Shown one piece after another: positions 1 to 64,000 of a stretch of DNA of 64,000 nt; the first letter of the stretch is position 1; every line of letters begins with the position of its first letter. This DNA comes from Acidobacteria bacterium RIFCSPLOWO2_12_FULL_66_21 (lineage in GTDB: Bacteria; Acidobacteriota; Vicinamibacteria; Vicinamibacterales; 2-12-FULL-66-21). The stretch covers positions 262,581 to 326,580 of the forward strand of contig MELC01000038.1 in NCBI GenBank assembly GCA_001767455.1, in the 5' to 3' direction. A model generated the notes under the pieces. It was not told the DNA's origin. It saw nothing but the letters and a program-made list of their open reading frames with translations, and made no database searches. A program made the translations under genes and the position numbers.

Positions 1-2
1 CC

Positions 3-755
<753 letters not shown>

Positions 756-784
756 AGCGGACGCGTTCAACGCTGGCGGTTCTG

Positions 785-874
785 CTCTCTAGAGCCTTCA
801 TCAAGAAGACCGAGAAGACGCCGGCGGGCGAGATCGACCTGGCGCTGCAAAGGGCCAAGGAACTGAAGCCATGA
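785..874 (+). pseudogene. C-terminal remnant of a HigB/RelE-type toxin
   Basis: About 29 codons end at 874 with the sequence AFIKKTEKTPAGEIDLALQR, which matches the conserved C-terminus of phage-derived Gp49-like HigB toxins (family pattern: Phe-x-Lys-Lys-Thr then E-I-x-x-A-x-x-R). The N-terminal catalytic two thirds are absent: only 29 bases separate this block from the katG stop codon. It overlaps the start of the antitoxin by ATGA, the usual toxin-antitoxin arrangement in this family. It is best read as the scar of a deletion that removed most of the toxin gene and kept the antitoxin. No start codon or ribosome site is evident, so expression is unlikely. Confidence 0.75.
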
Positions 875-1158
875 CGAAGATCAGCGATCTCCATCGCCGC
901 TGGAGCAAGGACGCCGACTACAAGGACGTCTATGACGCCCTCGGTGAAGAATTCGACCTCGCGCGGGCGCTGATCGAAGCGCGGAGTGCAGCGGGCCTGT
1001 CGCAGTCGCAGTTGGCTCGGCGGATGAAGACCTCGCAGTCCTATATCGCACGCATCGAGGGTGGCAAAGTGCGTCCATCGACGGACGCGTTGGAGCGCTT
1101 CGCGCAGGCGACCCGTACGCGCCTGCGGATCGTCTTCGAGCCGCAGTCTGTTCGCTGA
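871..1158 (+). CDS. HigA-type antitoxin, XRE-family helix-turn-helix protein
   Basis: This 95-residue protein has a C-terminal XRE/Cro helix-turn-helix at about residues 35-90 (ARSAAGLSQSQLARRMKTSQ, then SYIARIEGGKVRPS). The N-terminal DLHRRWSKDADYKDVYDALG segment is typical of HigA antitoxins that pair with Gp49-like HigB toxins. The ATG overlaps the stop codon of the toxin remnant (ATGA), so the genes were once translationally coupled. HigA proteins neutralise HigB and repress their own promoter. Because the toxin here is reduced to its C-terminus, the gene is an orphan that could protect against a related toxin elsewhere or simply persist as a DNA-binding protein. Confidence 0.85.
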   Translation: MTKISDLHRRWSKDADYKDVYDALGEEFDLARALIEARSAAGLSQSQLARRMKTSQSYIARIEGGKVRPSTDALERFAQATRTRLRIVFEPQSVR

Positions 1159-1227
1159 CTCGACAGCGGCCGCGTCGCTCCAGCTACGACCTGCCTTTTT
1201 TCGGAAGCAGATCGAGGAGTTCCGACC

Positions 1228-1470
1228 ATGGCAGCCCTTGACTGGTCCCGGTGCCCGGCCGTCGAGAGCATTCCGGGCAAGGTGAACGGCGCCTGGGTGT
1301 TCAAGGGGACACGGCTCCCTGTCGCCACCGTCATCGAGAACCTCGAGGATCTCGGCATCGACGAGGTCATCGAGCAATTCGACGTGACGCGTGAACAGGT
1401 CGCCGCTGTCCTCGAGTTCGTGGCTCAGAGCCTGCGCGCTTCCGACGTCCCCTCCGGTGCGTGCCGTTGA
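1228..1470 (+). CDS. DUF433 domain protein (VapB-like antitoxin family)
   Basis: This 80-residue protein matches the DUF433 pattern: W-x-x-C-P-x-V-E-x-x-P-G-K-V-x-G at the start, WVFKGTRLPVATVIENLEDL in the middle and VTREQVAAVLEF near the end. DUF433 proteins are short winged-helix-like proteins usually encoded just before a DUF5615 PIN-like nuclease, as the antitoxin half of a module. The start at 1228 has GGAG ten bases upstream. No PIN-like toxin follows; instead the 3' end overlaps the convergent DUF4386 gene by 46 bases. Together with the preceding HigA gene it makes a second antitoxin-like orphan in 700 bases. Confidence 0.8.
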   Translation: MAALDWSRCPAVESIPGKVNGAWVFKGTRLPVATVIENLEDLGIDEVIEQFDVTREQVAAVLEFVAQSLRASDVPSGACR

Positions 1471-2198
1471 TCCCCACCTGAAGGAACGCTGGCCGCAGGC
1501 CATTTTCTGAGGTCGACCCCCTTGACGAGGAGCCACACGGCGACCGAGAGCTCCGCGACGAATGGCGGCAGCAGAATCACGGGGAACAGTTTCGAGGCAA
1601 TCGGCGGGTACGTGACGAAGGCGAAGCTGTTGACCACGTAGCACACGCCCGCGATTTGCATCATGACGCCAAGCGCCTTTGGCAGGTAGCCGGACCGGAA
1701 GATGAGGTAGCCGATCACGACGCATTCGATCCCGAAGAAGATCAGGCCGAACGCAAAGCCGTAGCCGTGTGTCCGGATTGCGACGTACGAGAACGCCTGA
1801 AGCTGCTCCGGCGTGAAGGCCTTGAGGTACGCGGCGTCTGCGAGAAAGAGCAACGGCAATACCAGATTCAGTTTGTTCGCCACGAGCACTGCGGTCTGAA
1901 CGAGATTGAACAGAATCGCGAGCAGCGCGAGGTTCCGGCTGACCGGTCGAAGCAGCACATAGAGAACGAGCATCAGCCCGACATCGCAGACATGCATCAG
2001 CAGATCGCCGGCGACCCCCGCGCGCCACAAATACCGCGAGGCGAGGATGTTGTTCGCCGTGGCCGCGGCATTGCCGGAGACAACCAGCGAGCCCCTCACG
2101 AAGAGCTCGCCGGCTGTACCGGCGACGATGATGATCAAGTACAGGATGCCGCCAATTCGGGCGTACACCTGCGGGGAATTGTCTGTCGATCCGAGAAT
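1425..2198 (-). CDS. DUF4386 family integral membrane protein
   Basis: The predicted 257-residue protein has about six hydrophobic helices (for example GGILYLIIIVAGTAGELFVR, LMHVCDVGLMLVLYVLL and YGFAFGLIFFGIECVVIGYL). The YARIGGILYL opening, the G-Y-L-P-K-A-L-G-V-M segment and the helix order are those of DUF4386 inner-membrane proteins of unknown function. The frame stays open upstream to 2294, but the family normally begins near S-P-x-x-Y-A-R-I-G-G, so the Met at 2198 is preferred. The last ~20 residues overlap the convergent DUF433 gene. No substrate or partner can be deduced from context. Confidence 0.8.
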   Translation of the reverse strand: MLGSTDNSPQVYARIGGILYLIIIVAGTAGELFVRGSLVVSGNAAATANNILASRYLWRAGVAGDLLMHVCDVGLMLVLYVLLRPVSRNLALLAILFNLVQTAVLVANKLNLVLPLLFLADAAYLKAFTPEQLQAFSYVAIRTHGYGFAFGLIFFGIECVVIGYLIFRSGYLPKALGVMMQIAGVCYVVNSFAFVTYPPIASKLFPVILLPPFVAELSVAVWLLVKGVDLRKWPAASVPSGGDQRHAPEGTSEARRL

Positions 2199-2405
2199 CA
2201 TCTCGATGTACCCGTTCCTGGTGTGATGCCGCCACGGCATCGCCACGGCAAGCCGTAGGCAATCTACGCCTTTGACGTAGCGGCTGTACGACATGTTCCG
2301 TCGCAGCCGGCCGAAGTCCCCCTTGCCTTTCGATGGGAGCCACTGGCGTCCGCGACACGAAATCGCGCCGTTGCGCGGTTCGATGGCCGGCCGCCAGTCG
2401 CTGTC

Positions 2406-2657
2406 CTACTCGAAGTGTCGTTTCGCGAACGCGCGTCCGGAACCGGATTTCAAGTACTCCTCGAACGCGACGGCCCGCCGCTCGTCAGGAAACTCGATGA
2501 CGACGTGGATCGCCCATGGGCGGTGCTTGTTCGTGTGGCGACAGATTCCGCTGTTGTGCTCCTCAAGCCTCCCTTGCACGTCTGAAGTCGAGCCCACGTA
2601 GTACCGGCTGGACTCGACGACGCTTTTCAGGACGTACACCCACCGTCTCGCCTGCAT
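2406..2657 (-). CDS. GIY-YIG nuclease superfamily protein
   Basis: This 83-residue protein starts W-V-Y-V-L-K-S and then R-Y-Y-V-G-S-T, the GIY-YIG signature (here VYV and YVG), followed by R-L-E-E-H-N-S-G and the late R-A-x-x-F-E-E-Y-L-K-S-G-S-G-R-x-F motif with the catalytic-type Glu. Its size fits the single-domain UPF0213/YhbQ-like group. These are putative structure-specific endonucleases, but a cellular role is established for few of them. It is monocistronic; downstream lies the DUF4386 gene on the same strand after a 207-base gap. Confidence 0.85.
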   Translation of the reverse strand: MQARRWVYVLKSVVESSRYYVGSTSDVQGRLEEHNSGICRHTNKHRPWAIHVVIEFPDERRAVAFEEYLKSGSGRAFAKRHFE

Positions 2658-2789
2658 GCGACCGGCTCTGCAAGGGAATCGCCGTCAGGAATCTGTCTCA
2701 GGGACGGGGTTTACCGGGGCGGTGTCCTGCCACGATCGCAGATTCTGTCAGTTGGCGTAGCGGGGTAGCGGGCAGATTCTGCAGCCTTC

Positions 2790-2938
2790 GCCTGCGATCG
2801 AGAGCGAAGGCGGCTTGCCGAGCCGTAGCTCCAGATGGGGACGTCCGCCTTCGCCGCTACGCGGCTTCGGCGCGACAGCCTTCGTCTGGCTCGCCGAGCC
2901 GAAGCTCACGCTTCGGCGTCAGCTCGCGTGAGCGAAGG
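2790..2938. repeat. Interspersed palindrome-rich repeat cluster
   Basis: The 282-base gap between the GIY-YIG gene and the tRNA holds no plausible gene. It is packed with alternating CCTTCGC and GCGAAGG blocks, for example CGCCTTCGCCGCTACGCGGC followed by TTCGGCGCGACAG at about 2846-2878, then CTCACGCTTCGGCGTCAGCTC and a closing GCGAAGG. A very similar element (CGCCTTCGCGCTGACGCGCT then TCGGCGCGGCAGG) recurs at 39013-39051. The blocks can fold into several hairpins. It looks like a lineage-specific short interspersed repeat. Confidence 0.6.
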
Positions 2939-2939
2939 C

Positions 2940-3015
2940 TGGTGAGCCGCGAAGGAATCGAACCTTCAACCCGCAGATTAAGAGTCTGCTGCTCTGCCAA
3001 TTGAGCTAGCGGCCC
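2940..3015 (-). tRNA. tRNA-Lys (anticodon CTT)
   Basis: Read on the minus strand, the sequence folds as a cloverleaf. The acceptor stem GGGCCGC pairs with GCGGCTC with one G-U pair. The D arm is GCTC/GAGC. The anticodon stem GCAGA/TCTGC encloses the loop CTCTTAA (anticodon CTT). The T arm is GAAGG-TTCGATT-CCTTC. The discriminator base is A and an encoded CCA follows at 2942-2940. CTT reads the AAG lysine codon. Confidence 0.95.
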
Positions 3016-3103
3016 ACACGTGAGAAGTGCATGCCCGGCAGGCCTTTCCCGCCTGGCACAGAATGACAATTATATCACGAGCGTCGGGCAGGATCCGCGC
3101 GTG

Positions 3104-3646
3104 TCATTCCGCGAGGCGGAACCGGCGCGCCGCGCCGGTCAGCGTGACCGCGCCGATCGAGATGTACAGCTCGCGGTCGTGGACCGAGAGCGCAAAGGCG
3201 ACCCGGCGGTCGAGCCGTTCCACGAGCGCGCTGACGAGCGCGCGATCGACGGCATAAATCTCCAGCGCCTCGACGTTGTGGATACGCTCGCCGCCGAGAT
3301 TCTTCAGGAACTGCGCGGGATCCTTGTGCGTGTAGACCACCACGCGGGGCGCCGCCTTGGACGCCTTGTGGAGCCGCGCGGCGTCCGGCGTCCCGATCTC
3401 GATCCAGTTGCGGATGCGTCCGGTCAGGTCCCGGACGACGACCGCGGGTTCATCCGGCTCGCAGAGCCCTTTCGAGAACGCAATCCCTTCGGTGTATTCG
3501 AGGCAATAGGCGAGGACGCGCGTGACGAGGTACTCCTCGGATTCCGAAGGGTGTCTGGCGACGCGCAGTGCCAGCGATTCGTACACCGCCCGATCGCCGT
3601 CCGCCAGGTCGATGTCGAAGTTGTAGATCGTCGCTGTCTGCGCCAC
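3104..3646 (-). CDS. yaeQ: YaeQ family protein
   Basis: This 180-residue protein is almost exactly the length of E. coli YaeQ (181). The opening A-T-I-Y-N-F-D-I-D-L-A-D-x-D-R, the R-x-x-A-Y-C-L-x-Y-x-x-G-I-x-F-S-K-G-L block and the later P-D-x-x-R-L-H-K-A-S segment are diagnostic. YaeQ has a PD-(D/E)XK nuclease-like fold; its cellular role is not settled. The start is a GTG at 3646 with a weak GGTGGA upstream. It is read immediately after a truncated zinc-ribbon gene fragment on the same strand. Confidence 0.92.
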   Translation of the reverse strand: MAQTATIYNFDIDLADGDRAVYESLALRVARHPSESEEYLVTRVLAYCLEYTEGIAFSKGLCEPDEPAVVVRDLTGRIRNWIEIGTPDAARLHKASKAAPRVVVYTHKDPAQFLKNLGGERIHNVEALEIYAVDRALVSALVERLDRRVAFALSVHDRELYISIGAVTLTGAARRFRLAE

Positions 3647-3674
3647 GCGTCAGTCCACCGTTCGGCGTTTCCGA

Positions 3675-3773
3675 CAGATCCTGTGTAAGTGCGGCTTCGG
3701 TCGTCGTCCAGCAGTCGTGCGCCTCGCCTTCCTCGATCCACTGCCTGCAGTGGTAGCACCGCGGGCCCGCCAT
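3675..3773 (-). pseudogene. N-terminal fragment of a small zinc-ribbon protein
   Basis: From the ATG at 3773 the reading frame gives MAGPRCYHCRQWIEEGEAHD, then C-W-T-T-T-E-A-A-L-T-Q-D-L-S-E. This has a C-x-x-C pair plus a His and Cys typical of a metal-binding N-terminus. I recall longer proteins (about 110-120 residues) beginning this way and continuing with a DLxxAW helix, but cannot verify this here. After L-S-E the frame passes into the yaeQ start region out of frame, so the rest of the protein is missing. It may be a relic truncated when the yaeQ segment was joined to it. Confidence 0.5.
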
Positions 3774-3890
3774 GCCTTCCTCGCTGAGTGGCCGACATCA
3801 TCGTAGCTCAAAGCTCTGCCGTTTCGTGTAGAATCCCCCGACACCACGTTGCGTGACGCTATCCGGTGACGGGTGAACACGAGGCGACTC

Positions 3891-5321
3891 ATGCCGCGAA
3901 CCGTCAGTGCATTCGGCGGACGTGCGGGCGCGATGCTCTCGCGGACGATGTCCTTCGCCGCGATCTTCACAGGGTTGGTCTTTCTTGGCGCCGTCGCCGG
4001 CCTTGCGGCGCTCGCCCGATACGCGCCGAACGAGCTGATCCCCCCCGTCGTACTGTTTTTTCTCATGAGCTTCTTCGTCGCGCACTTCGCGATGGAGGGC
4101 TACTCGGACGAATGGGAGCGATCGGGCCGCGCGATCCCTGCGGGCCAGGTCAGTCTCGTCGCGCTTCGCTACATGATCCTGACGCTCGTGCTGCTCGTGC
4201 CCCTGGCGCTCGCGGCGCCGTGGCAGAAGGCCGGCCTCGCGTCGGTGACGACGCCGACCGTGGGTGCCGTGCTCCTGCTGGTCTACGCGCTGATCGTTTC
4301 GATCGCGCCGCCTGCGTTCCTTGTGGTTTCGGTATCCGCCTCGTCGTGGGGCGAGCTGCTGTCCGCCGCGCACTGGCGGTCGCGGTTCGGCGGGCGCGGC
4401 GGCGACTTCTTCCTGATCTACGTCGTGTTCGTCGGAGCGCTGTTCTGCGTCCTGCTCGCGGGCCTGCCAATCGTGGGACTGGCCGGCATGAACAGCCCGA
4501 AAGCCATGACCCTGACGGGCGCCGCGATTACCGTGTTCGCCACGGGATTCTCGATCAGCCTGCTCGGCCGGCTCTGCGGGAGCTTCGCGGTTGTCGAAGC
4601 CGCCGCGGCCGTGGAGAAGGCGCCGCCGACGCTGCACCCGTCGCTCGCGCGTCTGGAGCGCGCCGGGGACGCGGGACACGCGCCGGCCGCCGGCGGCACC
4701 GCCCCCGACCCGTCCGCGACCACCGCCGCTCCGCATCCGCCCGGCCCCGCGCCGCGCAAGACCGCGCTTCTCGAGGCGGGCGCGAAGGTGGAGGAGCTGC
4801 GCGCCAGGCATGCCGGCGATGCCGCAGCGCTCGCGGCGGCGCTCGGTGAGCTCGACGAGACGTTCCTCCCCCACCCGGCGGTCCGCGCCGCGCTCGTCAT
4901 GGCGCTCGTCTCCGCGGGACGGCTCCAGAAAGCGGTCCCGCTCGCGCGCGAGGCGATCCCGCTCTGCCTCCGGTCCGGCAACGTCGGCGCCGCCGCGCTG
5001 ATGTGCGAGGCGCTGCACGCGACCGGCGACTCGCTCGGCTTGAGCAAGGAGCAGATGATCTCGATCGGCGACGCGCTGAAGGGCATGAAGCGGGGCGCCG
5101 CCGCGGTCGACCTCTACGCGCGCGTGCTGCGGCTCGACCCGACCGACGTGAAGGCCATGAAAGGCGCGATCGCGATCGCGCAGGAGCTGGCCCAGCAGAA
5201 GGACACCGCCGCCGTCGCCGTCCGCATCTACGATGCCCTGGTCAAGAACTGTCCCGCGTCTCCGCTGTTGGACTTCGTCAAAGCCGAACGGGAGAAAGCG
5301 AGCAGGAAGGCCGAAGCCTGA
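3891..5321 (+). CDS. Multi-pass membrane protein with C-terminal TPR-like domain
   Basis: The predicted 476-residue protein has about six hydrophobic segments in the first ~230 residues (for example FAAIFTGLVFLGAVAGLAAL, LIPPVVLFFLMSFFVAHFA and FFLIYVVFVGALFCVLLAGL). A Pro/Ala-rich linker follows at about 250-290, then a soluble helical region resembling tetratricopeptide repeats (LPHPAVRAALVMALVSAGRL; AAVDLYARVLRLDPTDVKAM). I chose the ATG at 3891 because GAGG lies seven bases upstream; a GTG at 3873 is also in frame. The last domain probably faces the cytosol and binds a partner. No family is recognised. Confidence 0.75.
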   Translation: MPRTVSAFGGRAGAMLSRTMSFAAIFTGLVFLGAVAGLAALARYAPNELIPPVVLFFLMSFFVAHFAMEGYSDEWERSGRAIPAGQVSLVALRYMILTLVLLVPLALAAPWQKAGLASVTTPTVGAVLLLVYALIVSIAPPAFLVVSVSASSWGELLSAAHWRSRFGGRGGDFFLIYVVFVGALFCVLLAGLPIVGLAGMNSPKAMTLTGAAITVFATGFSISLLGRLCGSFAVVEAAAAVEKAPPTLHPSLARLERAGDAGHAPAAGGTAPDPSATTAAPHPPGPAPRKTALLEAGAKVEELRARHAGDAAALAAALGELDETFLPHPAVRAALVMALVSAGRLQKAVPLAREAIPLCLRSGNVGAAALMCEALHATGDSLGLSKEQMISIGDALKGMKRGAAAVDLYARVLRLDPTDVKAMKGAIAIAQELAQQKDTAAVAVRIYDALVKNCPASPLLDFVKAEREKASRKAEA

Positions 5322-5336
5322 ACGCGGGTGGTCGTC

Positions 5337-7964
5337 TTACTCCTCGCGCAGCGCGCGGATGGGGTCGATACGCGCAGCCCGTCGTGCCGGAAGATACGCG
5401 GCAGCGATCGTCGCAACGGTGAGTACGGCTAGCGCCGCGCCTATGCTGGCGGGGTCTTGCGGGCTCAGCCCGAACAGCATCGACGAGACGAACCGTGTGA
5501 CGACGATGGCGACCGGCAGCCCGATCGCGACACCGCAGGCGAGCAACGCCAGCGACTCACGCAGGACCATCCATTCGACCGCGCCAGGCGGAGCGCCCAC
5601 GGCAATGCGCAGTCCGATCTCCCGCCCCCGCCGCACGATGCCATGCGCGAGGACGCCGTAGAGGCCGACGACGGCAATCAGCAGCGCGAGCAGACCGAAG
5701 GCTGTAGAGACGTGCGTGATGAGCCGCTCGACGACGAGCGTGCGATTGACGATGTCCCTGAACGGCACCACATCCCTCAGCGCGATCCGTCGATCGACGG
5801 CCTGCGCCGCGCGAAGGAGCTCCCCGGCGACCAGATCGGGAGCACCCGACGTTCGAATCGCAAACCGCACGACCGGACTGCCGGCCTGCTGGCGATACGG
5901 CCGGTAGTACATCGCAGGAGAGTCATCCCTCAGATTCACCCATTTCGAGTCCTTCACAACGCCGACGATTTCCATCAGCTCACCAGAGCGCGATCCGCGT
6001 TCTTGAAAGAAGCGCACACCGATGGGAGCGCGACCCGGCAGGAATCGGCGCGCGAACGACTCGTTCACGATCGCCACAGGCGTCGCGCGCGCGTCGTCGG
6101 TGGCCGCGACATCGCGCCCGGCGATGAACGGCGTCCCCATCGCGCTCAAGAAGCCCGGCGAGATCCGCTGTTCGATCACCGCAGTGTCGGCGTCTTCTGA
6201 CCTCGGGCGGTCTGGAAATCCGATCCGGTATTCCAGCGCGTGGCCTGACAACTGTCCGAGATTGCTGAATGCGGCGATTTCCACGCCTGGCAGCGCAGCC
6301 GCGCGCGTGCGGAGTTCCTCGATCAACTGGTCGCGTCGATCTTCCGGGTACTCGCGTGGCGGCTCGACGTCGGCGACCAGGAGACGGTCCTCGCGGTAAC
6401 CCGTGTCCTGGCCTCGCAGATTCTCGAGAGTGCGGAGAAAGACGCCGGCGACAGTCAACAGTGCCGTGCACATGACCACCTGACCGACCAGCAGTCCCCG
6501 GCTCAGCCAGCTTCGGTGTCGCCGGCCGCCGCCCGCGCCCACGCGTAAATCAGCGGCGCCGTACCTCCCCGTGGCGCGAAGCGCGGGGACCACGCCAAAC
6601 AGCAGGCACGTGGCGCACGCCAGCAGTGCCGCGAAACCCAGCACTCTCGCATCGAGCTGGAACCGGAGATTCGGCAAGGCGGTGGCCTGGTCGGGAGGGA
6701 CAAAGCTGAGCAACGCGGCGCTGATCCAGTAGGCCGCGCCGAGCCCGAGCAGCCCACCCGCCGCTGAGAGCACGAGGCTCTCCGTCAGAAGCTGACGCAG
6801 GATGCGGCCTCTCGAAGCGCCGATGGCCGTGCGCACCGCGAGCTCGCGCTCCCGCGAGGCAGTGGCCGCCAGCATCAGGTTCGCCAGGTTCGCGCAGGCA
6901 ATCAGCAGCACGAGCGCCACCACCAGCGCCACCAGCAGCAGCGGTTGCGACAGCCGCCGCCGCAACGACGAATACCCAATCGCTCCGGGTTCGAACTTGA
7001 CCGGCCGCCGGAGGATGGCCGTGCTTTCGGCCTCCGCGCGAGCCGGTGTCACGCCCGGCTGGAGCCGTCCCATCACGCGCATCCAGCGCCCGCGGGTCCG
7101 ATCGATCGAACCGGGCGGCACGACTTGTTCAATCGACACCCAGATGTCGACCGGCACGTCGATCTCCACCCCTCGAAAGCCCGGGGGTACAATCCCCGCG
7201 ATCGTGAACTCACGATTTCGAAGGCGGAAGCGCGCGCCGAGCGCGGACAGATCGGCGGCGTAGTGCCTCCGCCAGTACTCCTCGCTGAGCACGGCGATCG
7301 GTTCGCCCGGCGTGCCGGATTCGGGCTGATGGAACACACGTCCCCTGAGCGCATGCACACCGAGCACGTCGAAGTAGTTGTCCGAGACCAGCTGCAGGAA
7401 GATGCTCCGCTTCTCGCCGCTGACCTCAATCTCCTTGGGCCGGGTGAACAGCCTTTCAGTCGCGATGACTCCCGAGAGCGATCGGCTTCCGCGCTGCAAG
7501 GCATCGTGCGTCGCGATGGTGAACTCGTCCCGATAGGCGGCCGGGTCCGGCCCCTGCTCGACCAGGCGTACCAGCTCAACTGGCCGATCGACGGGCAGCC
7601 TTCTCATGAGCAACGCGTCCAGAAGACTGAAGACGGCTGTGTTGGCGCCGATCCCCAGCATCAGTGTCAGGATCGCCGCCATGGAGAATCCGGGCTTCCG
7701 GCGCGCCATGCGCGCGGCGTACCGGACATCCTGGCCCAGACGTTCGATCCACATCCATCCCCAGGCGGCGCGCGTGTCTTCCTCGACGACGGCCAGGTTG
7801 CCAAGGTCCCGTCGAGCCGCCAGTCGCGCCTCGTTCTCGGTCAGCCCGGCAGCCTTGCCTTCCTCGAGTTCCTGCTCCAGATGGAACGCGAGCTCGTCTC
7901 GAAGCTCGACTTCCTTGCGACGTCTCCGGGCCAGCCAGCGAAGCTTGTTCAGCAGCGTGCTCAT
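5337..7964 (-). CDS. ADOP family MacB/FtsX-like permease (pair 1)
   Basis: This 875-residue protein has the acidobacterial duplicated orphan permease architecture. There is a soluble N-terminal helical segment (residues 1-80, with R-D-E-L-A-F-H-L-E and A-R-L-A-A-R-R-D-L-G-N), a first membrane helix at about 92-115 (AILTLMLGIGANTAVFSLLD) and a MacB_PCD periplasmic domain. Two FtsX domains follow: one has R-E-R-E-L-A-V-R-T-A-I-G-A and the other R-G-R-E-I-G-L-R-I-A-V-G-A, and the protein ends D-P-I-R-A-L-R-E-E. Such permeases lack a cognate ATPase gene and are usually paired with PadR regulators. Here the padR gene overlaps its start by four bases, so the two form one transcript. The substrate is unknown; drug or peptide export is the usual guess. 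Confidence 0.93.
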   Translation of the reverse strand: MSTLLNKLRWLARRRRKEVELRDELAFHLEQELEEGKAAGLTENEARLAARRDLGNLAVVEEDTRAAWGWMWIERLGQDVRYAARMARRKPGFSMAAILTLMLGIGANTAVFSLLDALLMRRLPVDRPVELVRLVEQGPDPAAYRDEFTIATHDALQRGSRSLSGVIATERLFTRPKEIEVSGEKRSIFLQLVSDNYFDVLGVHALRGRVFHQPESGTPGEPIAVLSEEYWRRHYAADLSALGARFRLRNREFTIAGIVPPGFRGVEIDVPVDIWVSIEQVVPPGSIDRTRGRWMRVMGRLQPGVTPARAEAESTAILRRPVKFEPGAIGYSSLRRRLSQPLLLVALVVALVLLIACANLANLMLAATASRERELAVRTAIGASRGRILRQLLTESLVLSAAGGLLGLGAAYWISAALLSFVPPDQATALPNLRFQLDARVLGFAALLACATCLLFGVVPALRATGRYGAADLRVGAGGGRRHRSWLSRGLLVGQVVMCTALLTVAGVFLRTLENLRGQDTGYREDRLLVADVEPPREYPEDRRDQLIEELRTRAAALPGVEIAAFSNLGQLSGHALEYRIGFPDRPRSEDADTAVIEQRISPGFLSAMGTPFIAGRDVAATDDARATPVAIVNESFARRFLPGRAPIGVRFFQERGSRSGELMEIVGVVKDSKWVNLRDDSPAMYYRPYRQQAGSPVVRFAIRTSGAPDLVAGELLRAAQAVDRRIALRDVVPFRDIVNRTLVVERLITHVSTAFGLLALLIAVVGLYGVLAHGIVRRGREIGLRIAVGAPPGAVEWMVLRESLALLACGVAIGLPVAIVVTRFVSSMLFGLSPQDPASIGAALAVLTVATIAAAYLPARRAARIDPIRALREE

Positions 7965-8317
7965 GACGGTTCCAGATCAGCGGCTCTCAATACCAGTCCC
8001 ATCGCACGTGCGAAGCTGTCCCATTTGGTCCGTGCCGCCTCCAGCTGCCTCCGCCCCCGGGCAGTCAGCCGGTAGTACCTGGCTCGCTTGCCTCTGTCGG
8101 ACAGTTCCCACGACGCGGCGATCCAGCCCTGCGCCTCCAGCCGGTGCAGGGCTGGATACAGCGATCCCGTTTCGACCTGGAGAAGGTCCTCGGACGTTCG
8201 TTGAATGCGCCTGGCGATGGCGTGCCCGTGGTTGGGCCCGAACACCAGGGTGCGGAGAATGAGCAGGTCGAGCGTGCCCTGGAGCAGCTCCACGCGGGAC
8301 GGCGGCCGTCGCTTCAT
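7961..8317 (-). CDS. PadR family transcriptional regulator (pair 1)
   Basis: This 118-residue winged-helix protein has the PadR pattern L-L-Q-G-T-L-D-L-L-I-L-R-T-L at the start, G-H-A-I-A-R-R-I near residue 35, V-E-T-G-S-L-Y-P-A-L-H-R-L-E recognition region and K-R-A-R-Y-Y-R-L-T-A-x-G wing. It precedes and overlaps (ATGA) the ADOP permease gene. PadR proteins of this type normally repress their own operon until an effector binds. The start codon directly abuts twin palindromes that overlap a promoter, which fits tight autoregulation. Confidence 0.93.
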   Translation of the reverse strand: MKRRPPSRVELLQGTLDLLILRTLVFGPNHGHAIARRIQRTSEDLLQVETGSLYPALHRLEAQGWIAASWELSDRGKRARYYRLTARGRRQLEAARTKWDSFARAMGLVLRAADLEPS

Positions 8318-8356
8318 TGTGTAGACACTCTACTGATATTTGTGTAGAGTGTCTAC
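8318..8356 (-). promoter_or_regulatory. padR-ADOP promoter with twin palindromic operators
   Basis: Two copies of a palindrome, GTAGAcacTCTAC (8321-8333) and GTAGAgtgTCTAC (8344-8356), are reverse complements of each other and lie 23 bp centre to centre. On the minus strand they contain TAGACA (plus-strand 8350-8355) and TAGAGT (8327-8332), separated by exactly 17 bp. The palindromes therefore coincide with candidate -35 and -10 boxes. The predicted transcript would start at or within a few bases of the padR ATG (8317), giving a leaderless or near-leaderless message. No ribosome site is visible. Confidence 0.7.
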
Positions 8357-8424
8357 TGTATTCGACGACGGTGTGGACGGCCGGCCGCGTCGCGGCTGCC
8401 GCGCCGCGACCGGTCGCGTCGATT

Positions 8425-8441
8425 CCCGCCGTTCAGGCGGG
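8425..8441 (-). terminator. GC hairpin after the OmpA-family gene
   Basis: CCCGCC and GGCGGG pair around a five-base loop directly after the stop codon at 8442-8444. There is no T-tract, so it would be a weak intrinsic terminator or a 3' stabilising hairpin. Confidence 0.4.
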
Positions 8442-10079
8442 CTAGCGTCCTCGTCCGATCGGCTCGCCGCTGACCACCAGTTCGACCCGGCGGTTCCGCT
8501 GCCGCCCCGACGCCGTGCCGTTGGTGGCGACGGGCCGGCTCTCGCCGAACCCCGCGGTCGCGACCGCAGACGGCGCGATGCCCTGCCCGATCAGGTAGTC
8601 GTGCACCGACTGCGCGCGCCGCTCCGAGAGCTGCTGGTTGTCGCTGTCGGTCCCGACGGCATCAGTGTGGCCCTCCACCTGGAGGTCGAGCCCGGGGTGC
8701 GCAAGCAGAATGCCCGCGATTTTCGCAAGCTTCTCGCGCGCCCCCGGCTTGAGGTTCGCGCGGCCCGTGTCGAAGAGCACGTCCGACAGGTTGACGATCA
8801 ATCCACGCGCGGTTTCCCGCGTCTCGAGGATGACGTTCAACTGCTCGCGGAGACGTGCGCGGAGCTCGGCCTGCTCACGCTCGGCCTGCTCCGCGGTCCG
8901 CTGCGCCTGGGCCGCGGACGACTGGGCCTGCGCCTCTGCCGCCGCGCGCGCGGCTTCCGCTGCGGCCCGTGCCTCGTCGGCCGCGCGCCGCTCCTCAGCG
9001 AGCCGCGCCGCCGTCCGGTCCGCGTCGGCCTTCGCGCGCTCCGCGTCGGTCTTCGCACGCTCCGCGTCGGCTTTCGCGCGCTCCGCCGCGACGCGGGCGT
9101 CCTCCGCCGCCCGCTTCTCGTTGTCCGCCTGCCGGCGGCGTGCTTCTTCCGATTGCGCAGCCGCGAGCGCCGCCGATTCACGCTGCCGGGCGAGGGCCCG
9201 CTGCCCGGCCGCGTACTCCTCCTCCTGTCGCTGCAGCGCGACGAGGCGCGCGTCCTCGGCGGTCTGCGCGGCCTGGCGCGCCGGCATCATGATCGCGTTG
9301 GCTGGAAGCCGCCCGGCCCGCGCGCCCTCGGCCTCCGAGAGCATCTGCGCCGCCTTCTCGAAGGTCTCCGGCGCATAGCGGTCCGCGCCGGCGACGCGCG
9401 CGAGCGCCACCGCGTTTCGCGCCTCTGCCAGATCGAGCGGCACGCCCGGCTCGAGCGGTTTCAGTTTCAGCCGGCTGGCGTCCTGGTTCATCAGGTACGA
9501 GCCCCGCTTCAGCAGCTCGTACTTGGCCTGGATCACCTCGATGTGCCCGACGGTCTCGGGCCGCACCGCGTTCTCCAGGACGACAACGTCGCTGGGCTGG
9601 GTGACGGCGAAGTAGGGCTCGGCGGTGACGATCAACCCGAAGGCCTGCAAGTGGGTCGTGACCTTCAGATCGCCGTCGTCGCCGTCGACCTGGAGCTCGC
9701 CGAGATTCGTCGCCCGGCCTTCCGGCGTAACGGCCCAGAGGACGTAGGTGAGGTACTCGGGGCCGAACCGCGCGGCGGACTGCAGCTTGTTGAACCGCGC
9801 GTCGATCTCGATCGCGCCGTCCTTTCCCTTGACCGTCGCGTGACCGCGCCCCTGCGGCTGCAGCGGCGTGCCCACGAAGTCGATCGTCGTCGCGCCGCTG
9901 CGCGGCCGGTAATTGATCGCGGGCGTCGTGCGCCCGACGACAGTCACGCGAAACACGGGCACGTCCGCCCGTTGTTCCGCGGCCGGTCTCTGCGCGGGAT
10001 CAGCCGATGTCTGCGCAAGCACGTCGCCGGTCGCGAGCGCGCCGGCGACGAGCAATACGGCCGTGATTCGATTGTGCAT
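8442..10079 (-). CDS. OmpA-family protein with DUF4398-like region and long coiled coil
   Basis: The 545-residue protein starts at the ATG preceded by GGGAGG seven bases upstream; the open frame extends further but lacks a ribosome site. Residues 1-22 form a signal peptide ending D-V-L-A-Q. Residues 40-165 form a beta-rich periplasmic domain, and about 210-275 resemble DUF4398. Residues 275-415 are an Ala/Glu/Arg heptad-rich coiled coil with tandem A-E-R-A-K-A-D and A-E-R-A-K-T-D units. Residues 425-540 are an OmpA C-terminal peptidoglycan-binding domain (LFDTGRANLKPGAREKL, QVEGHTDAVGTDSDNQQLSE and R-N-R-R-V-E-L). It probably spans the periplasm and ties the envelope to peptidoglycan. The ADOP and padR genes are downstream on the same strand but have their own promoter. 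Confidence 0.9.
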   Translation of the reverse strand: MHNRITAVLLVAGALATGDVLAQTSADPAQRPAAEQRADVPVFRVTVVGRTTPAINYRPRSGATTIDFVGTPLQPQGRGHATVKGKDGAIEIDARFNKLQSAARFGPEYLTYVLWAVTPEGRATNLGELQVDGDDGDLKVTTHLQAFGLIVTAEPYFAVTQPSDVVVLENAVRPETVGHIEVIQAKYELLKRGSYLMNQDASRLKLKPLEPGVPLDLAEARNAVALARVAGADRYAPETFEKAAQMLSEAEGARAGRLPANAIMMPARQAAQTAEDARLVALQRQEEEYAAGQRALARQRESAALAAAQSEEARRRQADNEKRAAEDARVAAERAKADAERAKTDAERAKADADRTAARLAEERRAADEARAAAEAARAAAEAQAQSSAAQAQRTAEQAEREQAELRARLREQLNVILETRETARGLIVNLSDVLFDTGRANLKPGAREKLAKIAGILLAHPGLDLQVEGHTDAVGTDSDNQQLSERRAQSVHDYLIGQGIAPSAVATAGFGESRPVATNGTASGRQRNRRVELVVSGEPIGRGR

Positions 10080-10222
10080 GGAAACCTCCCGGCGGAATTC
10101 GACGCAAGAGGCCCGCCACGCCGACAACGGCCCAGCCAGGGCGCCGTCGCGCCCGTCTTGCCGAGTATCGTCCGGCGACACGGTGCGCGAACTCGTGTGT
10201 GCAGGTGGGGCTGCTTCAGGGG

Positions 10223-12073
10223 CTAGGCGTCGAGCCGGGGCCGTGCTCGCGTGTCGAGAGCGCTCGGTTCCGGGCGCCAGTCGTGGGTCACGCGCAGCAC
10301 CTCTTCGAGCGTGGTGTCGCCGCTTCTGACAAGCGCCAGGCATTCTTCACGCATCGAGATCATCCCCGCCGCACGGGCGGCGTCGTGGAGGCGGATGTCC
10401 GGCGCGCGGACCAGCACCAGCTCGTTCATGGCGTCGGTCATCCGCAGGAGCTCGAAGACGCCGATGCGTCCGTGGAACCCGGTGCCCCGGCAATCGCGGC
10501 ACCCTCGGCCCCGGAAATACGTCGCCGGTTCTCCTTCCCGGAACATCGCCCGCAGCGCCGGCGGCGTCTGAACTTCGGCCCGGCACGTGGTGCACACCCG
10601 GCGCACGAGCCGCTGCGCGACGATTCCGATCACGCTCGACGCCAGCAGGTACGGCTCGAGCCCCATGTCGAACAGCCGCGCGATGGTGGCGACGGCGCTG
10701 TTCGTGTGCAGCGTCGAAAGCACCAGGTGCCCGGTGAGCGACGCCTCGATCGCCACCTCGAGCGTCTCGCTGTCGCGGATCTCGCCCACCATGATGACAT
10801 CGGGATCCTGCCGCAGAATCGACCGGAGGCCTTTCGCGAACGTGAAGCCGGCCTTGTCGTTCGTCTGTCCCTGGTTGAGCCCGGGGACCGCGTACTCCAC
10901 CGGGTCTTCGATGGTGACGATGTTCTTGCCGGTCTGCACGAGCTCGCCAAGCGCGGCATACAAGGTCGAGGTCTTGCCGCTCCCGGTCGGCCCGGTGATC
11001 AGGAGGATGCCCTCCGGCCGGTGAATCAGCTCGCGCATGGTCTCGAGCGGGACGCCGGTCAGGCCGGCCCGATCCAGCGTCAAGCGCAGCCGTCCGCTGT
11101 CGAGCAGCCGCAGCACCGCCTTTTCGCCATGGACCGTCGGGTAGGTCGAGCTGCGGAGGTCGAGACGCTGATCGCCGACCGTCGCGCTGAAGCGGCCGTC
11201 CTGCGGCAGCCGGTGTTCCGCGATGTCCATGCCGGACAGCACCTTGACGCGCGCCACGACGGCCGGCGCAAGCGCCGGCGGGAGCACCGCCACGTCGCGG
11301 AACGTCCCGTCCACCCGGAACCTCACGTGGAAGTCGTCTTGCCGTCGCTCGAAGTGAATGTCGCTGGCGCCGTCAGCGGCCGCGCGCGCGATGATCCGCT
11401 CGAGGACGGAGACGGCCGAACGTTCGGCAGCCTCGTCGCGCGCGAGGATCTGCGCGGCAGGCGAGTCGATGACGACGGCGCCGGCCTCGTCCTGCCCGAT
11501 GTCGGGAAGCCACTCGTCGCGGTAATACCGGTTCAGCGCGGCGAGGATTTCGTCCTCGAGGGCGAGCGCCGTCTGAATCTCACATCCGGACGCGAATCTC
11601 AGGTCGTCCAGCGCCGCGAGGTCTTTCGGCACCGCGAGCGCCACGAGCAGGACGCTGCCGGTCTTCTGCAGCGGGAACGCGGTGTGGCGGCGCGCGACTT
11701 TCTCCGGCAGCGCGCTGACGGCCTCCGGATGGACGGTGTAGCCGTTGATGCGGATCGTCGGGACGCCGAGCTGCTCGCTCAGGACCTCGAGCAGCGCTTC
11801 GGGGGTGAGAAAGCCGCAATCGACCAGAACCTTGCCGAGCCGCCGGCCGGTGTCCTTCTGCTGCTCGATGGCCCGTGCGAGCTGCGCGTCGGTGATGAGC
11901 CCACGTTCGACGAGCAGACTCCCGAGCGCGGTGTGTCCGTGCGGAGCGGTCGCGGGACGCGGCTTCGCGTCGCTCAGCGCCAGCACCCGTGCGCTTGTGG
12001 GCGGCATGCACAGGGGGGCCTGACTCGGCGCGCGAGATGGCGCCGGTCCCTTTCCAAACCGGATGGTGAGCAC
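10223..12073 (-). CDS. GspE/PilB-type secretion ATPase
   Basis: This 616-residue AAA+-like traffic ATPase of type II secretion or type IV pilus assembly carries an N-terminal MshEN/T2SSE_N domain at about 45-185 (L-G-S-L-L-V-E-R-G-L-I-T-D-A-Q-L). Walker A is GPTGSGKTS at 361-369, the Asp box is near 389, the Walker B region is RQDPDVIMVGEIRD at 421-434 and the His box is GHLVLSTLHTN at 448-458. A tetracysteine zinc site has CTTC at 494-497 and CRDC at 525-528. All catalytic motifs are intact. No other pilus or secretion gene lies nearby, so it is an isolated ATPase whose machine must be encoded elsewhere. A second Met at residue 23 (12007) is a possible start. Confidence 0.93.
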   Translation of the reverse strand: MLTIRFGKGPAPSRAPSQAPLCMPPTSARVLALSDAKPRPATAPHGHTALGSLLVERGLITDAQLARAIEQQKDTGRRLGKVLVDCGFLTPEALLEVLSEQLGVPTIRINGYTVHPEAVSALPEKVARRHTAFPLQKTGSVLLVALAVPKDLAALDDLRFASGCEIQTALALEDEILAALNRYYRDEWLPDIGQDEAGAVVIDSPAAQILARDEAAERSAVSVLERIIARAAADGASDIHFERRQDDFHVRFRVDGTFRDVAVLPPALAPAVVARVKVLSGMDIAEHRLPQDGRFSATVGDQRLDLRSSTYPTVHGEKAVLRLLDSGRLRLTLDRAGLTGVPLETMRELIHRPEGILLITGPTGSGKTSTLYAALGELVQTGKNIVTIEDPVEYAVPGLNQGQTNDKAGFTFAKGLRSILRQDPDVIMVGEIRDSETLEVAIEASLTGHLVLSTLHTNSAVATIARLFDMGLEPYLLASSVIGIVAQRLVRRVCTTCRAEVQTPPALRAMFREGEPATYFRGRGCRDCRGTGFHGRIGVFELLRMTDAMNELVLVRAPDIRLHDAARAAGMISMREECLALVRSGDTTLEEVLRVTHDWRPEPSALDTRARPRLDA

Positions 12074-12432
12074 GCGCGCGTGAGAGCAAGCTCAACGCCA
12101 GCTCGACGATTTTGTAACTGGTTATTCGGCAACACCTTGGATTGACGAGGAGGGTTGCGGAATTCCAGCGGTGTTCCAGATTGGGACAACCAGGTGTGGA
12201 ACTCGTCACCGGCACCGACCTGGCGAGCGCGGCCCTTTTCGGCAGCGTGCCGGGTTACAGTTTTGCGATGCCAGCCTTGATGGCGTAGTGGACGAGGCCG
12301 GCCTGGAGCGCGGGTTATCATTTATTTCGGTGACGCCACCCGGATGAGCAATCTGGCCGCGCGAGTGCGGTGAATCGAGCGCGTGCGATCGCATCGCAGC
12401 CCGCCGGACGAGACGTCGCGAGGGAGGGAAGG
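12074..12432. other. Intergenic region with no intact gene
   Basis: This 359-base divergent gap between the ATPase and the secreted-protein gene holds no intact gene. It contains a short remnant of a response-regulator C-terminus (12255-12311, minus). The bases 12300-12340 are AT-richer (TTATCATTTATTTCGG) and could carry a promoter for the rightward gene. I see no terminator or clear operator. Confidence 0.6.
12255..12311 (-). pseudogene. C-terminal remnant of a NarL-type response regulator
   Basis: On the minus strand, 18-19 codons ending in TAA at 12255 read A-L-Q-A-G-L-V-H-Y-A-I-K-A-G-I-A-K-L. This is the characteristic last helix of LuxR/NarL response regulators; the two intact ones in this window end ADIVLYAVRRGVIR and AEIVLYAVRKGIIV. 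In-frame stop codons (TGA TAA) sit just upstream, and no receiver or helix-turn-helix remains. Confidence 0.6.
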
Positions 12433-13206
12433 ATGAAGAACGCGCTCGCGGTTCTGTCGCTCCTCGTTCTTTCAGGCGGATCGCTCTGTGGCGACGTCCT
12501 CATCACCGAGACGATTGCCACGAAGGCCGGCAAACGCGATCTGCCCGGCACCCGCTCGACCTACATCAAAGGCCGGCAGATGCGGATCGACCTGGTACAG
12601 GACAAAGACTCCGCGTCAACCCTGTACGACTTGCGAGAGAACGTGACCATCGCGCTTGACGCGAAGAAGAAGCGGGCGGAAGTCCGCGACGTGGCGGAGC
12701 GCAGCGCGAAGCTCGAAACGCTGTACCCTCGCTCGCGCACGACGACGAGCGTGACGGCAACGGGGACCACTCGGGAGATCGCCGGCGCCTCGTGCGCCGA
12801 TCACGCCTTCAGCGTCCGTGTGCCCATGACGAAGGACGGCAAACTGGCGTTCATGCTGACGGGTTCCGCGTGCATCGCGAAAGACGCGCCGGGCGCGAGC
12901 GACTACCAGGCGTTCGCCCTCGCAGCCATCGAGCAGCAGGTCGTGCTCGGACCCGCGTCGGACAACCGCATCCTCCTGGCGCTGGCCAGGGGACAGACCG
13001 AGCTCTACCGCGGCCTCGCCGATCTCGGCGGCATCCCGTATGTCGTCGACATGAAAATGGACGTGGACGGCCACGGCATGGTGGCCGGCCTCGTCCGCAA
13101 GGCGATCGCCGGCAGCCGGACGTCCACCGTCAAGACGGTCGCCACCGCGCCGCTCGACGCTGCGACGTTCGCCGTGCCGTCCGGCTGGAAGCGCCAGCGC
13201 AAGTAA
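12433..13206 (+). CDS. Secreted protein of unknown function (DUF4412-like)
   Basis: This 257-residue protein starts at the ATG preceded by GGGAGGGAAGG. A signal peptide covers residues 1-20 (KNALAVLSLLVLSGGSLCGD); the Cys near its end could make it a lipoprotein but the lipobox is imperfect. The mature part begins VLITETIATKAGKRDLPGTR and contains a short beta-rich pattern with R-Q-M-R-I-D-L and L-Y-D-L-R-E-N-V-T-I-A-L-D, typical of LolA-like or DUF4412 folds. The C-terminus ends F-A-V-P-S-G-W-K-R. It probably sits in the periplasm. No partner is suggested by the neighbours. Confidence 0.65.
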   Translation: MKNALAVLSLLVLSGGSLCGDVLITETIATKAGKRDLPGTRSTYIKGRQMRIDLVQDKDSASTLYDLRENVTIALDAKKKRAEVRDVAERSAKLETLYPRSRTTTSVTATGTTREIAGASCADHAFSVRVPMTKDGKLAFMLTGSACIAKDAPGASDYQAFALAAIEQQVVLGPASDNRILLALARGQTELYRGLADLGGIPYVVDMKMDVDGHGMVAGLVRKAIAGSRTSTVKTVATAPLDAATFAVPSGWKRQRK

Positions 13207-13238
13207 CCCGCGAGGCGGCGCCGCAGAACGGATCCGCG

Positions 13239-13724
13239 TCAGGGCCAGATGCCGAGCGCACGGCGCACGGCGACGAGCTGGCCGAGATGATACGCGTTGT
13301 GATCGGCCACGAGCAGGATCGCGCGCAGGTACGTCTGCGGGCCCTTGCCGGTGGGCACGGTCGCGAACAGATCGATGCGCGCGTTGCGCGCCATCCTCTT
13401 CAGCTTCTCGCGATCCGCGTTGAACTGCGCGAGGCTCCGGTTCCACGCCCTCGCACCAGGCGGTGCGGGATCGCGGGGCCAGTAGTCGTCGGGCCACGCG
13501 AGCGCGTGCACGTACCGCGCATTGACGCAGAAGTCGAGGATGTCCTTCTGCCCCAGCCGCATGTGCTCGACGAGCTGCCACGGTGAATGCTCGAAGCCCG
13601 CCGGACGCGATCCGCGCCGGCGGGCCGGTATCCCGCTGACGGCCCTGTCGAAGCCGACATGGGCCTCTTCCCAGTCGAGGAGACGCACGAGCTGGGCACG
13701 AAGAGGATCGGGCGGTTTCTTCAT
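13239..13724 (-). CDS. DinB family protein
   Basis: This 161-residue four-helix protein matches the DinB/YfiT fold. It has an opening L-R-A-Q-L-V-R-L-L-D-W-E-E-A-H-V, a central S-P-W-Q-L-V-E-H-M-R-L-G-Q-x-D-I, and a closing A-D-H-N-A-Y-H-L-G-Q-L-V-A-V-R-R. The three His residues expected for metal binding (in W-E-E-A-H, V-E-H-M and A-D-H-x-x-Y-H) are present. Members act as thiol-dependent transferases or damage-inducible proteins; the substrate here is unknown. I placed the start at M-K-K-P-P-D rather than the longer frame because the family begins there. Confidence 0.85.
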   Translation of the reverse strand: MKKPPDPLRAQLVRLLDWEEAHVGFDRAVSGIPARRRGSRPAGFEHSPWQLVEHMRLGQKDILDFCVNARYVHALAWPDDYWPRDPAPPGARAWNRSLAQFNADREKLKRMARNARIDLFATVPTGKGPQTYLRAILLVADHNAYHLGQLVAVRRALGIWP

Positions 13725-13817
13725 GCGGCCATTATCGCGCGCCGCAAGGAGCGCCGAAACAGCGGATCCTCGCCAGCCCCTGAGGATCTTCTCTGTCAGT
13801 GGAAGGGTCACGCGCGT

Positions 13818-14516
13818 TCAGTCGGATTCGTCCGCGAAGCGATAGCCGACCCAGGGTTCGGTGAGCAGGTACCGCGGAGTGGCGGGGTCCGGTTCGATCT
13901 TCTTCCGAAGCTGGCCCATGAGGACGCGCAGGTGTTCGGGCTGGTCGATCCCGTGGGTGCCCCAGATGGCCTTGAGAATCGACCGATGGGTCAGGACGCG
14001 GCCGGCGTGCGTCAGCAGGAGCGTCAGCAGCTCGAATTCCTTCGGGGTCAATCTGATCTCCACGCCCTCGCGATGCACGCGGCGCCGATCGAAGTCGATC
14101 GTCAGGTCCCCGCGCGTGAGCTGGCCGTGGAGCGGGCCTTCGCGCCCGAGCGATCGGCGCAGCGCGGCGCGCACGCGCGCCAGCAGCTCCTCCGGTCCGA
14201 ACGGCTTCGTGACGTAGTCGTCCGCGCCCTGATCGAGCGCCGCGACCTTCTCCTTCTCGGCGCCGCGCGCCGACAGAATCAGGATCGGCGTCTCCGCCCG
14301 CTCGCGCACCTGCCGGCACACTTCGGTGCCGTCCATGTCTGGAAGGCCAAGGTCGAGGATCACGAGATCCGGGCGCTCCCGTTCGAACAGGTCCAGCGCC
14401 TCGCGCCCGGTGCCCGCGACAATCACCGTGTAGCCGCGCGACCGCAGGAGCGGCGCCATCGCGCGTTGGATCGCGACTTCGTCGTCCACCAGGAGAACCT
14501 GGGCGGGGCCGGTCAC
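13818..14516 (-). CDS. KdpE-like OmpR-family response regulator
   Basis: This 232-residue regulator starts with GTG overlapping the stop of the kinase gene (GTGA). The receiver domain (about 5-118) has the acidic pair D-D-E, phospho-acceptor Asp in VILDLGLPDMDG, and Lys in V-T-K-P-F. The OmpR winged helix (about 135-228) has F-D-R-R-R-V-H-R-E-G, L-T-P-K-E-F-E-L-L and the final G-Y-R-F. Sequence style (T-P-I-L-I-L-S-A-R-G-A-E-x-E-K-V-A-A-L-D) is that of KdpE, which controls K+ uptake genes. Its kinase partner is directly upstream and a K+ transporter gene is divergent, so it probably regulates that transporter. Confidence 0.9.
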   Translation of the reverse strand: MTGPAQVLLVDDEVAIQRAMAPLLRSRGYTVIVAGTGREALDLFERERPDLVILDLGLPDMDGTEVCRQVRERAETPILILSARGAEKEKVAALDQGADDYVTKPFGPEELLARVRAALRRSLGREGPLHGQLTRGDLTIDFDRRRVHREGVEIRLTPKEFELLTLLLTHAGRVLTHRSILKAIWGTHGIDQPEHLRVLMGQLRKKIEPDPATPRYLLTEPWVGYRFADESD

Positions 14517-15634
14517 ACCGCCTCCCCTTCGAGCGCCGCGGCCGTCCGGCTGTCGGCGGGGACCGCCATCGTGAAGACAGCGCCTCCCTCGGGATGATTC
14601 TCCACCCAGACGCGTCCCCGTTCGGCCGCGAGCAGTCCCCGCGTAATCGCCAGTCCCATTCCGCTTCCGAACCGCTGCCGTCGCGCGTCGGCCCCGCGGT
14701 AGAACCGGTCGAACAGGCGGCCGCGATCCTGCGGGGAAACGCCCGGGCCCCGATCGCGCACGGCGAACTGGAGCTCCCCCAACGACGCGGTCGTCGCGGT
14801 CACGGTAATCGTCGATGCGGGGGGTGAATACTGCGCGGCGTTCTCCAGCAGATGTGCGAGTGCGGCCGACGTGAGCCGCGGATCGACCCGTACCAGAGCC
14901 TGGTCGGTCCCCGCGTCGACCTCGAGCGTATGGGCGGCGAGGTCGTGCTCGACCTGGCGGGCCGCCGCCTCGACGATTTCGGCGGGCTGCACCCACTCCG
15001 GCTCAGCCGCGACCGCGTTGGTGTCGATGCGCGCCATGTCCACGATGTCCTGGAACAGCCGGTTCAGCCGCGCGAGCTCGGACCGCACGATCTCCGCCTG
15101 CTCCCGCCGCTGATCGTCGGTGAGCCACGACGCGTCCAGATTGTTGGCGGCCACCGTGAGCGCGGTCAGCGGCGTCTTGAAGTCATGATCGAGCGAGGCC
15201 AGCAGCGCGGACTTCAGCTCGGCGTCCCGGCGAACCACCTCCGCTTCCTCGAGTTCCTCGAGCAGCCGCGCGAGCTCGTCGCGCTGCGCGGCCGCCTCCT
15301 GCGCGCGGCGCCGCACCTGCGTCGAGAGATGGCTGGCGACGATGCTGACCGCGAGCAGCGTGAACAGCGCGACCCAGTTCCCGGGATCGGCAATCGTCCA
15401 GGCGCCCACCGGCGGAAGAAAGAAGTAGTTGAAGCAGAAGAACGCCATCAGCGACGCCGCGATCGCCACGCGACGGGTCCCCACCGTCGCGACGATCAGG
15501 ACCACGAGCAGGTACGACAGCGCGACCGTCGTGGGATTCGTGACGCGCAGCCAGACGACGAACAGCGAGGTCAGGAGTCCGAGGGCCGCAAGCGCGGCGG
15601 CGAGCACTCCCAGCTCCGCGGCACGAGGGACCAC
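14513..15634 (-). CDS. KdpD-like histidine kinase lacking the KdpD/USP sensor
   Basis: The kinase has a DUF4118 four-helix membrane domain with F-N-Y-F-F-L-P-P-V-G-A-W-T-I. A coiled-coil linker follows, then HisKA with SLDHDFKTPLTALTVAANNL and HATPase_c with N-A-A-Q-Y-S-P-P, V-R-D-R-G-P-G-V and G-S-G-M-G-L-A-I. This is the C-terminal half of KdpD; the ~400-residue cytoplasmic KdpD and Usp domains that sense K+ and c-di-AMP are absent. The start is uncertain: no ATG is suitable, and I use the GTG at 15634 (373 residues), though the frame stays open to 15781. It overlaps the regulator gene and is transcribed away from the KimA-type transporter. Confidence 0.82.
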   Translation of the reverse strand: MVPRAAELGVLAAALAALGLLTSLFVVWLRVTNPTTVALSYLLVVLIVATVGTRRVAIAASLMAFFCFNYFFLPPVGAWTIADPGNWVALFTLLAVSIVASHLSTQVRRRAQEAAAQRDELARLLEELEEAEVVRRDAELKSALLASLDHDFKTPLTALTVAANNLDASWLTDDQRREQAEIVRSELARLNRLFQDIVDMARIDTNAVAAEPEWVQPAEIVEAAARQVEHDLAAHTLEVDAGTDQALVRVDPRLTSAALAHLLENAAQYSPPASTITVTATTASLGELQFAVRDRGPGVSPQDRGRLFDRFYRGADARRQRFGSGMGLAITRGLLAAERGRVWVENHPEGGAVFTMAVPADSRTAAALEGEAV

Positions 15635-15828
15635 GCGTGGATGCGACGAGGCCAAGGCAGTCCCATCGTGACGCCGCGACGCCGCGATTTCAAGCGTCCG
15701 GATGGCGTTCGAGCCAAAGGCACCAGCCGACCGCGGCCGCGACGGCCAAGCCGAACATGACGAGCGCTCCCACCTCCCCACTGTCGGCTGGGACGGCGTA
15801 AGGGAACGCGAAGAATGCGGTAAGCAAA

Positions 15829-15844
15829 CCGTAATTTCTTACGG
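15829..15844. promoter_or_regulatory. Inverted repeat upstream of the K+ transporter
   Basis: CCGTAA-TTTC-TTACGG is a perfect 6-bp inverted repeat about 65 bases before the transporter start, preceded by a related CGGTAA at 15819-15824. It lies in the kinase/transporter divergent gap and is a candidate binding site for the KdpE-like regulator. Confidence 0.4.
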
Positions 15845-15878
15845 GTTTCTTATGTCTTTCCGCGCTACAAGGGAGGTC

Positions 15879-15917
15879 ATGGCGTCGAACCCACTCAGTT
15901 GCGGGCAGCGTGGCTGA
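15879..15917 (+). CDS. Twelve-codon leader ORF coupled to the K+ transporter
   Basis: An ATG with a strong GGGAGG two bases upstream opens a 12-residue frame (MASNPLSCGQRG) whose stop at 15915-15917 overlaps the transporter GTG (15910). The transporter itself has only a weak ribosome site. Either this is a translationally coupled leader peptide, or the annotated N-terminus hides a frameshift and the gene truly begins here. Confidence 0.4.
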   Translation: MASNPLSCGQRG

Positions 15918-17751
15918 AGAAGGACTCCTCTCGCAGGTCAAGCGGATCGTCGTCGGCCAGCCGATCCCCTCGCATCTCGCTCACCACGAACGGCTGTCCA
16001 GGTTCACGGGACTCGCCGTGCTCTCGTCGGACCCGCTGTCGTCGGTCGCATATGCCACCGAGGAGATTCTGCGCGTCCTGATCCTGGTGGGCGCCGGCGC
16101 GCTGGTTCTGGCGACCCCCATCGCGTTCGTCATCGCCGCGATCCTGGCCATCGTGGTGTTCTCGTACCGGCAGACGATTCACGCGTACCCGAGCGGCGGC
16201 GGCGCGTACATCGTCGCGAAGGACAATCTTGGCGAGATGCCGGCGCTCGTCGCCGCCGCGGCGCTCCTCATCGACTACGTCCTCACGGTGGCGGTCAGCA
16301 TCGCGGCCGGCGTCGCCGCGCTCACCTCCGCTTTCCCGGCCTGGCACGTCAACCGCGTCGAGATGACGCTCGGCTTCGTCCTGATTCTGATGCTCGGGAA
16401 CCTGCGCGGCATCCGCGAGTCGGGACGGATCTTCTCCCTTCCCACGTATTTCTTCGTCGTCAGCCTGCTCACGGTCATCGGCGTCGGCGCGTGGCGGGCC
16501 CTGAGCGGCACGATCGCGCCCATTGAGGCGGCGGCCTCCATCCCTCCCTCCGGTGACACGCTGACGCTTTTTCTGCTGTTGACCGCGTTCTCGAACGGGT
16601 GCACGGCGATGACCGGCGTGGAGGCGGTGTCGAACGGCGTGCCCGCGTTCAGGCCGCCCGAGGCAAAGAACGCGGCGGCGACGATGCTGATGATGGCGGT
16701 GCTGTCCATCACGATGTTCGTGGGCATCACGCTGCTCGCGCACGCCTACCACGTCGTGCCGAGCGACCAGGAGACGGTCGTGTCGCAGATCGCGCGGGGT
16801 GTCTTCGCTGGACGGGGCCTGCCCTACTACCTCGTGCAGGCGGCGACCATGCTGATCCTCGTGCTCGCGGCGAACACGGCGTATGCGGACTTCCCCCGCC
16901 TCGCGTCGATCCTGGCGCGCGATCGGTACGTCCCGCGACAGTTCATGACCCAGGGGGACCGGCTCGCGTTCTCGAACGGCATCCTCGGGTTGAGCGTATT
17001 CGCGGGGGTTCTGCTCGTCCTGTACTCCGGCGACACGCATTCGCTGATTCCGCTGTACATGATTGGCGTGTTCGTGTCCTTCACGCTGTCGCAGGCAGGC
17101 ATGGTCGCGCATTGGCGGCGCCTCCGCGGACCAGGGTGGAAGGCGAGCGCCGCGATCAACGGGTTCGGTGCCATCGTCACCGGCATTGTCTTCATCGTCG
17201 TCGCGGCCACGAAGGCACGCGAAGGGGCCTGGATCATCCTGGTCCTGATTCCGCTTCACGTCCTCGTCTTTCGCGCCACGAGACGTCACTACGACGTGGT
17301 CGCCTCCCAGTTGTCGCTGAAGGGCTGGACGCGCGACGCGATCCGCCGCCACAACACGGTGCTCGTCCCCATCAGCGGGGTGCACCGGGCGGTGGTCCAG
17401 GCGATCGAGTACGCCCGGACGCTCTCCACCGACGTTCGGGCGGTGTATGTGAACGTGGACCCCGCGGTAACCGAGCACCTGCGGCGCGACTGGGCGCAAT
17501 GGGGCCAGGGCGTACCCCTCGCCGTGCTCGACTCACCCTACCGATCGCTGATGGAGCCCTTCCTGGAATACATCGAGCAGGTGGACGCCGAGCGGCCTGA
17601 CGCCTTCGTGACGGTGGTCCTTCCAGAGTTCGTGCCGGCGAAGTGGTGGCACCACCTGTTCCACAATCAACGGGCGCTGCTCATCAAAGGGGCGCTGCTC
17701 TTCAAGCCGAACGTCGTCGTCACGAGCGTGCCGTTCCATCTCAGCCAGTAG
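15910..17751 (+). CDS. kimA: KimA-type APC family potassium transporter
   Basis: This 613-residue protein has a ~12-helix APC-superfamily core and a ~150-residue C-terminal cytosolic domain (from about R-H-N-T-V-L-V-P-I-S-G). The opening E-R-L-S-R-F-T-G-L-A-V-L-S-S-D-P-L-S-S-V-A-Y-A-T-E-E-I-L is characteristic of KimA/YdaO proteins, high-affinity K+/H+ symporters whose C-terminal domain binds c-di-AMP in Bacillus. Y-P-S-G-G-G-A-Y lies in helix 3. The start is GTG with a poor ribosome site, coupled to an upstream leader frame. The divergent KdpDE-like pair suggests K+-responsive control. c-di-AMP inhibition is family knowledge, not visible here. Confidence 0.9.
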   Translation: MAEEGLLSQVKRIVVGQPIPSHLAHHERLSRFTGLAVLSSDPLSSVAYATEEILRVLILVGAGALVLATPIAFVIAAILAIVVFSYRQTIHAYPSGGGAYIVAKDNLGEMPALVAAAALLIDYVLTVAVSIAAGVAALTSAFPAWHVNRVEMTLGFVLILMLGNLRGIRESGRIFSLPTYFFVVSLLTVIGVGAWRALSGTIAPIEAAASIPPSGDTLTLFLLLTAFSNGCTAMTGVEAVSNGVPAFRPPEAKNAAATMLMMAVLSITMFVGITLLAHAYHVVPSDQETVVSQIARGVFAGRGLPYYLVQAATMLILVLAANTAYADFPRLASILARDRYVPRQFMTQGDRLAFSNGILGLSVFAGVLLVLYSGDTHSLIPLYMIGVFVSFTLSQAGMVAHWRRLRGPGWKASAAINGFGAIVTGIVFIVVAATKAREGAWIILVLIPLHVLVFRATRRHYDVVASQLSLKGWTRDAIRRHNTVLVPISGVHRAVVQAIEYARTLSTDVRAVYVNVDPAVTEHLRRDWAQWGQGVPLAVLDSPYRSLMEPFLEYIEQVDAERPDAFVTVVLPEFVPAKWWHHLFHNQRALLIKGALLFKPNVVVTSVPFHLSQ

Positions 17752-17769
17752 CAAACGGCCTGGTGGATT

Positions 17770-19317
17770 ATGATACCCGGCATGAAGCCGGACCTGTGGC
17801 AGGGCGGCGCGATCGCGGTGTGGCTGCTGGCGCAGGCCACGGTGCCTTCCCCGCGGTTCGAGGCCCGGCAAACGGATCTGCTGTCGGCCGGCGGCACGCT
17901 CGTGAACGCGGCGGCCGACTACGACGGCGATGGGGACGTCGATCTCTTTGTCGGCTTCAACGGCGCGGCCAACCGCTTGTATCGGAACGACCGCGGAGTG
18001 TTCACGGATGTTGCCGCCGCGGCAGGCGTTGCCGACGCGCGGCCGACGCGGGCCGCGGCGTGGGGCGATTTCGACGGGGACGGCGACCCCGATCTGCTGG
18101 TGGGCTTCGCCCCCCTCGGCGCCGCTCGGGGCAGGCCCTTCGACGCCGCTCAGGGCAGGCCCTCCGACGCCGCTCAGGGCAGGCCAGGCGCCGGGTCCGT
18201 GCTGCGCTTGTACCGCAACGATCGCGGGCGGTTCGCGGACGTCACGGCGGAATCCGGCATGTCGGTGGAGGCCGGCGCCGTACGGCAGCCCGCGTGGATA
18301 GACGTCGATGCGGACGGCGATCTCGACCTGTTCGTCGGCTTCCGCGATCGCGCCGACATGCTCTTCCGCAACACGGCCGGGAGGTTCACGGACATCGCCC
18401 CGGCGGTCGGCCTCGCGGACACCAGGAAGACCGTCGGCGCGGTGTGGTTCGACTACGACGAGGACGGCGACCTCGATCTCTATTCCGCGCACATGGACGG
18501 CGACGCGAACGGGCTCTTCCGGAACGACGGCGGCCGATTCACCGACGTGGCGGAACCGGCGGGTGTCGCGTGGGGAGGCCGCGCGCCGCGCGACGCCGCG
18601 AACGGGACCGTCCGGCCGTGCGTGGCGGACGTCGACGGCGACGGCCGGTTCGATCTCTTCACCGCCAACTACGGACCGAACGGCCTGTTTCTCAACCGCG
18701 GCGGCGGGACGTTCGAGGACGTCTCGGCGGCCTGGGGCGTCGCGATCGACTCGCGCTACGACACCTGCGCGTTCGGCGACGTCGACAACGACGGCCGCGT
18801 CGACCTCTACGTCAACGGCACGGTGACGGGCGGCAAGAGCTACCGCGATTACCTGTTCCGCAACACGGGCACGAAATTCGAGGATGTGACTCCCGACACC
18901 GTCCGATCGCTCGAGGCCGACCACGGCGCGCTGTGGGCGGATTTCGACGGCGACGGCGCTGAGGATCTCGCCCTCACCGGCGCGCGGCCCAACGGCATGC
19001 ACCTCCTGCTGCGGAACCTCCTTCCCGCCGCCGACCTACGGCGTTCGCTCGGCATTCGGGTCGTCGATAGCCGCCGGCACGCGACGCGCGCGGGCGCCGA
19101 GGTGCGCGTATATGAGGCGGGCACGCGCCGGCTGATCGGCGCGCGCCTGGTCGACTCGGGCTCCGGGTACGACGCGCAGAACGACATGCCGGTCCGCGTC
19201 GGCCTTGGCCGCGCGGGACGCGCCGACGTCGAGGTCACCTGGCCGGGCGGCGGCCGTCGCACCGTCGTAGGGATGCGTGGGGTCGCGGCGGGGGAGAAGA
19301 AGGTTCTACGGTTCTGA
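17770..19317 (+). CDS. CRTAC1/FG-GAP repeat protein
   Basis: This 515-residue protein has at least seven calcium-binding FG-GAP/VCBS loops (D-Y-D-G-D-G-D-V-D-L, D-F-D-G-D-G-D-P-D-L, D-V-D-A-D-G-D-L-D-L, D-Y-D-E-D-G-D-L-D-L and others), building an integrin-like beta-propeller. A C-terminal ASPIC/UnbV-like domain follows (R-A-G-A-E-V-R-V, V-R-V-G-L-G, V-T-W-P-G-G). A signal peptide-like stretch covers residues 6-25 (WQGGAIAVWLLAQA). It is therefore secreted or surface-bound. Residues ~116-139 are three copies of an 8-residue insert that interrupts one propeller blade. The next gene begins three bases after its stop, so the two form an operon. Confidence 0.88.
   Translation: MIPGMKPDLWQGGAIAVWLLAQATVPSPRFEARQTDLLSAGGTLVNAAADYDGDGDVDLFVGFNGAANRLYRNDRGVFTDVAAAAGVADARPTRAAAWGDFDGDGDPDLLVGFAPLGAARGRPFDAAQGRPSDAAQGRPGAGSVLRLYRNDRGRFADVTAESGMSVEAGAVRQPAWIDVDADGDLDLFVGFRDRADMLFRNTAGRFTDIAPAVGLADTRKTVGAVWFDYDEDGDLDLYSAHMDGDANGLFRNDGGRFTDVAEPAGVAWGGRAPRDAANGTVRPCVADVDGDGRFDLFTANYGPNGLFLNRGGGTFEDVSAAWGVAIDSRYDTCAFGDVDNDGRVDLYVNGTVTGGKSYRDYLFRNTGTKFEDVTPDTVRSLEADHGALWADFDGDGAEDLALTGARPNGMHLLLRNLLPAADLRRSLGIRVVDSRRHATRAGAEVRVYEAGTRRLIGARLVDSGSGYDAQNDMPVRVGLGRAGRADVEVTWPGGGRRTVVGMRGVAAGEKKVLRF
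18115..18186 (+). repeat. Three 24-bp tandem repeats inside the CRTAC1 gene
   Basis: Three consecutive 24-base units encode LGAARGRP, FDAAQGRP and SDAAQGRP. The core GACGCCGCTCAGGGCAGGCC is identical in units 2 and 3. The length is a multiple of three, so the frame is kept. The insert is not part of the FG-GAP pattern and lengthens a loop between blades. Confidence 0.85.
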
Positions 19318-19319
19318 CC

Positions 19320-20306
19320 GTGAATCACACGATTTCAGCGGAACTGCTGTCCGCATCGACCATCGCGGTTCGGGACTGCATGGGTGCGATCCCGGGCGAG
19401 ACCGTGCTCATCGTGACCGACGAGCCGCTGCGGTCGATCGGGTACGCATTGCGGCAGGCGGCGAAGGACCTCGGACACGAGGTCGTGCTGGTCGAGATGC
19501 TGCCCCGCCGAACCAACGGCGAGGAGCCGCCGGCGCCGATCGCGGACCTGATGACGAAGGTGGACGTGGTGCTGTGCCCGACGTCGAAGTCGTTGACGCA
19601 CACCGACGCCAGGCGGGCAGCAAGCGCCGCAGGCGTCCGCGTCGGCACGCTGCCGGGCGTCACCGAGGAAATAATGGTCCGGTGCATGAATGCGGACTAC
19701 ACGCGCATCGCGGCCCGCACGGCGACACTCTGCGCGCTGATGGAACAGACCAGGATCGTTCGCGTCCAGGCGCCCGCGGGCACCGACATCACGATGCCGA
19801 TCGAGGGTCGCCACGCGCACGCGAGCAACGGTCTGTTCCGGCACAAGGGGGAGTGGGGCAATCTGCCGACCGGCGAGGCGTACCTGGCGCCGCTCGAAGG
19901 ACGATCGAACGGCGTCGTGGTCGTGGACGGCTCGATGGCGGGAATCGGACTCGTCTCCAGTCCCCTGCGCATCGTCGTCAAAGACGGCTTCGCGGAAGAG
20001 ATCACGGGTGGCGCGGAAGCGCAGCGGCTCGTGGCGCTGCTCGAGCCGCACGGTCGCGACGCCCGCACGGTGGCGGAATTCGGCATCGGCACGAACGACC
20101 GCGCCAGGCTGACCGGCGTGATCCTCGAGGACGAGAAGGTCATGGGGACGATCCACATCGCACTCGGCGACAACAAATCGATGGGCGGGAGCGTGCGCGT
20201 GGCCAGCCACCTCGACGGCCTCATCACGAAGCCGACGGTCTGGTTCGATGACCGGAAGATCATGGACGCGGGCCGGTTCGTGGGGACGGGATCTCCAGGG
20301 TTCTAG
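19320..20306 (+). CDS. Aminopeptidase, M29/NicX-like metalloenzyme
   Basis: This 328-residue protein resembles the leucyl aminopeptidase T group. It has an N-terminal Rossmann-like half (GETVLIVTDEPLRSIGYALR, then VLCPTSKSLTHTDARRAASA) and a C-terminal half with G-E-W-G-N-L-P-T-G-E-A-Y-L-A-P, V-V-V-D-G-S-M, E-F-G-I-G-T-N and G-T-I-H-I-A-L-G-D-N. In M29 enzymes Glu and His residues in these blocks bind two metal ions; 2,5-dihydroxypyridine dioxygenase NicX shares the fold. It starts with GTG three bases after the CRTAC1 stop. The last residues (S-P-G-F) and the stop codon come from a short tandem repeat, so the natural C-terminus may have been altered. Confidence 0.8.
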   Translation: MNHTISAELLSASTIAVRDCMGAIPGETVLIVTDEPLRSIGYALRQAAKDLGHEVVLVEMLPRRTNGEEPPAPIADLMTKVDVVLCPTSKSLTHTDARRAASAAGVRVGTLPGVTEEIMVRCMNADYTRIAARTATLCALMEQTRIVRVQAPAGTDITMPIEGRHAHASNGLFRHKGEWGNLPTGEAYLAPLEGRSNGVVVVDGSMAGIGLVSSPLRIVVKDGFAEEITGGAEAQRLVALLEPHGRDARTVAEFGIGTNDRARLTGVILEDEKVMGTIHIALGDNKSMGGSVRVASHLDGLITKPTVWFDDRKIMDAGRFVGTGSPGF

Positions 20307-20328
20307 GGTTCTAGGGTTCTAAGGTTCT
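20297..20328 (+). repeat. 8-bp tandem repeat AGGGTTCT x4
   Basis: Three exact AGGGTTCT units and one AAGGTTCT lie across the 3' end of the aminopeptidase gene and supply its TAG stop. A related GGGTTCCAGGGTTCTGGGG tract lies at 23132-23150, after the partial gene copy. Confidence 0.85.
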
Positions 20329-20332
20329 AAGC

Positions 20333-20812
20333 ATGCGCACGTGGGTCAAAGTGACGCTCGGCGGCGTGGCGCTCGTCGCGGTGGTCGTTCTCGCCCTCGC
20401 GGGCGTCGGCGCCTACTTCGTCCTCGGCAACATGAACAAGCGGGACGCGGGAGAAGCCGAGGCGCTCCGGGACATTGACGCGATCCGCGCACGCTTCGGC
20501 GCGCGGCCGCCGCTCGTCGAGATCGTCGATCCTCGCCGGGCGGACATCCGAATCAACCGGCTGCAGAACACCGCCGGCACGCGCGTCGCCACGGTGCACA
20601 TCATCAACTGGAACGCTGACTCCGGCGAGCTGATTCGGACCGAGGCGCCCCTGTGGCTGATGCGGTTCAGCTCCGTGAATCTCCTGTCGCAGCTGGGGGT
20701 CGCCCCTGCGAGATTCACACTCACCGTCGCCGACATCGAACGGTATGGTCCAGGAATCGTGGTCGACCATGGCGTGCCCGGCTCTGTGCGCGTGCTGGTG
20801 TGGGTGGACTGA
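20333..20812 (+). CDS. Membrane-anchored protein of unknown function (complete copy)
   Basis: This 159-residue protein has one N-terminal membrane helix at about residues 7-29 (TLGGVALVAVVVLALAGVGA) and a soluble domain ending V-L-V-W-V-D. No known family is recognised. The soluble part contains R-A-D-I-R-I-N-R-L-Q-N-T-A-G-T-R and L-W-L-M-R-F-S-S-V-N-L-L. Its 3' 91 codons are repeated at 22857-23129 after the ankyrin gene, with about 14 amino-acid differences and without the membrane anchor. The ATG is at 20333 directly after the 8-bp repeat tract, with no clear ribosome site. Confidence 0.7.
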   Translation: MRTWVKVTLGGVALVAVVVLALAGVGAYFVLGNMNKRDAGEAEALRDIDAIRARFGARPPLVEIVDPRRADIRINRLQNTAGTRVATVHIINWNADSGELIRTEAPLWLMRFSSVNLLSQLGVAPARFTLTVADIERYGPGIVVDHGVPGSVRVLVWVD

Positions 20813-21067
20813 CCGGAACCTGCTCGCCACGCCAGGCACACTCACGACGGCGCGACGGCCGCCACCCGGCCATATGACCCTCGACGTCGACGCCCCCTTG
20901 TTGCCGTTCGAGTGTTAGGATTGGATCGCGCGCACGGGGCGCATCCAGTCCGCGGAAAGGGCCAAGCCCGCCCGAACGTCCGACCGTCTTTCGGCAAGCC
21001 GCTTCCTCGCCTGATGCTGCGGACACCAGGCCACAGCGCCCGCCACACAGCGGGCGAGGAGGTCGCT

Positions 21068-22828
21068 ATGCCAACGCGTCCGCTGCCGAACGATCCCTCC
21101 TTCGAGCACCTCAGGAAGGAAGCGAAACGACTCCGCGACGCCGTGCGCGCCGGCCAGGACGACGCGCTGGCGCTGCTGAGGGAATTTCACCCGCGCGCTC
21201 ACCAGGCCGGTGCGGAGTGTTCGCTTGCCGACGCGCAGCTCGTGACGGCGCGATCGTACCGGTTCCCGAGCTGGACGAAGCTCAAGCAGCATCTCGTCGC
21301 GATCGAGCCGCTGACGTGGAATCCACCACCGTCGCCCGACCCGTCGTCGCTCATCGATGTGTTCGTCCGGCTTGCGTGCCTGGCGTACGCCGGCTGGCAT
21401 CCGTCGAATCCTGACAAGGCGCGTCGCATGCTCGCGGATCGTCCCGAGCTCGCGCGCGCAGATGTCTACACCGCGGCGGCCGCCGGCGATGTGGAAGCGG
21501 TCCGGGAGGCGATCGACAGGGATCCGGCGCTCGTGCGCGCCAAGAGCGGCCCGCTGCACTGGGAGCCGCTGCTCTACGCGAGCTACTCGCGCATGGACTC
21601 TACGGATGCCGGTCACTCCACGCTCGAAGTCGCGCGCGTGCTGCTGTCGGGAGGCGCGGATCCGAACGCGGGCTTTCTGTTTTCCGGCAGCTACGCATTC
21701 ACCGCGCTGACGGGCGCGTTCGGACGCGGGGAAGACTGGCCAAACCAGCCGCCGCACCCGGAATCTCTCGCCCTCGCGAGGCTACTGCTCGAGGCGGGCG
21801 CGGATCCAAACGACTCGCAGGCGCTCTACAACCGGCATTTCAAGGAGAACGACGATCATCTCAAACTGTTGTTCGACTACGGCCTCGGTCACGACAAGGG
21901 CGGACCGTGGCTGAAACACCTGGCGGATGAGAACGCCAGTCCGTCAACGATGCTCGTGCCGCAGTTGTGCTGGGCAGCGACGCGCAACTTCCCCGCCCGC
22001 GTCAGGCTCCTGGTCGAGCACGGCGTGGACGTGAACACGCCCAGCCTCCGAACGGAGCGAACGCCGTACGAGGAAGCCCTCCGGGCGGGTCATCACGGAA
22101 TCGCCGAGTACTTGCTTCAGCACGGCGCGAAGAAAATCCAGCTCGATCCGATTGAGACATTTGCGCTGGCCTGCATCGCGGGCCGCCGCCAGGAGGTCCG
22201 CGCGCGGCTCGCAGAAGATCCGGGGCTTCTGGATCGCCTCGGCCATGAGGGGCGTATCGACATGCTGCACCGCGCCGTCGACGCGAAGCGGTACGACGGC
22301 GTGCGCCTGATTGTCGAGCTCGGCGTCGACATCAACGGCATGCTTCCAGGTACCGGCCTCGATCGAAGCGTGCTGCACAATGCGGCGGGATGGGCAGGGC
22401 TGGAGATGGTCACGTTCCTCATCGAGCTTGGCGGCGATCCGTCGCTACGCGATCCGACGTATCACGCCACCCCGATCGGCTGGGCCGCCCACGGGCAGAA
22501 TCACGACGTCGTGGAGTACCTGCTGCAGTTCGCCGGCATCTTCGACGCCGTGCAAGTGGGCGGCGTCGAACGCGCCGCGGCGCTGCTGGGGGACGACCCG
22601 TCGCTCGCAAACGCCCGCGACGAGGCTGGAGTGCCCCTCGTGTTCTACCTGCATCCGGAGATGGCGCGCCTGAAGGAGATGATCGAGTTCCTCCTGGCGC
22701 ACGGGGCAGACTTCGACGCGCTGGACACGGACGGGAAGTCAGCGATCGACCGGGCGCGCGCGCGAGGATGGATCGACCTCGCAGGCACCCTTATGTCGCT
22801 TTCGCGACGTACTCGTCCGCGCGCCTGA
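21068..22828 (+). CDS. Ankyrin-repeat protein
   Basis: This 586-residue protein starts at the ATG behind GAGGAGG. The N-terminal ~80 residues (L-P-N-D-P-S-F-E-H-L-R-K-E-A-K-R-L and R-S-Y-R-F-P-S-W-T-K-L-K-Q-H-L) are a module often seen ahead of ankyrin repeats. Ankyrin-type helices follow, for example L-A-R-L-L-L-E-A-G-A-D-P-N, R-L-L-V-E-H-G-V-D-V-N-T-P, Y-L-L-Q-H-G-A and F-L-L-A-H-G-A-D-F-D-A-L-D-T-D-G-K. Ankyrin arrays bind other proteins; no catalytic domain is seen. The end of the gene (S-L-S-R-R-T-R-P-R-A) lies just before the partial copy of the neighbouring gene, so the original C-terminus may have been replaced. Confidence 0.88.
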   Translation: MPTRPLPNDPSFEHLRKEAKRLRDAVRAGQDDALALLREFHPRAHQAGAECSLADAQLVTARSYRFPSWTKLKQHLVAIEPLTWNPPPSPDPSSLIDVFVRLACLAYAGWHPSNPDKARRMLADRPELARADVYTAAAAGDVEAVREAIDRDPALVRAKSGPLHWEPLLYASYSRMDSTDAGHSTLEVARVLLSGGADPNAGFLFSGSYAFTALTGAFGRGEDWPNQPPHPESLALARLLLEAGADPNDSQALYNRHFKENDDHLKLLFDYGLGHDKGGPWLKHLADENASPSTMLVPQLCWAATRNFPARVRLLVEHGVDVNTPSLRTERTPYEEALRAGHHGIAEYLLQHGAKKIQLDPIETFALACIAGRRQEVRARLAEDPGLLDRLGHEGRIDMLHRAVDAKRYDGVRLIVELGVDINGMLPGTGLDRSVLHNAAGWAGLEMVTFLIELGGDPSLRDPTYHATPIGWAAHGQNHDVVEYLLQFAGIFDAVQVGGVERAAALLGDDPSLANARDEAGVPLVFYLHPEMARLKEMIEFLLAHGADFDALDTDGKSAIDRARARGWIDLAGTLMSLSRRTRPRA

Positions 22829-22856
22829 AGAACTCCCGAACGTCCCCCGGGACCGC

Positions 22857-23129
22857 GCGGACATCCGAATCAACCGGCTGCAGAACACCGCCGGCACGCG
22901 CGCCGCCACGGTGCAGGTCGTCAACTGGAGCGCTGAATCCGGCGAACCGATTCGGACGGAGGCGCCTCTGTGGCTGATGCGGTTCAGCTCCGTGAATCTC
23001 CTGTCGCAGTTGGGCGTCGCCCCTGCGAAATTTCAACTCACGGTCGCCGACATCGAGCGTCACGGTCCGGGGATCGTGGTCGACTATGGCTCGCCCGGCC
23101 TTGTTCGCGGGCTGGTGTGGGTGGACTGA
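22857..23129 (+). pseudogene. Partial copy of the 20333-20812 gene, lacking its N-terminus
   Basis: Ninety-one codons match the C-terminal 91 codons of the gene at 20333-20812, from A-D-I-R-I-N-R-L-Q-N-T to V-W-V-D, with about 14 substitutions, and share the same stop position. The membrane anchor and start are missing. An internal ATG at 22911 could allow a 72-residue product but has no ribosome site. The copy begins within 30 bases of the ankyrin stop codon. Confidence 0.8.
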
Positions 23130-23162
23130 CGAGGGTTCCAGGGTTCTGGGGTTCCAAGGCCC

Positions 23163-23191
23163 TTGACGGCGCGTATTCCGCCTGATATATT
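23163..23191 (+). promoter_or_regulatory. padR pair-2 promoter, probably leaderless
   Basis: TTGACG (23163-23168) and TATATT (23186-23191) are separated by 17 bp, close to the sigma-70 consensus. A start point about seven bases after the -10 box would fall near 23198, only five or six bases before the ATG at 23204. No ribosome site is present, consistent with a leaderless message. Confidence 0.6.
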
Positions 23192-23203
23192 GCGTGCCAA
23201 CAT

Positions 23204-23548
23204 ATGGTCATGAATGCGTTGGCGCGCGAGCTGAAACGCGGCAGCACGGAACTGCTGATCCTGGCGCTCCTCGAGGAACGCGATCGGCACGGCTACGATC
23301 TCGCCCGCCTCATCGACGAGCGATCGCGCGGCGCGATCTCCTTCAACGTCGCGTCCTTGTACCCCACGCTGTACCGCATGGAGGACAAGGACATGATCGA
23401 AGGACGCTGGGTCGAGAAGGCGGGCCAGCGCCGCCGCCGTTACTACCGCCTGACCGCCGTCGGAAGAAAAACGCTCGCCAGCCAGCGCGGCGTGTGGGAC
23501 ACCTTCTTCGACGCGCTGAACCGCGTCGCCCGCATTCGTCACGCGTAA
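23204..23548 (+). CDS. PadR family transcriptional regulator (pair 2)
   Basis: This 114-residue PadR winged-helix protein has L-K-R-G-S-T-E-L-L-I-L-A-L-L-E-E, H-G-Y-D-L-A-R-L-I, F-N-V-A-S-L-Y-P-T-L-Y-R-M-E and R-R-R-Y-Y-R-L-T-A-V-G. A Met at 23210 is an alternative start. It precedes the second ADOP permease by 72 bases on the same strand, repeating the arrangement at 5.3-8.3 kb. Unlike pair 1, no long perfect palindrome surrounds its promoter, so its operator and effector probably differ. Confidence 0.92.
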   Translation: MVMNALARELKRGSTELLILALLEERDRHGYDLARLIDERSRGAISFNVASLYPTLYRMEDKDMIEGRWVEKAGQRRRRYYRLTAVGRKTLASQRGVWDTFFDALNRVARIRHA

Positions 23549-23620
23549 ACGCGGCGGCGGATGGCGACCCGGAGAGCGTCGCCCTGCCCGAGCAGATGCC
23601 GTCGTCCCACGGAGGAGCGC

Positions 23621-26317
23621 ATGGATTGGAAATCTCGCGTCCGCGCGGCGTTGGCCACGTCCAGCCCGATCCCCGACGACGACGTGCTGGAGGAGCTGGC
23701 ACAGCATGCGCGCTCCATGTACGAAGCCGCCCGCGCGGACGGCTGCGCCGACGACGAGGCGGACCAGCGCGTGATCGATCAGTTCGATCGCTGGCGGCGT
23801 GAAGCCCCGGCTCTCCGCCACAGGCCGCGGCGGCCGCCGGCCGTCGAGCCCCCGCCCGCGGCCGCGCCGTCGCGACTGGCCGGCCTGGCACAGGACGCTC
23901 GCTACGGGATGCGCCTGATTCGGCGCCAGCCCCGCTTCGCGGCGCTCGTCATCGTGACGATGGCGGTCGGCATCGCCGCAACGACCGTGCTGTTCAGCGT
24001 CACGTACGGCCTGCTCATGAAGCCGCTCCCGTGGCCCGACGCCGGCCGGCTCGTGGTCCTCGAGGAAACGCGCGGCGGGAAGCCGCCGCGCTTCGGCTCG
24101 TTCACCAACACCGCCTACCTCGCCTGGCAGGACAAGGCGGCGACCATCGACGCGCTGGCCGCGTGGTCGCAAAGCACGGTCACGCTCGCGGGCGCGGGCG
24201 ATCCCGATCGCATCCGAATCACCAGCGCCACCGCCAGCCTGTTCCGCGTCCTCGACGCGCATCCGCTCGTCGGCTCGACGTTCGAGGAAGAGGATGAAAC
24301 CTCGCCGGTCGTCGTGCTCTCGGAGCGCCTGTGGCGGCAGCGCTTCGGCGCCGACCCCGCCGTGCTCGGGCGGGTGGTCCGCCTCAACGGCGAAGCGCAC
24401 ACCGTGATCGGCGTCCTTCCCGATCGCGCCGCCTATCCCGACCGCCAGACGCTGGCATGGACGCCGTTCCACGTCCGCTCGGCGCAGGGCAACTATCTCT
24501 CGATGTTCAACGCCATCGCGCGATTGCGGCCGGGCGTCACGGCGGCGCAGGCCGCCGCCGAAGGCACCGGGCGGGGACGCTTCGCGGCCGACACGGGCAT
24601 GACGACGATGGCGGTCTTCGGCGGGCGCGGTCCCGTGGAGATCGCCGCGCAGCCGCTCGGCGAGGCGCTCACGGCCGACGTCCGGCGGCCGCTCATCATC
24701 CTGCTCGCGGCGGTCGCCCTGCTGCTCGTCACCGCGACGGCCAACGTCGCCAGCCTGCAGCTCGCCCGCGCGACGACCAGACGCCGGGAGATGGCAATCC
24801 GGGCGGCGCTCGGCGCGGGGAGCCTCCGCGTGACGCGGCAGCTCCTGGTCGAAAACGTGCTGCTCGCGCTCGCCGGCGGCGGCGCCGGGCTCGGGCTCGC
24901 CTGGCTGCTGCACCGGGCGATGCCGTCCGCCCTTCCCGCGGACTTTCCCCGCGCCGACGACGTGACCCTCAATGCCCCCGTCGTCCTGTTCGCGATCGCC
25001 GTCTCGGTGTTGACGGGCATCGCGTTCGGCGTGCTGCCGGCGCTTCGGGCGCGGCGGCTCAATCTCGTCGAATCGCTGGCGGAGGATGGCTCGTCACCGA
25101 TCGGCGCGCGCGGCCGATCGCGCACGACACAGCTCCGGCTGGCGATCATGACCGCACAAGTGGCCATCGCCTGCATGCTGCTGATTGGCGCGTCGCTCGT
25201 GGGCCGCAGTTTCATGGCGCTGCTGACGGCGGATCGCGGCTACAATCCCACCGGCGTGCTCACCGCACGCCTCTCGCTCCCGTCCGCCTTGTATCCCGCC
25301 GAGCGGCGCCACGAGCTCGCCCGGCAGATGCTCGAGCGTCTGAGCGCGATGCCTGGAGTCACCAGCTCGGCCTTCACGTCAGAGCTGCCGCTCACGCCGG
25401 GCGGTTCGACCGCCGCGTTCACCATGCGATCGCCGCACGCCGAAGGGGGGACCGTCTCCGTCCAGGCCTCACCACGGATTGTCAGCCCCGCGTACTTCGG
25501 CGCCGCCGGCATGCGGATCCGCGCCGGCCGCGGCTTCCTCGACACCGACAACGAAACCTCGCTGCCCGTTGTCGTGGTCAACCACGCGTTCGCGCGACGA
25601 TACCTCGGCGACTCCGCGCTCGGATCGACGCTGCCGACGGCGGCGGGGTATCAAAGCGACGACGGCACCCAGGCGACCGTGGTCGGCGTCGTGGACGATG
25701 TCCGGTACCTGACGGCGGCTGACGCCACACAGCCCGAGCTGTATTTTTCGTACCGGCAGATGAAAGGCCGGCTGGCTGTTCCCGTCATCACGCTGCTCGT
25801 GCGCACGACGGGCGACCCTTCGACCCTTGGTCCGTCGCTCCGCGCCGTCGTCCGCGGCGCCGACGGCGGTCTCGTGCCCGAAGCGGTGATGACGATGGAG
25901 GACCGGATGGTGAGGGGCCTGGCGCGCCCGCGCCTCTACGCGATCCTGCTGGGCGGTTTTGCCGGGTTCGCGTTGCTGGTCGCGGGGGTCGGACTGGTGG
26001 GCGTACTCTCCTACACCGTCACTCAGCGCTCGCGCGAGCTGGCGTTACGCGTCGCGCTCGGTGCGCGGCCGTCCGACATCGTCGGCCTGGTGCTGCGGCA
26101 GGGCCTCGGTGTGACGATGGCGGGACTCGCAGTGGGCATGCTGGGCTCGTTCGCGGCGACCCAGGCGCTGGGCGCGCTGCTGTATGGGGTGGCGCCGCAC
26201 GATCGATTCACCTACATTGCCGTGCCGATCGTGCTGGCGGTCGTGTCGGCGATCGCCTGCATCGGTCCCGCGCGCCGGGCGGCGCGGCTCGACCCGCTGC
26301 GGGTCTTGCGCGAGTAG
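23621..26317 (+). CDS. ADOP family MacB/FtsX-like permease (pair 2)
   Basis: This 898-residue permease starts at the ATG behind GGAG. Residues 1-85 are the soluble ADOP N-terminal helical segment (D-D-D-V-L-E-E-L-A-Q-H-A-R). The first membrane helix is FAALVIVTMAVGIAATTVLF. MacB_PCD and FtsX domains are each present twice: R-R-R-E-M-A-I-R-A-A-L-G-A marks the first, and R-S-R-E-L-A-L-R-V-A-L-G-A the second, near the end, which closes A-R-L-D-P-L-R-V-L-R-E. No ATP-binding subunit is encoded nearby. It shares architecture with the 5337-7964 permease but the sequences are well diverged, so this is not a recent duplication. Confidence 0.92.
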   Translation: MDWKSRVRAALATSSPIPDDDVLEELAQHARSMYEAARADGCADDEADQRVIDQFDRWRREAPALRHRPRRPPAVEPPPAAAPSRLAGLAQDARYGMRLIRRQPRFAALVIVTMAVGIAATTVLFSVTYGLLMKPLPWPDAGRLVVLEETRGGKPPRFGSFTNTAYLAWQDKAATIDALAAWSQSTVTLAGAGDPDRIRITSATASLFRVLDAHPLVGSTFEEEDETSPVVVLSERLWRQRFGADPAVLGRVVRLNGEAHTVIGVLPDRAAYPDRQTLAWTPFHVRSAQGNYLSMFNAIARLRPGVTAAQAAAEGTGRGRFAADTGMTTMAVFGGRGPVEIAAQPLGEALTADVRRPLIILLAAVALLLVTATANVASLQLARATTRRREMAIRAALGAGSLRVTRQLLVENVLLALAGGGAGLGLAWLLHRAMPSALPADFPRADDVTLNAPVVLFAIAVSVLTGIAFGVLPALRARRLNLVESLAEDGSSPIGARGRSRTTQLRLAIMTAQVAIACMLLIGASLVGRSFMALLTADRGYNPTGVLTARLSLPSALYPAERRHELARQMLERLSAMPGVTSSAFTSELPLTPGGSTAAFTMRSPHAEGGTVSVQASPRIVSPAYFGAAGMRIRAGRGFLDTDNETSLPVVVVNHAFARRYLGDSALGSTLPTAAGYQSDDGTQATVVGVVDDVRYLTAADATQPELYFSYRQMKGRLAVPVITLLVRTTGDPSTLGPSLRAVVRGADGGLVPEAVMTMEDRMVRGLARPRLYAILLGGFAGFALLVAGVGLVGVLSYTVTQRSRELALRVALGARPSDIVGLVLRQGLGVTMAGLAVGMLGSFAATQALGALLYGVAPHDRFTYIAVPIVLAVVSAIACIGPARRAARLDPLRVLRE

Positions 26318-26390
26318 ACACCGCACCTGCCGATGCCGCGGCAGCGGCGATTCGGCTGCCGTCATCACGCCGAAGGCACCCGCGCGCAGT

Positions 26391-27932
26391 TCACGCCGAA
26401 GCAGGCGCCTGGGGTTTTGCCGGCGCGGTCAGCGGAAGCGTAATCGTAAACGTGCTGCCACGTCCCGGCCCGGGGCTCTCGGCAGCGATGGTGCCGCCGT
26501 GTGCCTGCACCATCTCCCGGACCAGGGCGAGCCCGAGTCCCAGACCGGCCTGCGCCGGCCTCTTCTGACTCCCCGCCTGCTTGAACCGATCGAAGACGTA
26601 CGGGAGGAAATCCGCGCTGATGCCCTCGCCGTTGTCGATGACCTGGATCCGGGCCTCGTCGTCCCGTGTCGTGACTCGAACGGCGACCCGCCCACCGCGC
26701 GGCGTGAACTTGATGGCGTTGGAGAGCAGATTCCAGAAGGCCTGCTCGAGCCGGCCCCGATCGGCGAGGATCGAGATCTCGGCCGGCGCCAGATCGACGT
26801 CGAGCGCAATCGCCTTGGCGTCGGCCTCCGGCCGGATGACGTCGACGGCCGCGTCCACCGCGCTGCACAGGTTCAGGCGCTCGAGGTCGAGCTCCAGCTT
26901 CCCCGCGATGATGCGGGAAAGATCCAGCAGCGATTCGACGAGGCGCGCCAGCGCCTGCGCGTTCCGCTGGATGACTTCCACGGCGTGCGCCGCGCGCTCG
27001 GGCGGCATGGTGCCGGCGCCGAGGAGCTGGGCGTAGCCGAGCACCGCGTTGAGCGGCGTGCGCAGTTCGTGCGAAAGGACGGCCAGAAACTCGTCCTTCA
27101 GCCGGCTGGCGCGCTCGAGCTCCGCGCGGGCCGCCTGCTCGTCGACGAGGAGCTGCGCGCGCTCGGCCTCGATCTGCTTGCGCACGGTGATGTCCGTCAC
27201 GGCGGCGAGCACGAACGCCGCGCCGCTGCTGTCAATCGGACTGAGGCCAATCTCGACGGCGACTTCCGATCCGTCCTTGCGCACGGCGTACAGGTCGCGT
27301 CCGGCGCCCATCGGACGGGGACGCGGATCGGCATAGAAGGCCGCGCGGAAGAGCGGGTGGTGGTCGCGCAGCCGGGCCGGCACGAGACGCTCGATCGACT
27401 GGCCGACGATCTCGTCGCGTGCGTACCCGAGGAGCTGTTCGGTCAGGGCATTCACGAGCACGATCGTGCCTCGCCGATCGACCATGATCATCGCGGCCGG
27501 CGCCGCTTCGACCGCGAGCCGGAATCTGTCCTCGGACTCGATCACCGCGGCGGCCGCGCGGCGCCACGCGTCGTTCAGGACGCTGATGAGCGCGCCGATG
27601 GCCGCGAAAATGAGCAGACTGACGAGATCGGTCCCGCTGCGCATCGTGAACGAGCGCGCGGGCTCGATCCAGAAATACTCGGCCGCCGCCGCGCAGAGCA
27701 CGGTCGTCACGATCCCCGGTCCCAGGCCGCCCAGCCAGCCACTCAGCATGACGGCGGGGAAGAACAGGATGAAGGGGAACTTCAGACCCCAGAGCGGATC
27801 CAGGCCCAGGCGAAGCAGAATCGCGGCCGCGGCGGCGCCGACGCCGATGGCATGGCGCGCCAGCGCAGAGGACCGCACGGCCCCGGTCGTCAGCCGCCGG
27901 AGGTCGAGCACACCTCCGCCCGCCAGAGACAC
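26391..27932 (-). CDS. DUF4118-PAS sensor histidine kinase
   Basis: This 513-residue kinase starts at a GTG behind AGGGAGGTGAT. It contains a DUF4118-type membrane domain at about 30-130 (L-K-F-P-F-I-L-F-F-P-A-V-M-L-S-G-W-L-G-G) and a PAS domain (F-R-L-A-V-E-A-A-P-A-A-M-I-M-V-D). HisKA follows with the phospho-His in LAVLSHELRTPLNAVLGYAQ, then HATPase_c (N-L-L-S-N-A-I-K-F-T-P and G-L-G-L-G-L-A-L-V). No receiver or partner regulator is adjacent. It is divergent from the LysR gene across 129 bases, which makes LysR control of the kinase possible. Confidence 0.88.
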   Translation of the reverse strand: MSLAGGGVLDLRRLTTGAVRSSALARHAIGVGAAAAAILLRLGLDPLWGLKFPFILFFPAVMLSGWLGGLGPGIVTTVLCAAAAEYFWIEPARSFTMRSGTDLVSLLIFAAIGALISVLNDAWRRAAAAVIESEDRFRLAVEAAPAAMIMVDRRGTIVLVNALTEQLLGYARDEIVGQSIERLVPARLRDHHPLFRAAFYADPRPRPMGAGRDLYAVRKDGSEVAVEIGLSPIDSSGAAFVLAAVTDITVRKQIEAERAQLLVDEQAARAELERASRLKDEFLAVLSHELRTPLNAVLGYAQLLGAGTMPPERAAHAVEVIQRNAQALARLVESLLDLSRIIAGKLELDLERLNLCSAVDAAVDVIRPEADAKAIALDVDLAPAEISILADRGRLEQAFWNLLSNAIKFTPRGGRVAVRVTTRDDEARIQVIDNGEGISADFLPYVFDRFKQAGSQKRPAQAGLGLGLALVREMVQAHGGTIAAESPGPGRGSTFTITLPLTAPAKPQAPASA

Positions 27933-28023
27933 TCGATCACCTCCCTTTAATCGCGTGCGCGTGAGAGCCCTTAGAATGGCAACGAGGGTCTGCCGAGATC
28001 CAATACTTCCTTGCGGCCGCATT

Positions 28024-28040
28024 AATAGACACCATCTATT
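28024..28040. promoter_or_regulatory. LysR-type binding site candidate
   Basis: AATAG-acaccat-CTATT is a perfect 5-bp inverted repeat of the T-N11-A class, 22 bases upstream of the LysR start and in the gap shared with the divergent kinase. This is the usual position for an autoregulatory LysR box. Confidence 0.5.
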
Positions 28041-28061
28041 TATTGGCCATACAATCCCTCC

Positions 28062-28949
28062 GTGGAATTGCGTCATCTCCGCTACTTCGTCGCGGTGGCT
28101 GAAGCGCTGCACTTCGGCCAGGCCGCCGCGAGGCTTCGGATCGCGCAGCCGTCGTTGAGCCACCAGATCCGCCAGCTCGAGGCGGAGGTGCAGACCACGC
28201 TCCTCAACCGGACGAAGCGGCACGTCGAGTTGACCGAGGCGGGACGGCTCTTCCTGCAGGAATCGCGGGAGATCCTCGCGCGCGCCGACCGTGCCGCGCT
28301 CATCGCCCGCCGCGCGGCGCGAGGGGAAGCCGGCAGACTGCGCGTCGGCGTCGGGTTCTGCATGGACCAGGCGGCCATCACGGCGGCGGTGACCGCGTTC
28401 CACCTGCGCCACGGAAGCATCCGCGTCGACGTGCAGACGGTGGCCGTGCCGCTGCAGATCGCCGCCCTGCGCGACGATCGGCTGGACGTCGGATTCGTGC
28501 GTGCGCCGATGAGCGACCCGGCCCTCGAGACGCAGATTGTCGCCAGCGAGCCGCTCGTGGCGGCGCTGCCCGCGCGCCATCGCCTGCTCGGGAAGAAGAA
28601 GATCGCGCTGGCGGGACTGGCGAACGATGCCTTTCTGATCGTCCCGCGCGACGCGGTCCCGGTCTTTCACGACGCCGTGCTGCGCGCGTGCCGCGAGGCT
28701 GGATTCGTACCGCACGTGCTGCACGAGGCGGATCAGCTCCCGATGCTCCTGGGAATGGTCGCCGCGGGGCACGGCGTCGCGCTCGTGCCCGCGGCGGCGC
28801 GGAAGACGAAGGCGCGCGGCGTCGTGTTCCGCGCCCTGCACCCCTCGGCCGCGGTGCTCCAGACGGCGGTCGCCTGGCGGCGCGACAACCTGTCGCCGGC
28901 GGTCCTCGATTTCCTCGACATCGCGCGCGAGGCGTTCGCTCGTTCGTGA
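28062..28949 (+). CDS. LysR family transcriptional regulator
   Basis: This 295-residue regulator starts with GTG. The N-terminal winged helix (1-60) has E-L-R-H-L-R-Y-F-V-A-V-A-E-A-L-H-F-G-Q-A-A, Q-P-S-L-S-H-Q-I-R-Q-L-E and L-L-N-R-T-K-R-H-V-E-L-T-E-A-G. The effector-binding domain (about 90-290) is intact. The closest named types with this opening are the CynR/HcaR/BenM group, but the ligand cannot be read from sequence. Its divergent neighbour is a histidine kinase and downstream lies only a transporter remnant, so the original target gene may have been lost. Confidence 0.92.
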   Translation: MELRHLRYFVAVAEALHFGQAAARLRIAQPSLSHQIRQLEAEVQTTLLNRTKRHVELTEAGRLFLQESREILARADRAALIARRAARGEAGRLRVGVGFCMDQAAITAAVTAFHLRHGSIRVDVQTVAVPLQIAALRDDRLDVGFVRAPMSDPALETQIVASEPLVAALPARHRLLGKKKIALAGLANDAFLIVPRDAVPVFHDAVLRACREAGFVPHVLHEADQLPMLLGMVAAGHGVALVPAAARKTKARGVVFRALHPSAAVLQTAVAWRRDNLSPAVLDFLDIAREAFARS

Positions 28950-28954
28950 GCGCG

Positions 28955-29040
28955 CCGCTTCACGTCCCTGTCTTCCGCGCCACGAGGGGCCACTACGACG
29001 CCGTCCCCCGCGCGCGCACCGTTCCGTCTCAGCCGCCAGA
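28955..29040 (+). pseudogene. Remnant of a second kimA gene
   Basis: Directly after the LysR stop the bases encode P-L-H-V-P-V-F-R-A-T-R-G-H-Y-D-A-V. The intact KimA has P-L-H-V-L-V-F-R-A-T-R-R-H-Y-D-V-V at 17252-17302, and the DNA is also very similar. About 20 bases later comes CCGTTCCGTCTCAGCC, matching the KimA 3' end CCGTTCCATCTCAGCC. The ~430 bases in between in the intact gene are missing, so this is a fused pair of fragments from an internal deletion plus loss of the 5' part. Confidence 0.65.
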
Positions 29041-29065
29041 GGACGGATGCCGCCAGCGGCACTTC

Positions 29066-29092
29066 GTTACGCAGATTTAACATCTGCGCAAC
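29066..29092. promoter_or_regulatory. Inverted repeat upstream of the small peptide and pit genes
   Basis: GTTaCGCAGAT-ttaac-ATCTGCGcAAC pairs in 10 of 11 positions around a five-base centre. It lies 75 bases before the peptide ATG. It could be an operator or a transcribed hairpin; with no T-tract it is unlikely to be a terminator. Confidence 0.45.
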
Positions 29093-29167
29093 AGCGCCGA
29101 AATCCTGCGGCGGTAGCGTATCGAGGTACGCGGCCGGCTCGCACGACCGGTCCTGAAAGGAACCCTG

Positions 29168-29278
29168 ATGCTGGCCTTGACTGTGCTGATCGTGGCAACG
29201 GCCATCGTGGTGATTGTGATTGTCGCGATCTGGACCCGGAAGGGTCCCCCGCCTCCGCCGCCGGCGACGGGCGGATAA
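29168..29278 (+). CDS. Small single-pass membrane peptide
   Basis: This 36-residue peptide consists of one hydrophobic helix (MLALTVLIVATAIVVIVIVA) followed by I-W-T-R-K-G and a Pro-rich tail P-P-P-P-P-P-A-T-G-G. AGGA lies seven bases upstream of the ATG. The stop is 20 bases before the pit start, so it is probably co-transcribed with it. Small membrane peptides of this type often modulate an adjacent transporter; that role is inference here. Confidence 0.55.
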   Translation: MLALTVLIVATAIVVIVIVAIWTRKGPPPPPPATGG

Positions 29279-29298
29279 GGCGGCCGGGCTGGAAAACC

Positions 29299-30312
29299 AT
29301 GGATACGAACCTGCTCGCCGTGATCGGGCTGATGGTCGTCGCGCTCAGCTTCGACTTCATCAACGGCTTTCACGACGCGGCCAATTCGATTGCGACCGTC
29401 GTGTCGACCCGGGTGCTCACGCCGGGGCGGGCGGTCGTCTGGGCCGCGTTCTTCAACTTCGTGGCGGCGTTTACGTTCGGGACCGCGGTGGCGAAGACGG
29501 TCGGCGCCGGCCTCGTCGACATCAACGTGGTCACCTTCGCCGTGATCTTCGCCGCCCTGATCGGCGCGATCGCCTGGGACCTGATCACGTGGTACTACGG
29601 GTTGCCGACCAGCTCGTCGCACGCGCTCATCGGCGGCTACGCCGGAGCCGCGGTGGCCAAGGCGGGCTTTGCCGCGATCATCCTGGCTGGCTGGACGAAG
29701 ACGCTGGTGTTCATCGTCCTCGCGCCGGTCATCGGGCTGATCCTCGCCTTCGGCCTGATGGTCGCGATCCTGTGGGTCTTCTCGCCTTTCTCGCCGGGAC
29801 GCGTCGATCACTGGTTCCGCCGGCTGCAGCTCGTGTCGGCCGCCGCGTATAGCCTCGGCCACGGGGGCAACGACGCGCAGAAGACGATGGGCATCATCGC
29901 CGGCGCGCTGGTCGCGGGCAATTACCTGCAGCTCGTCGACGGAAAGCTGACCATTCCGATCTGGGTCATCCTGGCGGCGCACGCCGCCATTGCGCTCGGC
30001 ACGCTGTCGGGCGGCTGGCGGATCATCCACACCATGGGGTCGAAGATCACCAAGCTGCAGCCGGTCGGCGGGTTTGCCGCGGAAACGGCGGGCGCCTTGT
30101 CGCTGTTCGGCGCGACGTACCTGGGGGTGCCCGTCAGCACGACACATACGATCACCGGGGCGATCATCGGCGTCGGATCGATCAGGCGGCTGTCGGCCGT
30201 CCGCTGGGGCATCGCCGGACGTATTGTCTGGGCCTGGGTCCTGACGATTCCCGCGGCGGCCGCCATCGGCGCGATCGTGTATTGGGCCACCGCGGCCCTC
30301 GTCGCGCCCTGA
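29299..30312 (+). CDS. pit: PiT family low-affinity phosphate transporter
   Basis: This 337-residue inner-membrane protein has about ten helices and the two PiT signatures: D-F-I-N-G-F-H-D-A-A-N-S-I-A in the first half and S-L-G-H-G-G-N-D-A-Q-K-T-M-G in the second. These inverted-repeat motifs form the phosphate and cation sites of Pi:Na+ or Pi:H+ symporters. The length matches the short bacterial group. The start is the ATG at 29299 with GGA upstream. PiT genes commonly follow a DUF47/PhoU-like gene, which is absent here. The high-affinity Pst system is encoded 23 kb away. Confidence 0.94.
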   Translation: MDTNLLAVIGLMVVALSFDFINGFHDAANSIATVVSTRVLTPGRAVVWAAFFNFVAAFTFGTAVAKTVGAGLVDINVVTFAVIFAALIGAIAWDLITWYYGLPTSSSHALIGGYAGAAVAKAGFAAIILAGWTKTLVFIVLAPVIGLILAFGLMVAILWVFSPFSPGRVDHWFRRLQLVSAAAYSLGHGGNDAQKTMGIIAGALVAGNYLQLVDGKLTIPIWVILAAHAAIALGTLSGGWRIIHTMGSKITKLQPVGGFAAETAGALSLFGATYLGVPVSTTHTITGAIIGVGSIRRLSAVRWGIAGRIVWAWVLTIPAAAAIGAIVYWATAALVAP

Positions 30313-30369
30313 TTCGCGGCGTCCGTCTATCGCAAGGCGCTTCGCTGCCTGTTTCTGGCGGCAGCGGTA

Positions 30370-30387
30370 CGACCCACGGACGGGTCG
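30370..30387 (+). terminator. Short hairpin downstream of pit
   Basis: CGACCC-acggac-GGGTCG can form a 6-bp stem 58 bases after the pit stop. No T-tract follows, so it is at best a weak terminator. Confidence 0.3.
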
Positions 30388-30439
30388 CCGTCACACCCTC
30401 TGGCAGACGGCGGACGCCGTTCGTTGCTAATATCTGAGC

Positions 30440-30847
30440 ATGGCGATGGACGAACGCGCGTTCTTCACGGAGAAGCCCGAGAGCCGGGTGGCCAAGTACC
30501 AGTGCCCGAAATGCCGGCGGACGAACGAATACAGCGTCCGATGGGTGCGCCGCGCGAAGAAGGACCGGCCGCCCGCCGGTGCCGGCGACGAGGACCGGGC
30601 CAAATTCGCGAAGCTGCGGGACTACCTGCTCCGCCTCGAGGACGAGGTGACGTGCAAGACCTGCGGCAAGAAGTTCGAGATCCCGTCGCAGCACTCGCTG
30701 ATGTTCGTGGACCAGCTCGCCGGACTCCCCAACGACGACGAGCTCGAACGCGAAATCTCGGCCGCATCGGGTGAGGAGGAGCCGGCGCCCCCCGCCAAGC
30801 CGGCGCTGCCCGCGCGGTTCACGCGCAAATCGAGCGGCTGGAAATAG
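30440..30847 (+). CDS. Zinc-ribbon protein of unknown function
   Basis: This 135-residue protein has two C-x-x-C pairs (Y-Q-C-P-K-C at about 22-25 and C-K-T-C at about 72-75) forming a likely zinc ribbon, followed by F-E-I-P-S-Q-H-S and an acidic/Pro-rich C-terminus. The ATG at 30440 lies seven bases after TAATAT, a good -10 box, so the message may be leaderless; a Met at 30446 is also possible. No known family is recognised. Confidence 0.65.
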   Translation: MAMDERAFFTEKPESRVAKYQCPKCRRTNEYSVRWVRRAKKDRPPAGAGDEDRAKFAKLRDYLLRLEDEVTCKTCGKKFEIPSQHSLMFVDQLAGLPNDDELEREISAASGEEEPAPPAKPALPARFTRKSSGWK

Positions 30848-30879
30848 GCCCCGGCCTTCAGGCGAACGACGCGCCATCG

Positions 30880-30912
30880 CTGGTCCGCCTCGTCAGCGAA
30901 GCGATAGCCCGA
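30880..30912 (-). pseudogene. Possible C-terminal remnant of an OmpR-type response regulator
   Basis: Minus-strand codons read S-G-Y-R-F-A-D-E-A-D, nearly identical to the last residues of the KdpE-like regulator here (V-G-Y-R-F-A-D-E-S-D). The DNA GTCAGCGAAGCGATAGCCC closely resembles GTCCGCGAAGCGATAGCCG at 13831-13849. Nothing upstream or downstream continues the match. Confidence 0.35.
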
Positions 30913-31031
30913 CGGAGCAGCGATGGGAAGATACTTCCAACGCATTCTCGGCGACCCGTTCAGGAGCAATGACGGAAGTTATGCGAGCGCTCTGAAGGTC
31001 GCCGGGATCACGGACGCGCAAACGGCGATAG

Positions 31032-34000
31032 TCACAGCCGGTGCTGGGTGGGTTTCCCTGCGACGGCCTCGCCTTCGATCGCGATCCGCACGCCAAGCAC
31101 GCCTCTTCCGCGATCGAAGCGGTAGTCCAGCGATTGCGATCGCGAAGCGCACAGGTGGGCGATGAATCCAACCGTCTGCAACAGGCCCGCGCCGTGGCAG
31201 AACGCCGTGAACATCAGCGCGGCAGCCAGCCGCTGAAGGTCCTCCTCCGTGCAGCGCGTCCATGCTTTCGGGTCGCCGCCAAGGCCGAACTGATCGATCC
31301 ACGCGCCGAGCGTCCGAACTGGCGACTCTCTGGGCTCGCGCATCAGCCGGGCGAGCGTCCCCACGCGCGCGTCGAGGCGCGGCAGCTTCCGGAGGTCGAT
31401 CTCGAACTCGACGTTGGCCGGCGGCATGGACGGCTCGCACACGAGCCGCTTCAGCGCCACGAGAATGCCGTATGCCGCCGCGGCGACCTGTTCGTCCTGT
31501 GACATGTCCGCGAGCGGGAACGACTGCGTTCCCGCGACGTTCGGCAGCGCGAACGGCACGAGGGCCCGCAGCCGTGCGATAGCCGCGTTCAGGTCGGCGT
31601 TTCCTGCGGCAACGATCTGCGAGAGGTCGTTGGCCAGATTGTGAAGATCCGCGGGCCGGATGATCGGATCTCCGTGGAGCTCCCATGACATCACCTGGGG
31701 CTCGCAGCTCTGGCGGTCCCAGTACACGAGTTGCGCCTGTCCGGCCTCATCGATCTCCAGGGCCCAGATGATCCCCTCCCACCATCCGCCGGTGCCGCTG
31801 TTGTAGTACGGCACCTTCATCCACGACATCTGATACTCGTAGGTGCCGCGCGGCGTCTTCACGTCGATCGTGGGCTCGGGGAAATTGAGGTACGGGCGGC
31901 TCTGCGGGTTGTGGGTGTGCCCCATGGCGATCTGGATCTGGGGGCCTGGCAGGCTGCAGGGCTTGATCGGCCCGAACGAGTCATAGCCGAGCAGCAGTGA
32001 CAGCGATGCCGCGAGCGTTTCCGAGAACGACAGGCTGTCGTGGAGCCGGCGATCCGTTTCCTCCATGAATTCGATCTGCCGTGCCCAGGCCTTTGACACA
32101 TCCTCGGGAGGCCAGTTGTCCCAGGGCGAGAAGCGCCAGGCCACTTCCGCCAGGGCGTACCCAGGCAGGATTCCCTCGACGAATGATGGCACCAGCGCCT
32201 GCCAGTCGCGTCGCTTCGTGATGTAGTCGGCGAACTTCAGCCACGGATTCCCGGCGATGTCGATGCCTTTCAGATAGTAGGGCAGCGCGTCGATCCCGTC
32301 GGCCGGCACGCCGACCGCGTTGGTGATGACGAGCCCCAGAAACTGGTGTTCGTCACAGTTCCAGAAATCGACCTGGTGACCGTGAAGAACGAACAGGGGT
32401 TTGCGGGAACGGTAATGGTCGGGACTCAGTCCGAGCGGCAGGCGATCGATCAGATACTGCAGAACGTCGTCGGTGTTCGCCGCCTCGAGTATCCCGAGGA
32501 GGTCCTGTTCCATGTCCTTGACCTCGGGGATGACGAGGCCGTCGTAGATCTCGAAGCCCGACCCGTACAGGCGCTGCAGCCGCGGCAGACGTGCCGGATC
32601 GAAGTTCCACCAGTTGTCGTGGTTGCCGCGCGTCCGGAAATACCGGTTGTTCGAATGCAGGTCGCGGAGAATCGCGTATACGTCTCCATGCGTTGTCAGC
32701 ACGTCCGCCGACCGGTCCTCGACGGAATCCACGACGTGCGGGCGGTACCAGAGCTCCTCGCAGTCACCGTTCTCGATGACGACGTAGCCGTGGTCCTTGC
32801 AGTACGTCAGCGCCCGTTTGTACATCTCTTTGTTCGCGGAGAAATGGGTAACGTCGAAGAGGTACGGATGCACACGATCGGAGGACGCGTCGCGGTGCAG
32901 ATCTGAAAAGATCATGTACTTCTGTTTCGTCGCCGGCGTGAGCTCCTTGATCTTCAGCTGGCGATCATGTTCGTGGATCTTCCGGATGTCCTGGCCAATC
33001 CACTCCAGGAACCGCATCGGAATGGCCGCGGCGATCAGAATCAGCGCCGGCAGCAGGACCACGAACGCGGCCGGCACGCGGCCAATCCAGACGAGCACCT
33101 GCTGCCCCGCCGCGCCGGCGTCGTGGAGCGCCGACACCAGCGCAAAAACGAACGCGGTCAGCGGTCCGGGCATCGCGGCCGCCGATCCCGACGACCCGGC
33201 CAGCGCCTTGCCGACGAGCCACGCCGGCATCGGCACGTCGAGCACGCCCAGGCCACCGACCCGTCGTTCGAGTGGCGCCTCGCCCGCAAAGACGCTGGTG
33301 CCGCCGCTCGTGCCCAGCCATGCGGCCACTTCGGTGGCCAACGTTCCGATGTGGTTCGCGGTGGCCGCCGCGGCATGCAGCGCCGCAAAGATCAGCGTGA
33401 AGAGCGTCAAGGCGTCCGCCGGTTGATTTGCGAAAAGCCGGATCGGAATCTCGAGGAGCCGTCGCACCTCCGTCCACGCGACGGCGCCGCTGTCGACGAG
33501 CACGCGCACGAGCCGCTCGATCCACGACGGCTGGCGCGTAAAGACGTGGGCGACGACGCTCTGGATGTCGAGCCAGTGCTCGGACGCGAGTTGCTTAACC
33601 AACCGGCCAACCGCCGTGTCGCGCTCCGGAGAGACGATGCCCAATGCGAGCAGCACGAGCCAGGGCGCGTCGAAGCCCGGTCGATCGTGCAGCGCACGCA
33701 CGAGAAGCCTGAACACGTTCTCGGCGCCGGCGCGGCTGGCGGCCACGAGCAGTCGCTGAACGAGAACGTCGAGGCCGTCGGTGTAGGTGATGCGCAGGAG
33801 CAGGGCAATCGCTTCGGCCGCGACCCCGGAGCCTGCAATCGCCGTCACCAGTCCGCCGACGCCCCAGCTGGTGTTCGCGAGGACCTGAAGCAGGTGGATG
33901 CGGTGGCCTTCATCCGGAACCGCCTTGAACATCGCTGCGATGAGCTCAGACGTCGTCAGCAGCGCGCGGTCGGTGATGAACGTCACGACCGCGGCGATCG

Positions 34001-34235
34001 TGTCGTCGTTGTCGCGCAGGACGGCGATGCCGAGAAGCAGCTTGCCGAGCTCGGACGCCGGGAAATACGGGCTGAGCTTGTCGAACAGCTCGTTGGCGGC
34101 AGCCGTGTCTCCGGTGCCGATCGCCGTCACGAGCTCCTCGAGCCACGTACTCAGGTCGACGCTCGATCCGGCGGTCGTCTCGGCCGTCTCGATGACCCCG
34201 GAAACTGTTTCGCGCAGATCGTCCCACCAGCTCAT
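31032..34235 (-). CDS. Giant calcineurin-like metallophosphoesterase with helical N-terminal region
   Basis: This 1067-residue protein starts at the ATG behind GGGAG. Residues 1-~310 are all-helical and resemble loose HEAT-like repeats (LDVLVQRLLVAASRAGAENV, HWLDIQSVVAHVFTRQPSWI). Hydrophobic stretches lie near 360-370 and 388-408 (FVVLLPALILIAAAIP). A metallophosphoesterase domain follows with all metal-binding motifs: S-D-L-H at 444-447, N-G-D at 489-491, G-N-H-D at 537-540, H-G-H at 618-620 and G-H-T-H at 772-775. About 150 residues are inserted between the last two motifs. Residues ~860-1067 form an unrecognised helical domain. Typical family members are 250-400 residues. It is read 41 bases after the 34277-36187 gene, so both are one operon. 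Substrate and role are unknown. Confidence 0.8.
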   Translation of the reverse strand: MSWWDDLRETVSGVIETAETTAGSSVDLSTWLEELVTAIGTGDTAAANELFDKLSPYFPASELGKLLLGIAVLRDNDDTIAAVVTFITDRALLTTSELIAAMFKAVPDEGHRIHLLQVLANTSWGVGGLVTAIAGSGVAAEAIALLLRITYTDGLDVLVQRLLVAASRAGAENVFRLLVRALHDRPGFDAPWLVLLALGIVSPERDTAVGRLVKQLASEHWLDIQSVVAHVFTRQPSWIERLVRVLVDSGAVAWTEVRRLLEIPIRLFANQPADALTLFTLIFAALHAAAATANHIGTLATEVAAWLGTSGGTSVFAGEAPLERRVGGLGVLDVPMPAWLVGKALAGSSGSAAAMPGPLTAFVFALVSALHDAGAAGQQVLVWIGRVPAAFVVLLPALILIAAAIPMRFLEWIGQDIRKIHEHDRQLKIKELTPATKQKYMIFSDLHRDASSDRVHPYLFDVTHFSANKEMYKRALTYCKDHGYVVIENGDCEELWYRPHVVDSVEDRSADVLTTHGDVYAILRDLHSNNRYFRTRGNHDNWWNFDPARLPRLQRLYGSGFEIYDGLVIPEVKDMEQDLLGILEAANTDDVLQYLIDRLPLGLSPDHYRSRKPLFVLHGHQVDFWNCDEHQFLGLVITNAVGVPADGIDALPYYLKGIDIAGNPWLKFADYITKRRDWQALVPSFVEGILPGYALAEVAWRFSPWDNWPPEDVSKAWARQIEFMEETDRRLHDSLSFSETLAASLSLLLGYDSFGPIKPCSLPGPQIQIAMGHTHNPQSRPYLNFPEPTIDVKTPRGTYEYQMSWMKVPYYNSGTGGWWEGIIWALEIDEAGQAQLVYWDRQSCEPQVMSWELHGDPIIRPADLHNLANDLSQIVAAGNADLNAAIARLRALVPFALPNVAGTQSFPLADMSQDEQVAAAAYGILVALKRLVCEPSMPPANVEFEIDLRKLPRLDARVGTLARLMREPRESPVRTLGAWIDQFGLGGDPKAWTRCTEEDLQRLAAALMFTAFCHGAGLLQTVGFIAHLCASRSQSLDYRFDRGRGVLGVRIAIEGEAVAGKPTQHRL

Positions 34236-34276
34236 GGCAACTCCCTCTCTGAACGAAAACCAACCAGAGGGCCCGG

Positions 34277-36187
34277 CTAACGTTCCAGCAGCGCCACCAG
34301 AAGACGAACGGCCGCGGCGCGCGCCGCCGGCGAAATGTGCGCCGGCACGGGATCCGTGCGCCCGCCATCGATTCTCGATGGATCCACGGGTCCGCCCCCG
34401 GCCGGATCGGCAATCGGCGACGGATCCGTGTGATGCGAATCGTTGCTTTGCACGCGCTGACTGAGCTCGAGGATGATGCTGAGGAAACCGAGCTCGCTGA
34501 CGCGCGAGCCACCAGGCCCGATTCGGGGAACGTTCCCGCACCCGAACTCACCGTCCGAGTAGGTGACGAGACTGCGAAGCCCATCGCCGATCACGATGTA
34601 CTGGGACGCGTACGGATTTCCCTCACCGCCGCCGTACGGATCGTCGTCCATCGGATTGGGGTACCCGTCGTCGCCAGACGGCGGCACCTCCGTGTCGTCG
34701 GTCGGCACCTCTTCTTCGTCCGGCTCGTCTTCGGGTTCGTCGTCCTCCGGCTCGTCGGCCGGCTCGTCCTCCGTATCGTCTTCCGTATCGTCGGTCGTGC
34801 CGCTGTTCGACCCTGTATCCTCATCGTCGTCGGCGCCAATGGCGCCCAGCACGAACCCGATGGCCGAGCCCGCGGCGTCTCCCATCGCGCCGAACGCCGA
34901 GCCTGCCGCGTCACCCATGGCGCCGAAAGCGTCGCCGATGACTCCAGCCAGCTCGTTCCCGAATCCGCCTGCGGCGTCTCCGAGCCCGTTGAGAAAGCTG
35001 TTGAACGAATCGAGCGCATCACGCGCGTTGTTCATCGAGGTGTTGAACTCGCTTCCGTAAAAGTCACCGATATCGTTCATGAACGACTCGAAGCCACCGC
35101 GCAGCCCGCCGAGAGCTTCGCTGAAGCGGTCACCCATCATCGACCAGACATCTTCGACTCCCGACAGGATCTCGCCCGTGATGTCCTCGCGCATCTGGTC
35201 GAGCCGCCCCTTCATCTCGTGGGCGACGGCGGTGAGCTTCTCGATGTCGTCGAGAATGCCCATCTCGCTCAGCGCCTGAAGGACTGCGGGCTGAACCAGC
35301 ACCTGCGCGACGAACGCACCGAATGCGTCGATCGCTTCCGACACCAGTCGTTCGTGCTCCTGCTGGGCGTTTGCGCTCACGTACGCGTCGCCCACCTGGA
35401 GCCATGTTCCGGTCGTGACGAATGACGCGTGCTTGGCCGCGAGTGTGGCCGCTATGCTTCCGGCCTTGCCGACGATCGCGGAGACCCACGACCACTCCCG
35501 TTGACGTTGTTCTTCCTGCACCGCCTTCGAGTCGCCGCTGTCGCTCGATTCGGTGCCGTCGGCCTTCTCGGACCGGCGAAAGAAACGAGGCTGGAGCGCG
35601 AGGATGTTCCCGCGGCCGCGATCGCGGCGCCGCGCAGACGGCAGGGGCTCCACGCGGGCATCGATGAACCTGATCGTGTTGGTGGCCGAGTTGTAGACCG
35701 GCGCCGCGTGAAAACCGCCGCCGATTTCGCGCGGCGGACCGATGCGGCGCCAGAGAATCTCGCCGCGCCGGACGAGGTGAGCGCGCCCGAGCGACCGGGC
35801 CGTGTGCATCCCCGAGAAGAACACGCTCTCGAGACCGTCGAACGACCAGCCGGCTTCGATGAACCCGAGTGCGGACGAGAACAGCGACAGCCGCTCACGA
35901 TCGTGGCTCGCGACATAGTGGCCGAGGAAGCAGGTCACCGCATGGTGAAAGACCGTTGCTGCCTTGCGCCGGGTCAGCCGCGCGGTCGTCGTGAGCTGAA
36001 TCCCGCGATCCCAGCCGATGGCGCGCCGATGGAGGTCCTGCATCCGCCGCCAGGCCATGTCCGTCCCGTGGAACCAGAGCGTTCCACGCACGAGGCGAAT
36101 CGATCCGGACCCGGTGCGAAGAACCTGCCTCCGCCTGGGCGCTTGCTTTACCCTGGAAGGACGAGCCGCGAGTGTTTCGATGGCCAT
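34277..36187 (-). CDS. Large protein of unknown function with glycine-zipper and acidic linker
   Basis: This 636-residue protein matches no family I recognise. Residues 1-200 are basic and globular, with aromatic-rich blocks (F-H-H-A-V-T-C-F-L-G-H-Y and F-F-S-G-M-H-T-A-R). Residues 270-400 are amphipathic helices. Residues 401-450 are Gly/Ala-rich with two copies of F-G-A-M-G-D-A-A-G-S-A (421-431 and 432-442), resembling membrane-inserting glycine zippers. Residues 453-516 are an extreme Asp/Glu/Pro linker. The C-terminus holds G-D-G-L-R-S-L-V-T-Y-S-D-G-E-F-G-C-G, and ends in an Ala-rich helix. No signal peptide is seen. It precedes the metallophosphoesterase gene and follows a LytTR regulator gene by 65 bases. 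Confidence 0.65.
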   Translation of the reverse strand: MAIETLAARPSRVKQAPRRRQVLRTGSGSIRLVRGTLWFHGTDMAWRRMQDLHRRAIGWDRGIQLTTTARLTRRKAATVFHHAVTCFLGHYVASHDRERLSLFSSALGFIEAGWSFDGLESVFFSGMHTARSLGRAHLVRRGEILWRRIGPPREIGGGFHAAPVYNSATNTIRFIDARVEPLPSARRRDRGRGNILALQPRFFRRSEKADGTESSDSGDSKAVQEEQRQREWSWVSAIVGKAGSIAATLAAKHASFVTTGTWLQVGDAYVSANAQQEHERLVSEAIDAFGAFVAQVLVQPAVLQALSEMGILDDIEKLTAVAHEMKGRLDQMREDITGEILSGVEDVWSMMGDRFSEALGGLRGGFESFMNDIGDFYGSEFNTSMNNARDALDSFNSFLNGLGDAAGGFGNELAGVIGDAFGAMGDAAGSAFGAMGDAAGSAIGFVLGAIGADDDEDTGSNSGTTDDTEDDTEDEPADEPEDDEPEDEPDEEEVPTDDTEVPPSGDDGYPNPMDDDPYGGGEGNPYASQYIVIGDGLRSLVTYSDGEFGCGNVPRIGPGGSRVSELGFLSIILELSQRVQSNDSHHTDPSPIADPAGGGPVDPSRIDGGRTDPVPAHISPAARAAAVRLLVALLER

Positions 36188-36252
36188 GCCACTCCTCTCG
36201 GTGTTTGCAAGTCCGACAGCCGGGGATTATGCGCTAGTTGGGTCGATAGCCG

Positions 36253-37008
36253 CTACGTGATCGTGAATTCATGCCGGTACCGGCGGCTCATTCGAAGCGC
36301 GCGGCCGCCGGCCAGCGTGATCTCGGCGTCCCCGTTGCCCAGCCGCCTGACTTCCTTCACCTTCGACAGGTTGACGATGTGCGAGCGGTGGATCTGCGCG
36401 AAGCGCTCGCGCGGCAGCCTGGCCGCAAGCCGCTGCAATGACTCGCGCATCAGGTGCTCCTTCCCGGCGACGTGCACAATCACGTATTGATCCGCCGCCT
36501 GGATCCAGTCGATCTCATCGAAGTTCACGAACACGATGCGGTTGCCCGTGGGTACGGCGAGCCGCGGCACCGGGACGGCCGGCACCGCGCCCGCGGACCG
36601 CGGTGTGGCCGCGAGCAGCCGGCGCGCCCACTGCGCGCTCCGCCGCTCGTCGATCCGGTGCCGCGCCCGATCGAACGCCGCGAGGAACCGCGCCTCGTCG
36701 AACGGCTTGAGCACGTAATCGATCGCCTCCACCTCGAACGCGCGGAGCGCGTACTTGTCGAACGCCGTGACGAACACGGTGGGTGGCACCTTGTCCGCGC
36801 CGAGCGCGTGGATCACCCCGAACCCGTCCAGGCCCGGCATCTGCACGTCGAGAAGCAGCAGGTCCACGGTGACCCACTGCAGCACTTCGACCGCCTCGGT
36901 GCCGTTCCGGCACTCCGCCACGATCTCGACCCCCCCGCGCCGCCCGAGCAGGATCCGGATCGCCGCGCGCGCGTGCGCCTCGTCGTCCACGATGGCCACG
37001 CGCAGCAT
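36253..37008 (-). CDS. LytTR-family response regulator
   Basis: This 251-residue regulator has a receiver domain (1-~120; D-D-E near the start, phospho-Asp in LLLLDVQMPGLDGF, and V-L-K-P-F). An Ala/Pro linker precedes the LytTR DNA-binding domain (I-D-W-I-Q-A-A-D-Q-Y-V, L-P-R-E-R-F-A-Q-I-H-R-S-H-I-V-N, and a final S-R-R-Y-R). It overlaps the kinase gene by one base (TGATG). LytTR proteins bind paired short direct repeats upstream of cell-envelope or secretion genes. The next gene on the same strand is the 636-residue unknown, the most obvious candidate target. Confidence 0.92.
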   Translation of the reverse strand: MLRVAIVDDEAHARAAIRILLGRRGGVEIVAECRNGTEAVEVLQWVTVDLLLLDVQMPGLDGFGVIHALGADKVPPTVFVTAFDKYALRAFEVEAIDYVLKPFDEARFLAAFDRARHRIDERRSAQWARRLLAATPRSAGAVPAVPVPRLAVPTGNRIVFVNFDEIDWIQAADQYVIVHVAGKEHLMRESLQRLAARLPRERFAQIHRSHIVNLSKVKEVRRLGNGDAEITLAGGRALRMSRRYRHEFTIT

Positions 37009-38111
37009 CAGCCGGACCTCGCGACGGGCGCGTCCGACAGAGGCAGCACGAGCGTTGCGCGCACGCCGGCTCCGGTGCTCGACAGCTCGATCCGGCCGGG
37101 CGGAGTCCGGGCCTTCAGCCGTTCGGTGACGTTCTTCAGGCCATACCCGCTTCCCTCCTCCGGCACGAATCCCTCGGGCAGCGGCGGCCCGTCGTTGTCG
37201 ATGGTGATCCGCAGCGCTCCTTCTTCGAGTGTCGCGGCGATGCTGAGCGTTGAATTCTCGACGCGTCGCGATATCCCGTGACGAAAGGCGTTCTCCACGA
37301 GGGGCTGCAGGATGAACGCCGGGACCGGCGCGTCCATGGCCGCCGGATTGATGTCCCAGTCGATCCGCAGCCGGTCCGCGAACCGCGCCTCCTCAATCGT
37401 CAAATAGCGGCGAAGGTACTCGATCTCCTCGCCGAGCGGCGTGAGATCGGTGTCGCGGTGTGCCAGCGTGTCCCGGAGGAGCCCGCCCAGCTCGGCGAGC
37501 AACGCCACCGCGCGCTCGTTCTGGCGCTGCATCACGAGCGACCCGATCGTGTGCAGCGTGTTGAACAGGAAATGCGGCTGGAGCTGCATGCGCAGCGCCG
37601 TCAGCCTCGCGCCGGTCAATTCCGCCTCAAGGCGGAGCGCCTCATGCTCCCTGGCGCGCAGCAGCGCGGTCGCGCGCGAAGCATGCGCCACCGCGACGAT
37701 CGCCGCGTACACGATCAGCTCGAGATGGAAGTACGCGGTCACGAAGAAGACCGCGGTCCCGGCCAGCGAACGGTCGAATCCCGCAAACCACGACGGCGGG
37801 ATCGGAAGGCGGATGAGCGCGTGATAGAGCGCCAGGTAGGCCGCCAGCACCGCCGCCGCGACGACGAAGGCCGCGGCGAGATGACTGAGGAGCGCGTGCC
37901 ACCGGCGCGCGGGACCGATCGGCCATCGGCGCTCGAGATCCCAGACGAACGGACCCGCCACCGCCCACAGCTCCCAATGAAAAAGCTGCGTGGCGAGCGC
38001 GGCGGCGAACGGCATGCGCACGCCCCGCATGCGGTAACCGAAGTAGAGCTGCGAGGCGACCGCCACCGATGGAACCATCGCGGCGGCGGCGAGCATCGCG
38101 GCTCGATTCAT
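37008..38111 (-). CDS. LytS/YehU-type sensor histidine kinase
   Basis: This 367-residue kinase has four hydrophobic helices in residues 1-150, then the His_kinase (PF06580-type) motif L-R-M-Q-L-Q-P-H-F-L-F-N-T-L-H-T-I-G with the phospho-His. A HATPase_c domain follows (L-Q-P-L-V-E-N-A-F-R-H-G and G-S-G-Y-G-L-K-N-V). No separate sensor domain is present, so it probably senses through the membrane helices. Its 5' end overlaps the upstream gene by ATGA and its 3' end overlaps the LytTR gene, so three genes form one tight operon. Confidence 0.92.
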   Translation of the reverse strand: MNRAAMLAAAAMVPSVAVASQLYFGYRMRGVRMPFAAALATQLFHWELWAVAGPFVWDLERRWPIGPARRWHALLSHLAAAFVVAAAVLAAYLALYHALIRLPIPPSWFAGFDRSLAGTAVFFVTAYFHLELIVYAAIVAVAHASRATALLRAREHEALRLEAELTGARLTALRMQLQPHFLFNTLHTIGSLVMQRQNERAVALLAELGGLLRDTLAHRDTDLTPLGEEIEYLRRYLTIEEARFADRLRIDWDINPAAMDAPVPAFILQPLVENAFRHGISRRVENSTLSIAATLEEGALRITIDNDGPPLPEGFVPEEGSGYGLKNVTERLKARTPPGRIELSSTGAGVRATLVLPLSDAPVARSG

Positions 38112-38887
38112 TCGCGTAGTCGTGGCAGCACCTGTTCGCGGACGTACCAGAAATCGGGCCGCATACGCAGGGCGGTCTCCGCCGCCTCGCGCGCTTGCGC
38201 CTTCTGCGGAGGATTCATTCTAAGGTACAGGTCCGGCAGCCATCCGTACGCCAGCGCGTACCCCCATCGCGGGGCGACCGGGTCTGCCGTTCGCGCGTCG
38301 GCCTCCGCCTCGAACAGCTTCACGGCCTCGAGCCATCGCGCCAGGCCCTTCTCCAGTCCTCCGCCCCGCTCGGGTGGATTGTTGAAGATCATGCCCGCAT
38401 CCATCATGACGACACGGGGACTGTCGGGACCGAGTTCGAGTGCTTTCTTCCTCACGCCCGACAGCTCCGTCGCGACCTCCTTGAAATGCGGCGGATCCAT
38501 GATCGCGACGGAGATCATCGCGTTCGCCAGCATCGAATAGAACTCGGGATCCGTGTTCCGGGCGGCGACCCCGGTGCGCGCGTGTGCGACGGCCCGCTTC
38601 GCGGACTCGAGCGCGCCGGCGGCGTTCTTCTCCTGGAACTGGGAGCCCGCGAGGGCCCAATACGCCCACGAGATGTAATAGTTCGCGTAGGCGGCTTCTT
38701 CGAGCGACTTCGCCAGCGGTTCGAGCGCCGCGATCGCCGCCCGCAGGCCCGCCTGGTCGTTCCGATAATTCGCGTCGTACGCGAAGTTGCGCGCCTCGAT
38801 CAGAACGCCGCGCGGTGCCGCGGCCTTCGTCGCCGGCAGCGCGAGGAGCAGCGCCGTGGCAATCGACAACTGGAAGCGTGTCTTCAT
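38108..38887 (-). CDS. Secreted TPR-like protein preceding the LytS/LytTR pair
   Basis: This 259-residue protein has a signal peptide (MKTRFQLSIATALLLALPAT, cleaved near K-A-A-A) and helical repeats of TPR type (A-Y-A-N-Y-Y-I-S-W-A-Y-W-A-L, L-E-S-A-K-R-A-V-A-H-A and Y-G-W-L-P-D-L-Y-L-R-M-N). It ends F-W-Y-V-R-E-Q-V-L-P-R-L. The four-base overlap with the kinase start implies translational coupling. It may be a periplasmic accessory or signal input to the kinase; that is inference from position only. Confidence 0.75.
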   Translation of the reverse strand: MKTRFQLSIATALLLALPATKAAAPRGVLIEARNFAYDANYRNDQAGLRAAIAALEPLAKSLEEAAYANYYISWAYWALAGSQFQEKNAAGALESAKRAVAHARTGVAARNTDPEFYSMLANAMISVAIMDPPHFKEVATELSGVRKKALELGPDSPRVVMMDAGMIFNNPPERGGGLEKGLARWLEAVKLFEAEADARTADPVAPRWGYALAYGWLPDLYLRMNPPQKAQAREAAETALRMRPDFWYVREQVLPRLRE

Positions 38888-39012
38888 GCGGCGACGATAA
38901 AGCGCGCGCCCGTTCGCCGCGCGCGCGATGTCGCGAGCGGACTTCGCCGTGGCGCCAGCGGTGCCCCGAGCGCTCAGCGCCGACCGAGCCCCGAGCCCCG
39001 AGCCACGAGTAA

Positions 39013-39051
39013 CCCGCCTTCGCGCTGACGCGCTTCGGCGCGGCAGGCGGG
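39013..39051. repeat. Interspersed palindromic repeat
   Basis: CCCGCCT at 39013-39019 pairs with AGGCGGG at 39045-39051, enclosing CGCGCTGACGCGCTTCGGCG. The sequence is a near copy of part of the 2790-2938 cluster. It sits 13 bases before the helicase start. Confidence 0.6.
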
Positions 39052-39064
39052 CTACGATAGGTGT

Positions 39065-40777
39065 ATGACCGCAGCGCGTCGAACCGAATTCGCGTCCCTG
39101 GGCATTCGCAAGGAGCTCCTGGAGGCCCTCACCGCCCTCGGCTACGAAGAGCCCACACCGGTTCAGCGGGAGGCAATCCCGCTTCTGCTGGCCGGACGCG
39201 ACCTGCTCGGTCAGGCCGCGACCGGCACGGGCAAGACCGCGGCCTTCGCGCTCCCGATGCTGCAGCGGATTGCCGGCGAGCACGCCGCCCGCCGGCGTCC
39301 CGCGGGGCTGGTGCTCGTGCCCACGCGGGAACTCGCCATGCAGGTCGCCGAAGCGATGCACAAGTACGGCAAGAGCCTTCATCTCACCGTCGTGCCGCTG
39401 TACGGCGGCGCTCCCATGTCGCAGCAGATCCGATCGCTCGAACGCGGTGCCGCCGTCGTCGTGGCGACGCCCGGGCGCGCGCTGGATCACATCCGGCGCG
39501 GGACCCTCGCGCTCGACGGCGTGCGCATGCTGGTGCTGGACGAGGCGGACGAAATGCTCGACATGGGGTTCGCCGACGACCTCGACGCCATCCTCGAGGG
39601 CACGCCGGCCGAGAAGCAGACGGCGCTGTTTTCGGCGACGATGCCCCGGCGCATGCTCGCGATCGCGGAACGCCATCTGCGGGAGCCCGCGCGCGTGGCG
39701 ATCGCGCGTGAAGAGGCGGCGGCCGGCACGGTGCCGCGCGTGCGGCAGGTGGCCTACATCGTCCCTCGCGCGCACAAGCCCGCCGCGCTCGGACGCGTGC
39801 TCGAAATGGAGAACCCCTCGTCGGCGCTCGTCTTCTGCCGGACGCGCCTCGAGGTCGAATCCCTGGTGGAGACGCTCACGGCGCACGGCTTTCGCGCCGA
39901 GGCGCTGCACGGGGGCATGCAGCAGCGCGAGCGCGATCGCGTGATGAACAACGTCCGCTCCGGCAAGTCCGATCTGCTCGTCGCGACCGACGTCGCCGCG
40001 CGCGGCCTCGACATCGAGCGCATCTCGCACGTCGTCAACTATCACGTGCCGCCGGAGCCGGAGGGCTACGTGCACCGGATTGGCCGGACCGGCCGGGCGG
40101 GCCGCTCGGGTACGGCGATCACCCTCGCGGAGCCTCGCGAGCATCGGCTGCTGCGCACGATCGAGCAGTTCACCAGACAGAAGATCCACGTGGAGACCAT
40201 GCCGACCATCGCCGACGTGCGGTCGCGCCGGCTCGATGTCACGCGCGCCTCGGTGCGGGAGCGCCTGCTCGCCGGCGACCTGGACGACGTGCGTGTGGTC
40301 GTCCAGTCCCTCGCGGAGGAATTCGACGTGATGGACATCGCGGCGGCGGCGATCAAGCTGGCGCACGCGGCGGCTGGAGCGGGCGGAGACGAAACGGAAA
40401 TCCCGGCCGTCGCCGTTCCGCCCCGCGGGGCGGCGCGGACCGGGGGTCGAGAGGGTGGGCCGCGCCTGCGCCCGGAACCGGCACGCGGGGCACACCCCTC
40501 GCGCATCGGCACTCGGGATCGTGCCGGGGACTCCGGCGAGATCGTGCGCATCTACATCGGCGCCGGCCGGCGCGCGGGCGTGCGGCCCGGCGATCTGGTT
40601 GGCGCCATCACGGGCGAAGCCGGGATGACCTCGCGCGAGCTCGGCGCGATCGAAATCGCCGACGGCTTCTCGCTCGTGGAGGTGCCTGAATCGGCCGCCG
40701 ACCACGTCATCCAGGCGCTGCGCGCAAGCGCGATTCGGGGGAAGAAGGTGACCGTGCGGCGCGAACGCAGCACGTAG
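39065..40777 (+). CDS. DEAD-box RNA helicase (CsdA/DbpA-like)
   Basis: This 570-residue helicase has all core motifs: Q motif (Y-E-E-P-T-P-V-Q), motif I A-A-T-G-T-G-K-T, Ia P-T-R-E-L-A, motif II V-L-D-E-A-D-E-M-L, motif III F-S-A-T-M-P, motif V T-D-V-A-A-R-G-L-D-I and motif VI H-R-I-G-R-T-G-R-A-G. A Gly/Arg/Pro linker at about 440-490 leads to a C-terminal DbpA RNA-binding domain (I-V-R-I-Y-I-G-A-G-R-R-A-G-V-R-P-G-D-L-V-G-A-I). It probably remodels rRNA or mRNA structure during ribosome assembly or cold adaptation. It is monocistronic and ends at a strong bidirectional hairpin. Confidence 0.95.
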   Translation: MTAARRTEFASLGIRKELLEALTALGYEEPTPVQREAIPLLLAGRDLLGQAATGTGKTAAFALPMLQRIAGEHAARRRPAGLVLVPTRELAMQVAEAMHKYGKSLHLTVVPLYGGAPMSQQIRSLERGAAVVVATPGRALDHIRRGTLALDGVRMLVLDEADEMLDMGFADDLDAILEGTPAEKQTALFSATMPRRMLAIAERHLREPARVAIAREEAAAGTVPRVRQVAYIVPRAHKPAALGRVLEMENPSSALVFCRTRLEVESLVETLTAHGFRAEALHGGMQQRERDRVMNNVRSGKSDLLVATDVAARGLDIERISHVVNYHVPPEPEGYVHRIGRTGRAGRSGTAITLAEPREHRLLRTIEQFTRQKIHVETMPTIADVRSRRLDVTRASVRERLLAGDLDDVRVVVQSLAEEFDVMDIAAAAIKLAHAAAGAGGDETEIPAVAVPPRGAARTGGREGGPRLRPEPARGAHPSRIGTRDRAGDSGEIVRIYIGAGRRAGVRPGDLVGAITGEAGMTSRELGAIEIADGFSLVEVPESAADHVIQALRASAIRGKKVTVRRERST

Positions 40778-40828
40778 AGCCTGGCGGCCGGGTCTGGTGA
40801 AGTTCCTGAAGTCGCTGTAAGCAAGAAA

Positions 40829-40863
40829 GGCCGCCAACCACCCGGAGGAGGCGGTTGGCGGCC
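40829..40863. terminator. Bidirectional hairpin terminator
   Basis: GGCCGCCAACC (40829-40839) and GGTTGGCGGCC (40853-40863) form a perfect 11-bp stem with a 13-base loop. It separates the helicase gene from the convergent TonB receptor gene. No long T-tract flanks it. Confidence 0.65.
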
Positions 40864-40879
40864 ATCCACTGCGACGCCG

Positions 40880-40950
40880 GACTTCGACTTCGACTTCCGA
40901 CTTGGACTTCCGACTTCCGACTTGGACTATCGACTATCGACTATCGACTA
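40880..40950 (+). repeat. CGACTT and CGACTAT tandem tract
   Basis: The tract consists of short imperfect units (TTCGACTTCGACTTCCGACT, then four ATCGACT units) ending at the TonB receptor stop. A related GACTATCGAC tract lies at 63601-63633, before the last gene. Confidence 0.75.
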
Positions 40951-40952
40951 CA

Positions 40953-44801
<3,849 letters not shown>

Positions 44802-44917
44802 CTCCACCGCTCCTCCTTACTTGCCTTGCTGCCTGACTGCACGTGCAAGATGTGCAAGCGCTGGGCAGCCGACCGGGGGTCGATCGGGTGCGCAGAGACC
44901 CCGGCACCACAGCTATA

Positions 44918-45043
44918 CTGGTGATGGGTATCTGTATACGCCAGCGTGGGTGGAACCATAGTGTCTTCGCCCGGGTATGTCAAGCGCGTTTTCTCGAACA
45001 AAATCAACGGTTTCACTCGCCTGCCATGCTGGTGATGGGTATC
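44918..45043. repeat. Two exact 15-bp direct repeats flanking a promoter
   Basis: CTGGTGATGGGTATC occurs at 44918-44932 and 45029-45043, starts 111 bp apart and in the same orientation, one on each side of the TonB receptor promoter. The spacing suits two-site binding of a regulator. Confidence 0.7.
44955..44983 (-). promoter_or_regulatory. Sigma-70-like promoter of the TonB receptor gene
   Basis: On the minus strand TTGACA (44983-44978) and TATGGT (44960-44955) are separated by exactly 17 bp. Transcription would begin near 44948, giving a ~150-base leader that contains one copy of the 15-bp repeat. Confidence 0.65.
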
Positions 45044-45153
45044 CAAGCGATTGAACGCCAGTCTCGCAAGAAGGCCAGAAAGCCCGCGGCGATCCGTACC
45101 GCCGTGCCAGAAATCCGGAGGCTTGGAGCGACCGGCCGGGATAAGATCGGCGC

Positions 45154-46524
45154 GTGAAAACCGCGTTGCTGGTCGGATTCGGCTTGATTCTCACGATCTG
45201 GCTCCTCGCGGGCTACTACTTCGTCCGGCGAATGGCGGACCTCGAGACGCGCGCGGCCGCGATCAACGCCCGCTACACGCGCGCCCAGGATCTGCTGACG
45301 ACCGTTCGCAACCAGGTGCTGCTGGGATCGGTGTACGTGCGCGACGCGCTGCTCGATCCCAACGCGGCCAACGCCGGCGAGTACCGCCATCAGCTCGAGG
45401 ACGCGTACCGCGCGGCCGACGAGGCGCTGCAACAATACGAGCCGATCATCGACGTCACCGTGGAGGCCGAACGCATCGGAGGCCTGCGTCGCGACATCGA
45501 GGATTTTCGCCGCACGCTCCTCGATGTGCTCGCGACCGACAGCCGGAATTGGACCGACGAGGCGCCCGCGTTGCTGCGGCAGCGCATCATGCCCAAGCGC
45601 CAGGGCGTGCTGCGCGTCTCCGAGGAGGTCCAGACGCTGAATCGGAACGCGTTCGTGGAACAGCAGAACGCGATTGTGGGGGTGTACCGCGTGACGCAGC
45701 GCCGGCTGTGGGAGAGCTTCGGACTGGCGGTGGTCGCAAGCCTGGGCATCGCGCTGCTGGCGATGACGTACGTGAGCCGGCTCGAGCGACGCATTCAACG
45801 GCAGCGGAATTCGGAGATTGCCGCGTCGCGCACGCTGCAGCGGCTGTCCACGCAGTTGCTCACCGCTCAGGAAGACGAGCGGCGGACGATCGCGCGGGAA
45901 CTGCACGACGAGATCGGCCAGGTGCTGACCGCCATCAAGGTGGAGATCTCCTTCGCCGAGCGGGCCGTCGACGCCGCCGGCGGGCCGCCGCATCTCCTCG
46001 AGGAGGTGCGCGCGCTGACCGACGGCGCGCTGCACAGCGTCCGCGACCTGTCCCACCTCCTCCACCCCTCTCTCCTCGACGACCTGGGGCTGCCAGCCGC
46101 GATCGAGTGGTACGCCAGGGGCTTCGCGCGCCGGTACCCGATCGCCGTGACCGTGCGCCACGACGGCATGCAGGAACGGCTCGTCCCGGAAACTGAAAGC
46201 AGCATCTATCGAATCGTGCAGGAAGCGCTGACCAACGTCGCGAAGCATTCCGGCGCCCGCACGTGCGCGGTGGACCTGCGCCGGACTGGCGCATGGCTCA
46301 CGGTCACCGTGGCCGACGACGGGGTGGGAATCGAGCCGGACTCGAGCGAGCCGTCTTCACGCGACCGCGGACTCGGATTGATCGGCATTCGCGAGCGCGT
46401 CGTCGCGCTCGGCGGAACGCTGGACGTGGACAGCACGCCTCGAGCCGGGACGCGCGTCAGCGTGCGCGTGCCGGCGCGCGCGGCCGGCGCGCGGGCTCCC
46501 GGCATGGATGCCCTCGATGCCTGA
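45154..46524 (+). CDS. NarL-type sensor histidine kinase 1
   Basis: This 456-residue kinase starts with GTG. Two membrane helices (about 4-22 and 190-208) enclose a ~165-residue periplasmic helical sensor with a 4HB-like pattern (V-R-N-Q-V-L-L-G-S-V-Y-V-R-D-A-L-L-D). The HisKA_3 motif A-R-E-L-H-D-E-I-G-Q-V-L carries the phospho-His and HATPase_c has I-V-Q-E-A-L-T-N-V-A-K-H-S and G-L-G-L-I-G-I-R-E-R. Its 3' end overlaps the regulator gene by 17 bases. Kinase 2 at 48181-49554 has the same architecture, so the two are paralogues. Confidence 0.9.
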   Translation: MKTALLVGFGLILTIWLLAGYYFVRRMADLETRAAAINARYTRAQDLLTTVRNQVLLGSVYVRDALLDPNAANAGEYRHQLEDAYRAADEALQQYEPIIDVTVEAERIGGLRRDIEDFRRTLLDVLATDSRNWTDEAPALLRQRIMPKRQGVLRVSEEVQTLNRNAFVEQQNAIVGVYRVTQRRLWESFGLAVVASLGIALLAMTYVSRLERRIQRQRNSEIAASRTLQRLSTQLLTAQEDERRTIARELHDEIGQVLTAIKVEISFAERAVDAAGGPPHLLEEVRALTDGALHSVRDLSHLLHPSLLDDLGLPAAIEWYARGFARRYPIAVTVRHDGMQERLVPETESSIYRIVQEALTNVAKHSGARTCAVDLRRTGAWLTVTVADDGVGIEPDSSEPSSRDRGLGLIGIRERVVALGGTLDVDSTPRAGTRVSVRVPARAAGARAPGMDALDA

Positions 46525-47167
46525 GCTGCGCATCATCCTCGGCGACGATCACACCATCGTCCGCCACGGGCTCCGCAAGATCCTCGAAGATGAGCCCGAC
46601 TGGACCGTCGTGGGCGAAGCGGCGGATGGCCGCGACGCCGTCCGGCAGGTCCTCGCGGCGCAGCCGGACGTCGCGATCCTCGACATCGGCATGCCGCTCC
46701 TGAACGGCATCGAGGCGACGCGCCAGATCGCCAAACGCGCTCAGCAGGTCCGCGTGCTGATCCTGAGCATGCACGCCGACGAGGCCTACATCATCCAGGC
46801 GCTGCAGGCCGGAGCGAAGGGCTACCTGCTGAAGGATTCCGCGGACGCCGACCTGATTCGGGGGGTGGCGGCGGTGGCGGCCGGCAAGTCCTTCTTCAGT
46901 CCCGTCGTGGCGCAGGTGATGCTCGACGACTACGTGCGCCACCTCGCCGAGAAGGGCATCGTCGATCGGTACGAGTCGCTGTCGGAGCGCGAGCGCGAGA
47001 TCTTCCAGCTCATCGCCGAAGGGCACAGCAACAAGGAGATCGCGGAGATCCTGAACATCAGCCCGACGACCGTCGAGACCCACCGCGGGCACATCCTGCA
47101 GAAGCTGGATCTGCACGGCACGGCCGACATCGTCCTCTATGCCGTCCGGCGCGGCGTCATAAGGTAG
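46508..47167 (+). CDS. NarL/LuxR-type response regulator 1
   Basis: This 219-residue regulator has a receiver domain (G-D-D-H near the start, phospho-Asp in V-A-I-L-D-I-G-M-P, Lys in L-L-K-D-S) and a C-terminal LuxR helix-turn-helix (L-S-E-R-E-R-E-I-F-Q-L-I-A-E-G, S-N-K-E-I-A-E-I-L, T-V-E-T-H-R-G-H). The start overlaps the kinase end, so the pair is co-translated. It pairs with kinase 1. Confidence 0.94.
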   Translation: MPSMPELRIILGDDHTIVRHGLRKILEDEPDWTVVGEAADGRDAVRQVLAAQPDVAILDIGMPLLNGIEATRQIAKRAQQVRVLILSMHADEAYIIQALQAGAKGYLLKDSADADLIRGVAAVAAGKSFFSPVVAQVMLDDYVRHLAEKGIVDRYESLSEREREIFQLIAEGHSNKEIAEILNISPTTVETHRGHILQKLDLHGTADIVLYAVRRGVIR

Positions 47168-47169
47168 CC

Positions 47170-47352
47170 TCAGCGGCTTTTTTTCAGCAGCAGTCGCCGC
47201 TTGAGGTCCGCTGAGAGGCGGAGCGCCTTCGTGCGGAGCTGGCGCGAACTCTCCACGGCCCGTGTCAGCTCCTGGGACAGTTCCTCGATACGCTGGATCC
47301 GGTCGGTGTGATCGCCCTGGTCCCCCCCGTTATTGCTCTGTTTACGAACCAT
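47170..47352 (-). CDS. Small coiled-coil protein, uncertain
   Basis: This is a possible 60-residue basic, helical protein (I-Q-R-I-E-E-L-S-Q-E-L-T-R-A-V-E-S-S-R-Q then L-R-L-S-A-D-L-K-R-R). Another ATG at 47367 would add five residues. No ribosome site is evident. The heptad-like Leu/Ile spacing suggests a coiled coil. It is convergent with response regulator 1, two bases apart. Confidence 0.4.
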   Translation of the reverse strand: MVRKQSNNGGDQGDHTDRIQRIEELSQELTRAVESSRQLRTKALRLSADLKRRLLLKKSR

Positions 47353-47397
47353 GAGATCGAGCCGCATCGTGGGGGGCCCCCGAAGGCGACCGGGACA

Positions 47398-47625
47398 TTA
47401 TCGAACCGCGGCTGCCTGCGCGAAGCGATCCGCGCCCATGTATTGAAGCTTCAGCATCCGCGCCGCCGCGACGGCCTCGCGGCGCTTTGCGTACGGGAAG
47501 CTGTCCACGCACGTGTCACCGCGAAAGATGTCGACCGCGTACCCTTCGTCCGTCTGCGCGATCCCGCAATAGGAGCGTGACGGCCCCTGGCCGATTGACC
47601 ATTGCTCCGTCCACCAGTCGAGCAT
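47398..47625 (-). CDS. Small hypothetical protein
   Basis: This 75-residue protein starts at the ATG behind AGGAGGGAGGG. It opens M-L-D-W-W-T-E-Q-W-S-I-G-Q-G and contains D-I-F-R-G-D-T-C-V-D-S-F-P-Y-A-K-R-R-E-A-V-A-A-A. The Trp-rich N-terminus and strong ribosome site argue for a real, soluble product. I recognise no family. Confidence 0.6.
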   Translation of the reverse strand: MLDWWTEQWSIGQGPSRSYCGIAQTDEGYAVDIFRGDTCVDSFPYAKRREAVAAARMLKLQYMGADRFAQAAAVR

Positions 47626-47810
47626 TGTGCCCTCCCTCCTGACACGACGGCAGCAGTAGACCTCGTTCGGGGGCCCCACGGGTATCCTGTCTGGACAGGA
47701 GAATGAGGCTCGCGGCAGGGGAACGCCCCGGCTCTCCCCCCTCTGCCGGATGGTGCTTCAGCCGCGGATGCGGTGTACTGGGTCGGACAGGGACGGCGAG
47801 AGGAGGCCGG

Positions 47811-48155
47811 ATGAATGAGCATGACGACGCCGTGATCTGCGTCCAGGCGATGTGGAGCGGCTGGGAGGGCGCCAGAGTACGGCTGGGCGACGTCCAGGGG
47901 CTTCACTGGTTCCAGCCGCCCGGGGCGCCCAGGCCGATCGCGCATGGCTACGTCCGTTGCGCTGACTTCGTGGGCGGGCGCCTGCCGGGCGGCGGCGAAG
48001 CCGCGGACCGTCAGGGACGCCGCCTCGTCTGTATTCTCAAGCGCCAGACGCCCGCGGCCGTGTACGCTGAGATTGCGCGCCGCGCGAGCGCGTGCGGTAC
48101 GGCTCGGTCGCCGCTCGAGTCGGCCGCGGCTCCGGCGGGCGCGGCAGCCGTCTAG
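47811..48155 (+). CDS. Hypothetical protein upstream of kinase 2
   Basis: This 114-residue protein starts at the ATG behind AGGAGG. It has a compact N-terminal domain (A-V-I-C-V-Q-A-M-W-S-G-W-E-G-A-R-V-R-L-G-D-V) and an Ala-rich tail. Only 25 bases separate it from kinase 2, so it is likely co-transcribed with it. No known family is recognised. Confidence 0.55.
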   Translation: MNEHDDAVICVQAMWSGWEGARVRLGDVQGLHWFQPPGAPRPIAHGYVRCADFVGGRLPGGGEAADRQGRRLVCILKRQTPAAVYAEIARRASACGTARSPLESAAAPAGAAAV

Positions 48156-48180
48156 CCGCCCGCCCGAATCTGGAGGTCTC

Positions 48181-49554
48181 ATGCGTTTCAGGACGTGGCC
48201 CCTGGCCGCCGGCGCGCTGGGCGCGCTGCTGGTGCTCGTCATCTTCTCGGTGGTGGCCGCATCGCGGAAGGCGCAAGCCATCTACACGCAGCTCGACGCG
48301 TTGAACCAGCATTACCGCGAGGTGGATTCCAAGCTCCGCCTGTTGCGTTCTGACGTGCACCTGTCGGGGATTTTCGTGCGCGACTACCTGCTCGATTCCG
48401 CCCGCGAGCGCGCGCCCGAATACCGGGAACGCCTGGCCGACTTTCGCCGCTCGAACATGTCGACCTTCGGCGAGCTTCGGGGGTTGATGAACGGCCACGT
48501 CCCCGAGACCCAGTTGGCCACGCTCGAGTCCCAGCTCAACGAGTACTGGGGCGTCCTGGATCCGCTCTTCGACTGGACGCCCGTGGAGAAGCTCCACCTG
48601 AGCGCGGCGTTTCTCCGGCGGCAGGTCCTGCCGCGGCGCGAGGCGGTGCTCTCGATTGCGCAGGAGATCGAGGAGCTCAACGACGCCACGATGGCCGCCC
48701 AGCACGCCGAAGTGACCAGCCAGCAGGCCGCTTTCCGGAGCGATCTCAGGCGGCTGCTCTGGCGCAGCCTGTTGCTGGGAGCCGTGCTGGCGATCACCGC
48801 GGTGATCCGGCTGCGCGCGCTCGAGCGTCGATCCGAGGACGAGCGCCGGACGGCCGAGGACGCCGAACGGCAGATGCGCGCCTTGTCTCAGCAGTTGGTC
48901 GCGACACAGGAGGAAGAGCGAAAGAAGCTCTCGCGCGAGCTGCACGATCACGTCGGGCAGGTGCTCACGGCGCTTCGCCTGGAGCTGGGGAAGATCGACC
49001 GCATGCAATCGACGGGCGTACGATCGCTGGCAAAGCCCGTCGCGGAGTGCCGGCAGCTTGTCGACAGCATGGTGCGGACCGTACGCGATCTCGCCCTTGG
49101 CCTGAGGCCCAGCATGCTGGACGACTTCGGGCTGCAGCCGGCGCTCGAATGGCACGCTCGCGACTTCAGCCGCCGTTCGGGCCTCCCGATACAGTTGGAC
49201 GTGGCCGGCGTTCCCGACACCCTGCCCGAGCAGCAGCGAACGTGCGTGTACCGGGTGGTCCAGGAAGCGCTCACCAATTGCGCGCGCCACGCACGCGCGA
49301 CCAGCGTGCACGTCCAGCTCACCGGCCTGCCGGATCGGCTCGAGCTGACCATTGCCGACGACGGCGTGGGCCTCAGCCCCGAACGCCGCCAGCACGGCAT
49401 TGGTCTCCGAGGCATGGAGGAGCGGGTCCGCGAGCTGGGTGGCACGATGACCATTCAGGCCGTCCCCGGCTCGGGCACGACGGTGGCGATTCGATTGCCG
49501 CTGCCGCCGGGATCGCCCTCGAGCGAGGTGGCGCTTGCGCGTGCTGCTGGCTGA
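48181..49554 (+). CDS. NarL-type sensor histidine kinase 2
   Basis: This 457-residue kinase starts at the ATG behind GGAGG; the frame extends upstream but overlaps the small gene. Membrane helices near 7-26 and 195-212 enclose a helical periplasmic sensor (D-S-K-L-R-L-L-R-S-D-V-H-L-S-G-I-F-V-R-D-Y-L-L-D). The pattern is shared with kinase 1. The HisKA_3 motif S-R-E-L-H-D-H-V-G-Q-V-L and HATPase_c motifs (V-V-Q-E-A-L-T-N-C-A-R-H and G-I-G-L-R-G-M-E-E-R) are intact. The end overlaps response regulator 2 by 20 bases. Confidence 0.9.
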   Translation: MRFRTWPLAAGALGALLVLVIFSVVAASRKAQAIYTQLDALNQHYREVDSKLRLLRSDVHLSGIFVRDYLLDSARERAPEYRERLADFRRSNMSTFGELRGLMNGHVPETQLATLESQLNEYWGVLDPLFDWTPVEKLHLSAAFLRRQVLPRREAVLSIAQEIEELNDATMAAQHAEVTSQQAAFRSDLRRLLWRSLLLGAVLAITAVIRLRALERRSEDERRTAEDAERQMRALSQQLVATQEEERKKLSRELHDHVGQVLTALRLELGKIDRMQSTGVRSLAKPVAECRQLVDSMVRTVRDLALGLRPSMLDDFGLQPALEWHARDFSRRSGLPIQLDVAGVPDTLPEQQRTCVYRVVQEALTNCARHARATSVHVQLTGLPDRLELTIADDGVGLSPERRQHGIGLRGMEERVRELGGTMTIQAVPGSGTTVAIRLPLPPGSPSSEVALARAAG

Positions 49555-50176
49555 CGACCACGCGATCGTGCGACGGGGGCTGCGGAGTCTGCTCGAAACG
49601 GAGCCGGGAATCGTGGTCATCGGGGAAGCCGCGGACGGTCTCGAGGCCCTGCGTCTTTGCGGCGAAACGCATCCGGACATTCTCATTGTCGACGTCGGGA
49701 TGCCGAAGCTGAACGGCATCGAGGTCGCCGCGCGGGCACAGAAGCTCGAGCGGCCGCCCCGCACGCTCGTCCTCAGCATGCACTCGGATGAGTCGTACAT
49801 CATCCGAGCGCTGGCCGCAGGCGCTCGCGGGTATCTGCTGAAAGAGGCGAGCGACGAGGATCTTCTCCCCGCGGTCAGAGCTGTGGCCGCCGGCAGACCG
49901 TTTTTCAGTCCCGCCGTGGCGGCGGTGCTGGTGGAAGACTACATGCGCCGGCTGCAGGCCCGCGGGCTCACCGACTCGTATCACCTGCTGACGGACCGCG
50001 AAAAGGAGGTGCTGCAACTGCTCGCGGAAGGGCGATCGAACAAGGAGGTCGCGACGCTGCTCGACGTGGGCGTCTCGACCGTCGAGACGCATCGCGCCAA
50101 TCTGATGCAGAAGCTCAACCTCCACAACACCGCGGAAATCGTGCTGTACGCCGTCCGCAAAGGCATCATCGTCTGA
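49535..50176 (+). CDS. NarL/LuxR-type response regulator 2
   Basis: This 213-residue regulator starts with TTG inside the kinase 2 gene, behind GAGG. The receiver has A-D-D-H, phospho-Asp in I-L-I-V-D-V-G-M-P-K-L-N-G and L-L-K-E-A. The LuxR domain has L-T-D-R-E-K-E-V-L-Q-L-L-A-E-G-R-S-N-K-E-V and T-V-E-T-H-R-A-N. It closely resembles response regulator 1 along its length, including S-Y-I-I-R-A-L-A-A-G-A-R-G-Y and the I-V-L-Y-A-V-R end. Confidence 0.93.
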   Translation: MRVLLADDHAIVRRGLRSLLETEPGIVVIGEAADGLEALRLCGETHPDILIVDVGMPKLNGIEVAARAQKLERPPRTLVLSMHSDESYIIRALAAGARGYLLKEASDEDLLPAVRAVAAGRPFFSPAVAAVLVEDYMRRLQARGLTDSYHLLTDREKEVLQLLAEGRSNKEVATLLDVGVSTVETHRANLMQKLNLHNTAEIVLYAVRKGIIV

Positions 50177-50198
50177 CGGCGTCCGGCCTTTCCGAACG

Positions 50199-51761
50199 TC
50201 AAGAAACCGCGGCGGCCAGCTCGGCACCCGGGTCGCTCGCGGCGACGAGGGCTCCGCGCCGGGACCGGACATCGGCCGCGTCGGCCAGCATGTCCGCCCC
50301 CCAGCGATGGGCGTCGAACCTGGCCACGACGTGCCGCATCCGCCGCATGCGGGTCCGCTGCTCCTCGTCGCTCATCGTGAGCGCCGCGGCGAGAGCGGCC
50401 GCCGTGCCGTCGGCATCGTACGGATTGACGATCAGCGCATCGGTGAGTTCGCGGGCGGCTCCCGCAAACGCGCTCAGAATCAGCACGCCCCGTTCGTCGG
50501 TTCTGGCGCGAACGAACTCCTTGCTCACGAGGTTCATCCCGTCGTGGAGGCTGGCGATGCAGCACAGGTCCGCGGCGCGCAGGTACCGGCACACGTCCTC
50601 CGGATTGTGGTGCCCCTCGAGAATCACGATCGGACAATAATCGACGTGGCCGAACCTGCGGTTGATCCGGCCGGCCGTCGAACGGACGCGCGCGCGCAAT
50701 GCGTCGTACGCGGGAATTCCGAGCCGGCTTGGCTCGGCGAGCTGGATGTAGACGAAACGGTCGAGAAACTCCGGAAACGACTCGAGCAGGCGCTCGATGG
50801 CCAGGAACTTCTCCTCGAGTCCTTTCGTGTAGTCGAGCCGATCCACCCCGACGCCAATCCTCACGGAATCAGGCAGTCCGAGCTCGCGACGCACGGATTC
50901 GTCCGAATTCTCCGCCGCCCCGGCTGGTGGCTGTGCAGGGCGGGTCCAGGCGACCGATGCCGGGTACGCCCGCACCAGGACACGACGGCCGCGGACGCTC
51001 ACCGATTCGCCCCCGCTGTCGATTGGCGCCTCGAACGCGTGCTCGACGGTGCCAAGGAAATTCCGGCAGTCTCCTGGTGTCTGGAAACCGATGATGCTGC
51101 TCCCGAGCAGGCCCTGAAGGATCTGCCGGCGCCAGGGACAGATCTCGAATGTCTGCCACTCGGGCCACGGGATGTGCCAGAAACTGACGATGGTACTCAG
51201 CGGAAGCTGCTCGCGGATCAGTTGAGGCGCAAGAGCGAAGTGGTAGTCCTGGACGAGCACGATCGGAGACTCGTCGCTGGCTTCGTCGCACACCGCCTCG
51301 GCAAAGCGCCCGTTGACGGCCGCGTATGCCTCGAAATCAGCGGAACGGAAGATCGGCCGGACGTGCGCGCGATGACAGAGGGGCCACAGCGCCTCGTTGG
51401 CAAACCCGCGGTAGTAGCCCTGCTGCTCGTCTTGGCTCAACCACACTCGGCGCAACCGATAGCGCGGCTCGCCGGGAGGGACATCCAACCCATCGCGTTC
51501 CAGCGCCGCGTCCATGTCCGCGGTGCCTGACCCGTGGGCGACCCACACCCCGCCGCACGCACGCAGGAGGGGCTCGACGGCGTTGACCACGCCGGAAGAA
51601 GACTGCGTCACGACAATCCGGCCATTGCTCAGGCGATCGTGCGCATACGGCTCACGATTCGCCACGACGATGACCTGCGCGCCGGCGCAGATGTCTTCCA
51701 GCCGCCGGGATGTCCGAGGTGCGGAGGACCGCACCGCACGCCGCGCGAGTTCTTCAGCCAT
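50199..51761 (-). CDS. otsA: Trehalose-6-phosphate synthase (GT20)
   Basis: This 520-residue GT20 glycosyltransferase joins glucose from UDP-glucose to glucose-6-phosphate. Family motifs are V-V-A-N-R-E-P-Y, S-S-S-G-V-V-N-A-V, V-Q-D-Y-H-F, S-F-W-H-I-P-W-P, V-D-R-L-D-Y-T-K-G-L-E-E-K and the donor-site H-D-G-M-N-L-V-S-K-E-F. A 20-residue upstream extension in frame is ignored because the Met at 51761 has GAGGGGG before it. It is divergent from otsB, and together they make trehalose, an osmoprotectant. It is convergent with response regulator 2. Confidence 0.94.
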   Translation of the reverse strand: MAEELARRAVRSSAPRTSRRLEDICAGAQVIVVANREPYAHDRLSNGRIVVTQSSSGVVNAVEPLLRACGGVWVAHGSGTADMDAALERDGLDVPPGEPRYRLRRVWLSQDEQQGYYRGFANEALWPLCHRAHVRPIFRSADFEAYAAVNGRFAEAVCDEASDESPIVLVQDYHFALAPQLIREQLPLSTIVSFWHIPWPEWQTFEICPWRRQILQGLLGSSIIGFQTPGDCRNFLGTVEHAFEAPIDSGGESVSVRGRRVLVRAYPASVAWTRPAQPPAGAAENSDESVRRELGLPDSVRIGVGVDRLDYTKGLEEKFLAIERLLESFPEFLDRFVYIQLAEPSRLGIPAYDALRARVRSTAGRINRRFGHVDYCPIVILEGHHNPEDVCRYLRAADLCCIASLHDGMNLVSKEFVRARTDERGVLILSAFAGAARELTDALIVNPYDADGTAAALAAALTMSDEEQRTRMRRMRHVVARFDAHRWGADMLADAADVRSRRGALVAASDPGAELAAAVS

Positions 51762-51886
51762 GGCTCGCCCCCTCGTTATGCCCTGCTCAGAATTACAGCG
51801 CGGGGAGCGATCCGGCGCCATCCGGTGAAGCCGGGAGAACCGCCGGGAATGGGGGGGATGCGCGGTCGCGGTAAGATCGCTTTGTC

Positions 51887-52732
51887 TTGTCTCCTCCTCG
51901 TCTCAGCCGGCTGACTCGAGCGGCCCGCCACCGACTCGCCGCCCTTCACGCCGCCGCTGAATCCGCCGGACACCTCGTCATCGTGCTGGATTACGACGGC
52001 ACGCTCGTGCCGATCGCCGCGACTCCCGAATTGGCCGCGCCGGACGAGGAACTGCTGAGATTGCTGGCGTCTGTGGCGGCCAGACCGCGTACAACCCTTC
52101 ACGTGGTGAGCGGCCGCCCCCGCACGGTCCTCACGGCCTGGCTCGGCACGCTGCCAGCGGCGCTCTGGGCCGAGCACGGCGCCTACTATCGGCCGTCGCC
52201 TGGGCAGCCATGGGAATCGTGCGTCGCGGTGCCGGCAGACTGGATGCGGGGCGTCGATCAGCTTCTCGAGAAGTTCGCCACGAGCACACCGGGTTCGCTG
52301 CTCGAACGAAAGAGCGTGTCAGTCGCGTGGCATTACCGGAACGTCCAGCCGGCGCTGGCGGCGAAACGCGCGCACGCGCTTCGGCTCGAGCTCGCTGAGG
52401 CCACGCGGGACCAGCCGATCGAGACGCTCGAAGGACGGAAGGTGATCGAGGTGAGATTTCGAGGAGTGAGCAAGGCCATCGTGGCGCGGCACGTCCGGGC
52501 GGCCTACGGCGAAGCCGCGACCGTCCTGGCCATCGGGGATGACCGTACCGATCAGGAGCTGTTCGAAGCGCTTCCGGCGTCCAGCCTCAAGGTGGCGGTG
52601 GGCGCGCCGGCGCGCCACGCCGATTGTGTGCTGCGCGATTACACCGCGGTCCGCGCGCTGCTGAGGGCGTTGGTGACAGGGACGCCGCCGCCGCGCGCCA
52701 GGTCCGATAGGATGCGGCGCAAGGAAACGTAG
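51887..52732 (+). CDS. otsB: Trehalose-6-phosphate phosphatase
   Basis: This ~281-residue HAD-superfamily phosphatase removes phosphate from trehalose-6-phosphate in the second step of the OtsA-OtsB route. Motif I is V-L-D-Y-D-G-T-L-V-P, motif II V-V-S-G-R-P, with V-A-W-H-Y-R in the cap region and motif III/IV A-I-G-D-D-R-T-D-Q-E-L-F. The start is uncertain: a TTG at 51887 is used and no ribosome site or in-frame ATG is clear. It is 125 bases from the divergent otsA start, so the pair may share regulation. Confidence 0.9.
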   Translation: MSPPRLSRLTRAARHRLAALHAAAESAGHLVIVLDYDGTLVPIAATPELAAPDEELLRLLASVAARPRTTLHVVSGRPRTVLTAWLGTLPAALWAEHGAYYRPSPGQPWESCVAVPADWMRGVDQLLEKFATSTPGSLLERKSVSVAWHYRNVQPALAAKRAHALRLELAEATRDQPIETLEGRKVIEVRFRGVSKAIVARHVRAAYGEAATVLAIGDDRTDQELFEALPASSLKVAVGAPARHADCVLRDYTAVRALLRALVTGTPPPRARSDRMRRKET

Positions 52733-53043
52733 AACCTGGAACGCAGAACGTACGTACTCGTTTAGCGAGGTCTGCCAGAACCACGCTGAGACGGGCCCCG
52801 GCTTTTCAGGAAGATCAGATGCGGCTGGGCCGGCGGTGCGCGCGGCTCGACGGCACAGCCCCGTCGTGACGGTCTTCGTGTCCTGTGTGATCTTCGCGGT
52901 CTTCGTGCAATGAAGGCCGTCGGCGCGTCCAGCGGGACACTATCCGCGGGCGTTCTCGCTCCGGGTAAGCGCGCGGTCATGGTCGGCCCGTCGTCGCGCG
53001 ACATCCGGCTGGAGACAAAGGTGATCGTCGCGCCGGCCAGCCG
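52733..53043 (+). other. Intergenic region with a short possible gene remnant
   Basis: This 311-base gap holds no intact gene. An ATG at 52910 opens 45 codons ending L-E-T-K-V-I-V-A-P-A-S-R, with a stop overlapping the phoU end; it looks like a C-terminal remnant but no family is recognised. The rest contains TCTTCG-rich simple sequence (52868-52908). Confidence 0.4.
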
Positions 53044-53754
53044 TTAGCCGGCGTTGCCACGTGCGTCCCGCGTTTCTCCGTCCGCCGCGTGGTGCCGGAC
53101 GTCCCGCGCGTTGACGATGAAGATGACGTCTTCGGCGATGTTCGTGGCGTGGTCGCCGACGCGCTCCAGGTGGCGCGAGACGAGGATCAGATCGATGCCG
53201 GGCTCCACCGTGCGCGGCTCGCCGAGCATGTAGGTGAGCAGCTCTCGGAAGATCTGGTTCTTCAAGTCATCCAGCAGGTCGTCGCGATCGAGCACGCCCT
53301 GCGCCAGCGCGACGTCGCGCGAGACGAACGCGTCCAGCGCGTCGTGCAGCATCGCCTGCGCGAGCTCGGCCATGCGCGGAATATCCACGAGCGGCTTCAC
53401 CGGGGGATGTGTGGTGTACCGCTCGGCAGCTTCGGCAATGTTCACCGCGAGGTCGCCGACGCGCTCCAGATCGTTGTTGATCTTGACGGCCGCGACGATG
53501 GTCCGGAGGTCGCCGGCCATCGGCTGGTGCAGCGCCAGCAGCTTGAAGCAGCGATCGTCGATGTCGACGTGAAACCGGTTGATCTCGACGTCGCCGGCGA
53601 TGACGCCGGCCATCACGGAAGCCTCGCGCGTCACGAGGCCGTGCACCGCCAGGCGCAGGCGCTCTTCCGCGAGCCCGCCCATCATCAGCAGGCGCTGCTT
53701 CAGCCGATCGAGGTCCTCGGCAAAGTGCCGTGTGTCGTGCAGGTCCTGGCTCAT
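53044..53754 (-). CDS. phoU: Phosphate signalling protein PhoU
   Basis: This 236-residue protein has two PhoU three-helix repeats. Each carries the metal-binding E-x-x-x-D signature: N-N-D-L-E-R-V-G-D-L-A-V-N-I-A-E in the first and S-R-H-L-E-R-V-G-D-H-A-T-N-I-A-E in the second. PhoU links the Pst transporter to PhoR and represses the Pho response at high phosphate. It is the last gene of the operon, two bases after pstB. The C-terminal tail (R-H-H-A-A-D-G-E-T) is variable in the family. Confidence 0.96.
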   Translation of the reverse strand: MSQDLHDTRHFAEDLDRLKQRLLMMGGLAEERLRLAVHGLVTREASVMAGVIAGDVEINRFHVDIDDRCFKLLALHQPMAGDLRTIVAAVKINNDLERVGDLAVNIAEAAERYTTHPPVKPLVDIPRMAELAQAMLHDALDAFVSRDVALAQGVLDRDDLLDDLKNQIFRELLTYMLGEPRTVEPGIDLILVSRHLERVGDHATNIAEDVIFIVNARDVRHHAADGETRDARGNAG

Positions 53755-53756
53755 GG

Positions 53757-54596
53757 CTAACCAAACCGTCCTGTGACGTAATCGTCCGTCAGCTTCTCGC
53801 GGGGATTGGTGAACAGTTGTTCCGTCGGCGCCACTTCGACGAGCTTGCCGAGCCAGAAGAACGCCGTCACATCCGAGACACGCGCCGCCTGCTGCATGTT
53901 GTGCGTCACGATGACGATCGTGTAGTCGCGCTTCAGCTCGTAAATCAGCTCTTCGATGCGCTGCGTCGCGATCGGATCGAGCGCCGAGGCCGGTTCGTCC
54001 ATCAACAGCACGTCGGGCTGGACGGCGAGCGCGCGCGCGATGCAGAGCCGCTGCTGCTGTCCGCCCGACAGCGCCAGCGCGGATTCGTGGAGTCGATCCT
54101 TGACCTCGTCCCACAGCGCCGCGCGCCGCAGGCTCGCCTCGACGCGCTCACGGAGGTCGCCCCGCGACGAGGCCAGCCGATTCACGCGAATCCCGTACGC
54201 GACGTTGTCGAAATTGGACTTCGGGAACGGATTCGACCGCTGAAAGACCATGCCGACGCGGCGCCTGAGCGCGACGACGTCCACGCCGGCCGCGTAAATG
54301 TCCGCGCCGTCGAGCGTCACGCGTCCGGCAATCCGCGTCTTCGGCACGATGTCGTTCATTCGGTTCAAGGTGCGCAGGTACGTGGATTTGCCGCAGCCGG
54401 AGGGGCCGATCAACGCCGTCACCTGGTTCGATCCGATGTCCAGCGTGACGTCGTGCAGCGCCTGCTTCCCGCCATAGAACAGGCTGACGCGCTCGGTCGC
54501 GATCTTCACCGGGTGCGGCGATTCTGCCTCGGCGCCGGTGGCATGGCGCTCGACTCTCGGACGGGCGATGGGTGGGCTGGCCGTCACTCGGGTCAT
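53757..54596 (-). CDS. pstB: Phosphate ABC transporter ATPase PstB
   Basis: This 279-residue ABC ATPase has Walker [11 protein letters not shown]-loop F-Q-R-S-N-P-F-P, signature L-S-G-G-Q-Q-Q-R and Walker [13 protein letters not shown]. The L-R-T-L-N-R-M-N-D and P-F-P-K-S-N-F-D segments mark it as PstB rather than another importer ATPase. The first ~25 residues are a variable extension; a later start is possible. It lies four bases after pstA. Confidence 0.97.
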
Positions 54597-54600
54597 GTCC

Positions 54601-55464
54601 TCAACCGGGGGAAACGGCCGGACGCCGCACCATCACCCGCGCCGCGACGTTCGCGGTGAGCACGAGCGCGAGCAGCACGAGCGCCGCCGCCCAGGCCTGA
54701 CGGTGCCAGTCGTCGTACGGCGCGATCGCGTAGGTGAAGATCATCACGGGCAGCGACGCGGTCGGTTCCGTCCATCCGTGGCTCCAGAAGCGGTTGTTGA
54801 GCGCCGTGAAGAGCAGCGGCGCCGTCTCGCCGGCCACGCGCGCGAGGCCGAGCATGACCGCCGTCAGGATGCCGCGGCTCGCCGCCGGCACGACGACGCG
54901 CGCAATCGTGATCCATCTCGTGGCGCCGAGCGCGAGCGACGCCTCACGGAGCGACGGCGGGACCGCCCGCAGGAACTCCTCGGTCCCCCGCACCGTGACG
55001 GGGACCATCATGATCGCGAGCGCGACGCCGCCCGCGATCGTCGAGAAGTGGTGCATCGGCAGCACGACCAGCGTGTACGCCACGATGCCGATGACGATCG
55101 ACGGCACGCCGTTGAGCAGATCCGTCGCGTACCGCAGCGCGAAGGCTGGCCCCGGCGACGCGAATTCGGCGATGTAGAGGCCCGCCATGAATCCCAGCGG
55201 GACCCCGACGAGCGCCGCGAGCAGCAGCAGCTTGGCCGATCCGAGCAGCGCATTCGCCATTCCACCGCCCGGTTCTCCGACTGGTGTCGGCAGACGGGTG
55301 AAGAAGGCGAGGTTCAGGGACGACCCGCCTTGATACACGAGGTACCCCAGGACGAAGGCGAGCGCGGCCACGGTGAGCGCCGCGCACAGCGCCGTGGATC
55401 CGAGCATCAGCACGTTCACCGATCGCCGCCGCGCCGACGTCAAGGCCACCCGGTCGATCTTCAC
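54601..55464 (-). CDS. pstA: Phosphate ABC transporter permease PstA
   Basis: This 287-residue permease has six membrane helices and the PstA pattern [26 protein letters not shown] and the EAA-type loop [13 protein letters not shown]. It forms the channel with PstC. Its start overlaps the pstC stop (ATGA). Confidence 0.95.
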
Positions 55465-56399
55465 GCGGCCGTTCCCCGCCGCGTCGTCACGACGATGAGA
55501 ATGCGTGCGAAGGCGTTGACGATCATCGTCAGCAGGAACAGCACCAGGCCAATCTCGACCAGCGCGTGCAGGTACAGGTTTCCGGTCGCTTCCGTGAATT
55601 CATTCGCAATCACGGCCGCCATCGAATAGCCGGGAGCGAACAGCGACGCCGAGATCTCGGGACGGTTGCCAATCACCATCGTGACGGCCATCGTCTCCCC
55701 CAGCGCGCGACCGAGCGCGAGGAAGACGGCTCCGAAGACGCCCAGCCGCGCGTACGGCAGCACGACGCGCGCGGTGCTCTCCCAACGGGTCGAACCGAGC
55801 GCAAGCGCGGCCTCGCGCTGTTCGCGCGGCACGGCGAGCAGGACCTCGCGCACGACCGACACGATGAAGGGCACGATCATGATCGCCAGCACGAGGCCCG
55901 CCGTCAGGTACCCCACGCCATAGGCCGGCCCGGTGAAGACCGGAATCGATCCTGCAACGCGCTGGAGCGCCGGCTGGACGTACTGGCGCATGAGCGGCAC
56001 CAGCACGGCGACGCCAATCAGGCCGTACACGACGCTCGGCACCGCCGCCAGCAGCTCGATGACGAGCGTCAGCGCGTCGGAGATCCGCCGCGGGGCCAGC
56101 TCCGCAAGGAACAGCGCGGCGCCAATCCCGAGCGGGACGGCCACGATGAGCGCAATCGCGGAGGTGACGACGGTGCCGTAGATGAACGGCGCCGCGCCGT
56201 ACTGGTCGGCGACCGGATCCCAGGTCTGCCCCGTCAGAAAGCTCCAACCGAAGCGGTGACGCGCGAGCGACGAGTTGACGACCAGCTCGAACGCGACGAG
56301 CGTCGTCAGCAGCGCGAGCGTCAGCCCGAACAGCAGCGCCATCAGATGCGCGACCTCGTCGCCGTTCCGCAGCCGCGCCCGCCATCCGCCGGCCGGCAT
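55461..56399 (-). CDS. pstC: Phosphate ABC transporter permease PstC
   Basis: This 312-residue permease has six membrane helices with F-L-T-G-Q-T-W-D-P, L-L-A-A-V-P-S-V-V-Y-G-L-I-G and the EAA loop R-E-A-A-L-A-L-G-S-T-R-W. F-G-A-V-F-L-A-L-G-R-A-L-G-E-T-M-A-V-T-M-V-I-G-N is the PstC signature. It starts two bases after the pstS stop. Confidence 0.95.
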   Translation of the reverse strand: MPAGGWRARLRNGDEVAHLMALLFGLTLALLTTLVAFELVVNSSLARHRFGWSFLTGQTWDPVADQYGAAPFIYGTVVTSAIALIVAVPLGIGAALFLAELAPRRISDALTLVIELLAAVPSVVYGLIGVAVLVPLMRQYVQPALQRVAGSIPVFTGPAYGVGYLTAGLVLAIMIVPFIVSVVREVLLAVPREQREAALALGSTRWESTARVVLPYARLGVFGAVFLALGRALGETMAVTMVIGNRPEISASLFAPGYSMAAVIANEFTEATGNLYLHALVEIGLVLFLLTMIVNAFARILIVVTTRRGTAA

Positions 56400-56401
56400 C
56401 G

Positions 56402-57466
56402 TCAGGATCCCACGTGCACTTGCGCAATGGTCTGCCGCTCCTTGGCGACCACTTCTTTCGGGAGCGGCGCATAGGACAAGGGCGCGGCCATCGACTGGCC
56501 GTCGGCGAGCATCCACTGCAGGAAGTCGACAATCGCCTTGCCTCTGTTCTGATCGGCGATATGCGCCGGCACGAGCAGCCAGGTGAAGCTCGCGATTGGA
56601 TAGGCGTCGGGGCCGGCGGCGTTGGTGATCGACACGCGGAAGTCATCCGGCATCGTGGCGGCCGTCGCCGCGGCCGCGGCCGTGACGCCGGCCAGGTCGG
56701 CCTTGAGGAACGTTCCGGCCGCGTTCCGCACCGCCCCGTACGCGAGCTCGTTCTGGACGGCGTAAAGCAGCTCCACGTAGCCGATCGAATTCGGCGTCTG
56801 TTTCACGAGACCGGTCACCCCCTCATTGCCCTTGCCGCCAAGACCGACCGGCCAGTTCACCGAGCTGTTGCTGCCCACCCGCAACTTCCAAGCCGGGCTG
56901 ACCTTGCTCAGATAGTCGGTCCACACGAACGTCGTGCCGCTGCCGTCCGACCGGTGCACGACGACGATGTCGGAGGCCGGCAGGGTGATGCCGGCGTTCT
57001 CCCTGGCGATCGCCGGGTCGTTCCATTTCTTGATCGTGCCGAGGAAGATCCCGGCGAGCGCGTCCGGCGTGAAGTTCAGGTCCTGGGTAATCCCGGCCAC
57101 GTTGTAGGTCGGCACCACCGCGCCAAGCACCGTTGGAAAATGCAGGACCTTCACTTTCGCCTGGCCGAGCTGCTCGTCGGTCATGGGCATATCGCTCGCT
57201 CCGAAGTCCACCGTGCCGGCGAGCATCTGGCGAACGCCTGCGCCGGATCCCTGCGATTGGTAGTTGATCTCCACGCCGGGATGGCGCTTGTGGTACTCGT
57301 CGAACCACTTCGAATAGAGCGGATAGGGAAACGTCGCGCCGGCGCCGGTGACCGACACGCGTGCGCCGCTCGACGGCGTCGAAGCGGACGGTGGTTCACC
57401 CGGCTTGCCGCTGCAGGCGACGGCGGCTGCGGCAAGCGTCAGCACAAAGCCAATGCGTGTTTTCAT
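56402..57466 (-). CDS. pstS: Phosphate-binding protein PstS (lipoprotein)
   Basis: This ~354-residue periplasmic binding protein is preferred from the ATG at 57466, with GAGG six bases upstream; an ATG at 57472 is also in frame. The signal ends A-A-A-V-A-C-S, a lipobox-like site. Binding residues lie in G-A-G-A-T-F-P-Y-P-L-Y, Y-Q-S-Q-G-S-G-A-G-V, D-F-G-A-S-D-M-P-M and R-S-D-G-S-G-T-T-F-V-W-T-D-Y, all characteristic of PstS. The porin stop lies within ten bases upstream, so the two are coupled. Confidence 0.96.
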   Translation of the reverse strand: MKTRIGFVLTLAAAAVACSGKPGEPPSASTPSSGARVSVTGAGATFPYPLYSKWFDEYHKRHPGVEINYQSQGSGAGVRQMLAGTVDFGASDMPMTDEQLGQAKVKVLHFPTVLGAVVPTYNVAGITQDLNFTPDALAGIFLGTIKKWNDPAIARENAGITLPASDIVVVHRSDGSGTTFVWTDYLSKVSPAWKLRVGSNSSVNWPVGLGGKGNEGVTGLVKQTPNSIGYVELLYAVQNELAYGAVRNAAGTFLKADLAGVTAAAAATAATMPDDFRVSITNAAGPDAYPIASFTWLLVPAHIADQNRGKAIVDFLQWMLADGQSMAAPLSYAPLPKEVVAKERQTIAQVHVGS

Positions 57467-57474
57467 CTTCATCC

Positions 57475-58545
57475 TCAGAACTGAATGTGCGTCTGGAACA
57501 GGAGCCGGTTTTCGTCCGGTTTCTTCCGGCCGGCCTCGTAGCGCACGTCCTCGTCGTTGACGACGAAGCCGACGCGCGACTTCGACCATTTCAGCCAGTA
57601 CGCGACGCCCGCGATAATCCGGCGAGTGGAGTTGTCCGGCGTGGAGCGATCCGGATCGAAGCGGTCGACGCGCGCGATGGCCGCCCATCCTTCGAGCCCT
57701 TGCCTGACCTCGGCGAACACCGACGCGCCGCGCGGGTGCGTGTCGGCCGCTGGCGATGGCGGCCCTTCGGTGCCCGCGAGCCACTGCGCGGTGCCGGCGA
57801 AATAGGTGTGCTCGAAGCTCGCCATCACAATCCCGTGGCGGCGCGGATGGCCGCTGGAGTAGGACCCGAGATCGTAGAAGGCGGACAGTCGCAGCCCTTT
57901 GGCCAGGAGCGCGTCGGGAAACGGTCGAATCGTCGCTCGCCCTTGAAAGCTCTTGGCCTTGTTCGCCTCCGCTTTCGCGTATCCCTCGCCGTTGTAGACG
58001 CCCACATTGATCTCGCCGTAGCTGGACGGTAGCGGCGCGAGATAGCCGATGCCGAAGTCAGCCGAGCCCGGGATGACGCCTTCGCGTTCGGCAAACATCG
58101 GTCCCTGCACGCGGTAGCGATTGATGCTCTCTTCGAAGTCCAGCCACGGCGTCTGGTGGAGACCGAGCCGCAGCCACGACTTGTCGCCGAGGACGTTGTC
58201 AACCTGCGCGTACCCGTACTTCAAACGGAAGGTCAGGCTGCCTGCGAGGCTGCCGTCGGTGATGCGCCTGACGTCCGGCGTGATCCGGAAGCGCACGTTT
58301 TTCGCGACGTCGGCGACGATGTTGAGGTAACCGCGCGTGAGGTCGAATGCGTTGAACGCGTCGCGGTTCTTCAGCTCGCCGTCGTACTGCAGATAGCTCA
58401 GGCCCCCGACGGTCACCGTCGGGTAGGCCGGGTCCTGTGGTGCCGGCGTCGGCGGCGCCGGAGGTTGCGGTGTCTGCGCGGCGGCGAGAGCCGGACAGAC
58501 GAGAGCGGTGGCGAGCACCGTGATGCGCAGTCGTGAACGACTCAT
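57475..58545 (-). CDS. Phosphate-selective porin (OprP/OprO family)
   Basis: This 356-residue outer-membrane porin has a signal peptide ending L-A-A-A-Q, a short Pro-rich linker, then a beta-barrel. It has G-L-S-Y-L-Q-Y-D-G-E-L, F-D-L-T-R-G-Y-L-N-I and L-R-L-G-L-H-Q-T-P-W-L-D-F-E-E, and ends L-L-F-Q-T-H-I-Q-F with a terminal Phe. This block order matches OprP/OprO porins, which pass phosphate or pyrophosphate. As the first gene of the pst operon it supplies the outer-membrane step. A PHO-box-like array precedes it. Confidence 0.88.
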   Translation of the reverse strand: MSRSRLRITVLATALVCPALAAAQTPQPPAPPTPAPQDPAYPTVTVGGLSYLQYDGELKNRDAFNAFDLTRGYLNIVADVAKNVRFRITPDVRRITDGSLAGSLTFRLKYGYAQVDNVLGDKSWLRLGLHQTPWLDFEESINRYRVQGPMFAEREGVIPGSADFGIGYLAPLPSSYGEINVGVYNGEGYAKAEANKAKSFQGRATIRPFPDALLAKGLRLSAFYDLGSYSSGHPRRHGIVMASFEHTYFAGTAQWLAGTEGPPSPAADTHPRGASVFAEVRQGLEGWAAIARVDRFDPDRSTPDNSTRRIIAGVAYWLKWSKSRVGFVVNDEDVRYEAGRKKPDENRLLFQTHIQF

Positions 58546-58577
58546 GAGCGCATCGTAGACGGCTGGTTTTTCAGTGC

Positions 58578-58606
58578 TGTTGCAGGCGTGTTAATTCCGG
58601 GTAAAC
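58578..58606 (-). promoter_or_regulatory. PHO-box-like triple direct repeat
   Basis: On the minus strand GTTTACC, ATTAACA and TGCAACA occur at exact 11-bp steps (58606-58600, 58595-58589 and 58584-58578). One-turn-spaced direct repeats of this type are the binding mode of PhoB/PhoP regulators. The array ends 33 bases before the porin ATG. Confidence 0.65.
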
Positions 58607-58659
58607 AGATGCGCGAGCCTGGTGTGTCGAGCTGGCGGAACGAGAATTCGATAGGATGC

Positions 58660-58683
58660 AATTCACGAATTCACGAATTCACG
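58660..58683 (+). repeat. 8-bp tandem repeat AATTCACG x3
   Basis: Three exact AATTCACG units lie in the 219-base gap between the porin and the GH92 gene. Nothing else is seen in the gap apart from the PHO-box-like array and the GH92 ribosome site. Confidence 0.85.
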
Positions 58684-58764
58684 AACTTCCATTAGTGTCT
58701 CGACCAGAAGATCAGCACGACGAACAGCGCTGCCCCGGTCTGGCCCCAAGGAGGCGGTGAAACG

Positions 58765-61755
58765 ATGGTTCTGGAGTTGGGTAGAAGACGGCAAATCGTT
58801 GTTGCGCTGATTGTTACGGCAGCGTTCGGTATCGAGGGAACCGGCGCGTCCACCACGGCAGATGAAGGCCAGGCGCAACCTGCAGCCAGGCTCACGTCGT
58901 ACGTGAACCCGTTCATCGGCACCGGCGGGCACGGGCACACGTACCCGGGACCGTCGATGCCGTTCGGCATGATCCAGCCCGGACCGGATACGCGTCTCAC
59001 CGGGTGGGACGGGTGCTCCGGCTACCACTACAGCGACACGCGCATCTTCGGGTTCTCGCACACGCATCTGAGCGGCACCGGCATTCCCGACTATGCGGAC
59101 GTGCTCGTGATGCCGACGACGGGCGTCGCGCGGCTGCGTAACGGCGCGGACGGACAGCCTGGCTACGCCTCCTCGTTCAGCCACGACGACGAGGTCGCGG
59201 CGGCCGGCTATTACGCCGTCACGTTGAGGGATTACGGCATCCGCGCGGAGTTGACGGCGACGGTGCGCGCGGCGATGCACCGGTACACATTCCCCAGGGG
59301 ACACGCGTCGCACGTCGTGCTCGACCTCGAGCATCGCGACGAGGTGACGGACGCCTCCGTCGACATCGTGAGCGACACCGAGGTCACGGGCCTCCGGCGC
59401 TCGACCGGATGGGCGCGCGACCAGACGGTCTACTTCGCGCTGCGCTTCTCGCGCCCGTTCTCGTCGGGCGGGCTCGCGCTCGACGATCGGCTGGCTCCCG
59501 GCCGACGCAGCGCGCGCGGCAGCAAGCTGAAAGCGATCTTCGACTTCGGCGACGGCGGCGGATCGCTGCTTCTCAAGATCGGGATCTCCGCCGTGAGCGC
59601 CGACGGTGCGCGCACGAACCTCGACACGGAGCTGGCCGGCTGGGATTTCGACGCGGCGCGCCAGGCGGCTGACGCCGCCTGGGAAGCGGAGCTGTCGAAG
59701 ATCCGCGTCGAAGGAGGCACGCGCGACGAGCGCGTCAGGTTCTACTCGGCGCTCTATCATTCCATGCTCACGCCGAACGTCTACATGGACGCGGACGGGC
59801 GCTATCGCGGCCGCGATCAGAAGATTCACACGGCCGAGGGCTTCACCTACTACACGGTCTTCTCGCTCTGGGACACGTTCCGGGCGCTGCACCCGCTGCT
59901 GGCGATCGTCGATCGCGCGCGCACGCGCGACTTCGTGCAGACGTTCCTCCGGCAATACCGGGAAGGCGGACGGCTGCCGGTGTGGGAGCTGGCGGCGAAC
60001 GAAACCGACACGATGATCGGCTACCACGCGGTGCCGGTCATCGCCGACGCCATCGCGAAAGGGATCGACGGCTTCGATCGCGAGCTGGCATTCGCCGCCA
60101 TGAAGCACAGCGCCGAGGAGGATCGCCTCGGGCTGGCCGCCTACAAGCGCGACGGCTTCATCGACGGGCGTGAGGAATCCGAGAGCGTCTCGCGCACGCT
60201 GGAGTATGGCTACGACGACTGGACGATCGCGCAGGTGGCGCGCCGGCTCGGCCACGCGGATGACCACGCGCGCTACGTTCGCCGCGCGCAGGCCTACAAG
60301 CACCTCTTCGATCCATCCACGGGGTTCATGCGCGCGCGCGTGGACGGCTTCTGGCTCTCACCGTTCGATCCGAGCGAGGTCAACAACTACTACACCGAGG
60401 GGAACGCCTGGCAATACAGTTTCTTCGTGCCGCACGACGTCGAAGGCCTCATGCGCCTGATGGGCGGCCCCGGGCGGTTCGCGCGGAAGCTCGATGATTT
60501 GTTCTCCGCGAGCAGCAAGACGACCGGGCGCGAGCAGGCGGACATCACCGGCCTCATCGGCCAGTACGCGCACGGCAACGAGCCGAGCCACCACATGGCG
60601 TACCTCTATGCGTACGCGGGCCAGCCCTGGAAGACCCAGGAGATGGCACGCCGCATCGTCGACACGCTGTATGGATCGGGGCCCGACGGGCTCGCGGGCA
60701 ACGAGGACTGCGGGCAGATGAGCGCGTGGTACGTGCTGAGCGCAATGGGCTTCTACCCGGTGACCCCGGGCTCGACAGAGTACGTCGTCGGAAGCCCGCT
60801 GTTCGAGCGCGCGACCATCCGGCTGGAGAGCGGCCGCGAGTTCACCATCCGCGCGCGCGGCGTGTCGGCCGCGGCAAAGTACGTTCAGCGGGCGACGCTG
60901 AACGGATCGCCTTACGACAAGGCGTTTCTCGATCACGACACCATTGCCGCCGGCGGCGAAATCGTGTTCGACATGGGCACTTCGCCGAACACCGGCTGGG
61001 GCTCTCGCCCATCGTCGCGCCCGCGCGCCGCCATCGAGGACGGCCTCGTCGTGGGCGCGCCATTCATCGCGAGCGGCAGACAGTTGTTTCGTGGCACACA
61101 GGAGGTGACGCTCGGCGCCGCGGCAACGGGCGCGGAGATTCGCTACACGGTTGACGGCAGCGCGCCGGGCGCGGCGTCCCCCCGCTACGCCCGCCCTGTC
61201 ACCGTGAGCGACAGCATCACCCTTCGAGCCGTCGCGCATCACTCCGGAGCATCGAGCCCGGCCATCACCGCGGTCTTCCGCCGCCTACCCGAGTACCCGC
61301 GGATTGCCCTGAGCGCGCGCTATGCGCCGCAGTATGGCGCGGGAGGCGACGACGCGCTCGTCGACGGACTGCGGGGCAACAACAACTTCAGGGTCGGACG
61401 GTGGCAGGGCTATCTTGGGACCGGCCTCGACGCGACGCTCGACTTCGGCGCGCCGCGCGAGATCCGCCACGTGGCCATGGGGTTCCTGCAGGACGCCGGC
61501 TCGTGGATCCTCATGCCGCGCCGCGTCGTCGTTCTCGCGTCCGACGACGGAGTGGCGTACAGGTCCGTCGGTGAGATCGCGAACACCGTCCCGGAGCGCG
61601 AGATGACTCCCGTGACCCGGGATTTCGCGCTCGACGTCGCCGTGCGGGCGCGCTTCATCCGCCTGCACGTGGAGCGCTACGGCAAGCTGCCCGAGTGGCA
61701 CCCCGGCGCCGGGAACGAGGCGTGGTTCTTCGCCGATGAGATCGTGTTCCGCTGA
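58765..61755 (+). CDS. GH92 alpha-mannosidase with chitobiase-like and F5/8C-like domains
   Basis: This 996-residue secreted glycosidase starts at the ATG behind AGGAGG. A signal peptide covers about 1-29. The GH92 domain (about 45-770) has V-N-P-F-I-G-T-G-G-H-G-H-T-Y-P-G-P, A-N-E-T-D-T-M-I-G-Y-H-A-V-P-V, the calcium-site G-N-E-P-S-H-H-M and G-N-E-D-C-G-Q-M-S-A-W. A chitobiase C-terminal-like module follows (I-R-Y-T-V-D-G-S-A-P), then a discoidin-type carbohydrate-binding domain to the end. GH92 enzymes are calcium-dependent exo-alpha-mannosidases acting on alpha-1,2-, 1,3- or other linkages. It is monocistronic. Confidence 0.95.
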   Translation: MVLELGRRRQIVVALIVTAAFGIEGTGASTTADEGQAQPAARLTSYVNPFIGTGGHGHTYPGPSMPFGMIQPGPDTRLTGWDGCSGYHYSDTRIFGFSHTHLSGTGIPDYADVLVMPTTGVARLRNGADGQPGYASSFSHDDEVAAAGYYAVTLRDYGIRAELTATVRAAMHRYTFPRGHASHVVLDLEHRDEVTDASVDIVSDTEVTGLRRSTGWARDQTVYFALRFSRPFSSGGLALDDRLAPGRRSARGSKLKAIFDFGDGGGSLLLKIGISAVSADGARTNLDTELAGWDFDAARQAADAAWEAELSKIRVEGGTRDERVRFYSALYHSMLTPNVYMDADGRYRGRDQKIHTAEGFTYYTVFSLWDTFRALHPLLAIVDRARTRDFVQTFLRQYREGGRLPVWELAANETDTMIGYHAVPVIADAIAKGIDGFDRELAFAAMKHSAEEDRLGLAAYKRDGFIDGREESESVSRTLEYGYDDWTIAQVARRLGHADDHARYVRRAQAYKHLFDPSTGFMRARVDGFWLSPFDPSEVNNYYTEGNAWQYSFFVPHDVEGLMRLMGGPGRFARKLDDLFSASSKTTGREQADITGLIGQYAHGNEPSHHMAYLYAYAGQPWKTQEMARRIVDTLYGSGPDGLAGNEDCGQMSAWYVLSAMGFYPVTPGSTEYVVGSPLFERATIRLESGREFTIRARGVSAAAKYVQRATLNGSPYDKAFLDHDTIAAGGEIVFDMGTSPNTGWGSRPSSRPRAAIEDGLVVGAPFIASGRQLFRGTQEVTLGAAATGAEIRYTVDGSAPGAASPRYARPVTVSDSITLRAVAHHSGASSPAITAVFRRLPEYPRIALSARYAPQYGAGGDDALVDGLRGNNNFRVGRWQGYLGTGLDATLDFGAPREIRHVAMGFLQDAGSWILMPRRVVVLASDDGVAYRSVGEIANTVPEREMTPVTRDFALDVAVRARFIRLHVERYGKLPEWHPGAGNEAWFFADEIVFR

Positions 61756-61782
61756 CGAGATTCAATGGAACCTCCCCTCCTC

Positions 61783-61925
61783 CCCTGCTCTGTGATCTTT
61801 CGTGATCCCCAGGTCAGAGAATCGGCCTCCCCTCCCTTCCCTGCTCCTGTGATCGTTCGTGATCCCCAGGCAAGAGAATCGGCCTCCCGTCCTTCCCTGC
61901 TCCTGTGATCGTTCGTGATCCCGGC
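61783..61925 (+). repeat. Tandem repeat of about 57 bp, two and a half copies
   Basis: Units contain CCTGCTCCTGTGATCGTTCG, then TGATCCCCAGG and GAGAATCGGCCTCCC. The GTGATC landmark recurs at 61792, 61849 and 61905 (57- and 56-base steps). The tract fills most of the gap after the GH92 gene and holds no gene. Confidence 0.85.
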
Positions 61926-62031
61926 CAGCGTGCAGCGGCTGTCGTCTGAATCCAGGCACCATGTCTCCAGACCGACCACGATTGTTGTTTGTCGCAAGAC
62001 TGGACCATAATTCCAACGGTAAGGAGCGAGG

Positions 62032-63105
62032 ATGACAAAATCCCGGCGGCTGCTGGCCGTGGCGGCCGCGCTGAGCGTGACGATTTGTGGCGGAACCGCG
62101 GCGGCGCAGACCGTGATGGCGAGAGGCGTGCCCGCGGGCGAGCAGGTCGAGGTGATCCTGAACGGCAAGCCGGTCGGCTCCGCGCCGGCGGGCGAGACGG
62201 GCGATGCGACCATCCCATTCAGCTTGCGCACAAGTCTCGGCAAGGCCGAGATCGACGCCAACGTTTACGTCGACGCGTGCGAGAAGACGCACCGGATCTT
62301 CATCGTGGAGATCGGCGGTCCGCTGCCGGCCGAGGGCACCTGCAATCTCAGGAACATTCCGGGCGTGTACTGGGTTCGTCCGGTGAATACGATCGTGGTG
62401 ACCAACATCACGGCCGCGGCCCCCTCGCTGCTGCTCATCAAGGGCTCCTATGCGCCGCCGCTGCCGGGGCACGAGAACGACGCCGTCCCGCCACGGCTGT
62501 TTCCCGGGGGGTTGATCCTGTTCGGCGGCGGCGGGTTCTTCAAGACGAGGGACGTGACGGCTGTCGCATGCGGCAATCTCACCGATTGCTCAGGACGCGA
62601 GTCGGGACTGGGTTTCACCGCGGGCGCCGAATACCGGATCAACCGGTACTTCTCAGCGGAAGGCAGCTACATGCAGCCGCGGACCGCCAAAGTGAACGGC
62701 GGCAGCAGCAACTATCGCTTCACGACCGAACAGAAGACCCACGCCTTTGCGGTGACCGGAAAGGTCGGCGCCCCGATCGGCATCGGGAAGGTGTACGCGC
62801 GGGCCGGGACCATCTTCCACCAGGCGAAGATCGCCACGACGCAGACGCAGGACGAGCGGACCGTGACGGTCGATGACGTGCCGTACACGTTTCCCGCCGG
62901 TACGCAGACGCTCGAAGTCAAGACCGACGGATGGGGCTGGCTGTTCGGCGGCGGGTTGGAGCTCTGGGTCTCGCCGGGCGTCGCGCTTTACGGCGAGTTC
63001 GGGTACGGCTCGCTGAAGGGGGCAGACATCGGCGGGGGCGAGACGAAGATCGTCGATCGTTTGACGTCGGCGGTGGTCGGCCTCAGGGTGCACATCGGCA
63101 GGTAG
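62032..63105 (+). CDS. Outer-membrane beta-barrel protein of unknown function
   Basis: This 357-residue protein starts at the ATG behind AAGGAG. The signal peptide ends G-T-A-A-A-Q. Residues ~27-140 form a soluble beta domain with V-P-A-G-E-Q-V-E-V-I-L-N-G-K-P-V. From about 160 an eight-strand porin-like barrel follows (G-L-I-L-F-G-G-G-G-F-F, S-A-E-G-S-Y-M-Q-P, W-G-W-L-F-G-G-G-L-E-L-W and V-A-L-Y-G-E-F-G-Y-G). It ends V-G-L-R-V-H-I-G-R. It is convergent with the FKBP gene. Confidence 0.8.
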   Translation: MTKSRRLLAVAAALSVTICGGTAAAQTVMARGVPAGEQVEVILNGKPVGSAPAGETGDATIPFSLRTSLGKAEIDANVYVDACEKTHRIFIVEIGGPLPAEGTCNLRNIPGVYWVRPVNTIVVTNITAAAPSLLLIKGSYAPPLPGHENDAVPPRLFPGGLILFGGGGFFKTRDVTAVACGNLTDCSGRESGLGFTAGAEYRINRYFSAEGSYMQPRTAKVNGGSSNYRFTTEQKTHAFAVTGKVGAPIGIGKVYARAGTIFHQAKIATTQTQDERTVTVDDVPYTFPAGTQTLEVKTDGWGWLFGGGLELWVSPGVALYGEFGYGSLKGADIGGGETKIVDRLTSAVVGLRVHIGR

Positions 63106-63115
63106 CCGCGCCCCG

Positions 63116-63568
63116 CTACTCCGGGTCTTTCACCTCGAGCAGATCGACCTCGAAGAGCAACGTCGCGAACGGCGGAATGGCGAACGTCCGCACGCCGCCG
63201 TAGGCCATCGACGACGGGATCACCAGCCTGCGCAGGCCCCCGACGCGCAATCCGACCAACCCGTCGTCCCAGCCCTTGATCACCTGGCCGGCGCCGAGCG
63301 TGAAGGTGAACGGCGCGCTGCCGATCGACGAGTCGAAGACCAATCCCTTCTGATCGGGCTTCGATGGGTCGTACAGCCACCCTGTGTAGTTGACCGTCAG
63401 GAGCTTCCCGCTGGCGGCCTCCGTCCCCGCGCCCGCGCGCAGATCGGTCTGGCTGAACGCCACCGAGGTCGGGCTCGTTGGCGAATTGCTGCACCCGGAG
63501 GATGCCGTCAGCGCGATGAGGCACCCGACTGTGGCGACCGTCCGATAGGTCCACTGCATGCGAATCAC
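63116..63568 (-). CDS. FKBP-type peptidyl-prolyl isomerase lipoprotein
   Basis: This 150-residue protein starts with a GTG behind AGGAGA. The signal peptide ends S-S-G-C-S with a lipobox-type Cys. The FKBP domain (about 40-148) has V-N-Y-T-G-W-L-Y-D, V-F-D-S-S-I, V-I-K-G-W-D-D-G-L and I-P-S-S-M-A-Y-G, which line the active site. It catalyses cis-trans isomerisation at proline and may assist folding of exported proteins. Confidence 0.93.
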   Translation of the reverse strand: MIRMQWTYRTVATVGCLIALTASSGCSNSPTSPTSVAFSQTDLRAGAGTEAASGKLLTVNYTGWLYDPSKPDQKGLVFDSSIGSAPFTFTLGAGQVIKGWDDGLVGLRVGGLRRLVIPSSMAYGGVRTFAIPPFATLLFEVDLLEVKDPE

Positions 63569-63600
63569 GAAATCTCCTGGCCGCGGAACCGGACTAACAA

Positions 63601-63633
63601 GACTAACGACTATCGACGAACGACTATCGACTG
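63601..63633. repeat. GACTATCGAC/GACTAACGAC tract
   Basis: Short imperfect repeats upstream of the FKBP gene match the tract at 40927-40950 in unit sequence. Confidence 0.6.
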
Positions 63634-63720
63634 ACGATCCGGCTGTCTGATTATCTTACGAAAGGGCCCGGCCCGCAGTAAACTGGCGCCGCGGATACCC
63701 ACTGAAAATACAACCACGGA

Positions 63721-63802
63721 AGTACACGGAATAACACTGATTTTCTTGTACACGGAATAACACCGATTCTCTTGTGGACGGAATAACACTGATTTTCTTG
63801 TG
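63721..63802 (+). repeat. 26-bp tandem repeat x3
   Basis: Three units carry GGAATAACACTGATTTTCTT at 26-base steps (63728, 63754 and 63780). They are AT-rich, unlike the flanks, and end three bases before the next start codon, so they occupy the promoter region. Confidence 0.88.
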
Positions 63803-63804
63803 AT

Positions 63805-64000
63805 ATGTCCGAGTTCACGCGGCGGCGGTTCTTGTCGGCAGGCGCGGCCTGGTCGGCGGCCTTCCCGTTTGTTCGGGGCGTCGATCTGGCCTGGCAGCCC
63901 CCGCGTGCCCGGCCTGCCCCTCGGCCGCTCGTCACTTTTGACGAACCAGGCTTCCCCGTGGTCGACGCCGCCCCTCTGCGCGCGGTCCCGGGGGCGCGCG
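63805..64000 (+). CDS. Tat-exported protein, 5' part (runs off window)
   Basis: An ATG at 63805 opens a frame to the window end. The N-terminus S-E-F-T-R-R-R-F-L-S-A-G-A-A-W-S-A-A-F-P is a twin-arginine signal (T-R-R-R-F-L plus a hydrophobic Ala-rich stretch). Residues after it (L-V-T-F-D-E-P-G-F-P-V-V-D-A-A) resemble no family I can name from so short a piece. Proteins with such signals are often cofactor-containing or folded hydrolases. No ribosome site precedes the ATG; tandem repeats do. Confidence 0.7.
   Translation, partial: MSEFTRRRFLSAGAAWSAAFPFVRGVDLAWQPPRARPAPRPLVTFDEPGFPVVDAAPLRAVPGAR

Follow-up and report, generated by a model that had tools for sequence, protein, structure and literature searches.

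A probably laterally spread, solenoid-fused calcineurin-like metallophosphoesterase in an Acidobacteria genome and its changing gene neighbours

The window analysed here is a stretch of 64,000 nucleotides located on contig 38 of an Acidobacteria genome (6.48 Mb, 91 contigs). Genome analysis led to two large ORFs on the same strand (Table 1), one encoding a 1067 aa protein with a calcineurin-like metallophosphoesterase (MPE) domain (P0001) and the other a 636 aa protein (P0002). They are separated by 41 bases, exactly as an earlier sequence-only reading had described them. Both are real coding genes. A Shine-Dalgarno sequence (GAGAGGAG or AGAGGGAG) precedes each ATG, and in a codon-likelihood test with the neighbouring genes as the reference set the annotated frame beat the other five in both cases, a weak codon signal in the 636 aa gene being confined to its first ~60 codons. 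A LytTR response regulator and a His_kinase sensor are established directly upstream of the 636 aa gene, on the same strand and with a gap of 65 bases, and the regulator pair, the 636 aa gene and the MPE gene could possibly form an operon. Promoter and terminator scans of the locus gave signals at or below chance. Synteny through the upstream histidine kinase was uninformative, because the closest kinase in the relatives is only ~38% identical. On the other side of the MPE gene, a PiT/PHO4 phosphate permease is located with its end convergent with the MPE gene, and a pstS-C-A-B-phoU-like phosphate uptake cluster was recognized 23 kb from the permease.

Table 1. Coordinates of the features in the window and of selected genes at the loci of relatives.
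Location	Feature	Position	Strand	Evidence
Window	1067 aa solenoid MPE (P0001)	31032..34235	-	Open frame with SD, coding statistics, seven relatives
Window	P0001 N-terminal alpha-alpha solenoid, residues ~1-312	33300..34235	-	AlphaFold, Foldseek, homology to L016 and L017
Window	P0001 hydrophobic stretch at residues 352-405, a putative membrane hairpin	33021..33182	-	GRAVY 1.74 and 2.72
Window	P0001 calcineurin-like MPE domain (residues 437-856) with five metal motifs	31668..32927	-	Motif alignment, Pfam PF00149
Window	P0001 C-terminal domain, residues 857-1067	31035..31667	-	Homology to L016
Window	636 aa orphan (P0002) with a basic N-terminal part, long helices, a Gly/Ala repeat and an acidic linker	34277..36187	-	SD, coding statistics
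Window	33-bp tandem repeat in P0002, 2.0 copies, doubling AFGAMGDAAGS	34863..34927	-	TRF score 102, 87% matches
Window	Degenerate 12/24-bp repeats encoding the P0002 acidic linker	34712..34793	-	TRF
Window	LytTR response regulator and His_kinase sensor	36253..38111	-	Pfam PF04397, PF00072, PF06580
Window	PiT/PHO4 phosphate permease	29299-30312	+	Pfam
Window	pstS-C-A-B-phoU-like cluster	53044-57358	-	Sequence reading
L029	KSB1 partner	10453-11745
L030	KSB1 partner	11260-12564
L017	KSB1 partner	11840-13243
L031	KSB1 partner	11308-12441
L012	Giant beta-rich protein	1-1311
L019	Giant beta-rich protein	3-5777

P0001 harbors all five metal motifs of the calcineurin-like superfamily in order (SDLH at residue 444, GDCEEL at 490, GNHD at 537, HGHQ at 618 and GHTH at 772), with a spacing similar in its seven relatives, which bears out the claim of a complete motif set inside an unusually large protein. 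SDxH, GDC(E/D)EL, GNHD, HGHQ and GHTH, followed by Y/F-N-S-G, are common to all eight family members. In the five members aligned, D445, H447, the E494 region with D491, G537-D540, H618/H620 and H773/H775 are invariant, as are many residues on the substrate side, and the five metal motifs stay unchanged despite a divergence of up to ~70% within the family. Against Pfam PF00149 (Metallophos) P0001 scores 14.3 bits, under the gathering cut-off of 21.5, and the match is sub-threshold for four members other than the Polyangium protein P0006, P0001 included; P0006 passes with 22.1 bits. Compared with the superfamily, P0001 also differs by its 1067 aa length with a helical solenoid of about 312-350 residues and a hydrophobic stretch, by the ~150 residues that lie between motifs IV and V, and by a C-terminal domain of ~210 residues. 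The first estimate of ~400 residues before the MPE domain and ~200 behind it was close, the actual figures being about 430 and about 210.

The solenoid is homologous in L016 and L017 and was modelled by AlphaFold with a pLDDT mostly of 75-94, while the MPE core, in a model built from only five sequences, often stays below 50. Because the core was poorly modelled, Foldseek returned helical repeat proteins only (designed repeats, PPR, TPR and importin-type), and the fold assignment therefore rests on the motifs and the profile scores. The C-terminal domain has a modest pLDDT, no Pfam match and detectable homology to L016 only (E-value = 2.4e-12). The membrane-like sequence proposed for the protein was located at residues 387-405 (GRAVY 2.72), with a second hydrophobic peak ahead of them, and a hydrophobic peak is found 25-48 residues ahead of the MPE domain in seven of the eight family members. 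On this hydropathy, P0001 is probably membrane-associated. No signal peptide was seen by eye and basic residues come after the stretch, so that the simplest topology would be a hairpin that leaves the enzyme on the cytoplasmic side. NCBIfam and a PDB sequence search gave no meaningful match for either P0001 or P0002, and PADLOC none for P0001. The claim that the locus matches no known system is thus upheld, as no library system was matched and the architecture is undescribed.

A single-protein scan of genome contigs led to nothing, and rescanning with an alignment revealed four loci. In total, seven relatives were found, giving eight members from four bacterial phyla. They belong to the Acidobacteria MAG Ga0077522 (L012, the same as L018), which is of the same order as the window genome, the Deltaproteobacteria MAG SM23_61 (L016), a KSB1 MAG (L017) with three further genomes of that phylum (L029, L030 and L031), and Polyangium sp. 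y55x31 (L019, with P0006). The family was detected in two of 396 Acidobacteriota genomes, in one of 379 genomes of a Myxococcota sample (the phylum of Polyangium) and one of 108 of the Polyangium family, in one of 297 genomes of the phylum of L016 and in four of 82 of the phylum of L017. Plasmids, phages and viral contigs yielded no homologue. By sequence, this is an undescribed and very rare family within the calcineurin-like superfamily. Its tree consists of two well supported clades, between which the N-terminal and C-terminal parts of the proteins differ: P0001 clusters with the Desulfo (L016) and KSB1 (L017) proteins (100/100), and the second Acidobacteria MPE with that of Polyangium (96/92). 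This incongruence with the organisms, together with the patchy distribution, implies that the family spread laterally. An architecture of a solenoid-fused and probably membrane-associated MPE, with no name in the libraries, is in this way added to a very large superfamily.

Study of the gene neighbourhoods showed that the MPE gene occurs at seven other loci, none of which has the 636 aa gene nearby; a conserved two-gene system, as had been proposed, is therefore not present. In L016 the MPE gene is in a single-gene setting, with no same-strand gene directly upstream, and elsewhere the neighbours differ and stand at gaps of 12-265 bases, the very outcome, solitary homologues and an unconserved gap, that the sequence-only reading had itself named as refuting the unit. 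At L018 the neighbour is a 257 aa protein that looks membrane-anchored with a coiled-coil, and at L019 a 1179 aa PG_binding_1 protein is located 12 bases upstream. All four KSB1 loci have a partner of 430-467 aa adjoining the MPE gene (the L031 copy is cut by the contig end), with the motifs WTFCPxIGEP, GFxDLGHFFNC and TSADTIEDR. It has no Pfam match and only weak PDB matches (E-value of 0.08 or more), and was not found in the genome of the window or in G456, G458 and G459. Around these loci, a papain-type protease is in line 9 bases upstream of the partner in L030, a type I restriction-modification operon precedes the MPE locus in L017, and a caspase lies near it on the opposite strand in L029. 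The upstream genes showed no relatedness across the MPE loci by phmmer or blastp. At the loci that have an upstream gene (L016 has none), a fast-evolving homologue of P0002 may be present beyond recognition. Of the sequence-only reading, then, the assignment to the MPEs holds, as do the claims that the architecture is undescribed and that no library system matches, and the two-gene unit does not: P0001 is a real, undescribed architecture in a known superfamily, its pairing with P0002 is false, and the claim of a conserved pair of membrane protein and MPE is withdrawn.

Concerning P0002, no recognizable homologue was found in 100 relative genomes, in four MPE-carrying genomes searched whole, or in plasmids, phages and viral contigs; for the three further KSB1 genomes its absence was judged by the neighbourhood of the MPE gene. 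Searching its N-terminal part against the 396 genomes of the phylum gave matches with E-values of 0.001-0.01 in 12 Acidobacteriota genomes, but these matches are short and dispersed, internal stops interrupt several of them, and they seem to be due to chance. Homology to the KSB1 partner was likewise rejected (hhalign probability 0.2%). PHROGs returned tape-measure matches (best E-value = 2.6e-6), but these are compositional and cover the Gly/Ala helical part only; with no homologue in phages or viral contigs and no tail genes recognized around it, P0002 was not retained as a phage tail tape-measure protein. A PADLOC match to LeoB over the Gly/Ala and helical part is weak (E-value = 0.015) and of low complexity. 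The Gly/Ala segment had been read as a glycine zipper suited to membrane insertion. It has Asp at regular intervals and low hydropathy, and no 19-residue window in it exceeds 1.6 on the Kyte-Doolittle scale, the only such window of the protein being residues 285-303. Moreover, its two copies of AFGAMGDAAGS are due to the 33-bp tandem repeat, as the acidic linker is to the 12/24-bp repeats, and membrane insertion is therefore not indicated. P0002 is a local orphan and would be at most a local accessory protein.

Our best explanation, held at about an even balance of probability, is that P0001 is a rare, laterally spread, large calcineurin-like MPE, acting as a membrane-held and solenoid-regulated phosphohydrolase next to a gene that varies with the lineage. 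It is probably a membrane-associated phosphohydrolase. The hydrophobic stretch would anchor the protein to the inner membrane on its cytoplasmic side, and the solenoid would bind a protein or ligand (a regulator or a target) that places or switches the enzyme. The predicted two-metal site would hydrolyse a phosphoester or phosphoanhydride in a substrate that is most likely membrane-linked or nucleotide-type, and the neighbouring gene would change from lineage to lineage, being the 636 aa orphan in the window. Eight concrete MPE members in four phyla and the conserved partner family of KSB1 provide a basis for functional tests.

Two other readings, of similar weight to each other, are unlikely but deserve to be set beside this one. 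According to the first, the family is a conflict effector (anti-phage or programmed-death), with the solenoid as the sensor of an invader, the MPE as the enzyme that breaks down nucleic acid or nucleotides, and a partner gene specific to the lineage. The effector domains listed for bacterial conflict systems in PMC8195603 include calcineurin-like phosphoesterases. The family resembles these effectors in that its MPE-type domain is part of a large protein of several domains with a patchy distribution, and some members are near proteases or restriction-modification genes, with the operon, the caspase and the papain-type protease each at a single KSB1 locus. The implied lateral spread would also suit this reading. 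However, no STAND NTPase, EAD, bDLD or TRADD-N domain, and no other NTPase or known adaptor domain, was detected in the MPE protein, and the MPE domain is central in P0001 instead of being a swapped N-terminal one. The lack of a PADLOC match and of homologues in phages, plasmids and viral contigs also argues against it, no defence genes lie beside the MPE in the window, L016 or L018, and the L029 caspase is on the opposite strand. The effector, envelope-stress or defence role suggested earlier found no direct support.

The second reading, which we consider just as doubtful, takes P0001 as an LpxH-like envelope enzyme of outer-membrane or cell-wall lipid metabolism, which would cleave a pyrophosphate or phosphodiester linked to a lipid. 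The motif order of P0001 (SDLH / GDxxEL-W / GNHD / HGH / GHTHxP / N-S-G) recalls that of LpxH (UDP-2,3-diacylglucosamine diphosphatase; ADLHL / GDLFEAW / GNRD / HGD / GHTHRP), sharing a W after GDxxE, an HG ahead of motif V, and GHTHxP, and the hydrophobic stretch ahead of the MPE domain as well as the PG-binding-type and membrane coiled-coil neighbours at the loci of relatives would suit such a function. LpxH, however, is a 240 aa protein with no solenoid. Alignment of the P0001 family with E. coli LpxH by hhalign was not significant (probability 3.8%), with only the GHTHxP patch aligned, P0001 matches no NCBIfam family and no Pfam family above threshold, and the family is too rare for a core envelope enzyme.

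Somewhat less probable than either is a laterally mobile system in which a constant solenoid-MPE would be combined with a lineage-specific partner that sets the trigger or target, such partners being the 636 aa orphan, the membrane coiled-coil protein, the PG-binding-type protein and the conserved ~430 aa KSB1 protein (which can be in line with a papain-type protease). Least likely of all, P0002 as a membrane-active protein would form with the MPE a dedicated and recently assembled system, possibly under the LytTR pair, as the shared strand, the short gap, the SD sequences of both genes and the regulator and kinase directly upstream might suggest, but the lack of a recognizable P0002 homologue in the 100 relative genomes and in the four whole MPE-carrying genomes, its uninformative single-sequence model (pLDDT 41.5) and the lack of an intrinsic membrane segment in its Gly/Ala part weigh against it.

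Finally, giant beta-rich proteins are established beside the MPE gene in the second Acidobacteria genome and in Polyangium, the latter carrying an alpha/beta hydrolase domain.

Follow-up and report, generated by a model that had tools for sequence, protein, structure and literature searches.

The window, the whole stretch of 64,000 nucleotides of acidobacterial DNA analysed here, raises the question of whether three short repeats in front of a phosphate-transport operon form a genuine phosphate-starvation control site (Pho box), and which protein would read it. The operon lies on the minus strand and is composed of an outer-membrane porin gene (57475–58545), pstS (56402–57472; TIGR00975, 390.5 bits, cut-off 205), pstC (55461–56399; TIGR02138, 302.8 bits, cut-off 196.45), pstA (54601–55464; TIGR00974, 264.8 bits, cut-off 193.45), pstB (53757–54596; TIGR00972, 398.7 bits, cut-off 343.2) and phoU (53044–53754; TIGR02135, 220.2 bits, cut-off 130.25), its start placed from the matched region, which opens at residue 130 of a longer frame. 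The last five genes exceed their NCBIfam cut-offs, and the operon agrees with the porin-led pst operon recognized in an earlier, sequence-only reading of this DNA. The porin itself has no Pfam match to Porin_O_P (PF07396), to which four of nine aligned family members match weakly (best E 0.0038), and its low-confidence structure model (pLDDT 61.6) matches solved porins, including OprP. Eight of its nine named relatives come from acidobacterial metagenome-assembled genomes, which makes an acidobacterial source very probable; the order is probably Vicinamibacterales.

The three repeats of the sequence-only reading, GTTTACC (58600–58606), ATTAACA (58589–58595) and TGCAACA (58578–58584), identified by position and motif score on the minus strand, follow one another at a pitch of exactly 11 bp across 58578–58606, as that reading had claimed. 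Its placement of the repeats before the porin ATG also holds, with a spacing of 32 bases from the last named repeat instead of 33. A weaker fourth repeat, TGAAAAA (58567–58573, minus), which the same reading lacked, is in phase with the other three and corresponds to GAAAC in relatives, so that direct repeats of about 7–8 bp at an 11-bp pitch, at least two of which characterize a Pho box, are present as four units both in the window and in its relatives. The repeats are followed by a −10 element, TACGAT (58552–58557, minus), 10 bp past the 40-bp box, and the porin ATG (58543–58545) begins 6 nt further on; a sigma-70 −35/−10 pair was not found in 58400–58800. The setting is intergenic, with the porin gene on one side and a divergent GH92 gene on the other; between the box and the GH92 gene lies a perfect 8-bp tandem array, AATTCACG, of 3.2 copies (58660–58685). 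At two places in the window (both strands, 128 kb), a loose, degenerate version of the triple is present with the 11-bp pitch, and the triplet taken alone is therefore weak evidence.

Stronger evidence was obtained from relatives of the porin. An alignment-free motif search was carried out on 33 upstream regions, with the window's own row (L009), three duplicates (L039, L043 and L046), a row with a short upstream region (L045) and one from another phylum (L047) left out of training. A single 40-bp motif, roughly AnTTAAC n6 GTAACA n5 GAnnC n6 GAAAC, was recovered in 30 of these regions and was missing from L012, L026 and L044, the last of which has a partly masked upstream region. Scored with this motif, from which the window copy was excluded, the porin promoter (58568–58607, minus) reaches 31.5 bits, compared with a best score of 18.0 bits (mean 5.5, s.d. 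3.8) when the whole window was dinucleotide-shuffled 40 times. Beyond the porin site, a second site before pit described below, and the shifted and reverse-strand echoes of both, the next-best place in the window scores 0.8 bits.

The distance between box and −10 element is largely fixed. Of the 30 training sites, 24 have a TA exactly 50 bp past the start of the motif, extending to TAnnnT in 21, whereas each of the other scanned offsets accounts for at most four sites; the −10 columns lie outside the 40-bp motif by which the training sites were placed. With this fixed offset the box ends 10 bp before the −10, so that the full layout comprises four 7-mers with a pitch of 11 bp, a spacing of 10 bp and TAnnnT. 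Activators of the PhoB type take the place of a −35 element, and by analogy the layout is that of an activator standing in for the −35. The same 10 bp upstream of TAN3T/A is described for E. coli Pho boxes (PMC1906773). A site of this kind could instead serve a repressor or be bound silently, and transcriptionally inert PhoB sites are described as common inside E. coli genes (PMC10294691); the strict box-to-(−10) spacing and the absent −35 are, however, what an activator needs, and the acidobacterial sites lie upstream of genes, leaving this alternative a slim chance.

Wider searches used R1, a sequence-only model built from aligned sites and spanning 59 positions including the −10, which biases its matches towards sites that have a −10; ‘order’ and ‘family’ below are computed kinship labels. 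In the genome that contains the window (6.475 Mb, 91 contigs), R1 gave five matches at E ≤ 10, although short models of this kind give only rough E-values and, with 150 of 1,372 first-look candidates scored, weak sites will have been missed. The top three lie at phosphate loci: before pit, before the porin–pst operon, and on contig C5 beside a DUF47–pit2 pair and genes for a PhoB/PhoR-like pair. The other two look spurious and were rejected as noise, one on C83 that precedes a pectate lyase gene in a cacggatt-like stretch and one on C7 with an E of 8.3.

Among 31 genomes of the order without a match to the window porin, 26 carry R1 sites, 59 in all, and a decoy with reversed rows, which keeps pitch and information content, found none in the 31. 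To assign the genes downstream, tblastn with the source genome's own proteins and Pfam were used (pit through a Pit2 query). The 59 independent sites precede pst genes (18), PhoB-like regulator genes (12), Porin_O_P genes (5) and a glycerophosphodiesterase (GDPD) gene (1), together 36 sites, and otherwise genes for TonB-type receptors, or for receptor fragments that have a carboxypeptidase-regulatory-like domain (10), a glycosyltransferase gene (1) and genes with no family or outside Pfam testing (12). A lack of enrichment before phosphate genes, the outcome that the sequence-only reading had named as refuting its proposal of a PHO-box-like site ahead of the operon, was not observed; motif comparison and the placement of the sites both support that proposal. 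The TonB-type receptors, which carry carboxypeptidase-regulatory-like and plug domains (L067, L073, L075, L086, L104, L116 and others), possibly take up organic phosphate compounds. Two large proteins encoded behind some of the strongest boxes (L106:10637–11988 and L090:1137–2585) share the segment SPLTIHIGD/SPLAIHVGD and have no Pfam match.

Across the phylum, a scan with stricter filters matched 17 of 149 genomes, 12 of them in the order (source genome included), which contributes at least 14 of the 149, and 5 outside it; pst genes lie within the 1.5-kb flanks in three of these five and are missing there from the other two. Motif discovery upstream of pstS at 30 loci of other lineages returned no common box; by eye, some of these loci carry degenerate 11-bp repeats, and the order's motif reaches at least 30 bits at one of the 30, on the opposite strand.

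Coincidence, by which three loosely similar 7-mers merely happened to be in phase, could point to the two loose triplets in the window, but it is scarcely credible against the conservation in relatives, the independent recovery of a box before pit, the sites in 26 of 31 genomes and the empty decoy. That the repeats constitute a genuine site of phosphate-starvation control, common to a large acidobacterial group, is very probable. On sequence criteria, the three testable features of a Pho box are present, and the site is Pho-box-like by its architecture and genomic context.

In many of these promoters the distance from the −10 to the coding sequence is also restricted. At 21 of the 59 sites, an ATG that begins an open frame of 100 codons or more stands 6 or 7 nt past the −10 (13 and 8 sites, respectively), and every other distance up to 59 nt is represented at no more than three. 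An ATG at this distance coincides with the expected transcription start, so that mRNAs from such sites are probably leaderless; the spacing predicts the same for the window porin mRNA, which is probably leaderless too, and it recurs in a single training porin out of 30. For Acidobacteria, PMC3160421 reports predictions of leaderless genes with TANNNT signals, averaging 13.3% in three genomes; the phenomenon is therefore known, and it is its frequency at Pho promoters that stands out.

The scan before pit that the sequence-only reading had proposed yielded a second strong box of four repeats (29064–29103, plus), which scores 32.7 bits and is the best R1 match in the whole genome (E 2.1e-4). Its −10 element, TAGCGT (29114–29119, plus), lies at the same offset as that of the porin promoter. 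The gene itself (29299–30312, plus) encodes a 337-residue protein that we take, from its sequence, to be a Pit-type phosphate transporter, with matches of 81–85% identity in six further genomes of the family. Between box and pit is an open reading frame for 36 residues (29168–29278, plus), an unproven gene whose product would have a single membrane span and a proline tail; it occupies the place of DUF47 in relatives, and no convincing homologue was found in the related loci examined. The window pit is the sole one of 12 pit loci, from 11 genomes, with an own-strand box of at least 12 bits, a threshold below the window shuffle maximum of 18 that makes weaker opposite-strand boxes at pit loci unsure.

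Comparison within the family suggests how this arrangement may have come about. In three genomes (G002, G004 and G010), DUF47–pit is divergent from porin–pstS with the box between them. On C5 of the source genome are DUF47 and pit2, the latter matching only residues 1–208 of 337, and a box of 31.1 bits (L061:6917–6967; G000 C5:88916–88966, minus) occupies approximately the place, and has the orientation, of the family's porin–pst promoter. There is no porin–pst gene at this position, and TCTGTC stands where the −10 would be expected; the box is a probable fossil operator beside a shortened pit2. The window porin is 67% and 63% identical to those of genomes from two other families and 39–44% identical to those of its own, and the window PstS is closest to that of G052 (71%). 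This greater closeness to other families suggests that a divergent copy displaced the earlier porin–pst operon, or that the operon was transferred.

The search for a PhoB/PhoP regulator, also proposed in the sequence-only reading, led to C5. Among the 15 Trans_reg_C matches in the source genome, the C5 regulator P0002 is encoded before a kinase gene. PhoB (TIGR02154) is its best NCBIfam model, at 224.9 bits and below the cut-off of 296.2, and a different regulator of the genome slightly exceeds it against that model (231.7 bits); the kinase scores 295.3 bits against PnpS (cut-off 400), 282.9 against WalK and 275.4 against PhoR (TIGR02966, cut-off 334.2). A candidate pair is present at a phosphate locus, and since neither protein reaches an equivalog cut-off they are named PhoB-like and PhoR-like. 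The closest sequence to P0002 among solved structures is RegX3 of M. tuberculosis, and its recognition helix, RTVDVHVRRLR, closely matches the RTVDVHIRRLR of E. coli PhoB. Close orthologues (62–69% identity) are present in 25 of the 31 genomes, 24 of which also have boxes, compared with 2 of the 6 lacking one (Fisher p 0.002); this association may reflect no more than whether a genome has a Pho system at all. No box was detected upstream of the close orthologues themselves, for which the best scores are negative at each of the 24 loci that could be scanned and likewise in the source genome.

A second PhoB-like paralogue, PhoB2 (48–53% identity), forms a separate clade of 16 rows with 100/100 support. 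In many genomes of the order its genes, encoding the helix ETRSVDVHxGRLR, lie behind Pho boxes of their own (L094, L105, L106, L111, L116, L119, L122, L123 and others). The box could accordingly be read mainly by another OmpR-family regulator such as PhoB2, with the C5 protein not the main binder: 12 of the 59 boxes precede PhoB2 genes, and genome G029 has boxes and PhoB2 without a close orthologue of the C5 regulator. Yet the source genome has strong boxes and none of the regulators examined in it is a PhoB2 (0 of the 8 others placed in the tree joins the clade), and the C5-type orthologue accompanies boxes in nearly every genome that encodes it, so that a main role for such a regulator is unlikely. 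The likely binder, as far as sequence comparison indicates, is the PhoB-like regulator beside the PhoR-like kinase on C5.

The features observed here, namely the repeats, their conservation, the fixed −10 distance, the placement before phosphate genes and the regulator pair, fit a mechanism of the following kind. When phosphate is scarce, the PhoR-like kinase would phosphorylate the PhoB-like response regulator, which would bind the tandem repeats head to tail, one helical turn apart. The bound protein would replace the missing −35 contact and recruit sigma-70 polymerase to the −10, switching on porin–pstSCAB–phoU and, through the second site, pit. In all likelihood, the sites before porin–pst and pit are PhoB-type operators joined to activator-dependent promoters.

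In its letters the box departs from the Pho boxes that are known best. Each of five repeat words, three taken from published work and two of the Bacillus type, was scored against the order's motif in every register, with permutations of its own letters for comparison. GTTCACC scored −1.7 bits, with 233 of 420 permutations as good, and CTGTCAT −0.7 bits, with 179 of 420 as good; the SphR repeat CTTAACCT reached 16.6 bits (13 of 560), the best of the published consensus words scored. The impression in the sequence-only reading that the box is more like that of actinobacteria than that of E. coli was therefore not borne out, both words being at chance level and CTTAACCT fitting instead; it is traceable to GTTTACC being one letter from GTTCACC. 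The word TTAACA reached 22.7 bits at repeats 1 and 2 (2 of 60 permutations as good), and TTTACA, likewise a Bacillus word, also fits. The PhoP box of Bacillus subtilis is of the TTAACA type, resembling acidobacterial repeats 1 and 2 in this respect.

As at the acidobacterial box, the pst operon is a PhoB target in E. coli. The E. coli box, with the consensus CTGTCAT given in PMC4415409 and PMC1906773, resembles the acidobacterial one in its tandem 11-bp units, its last base 10 bp before TAnnnT and the nearly identical recognition helix of its regulator, whereas its letters fit only at permutation level and four units are the standing form in the acidobacterial box. An 11-bp pitch is reported in PMC4415409 as common to actinobacterial and E. 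coli boxes. For Streptomyces PhoP, the accounts in PMC4415409 and PMC7866108 describe direct repeat units of 11 nt with the word GTTCACC, four at some promoters; the unit length is shared, but the word mismatches the order-wide motif. Control of pitH2 by PhoP, with pap–pitH1 lacking PHO boxes (as stated in PMC7866108), parallels the boxed window pit without DUF47. The cyanobacterial SphR box, described in PMC1906773 as three or more 8-bp repeats in tandem, joined by 3-bp linkers, shares the 11-bp pitch, the three or more repeats and the TTAAC core; it differs in that acidobacterial repeats 3 and 4 are GAnnC and GAAAC, in phylum and regulator, and in the many acidobacterial promoters with probable leaderless starts. 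A search of the open-access literature found no report of a Pho box for Acidobacteriota or Vicinamibacter.

Since the C5 regulator and E. coli PhoB have near-identical helices and differently lettered boxes, the helix alone leaves the letter difference unexplained, and the pair offers a clean case for studying the source of PhoB specificity. Taken jointly, the results allow a tentative reading, held at somewhat less than even odds, of an order-specific operator, a two-tier circuit and a rewired source genome. If it is true, a rigid box of four repeats would be hard-wired to the −10, with the mRNA often starting at the ATG, and would be read by two PhoB-like paralogues, one encoded by an unboxed gene and one by a boxed gene, in a regulon extending to TonB-type receptors. 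The family's old pst promoter would survive as a fossil in the source genome, where a divergent porin–pst operon took over and pit gained a box. Acidobacteriota are abundant in soil, and the 59-position operator model is searchable, so that their phosphate genes would become readable from genomes and metagenomes; it also predicts transcription starts and marks new candidates, among them the TonB-type receptors and unnamed outer-membrane proteins.
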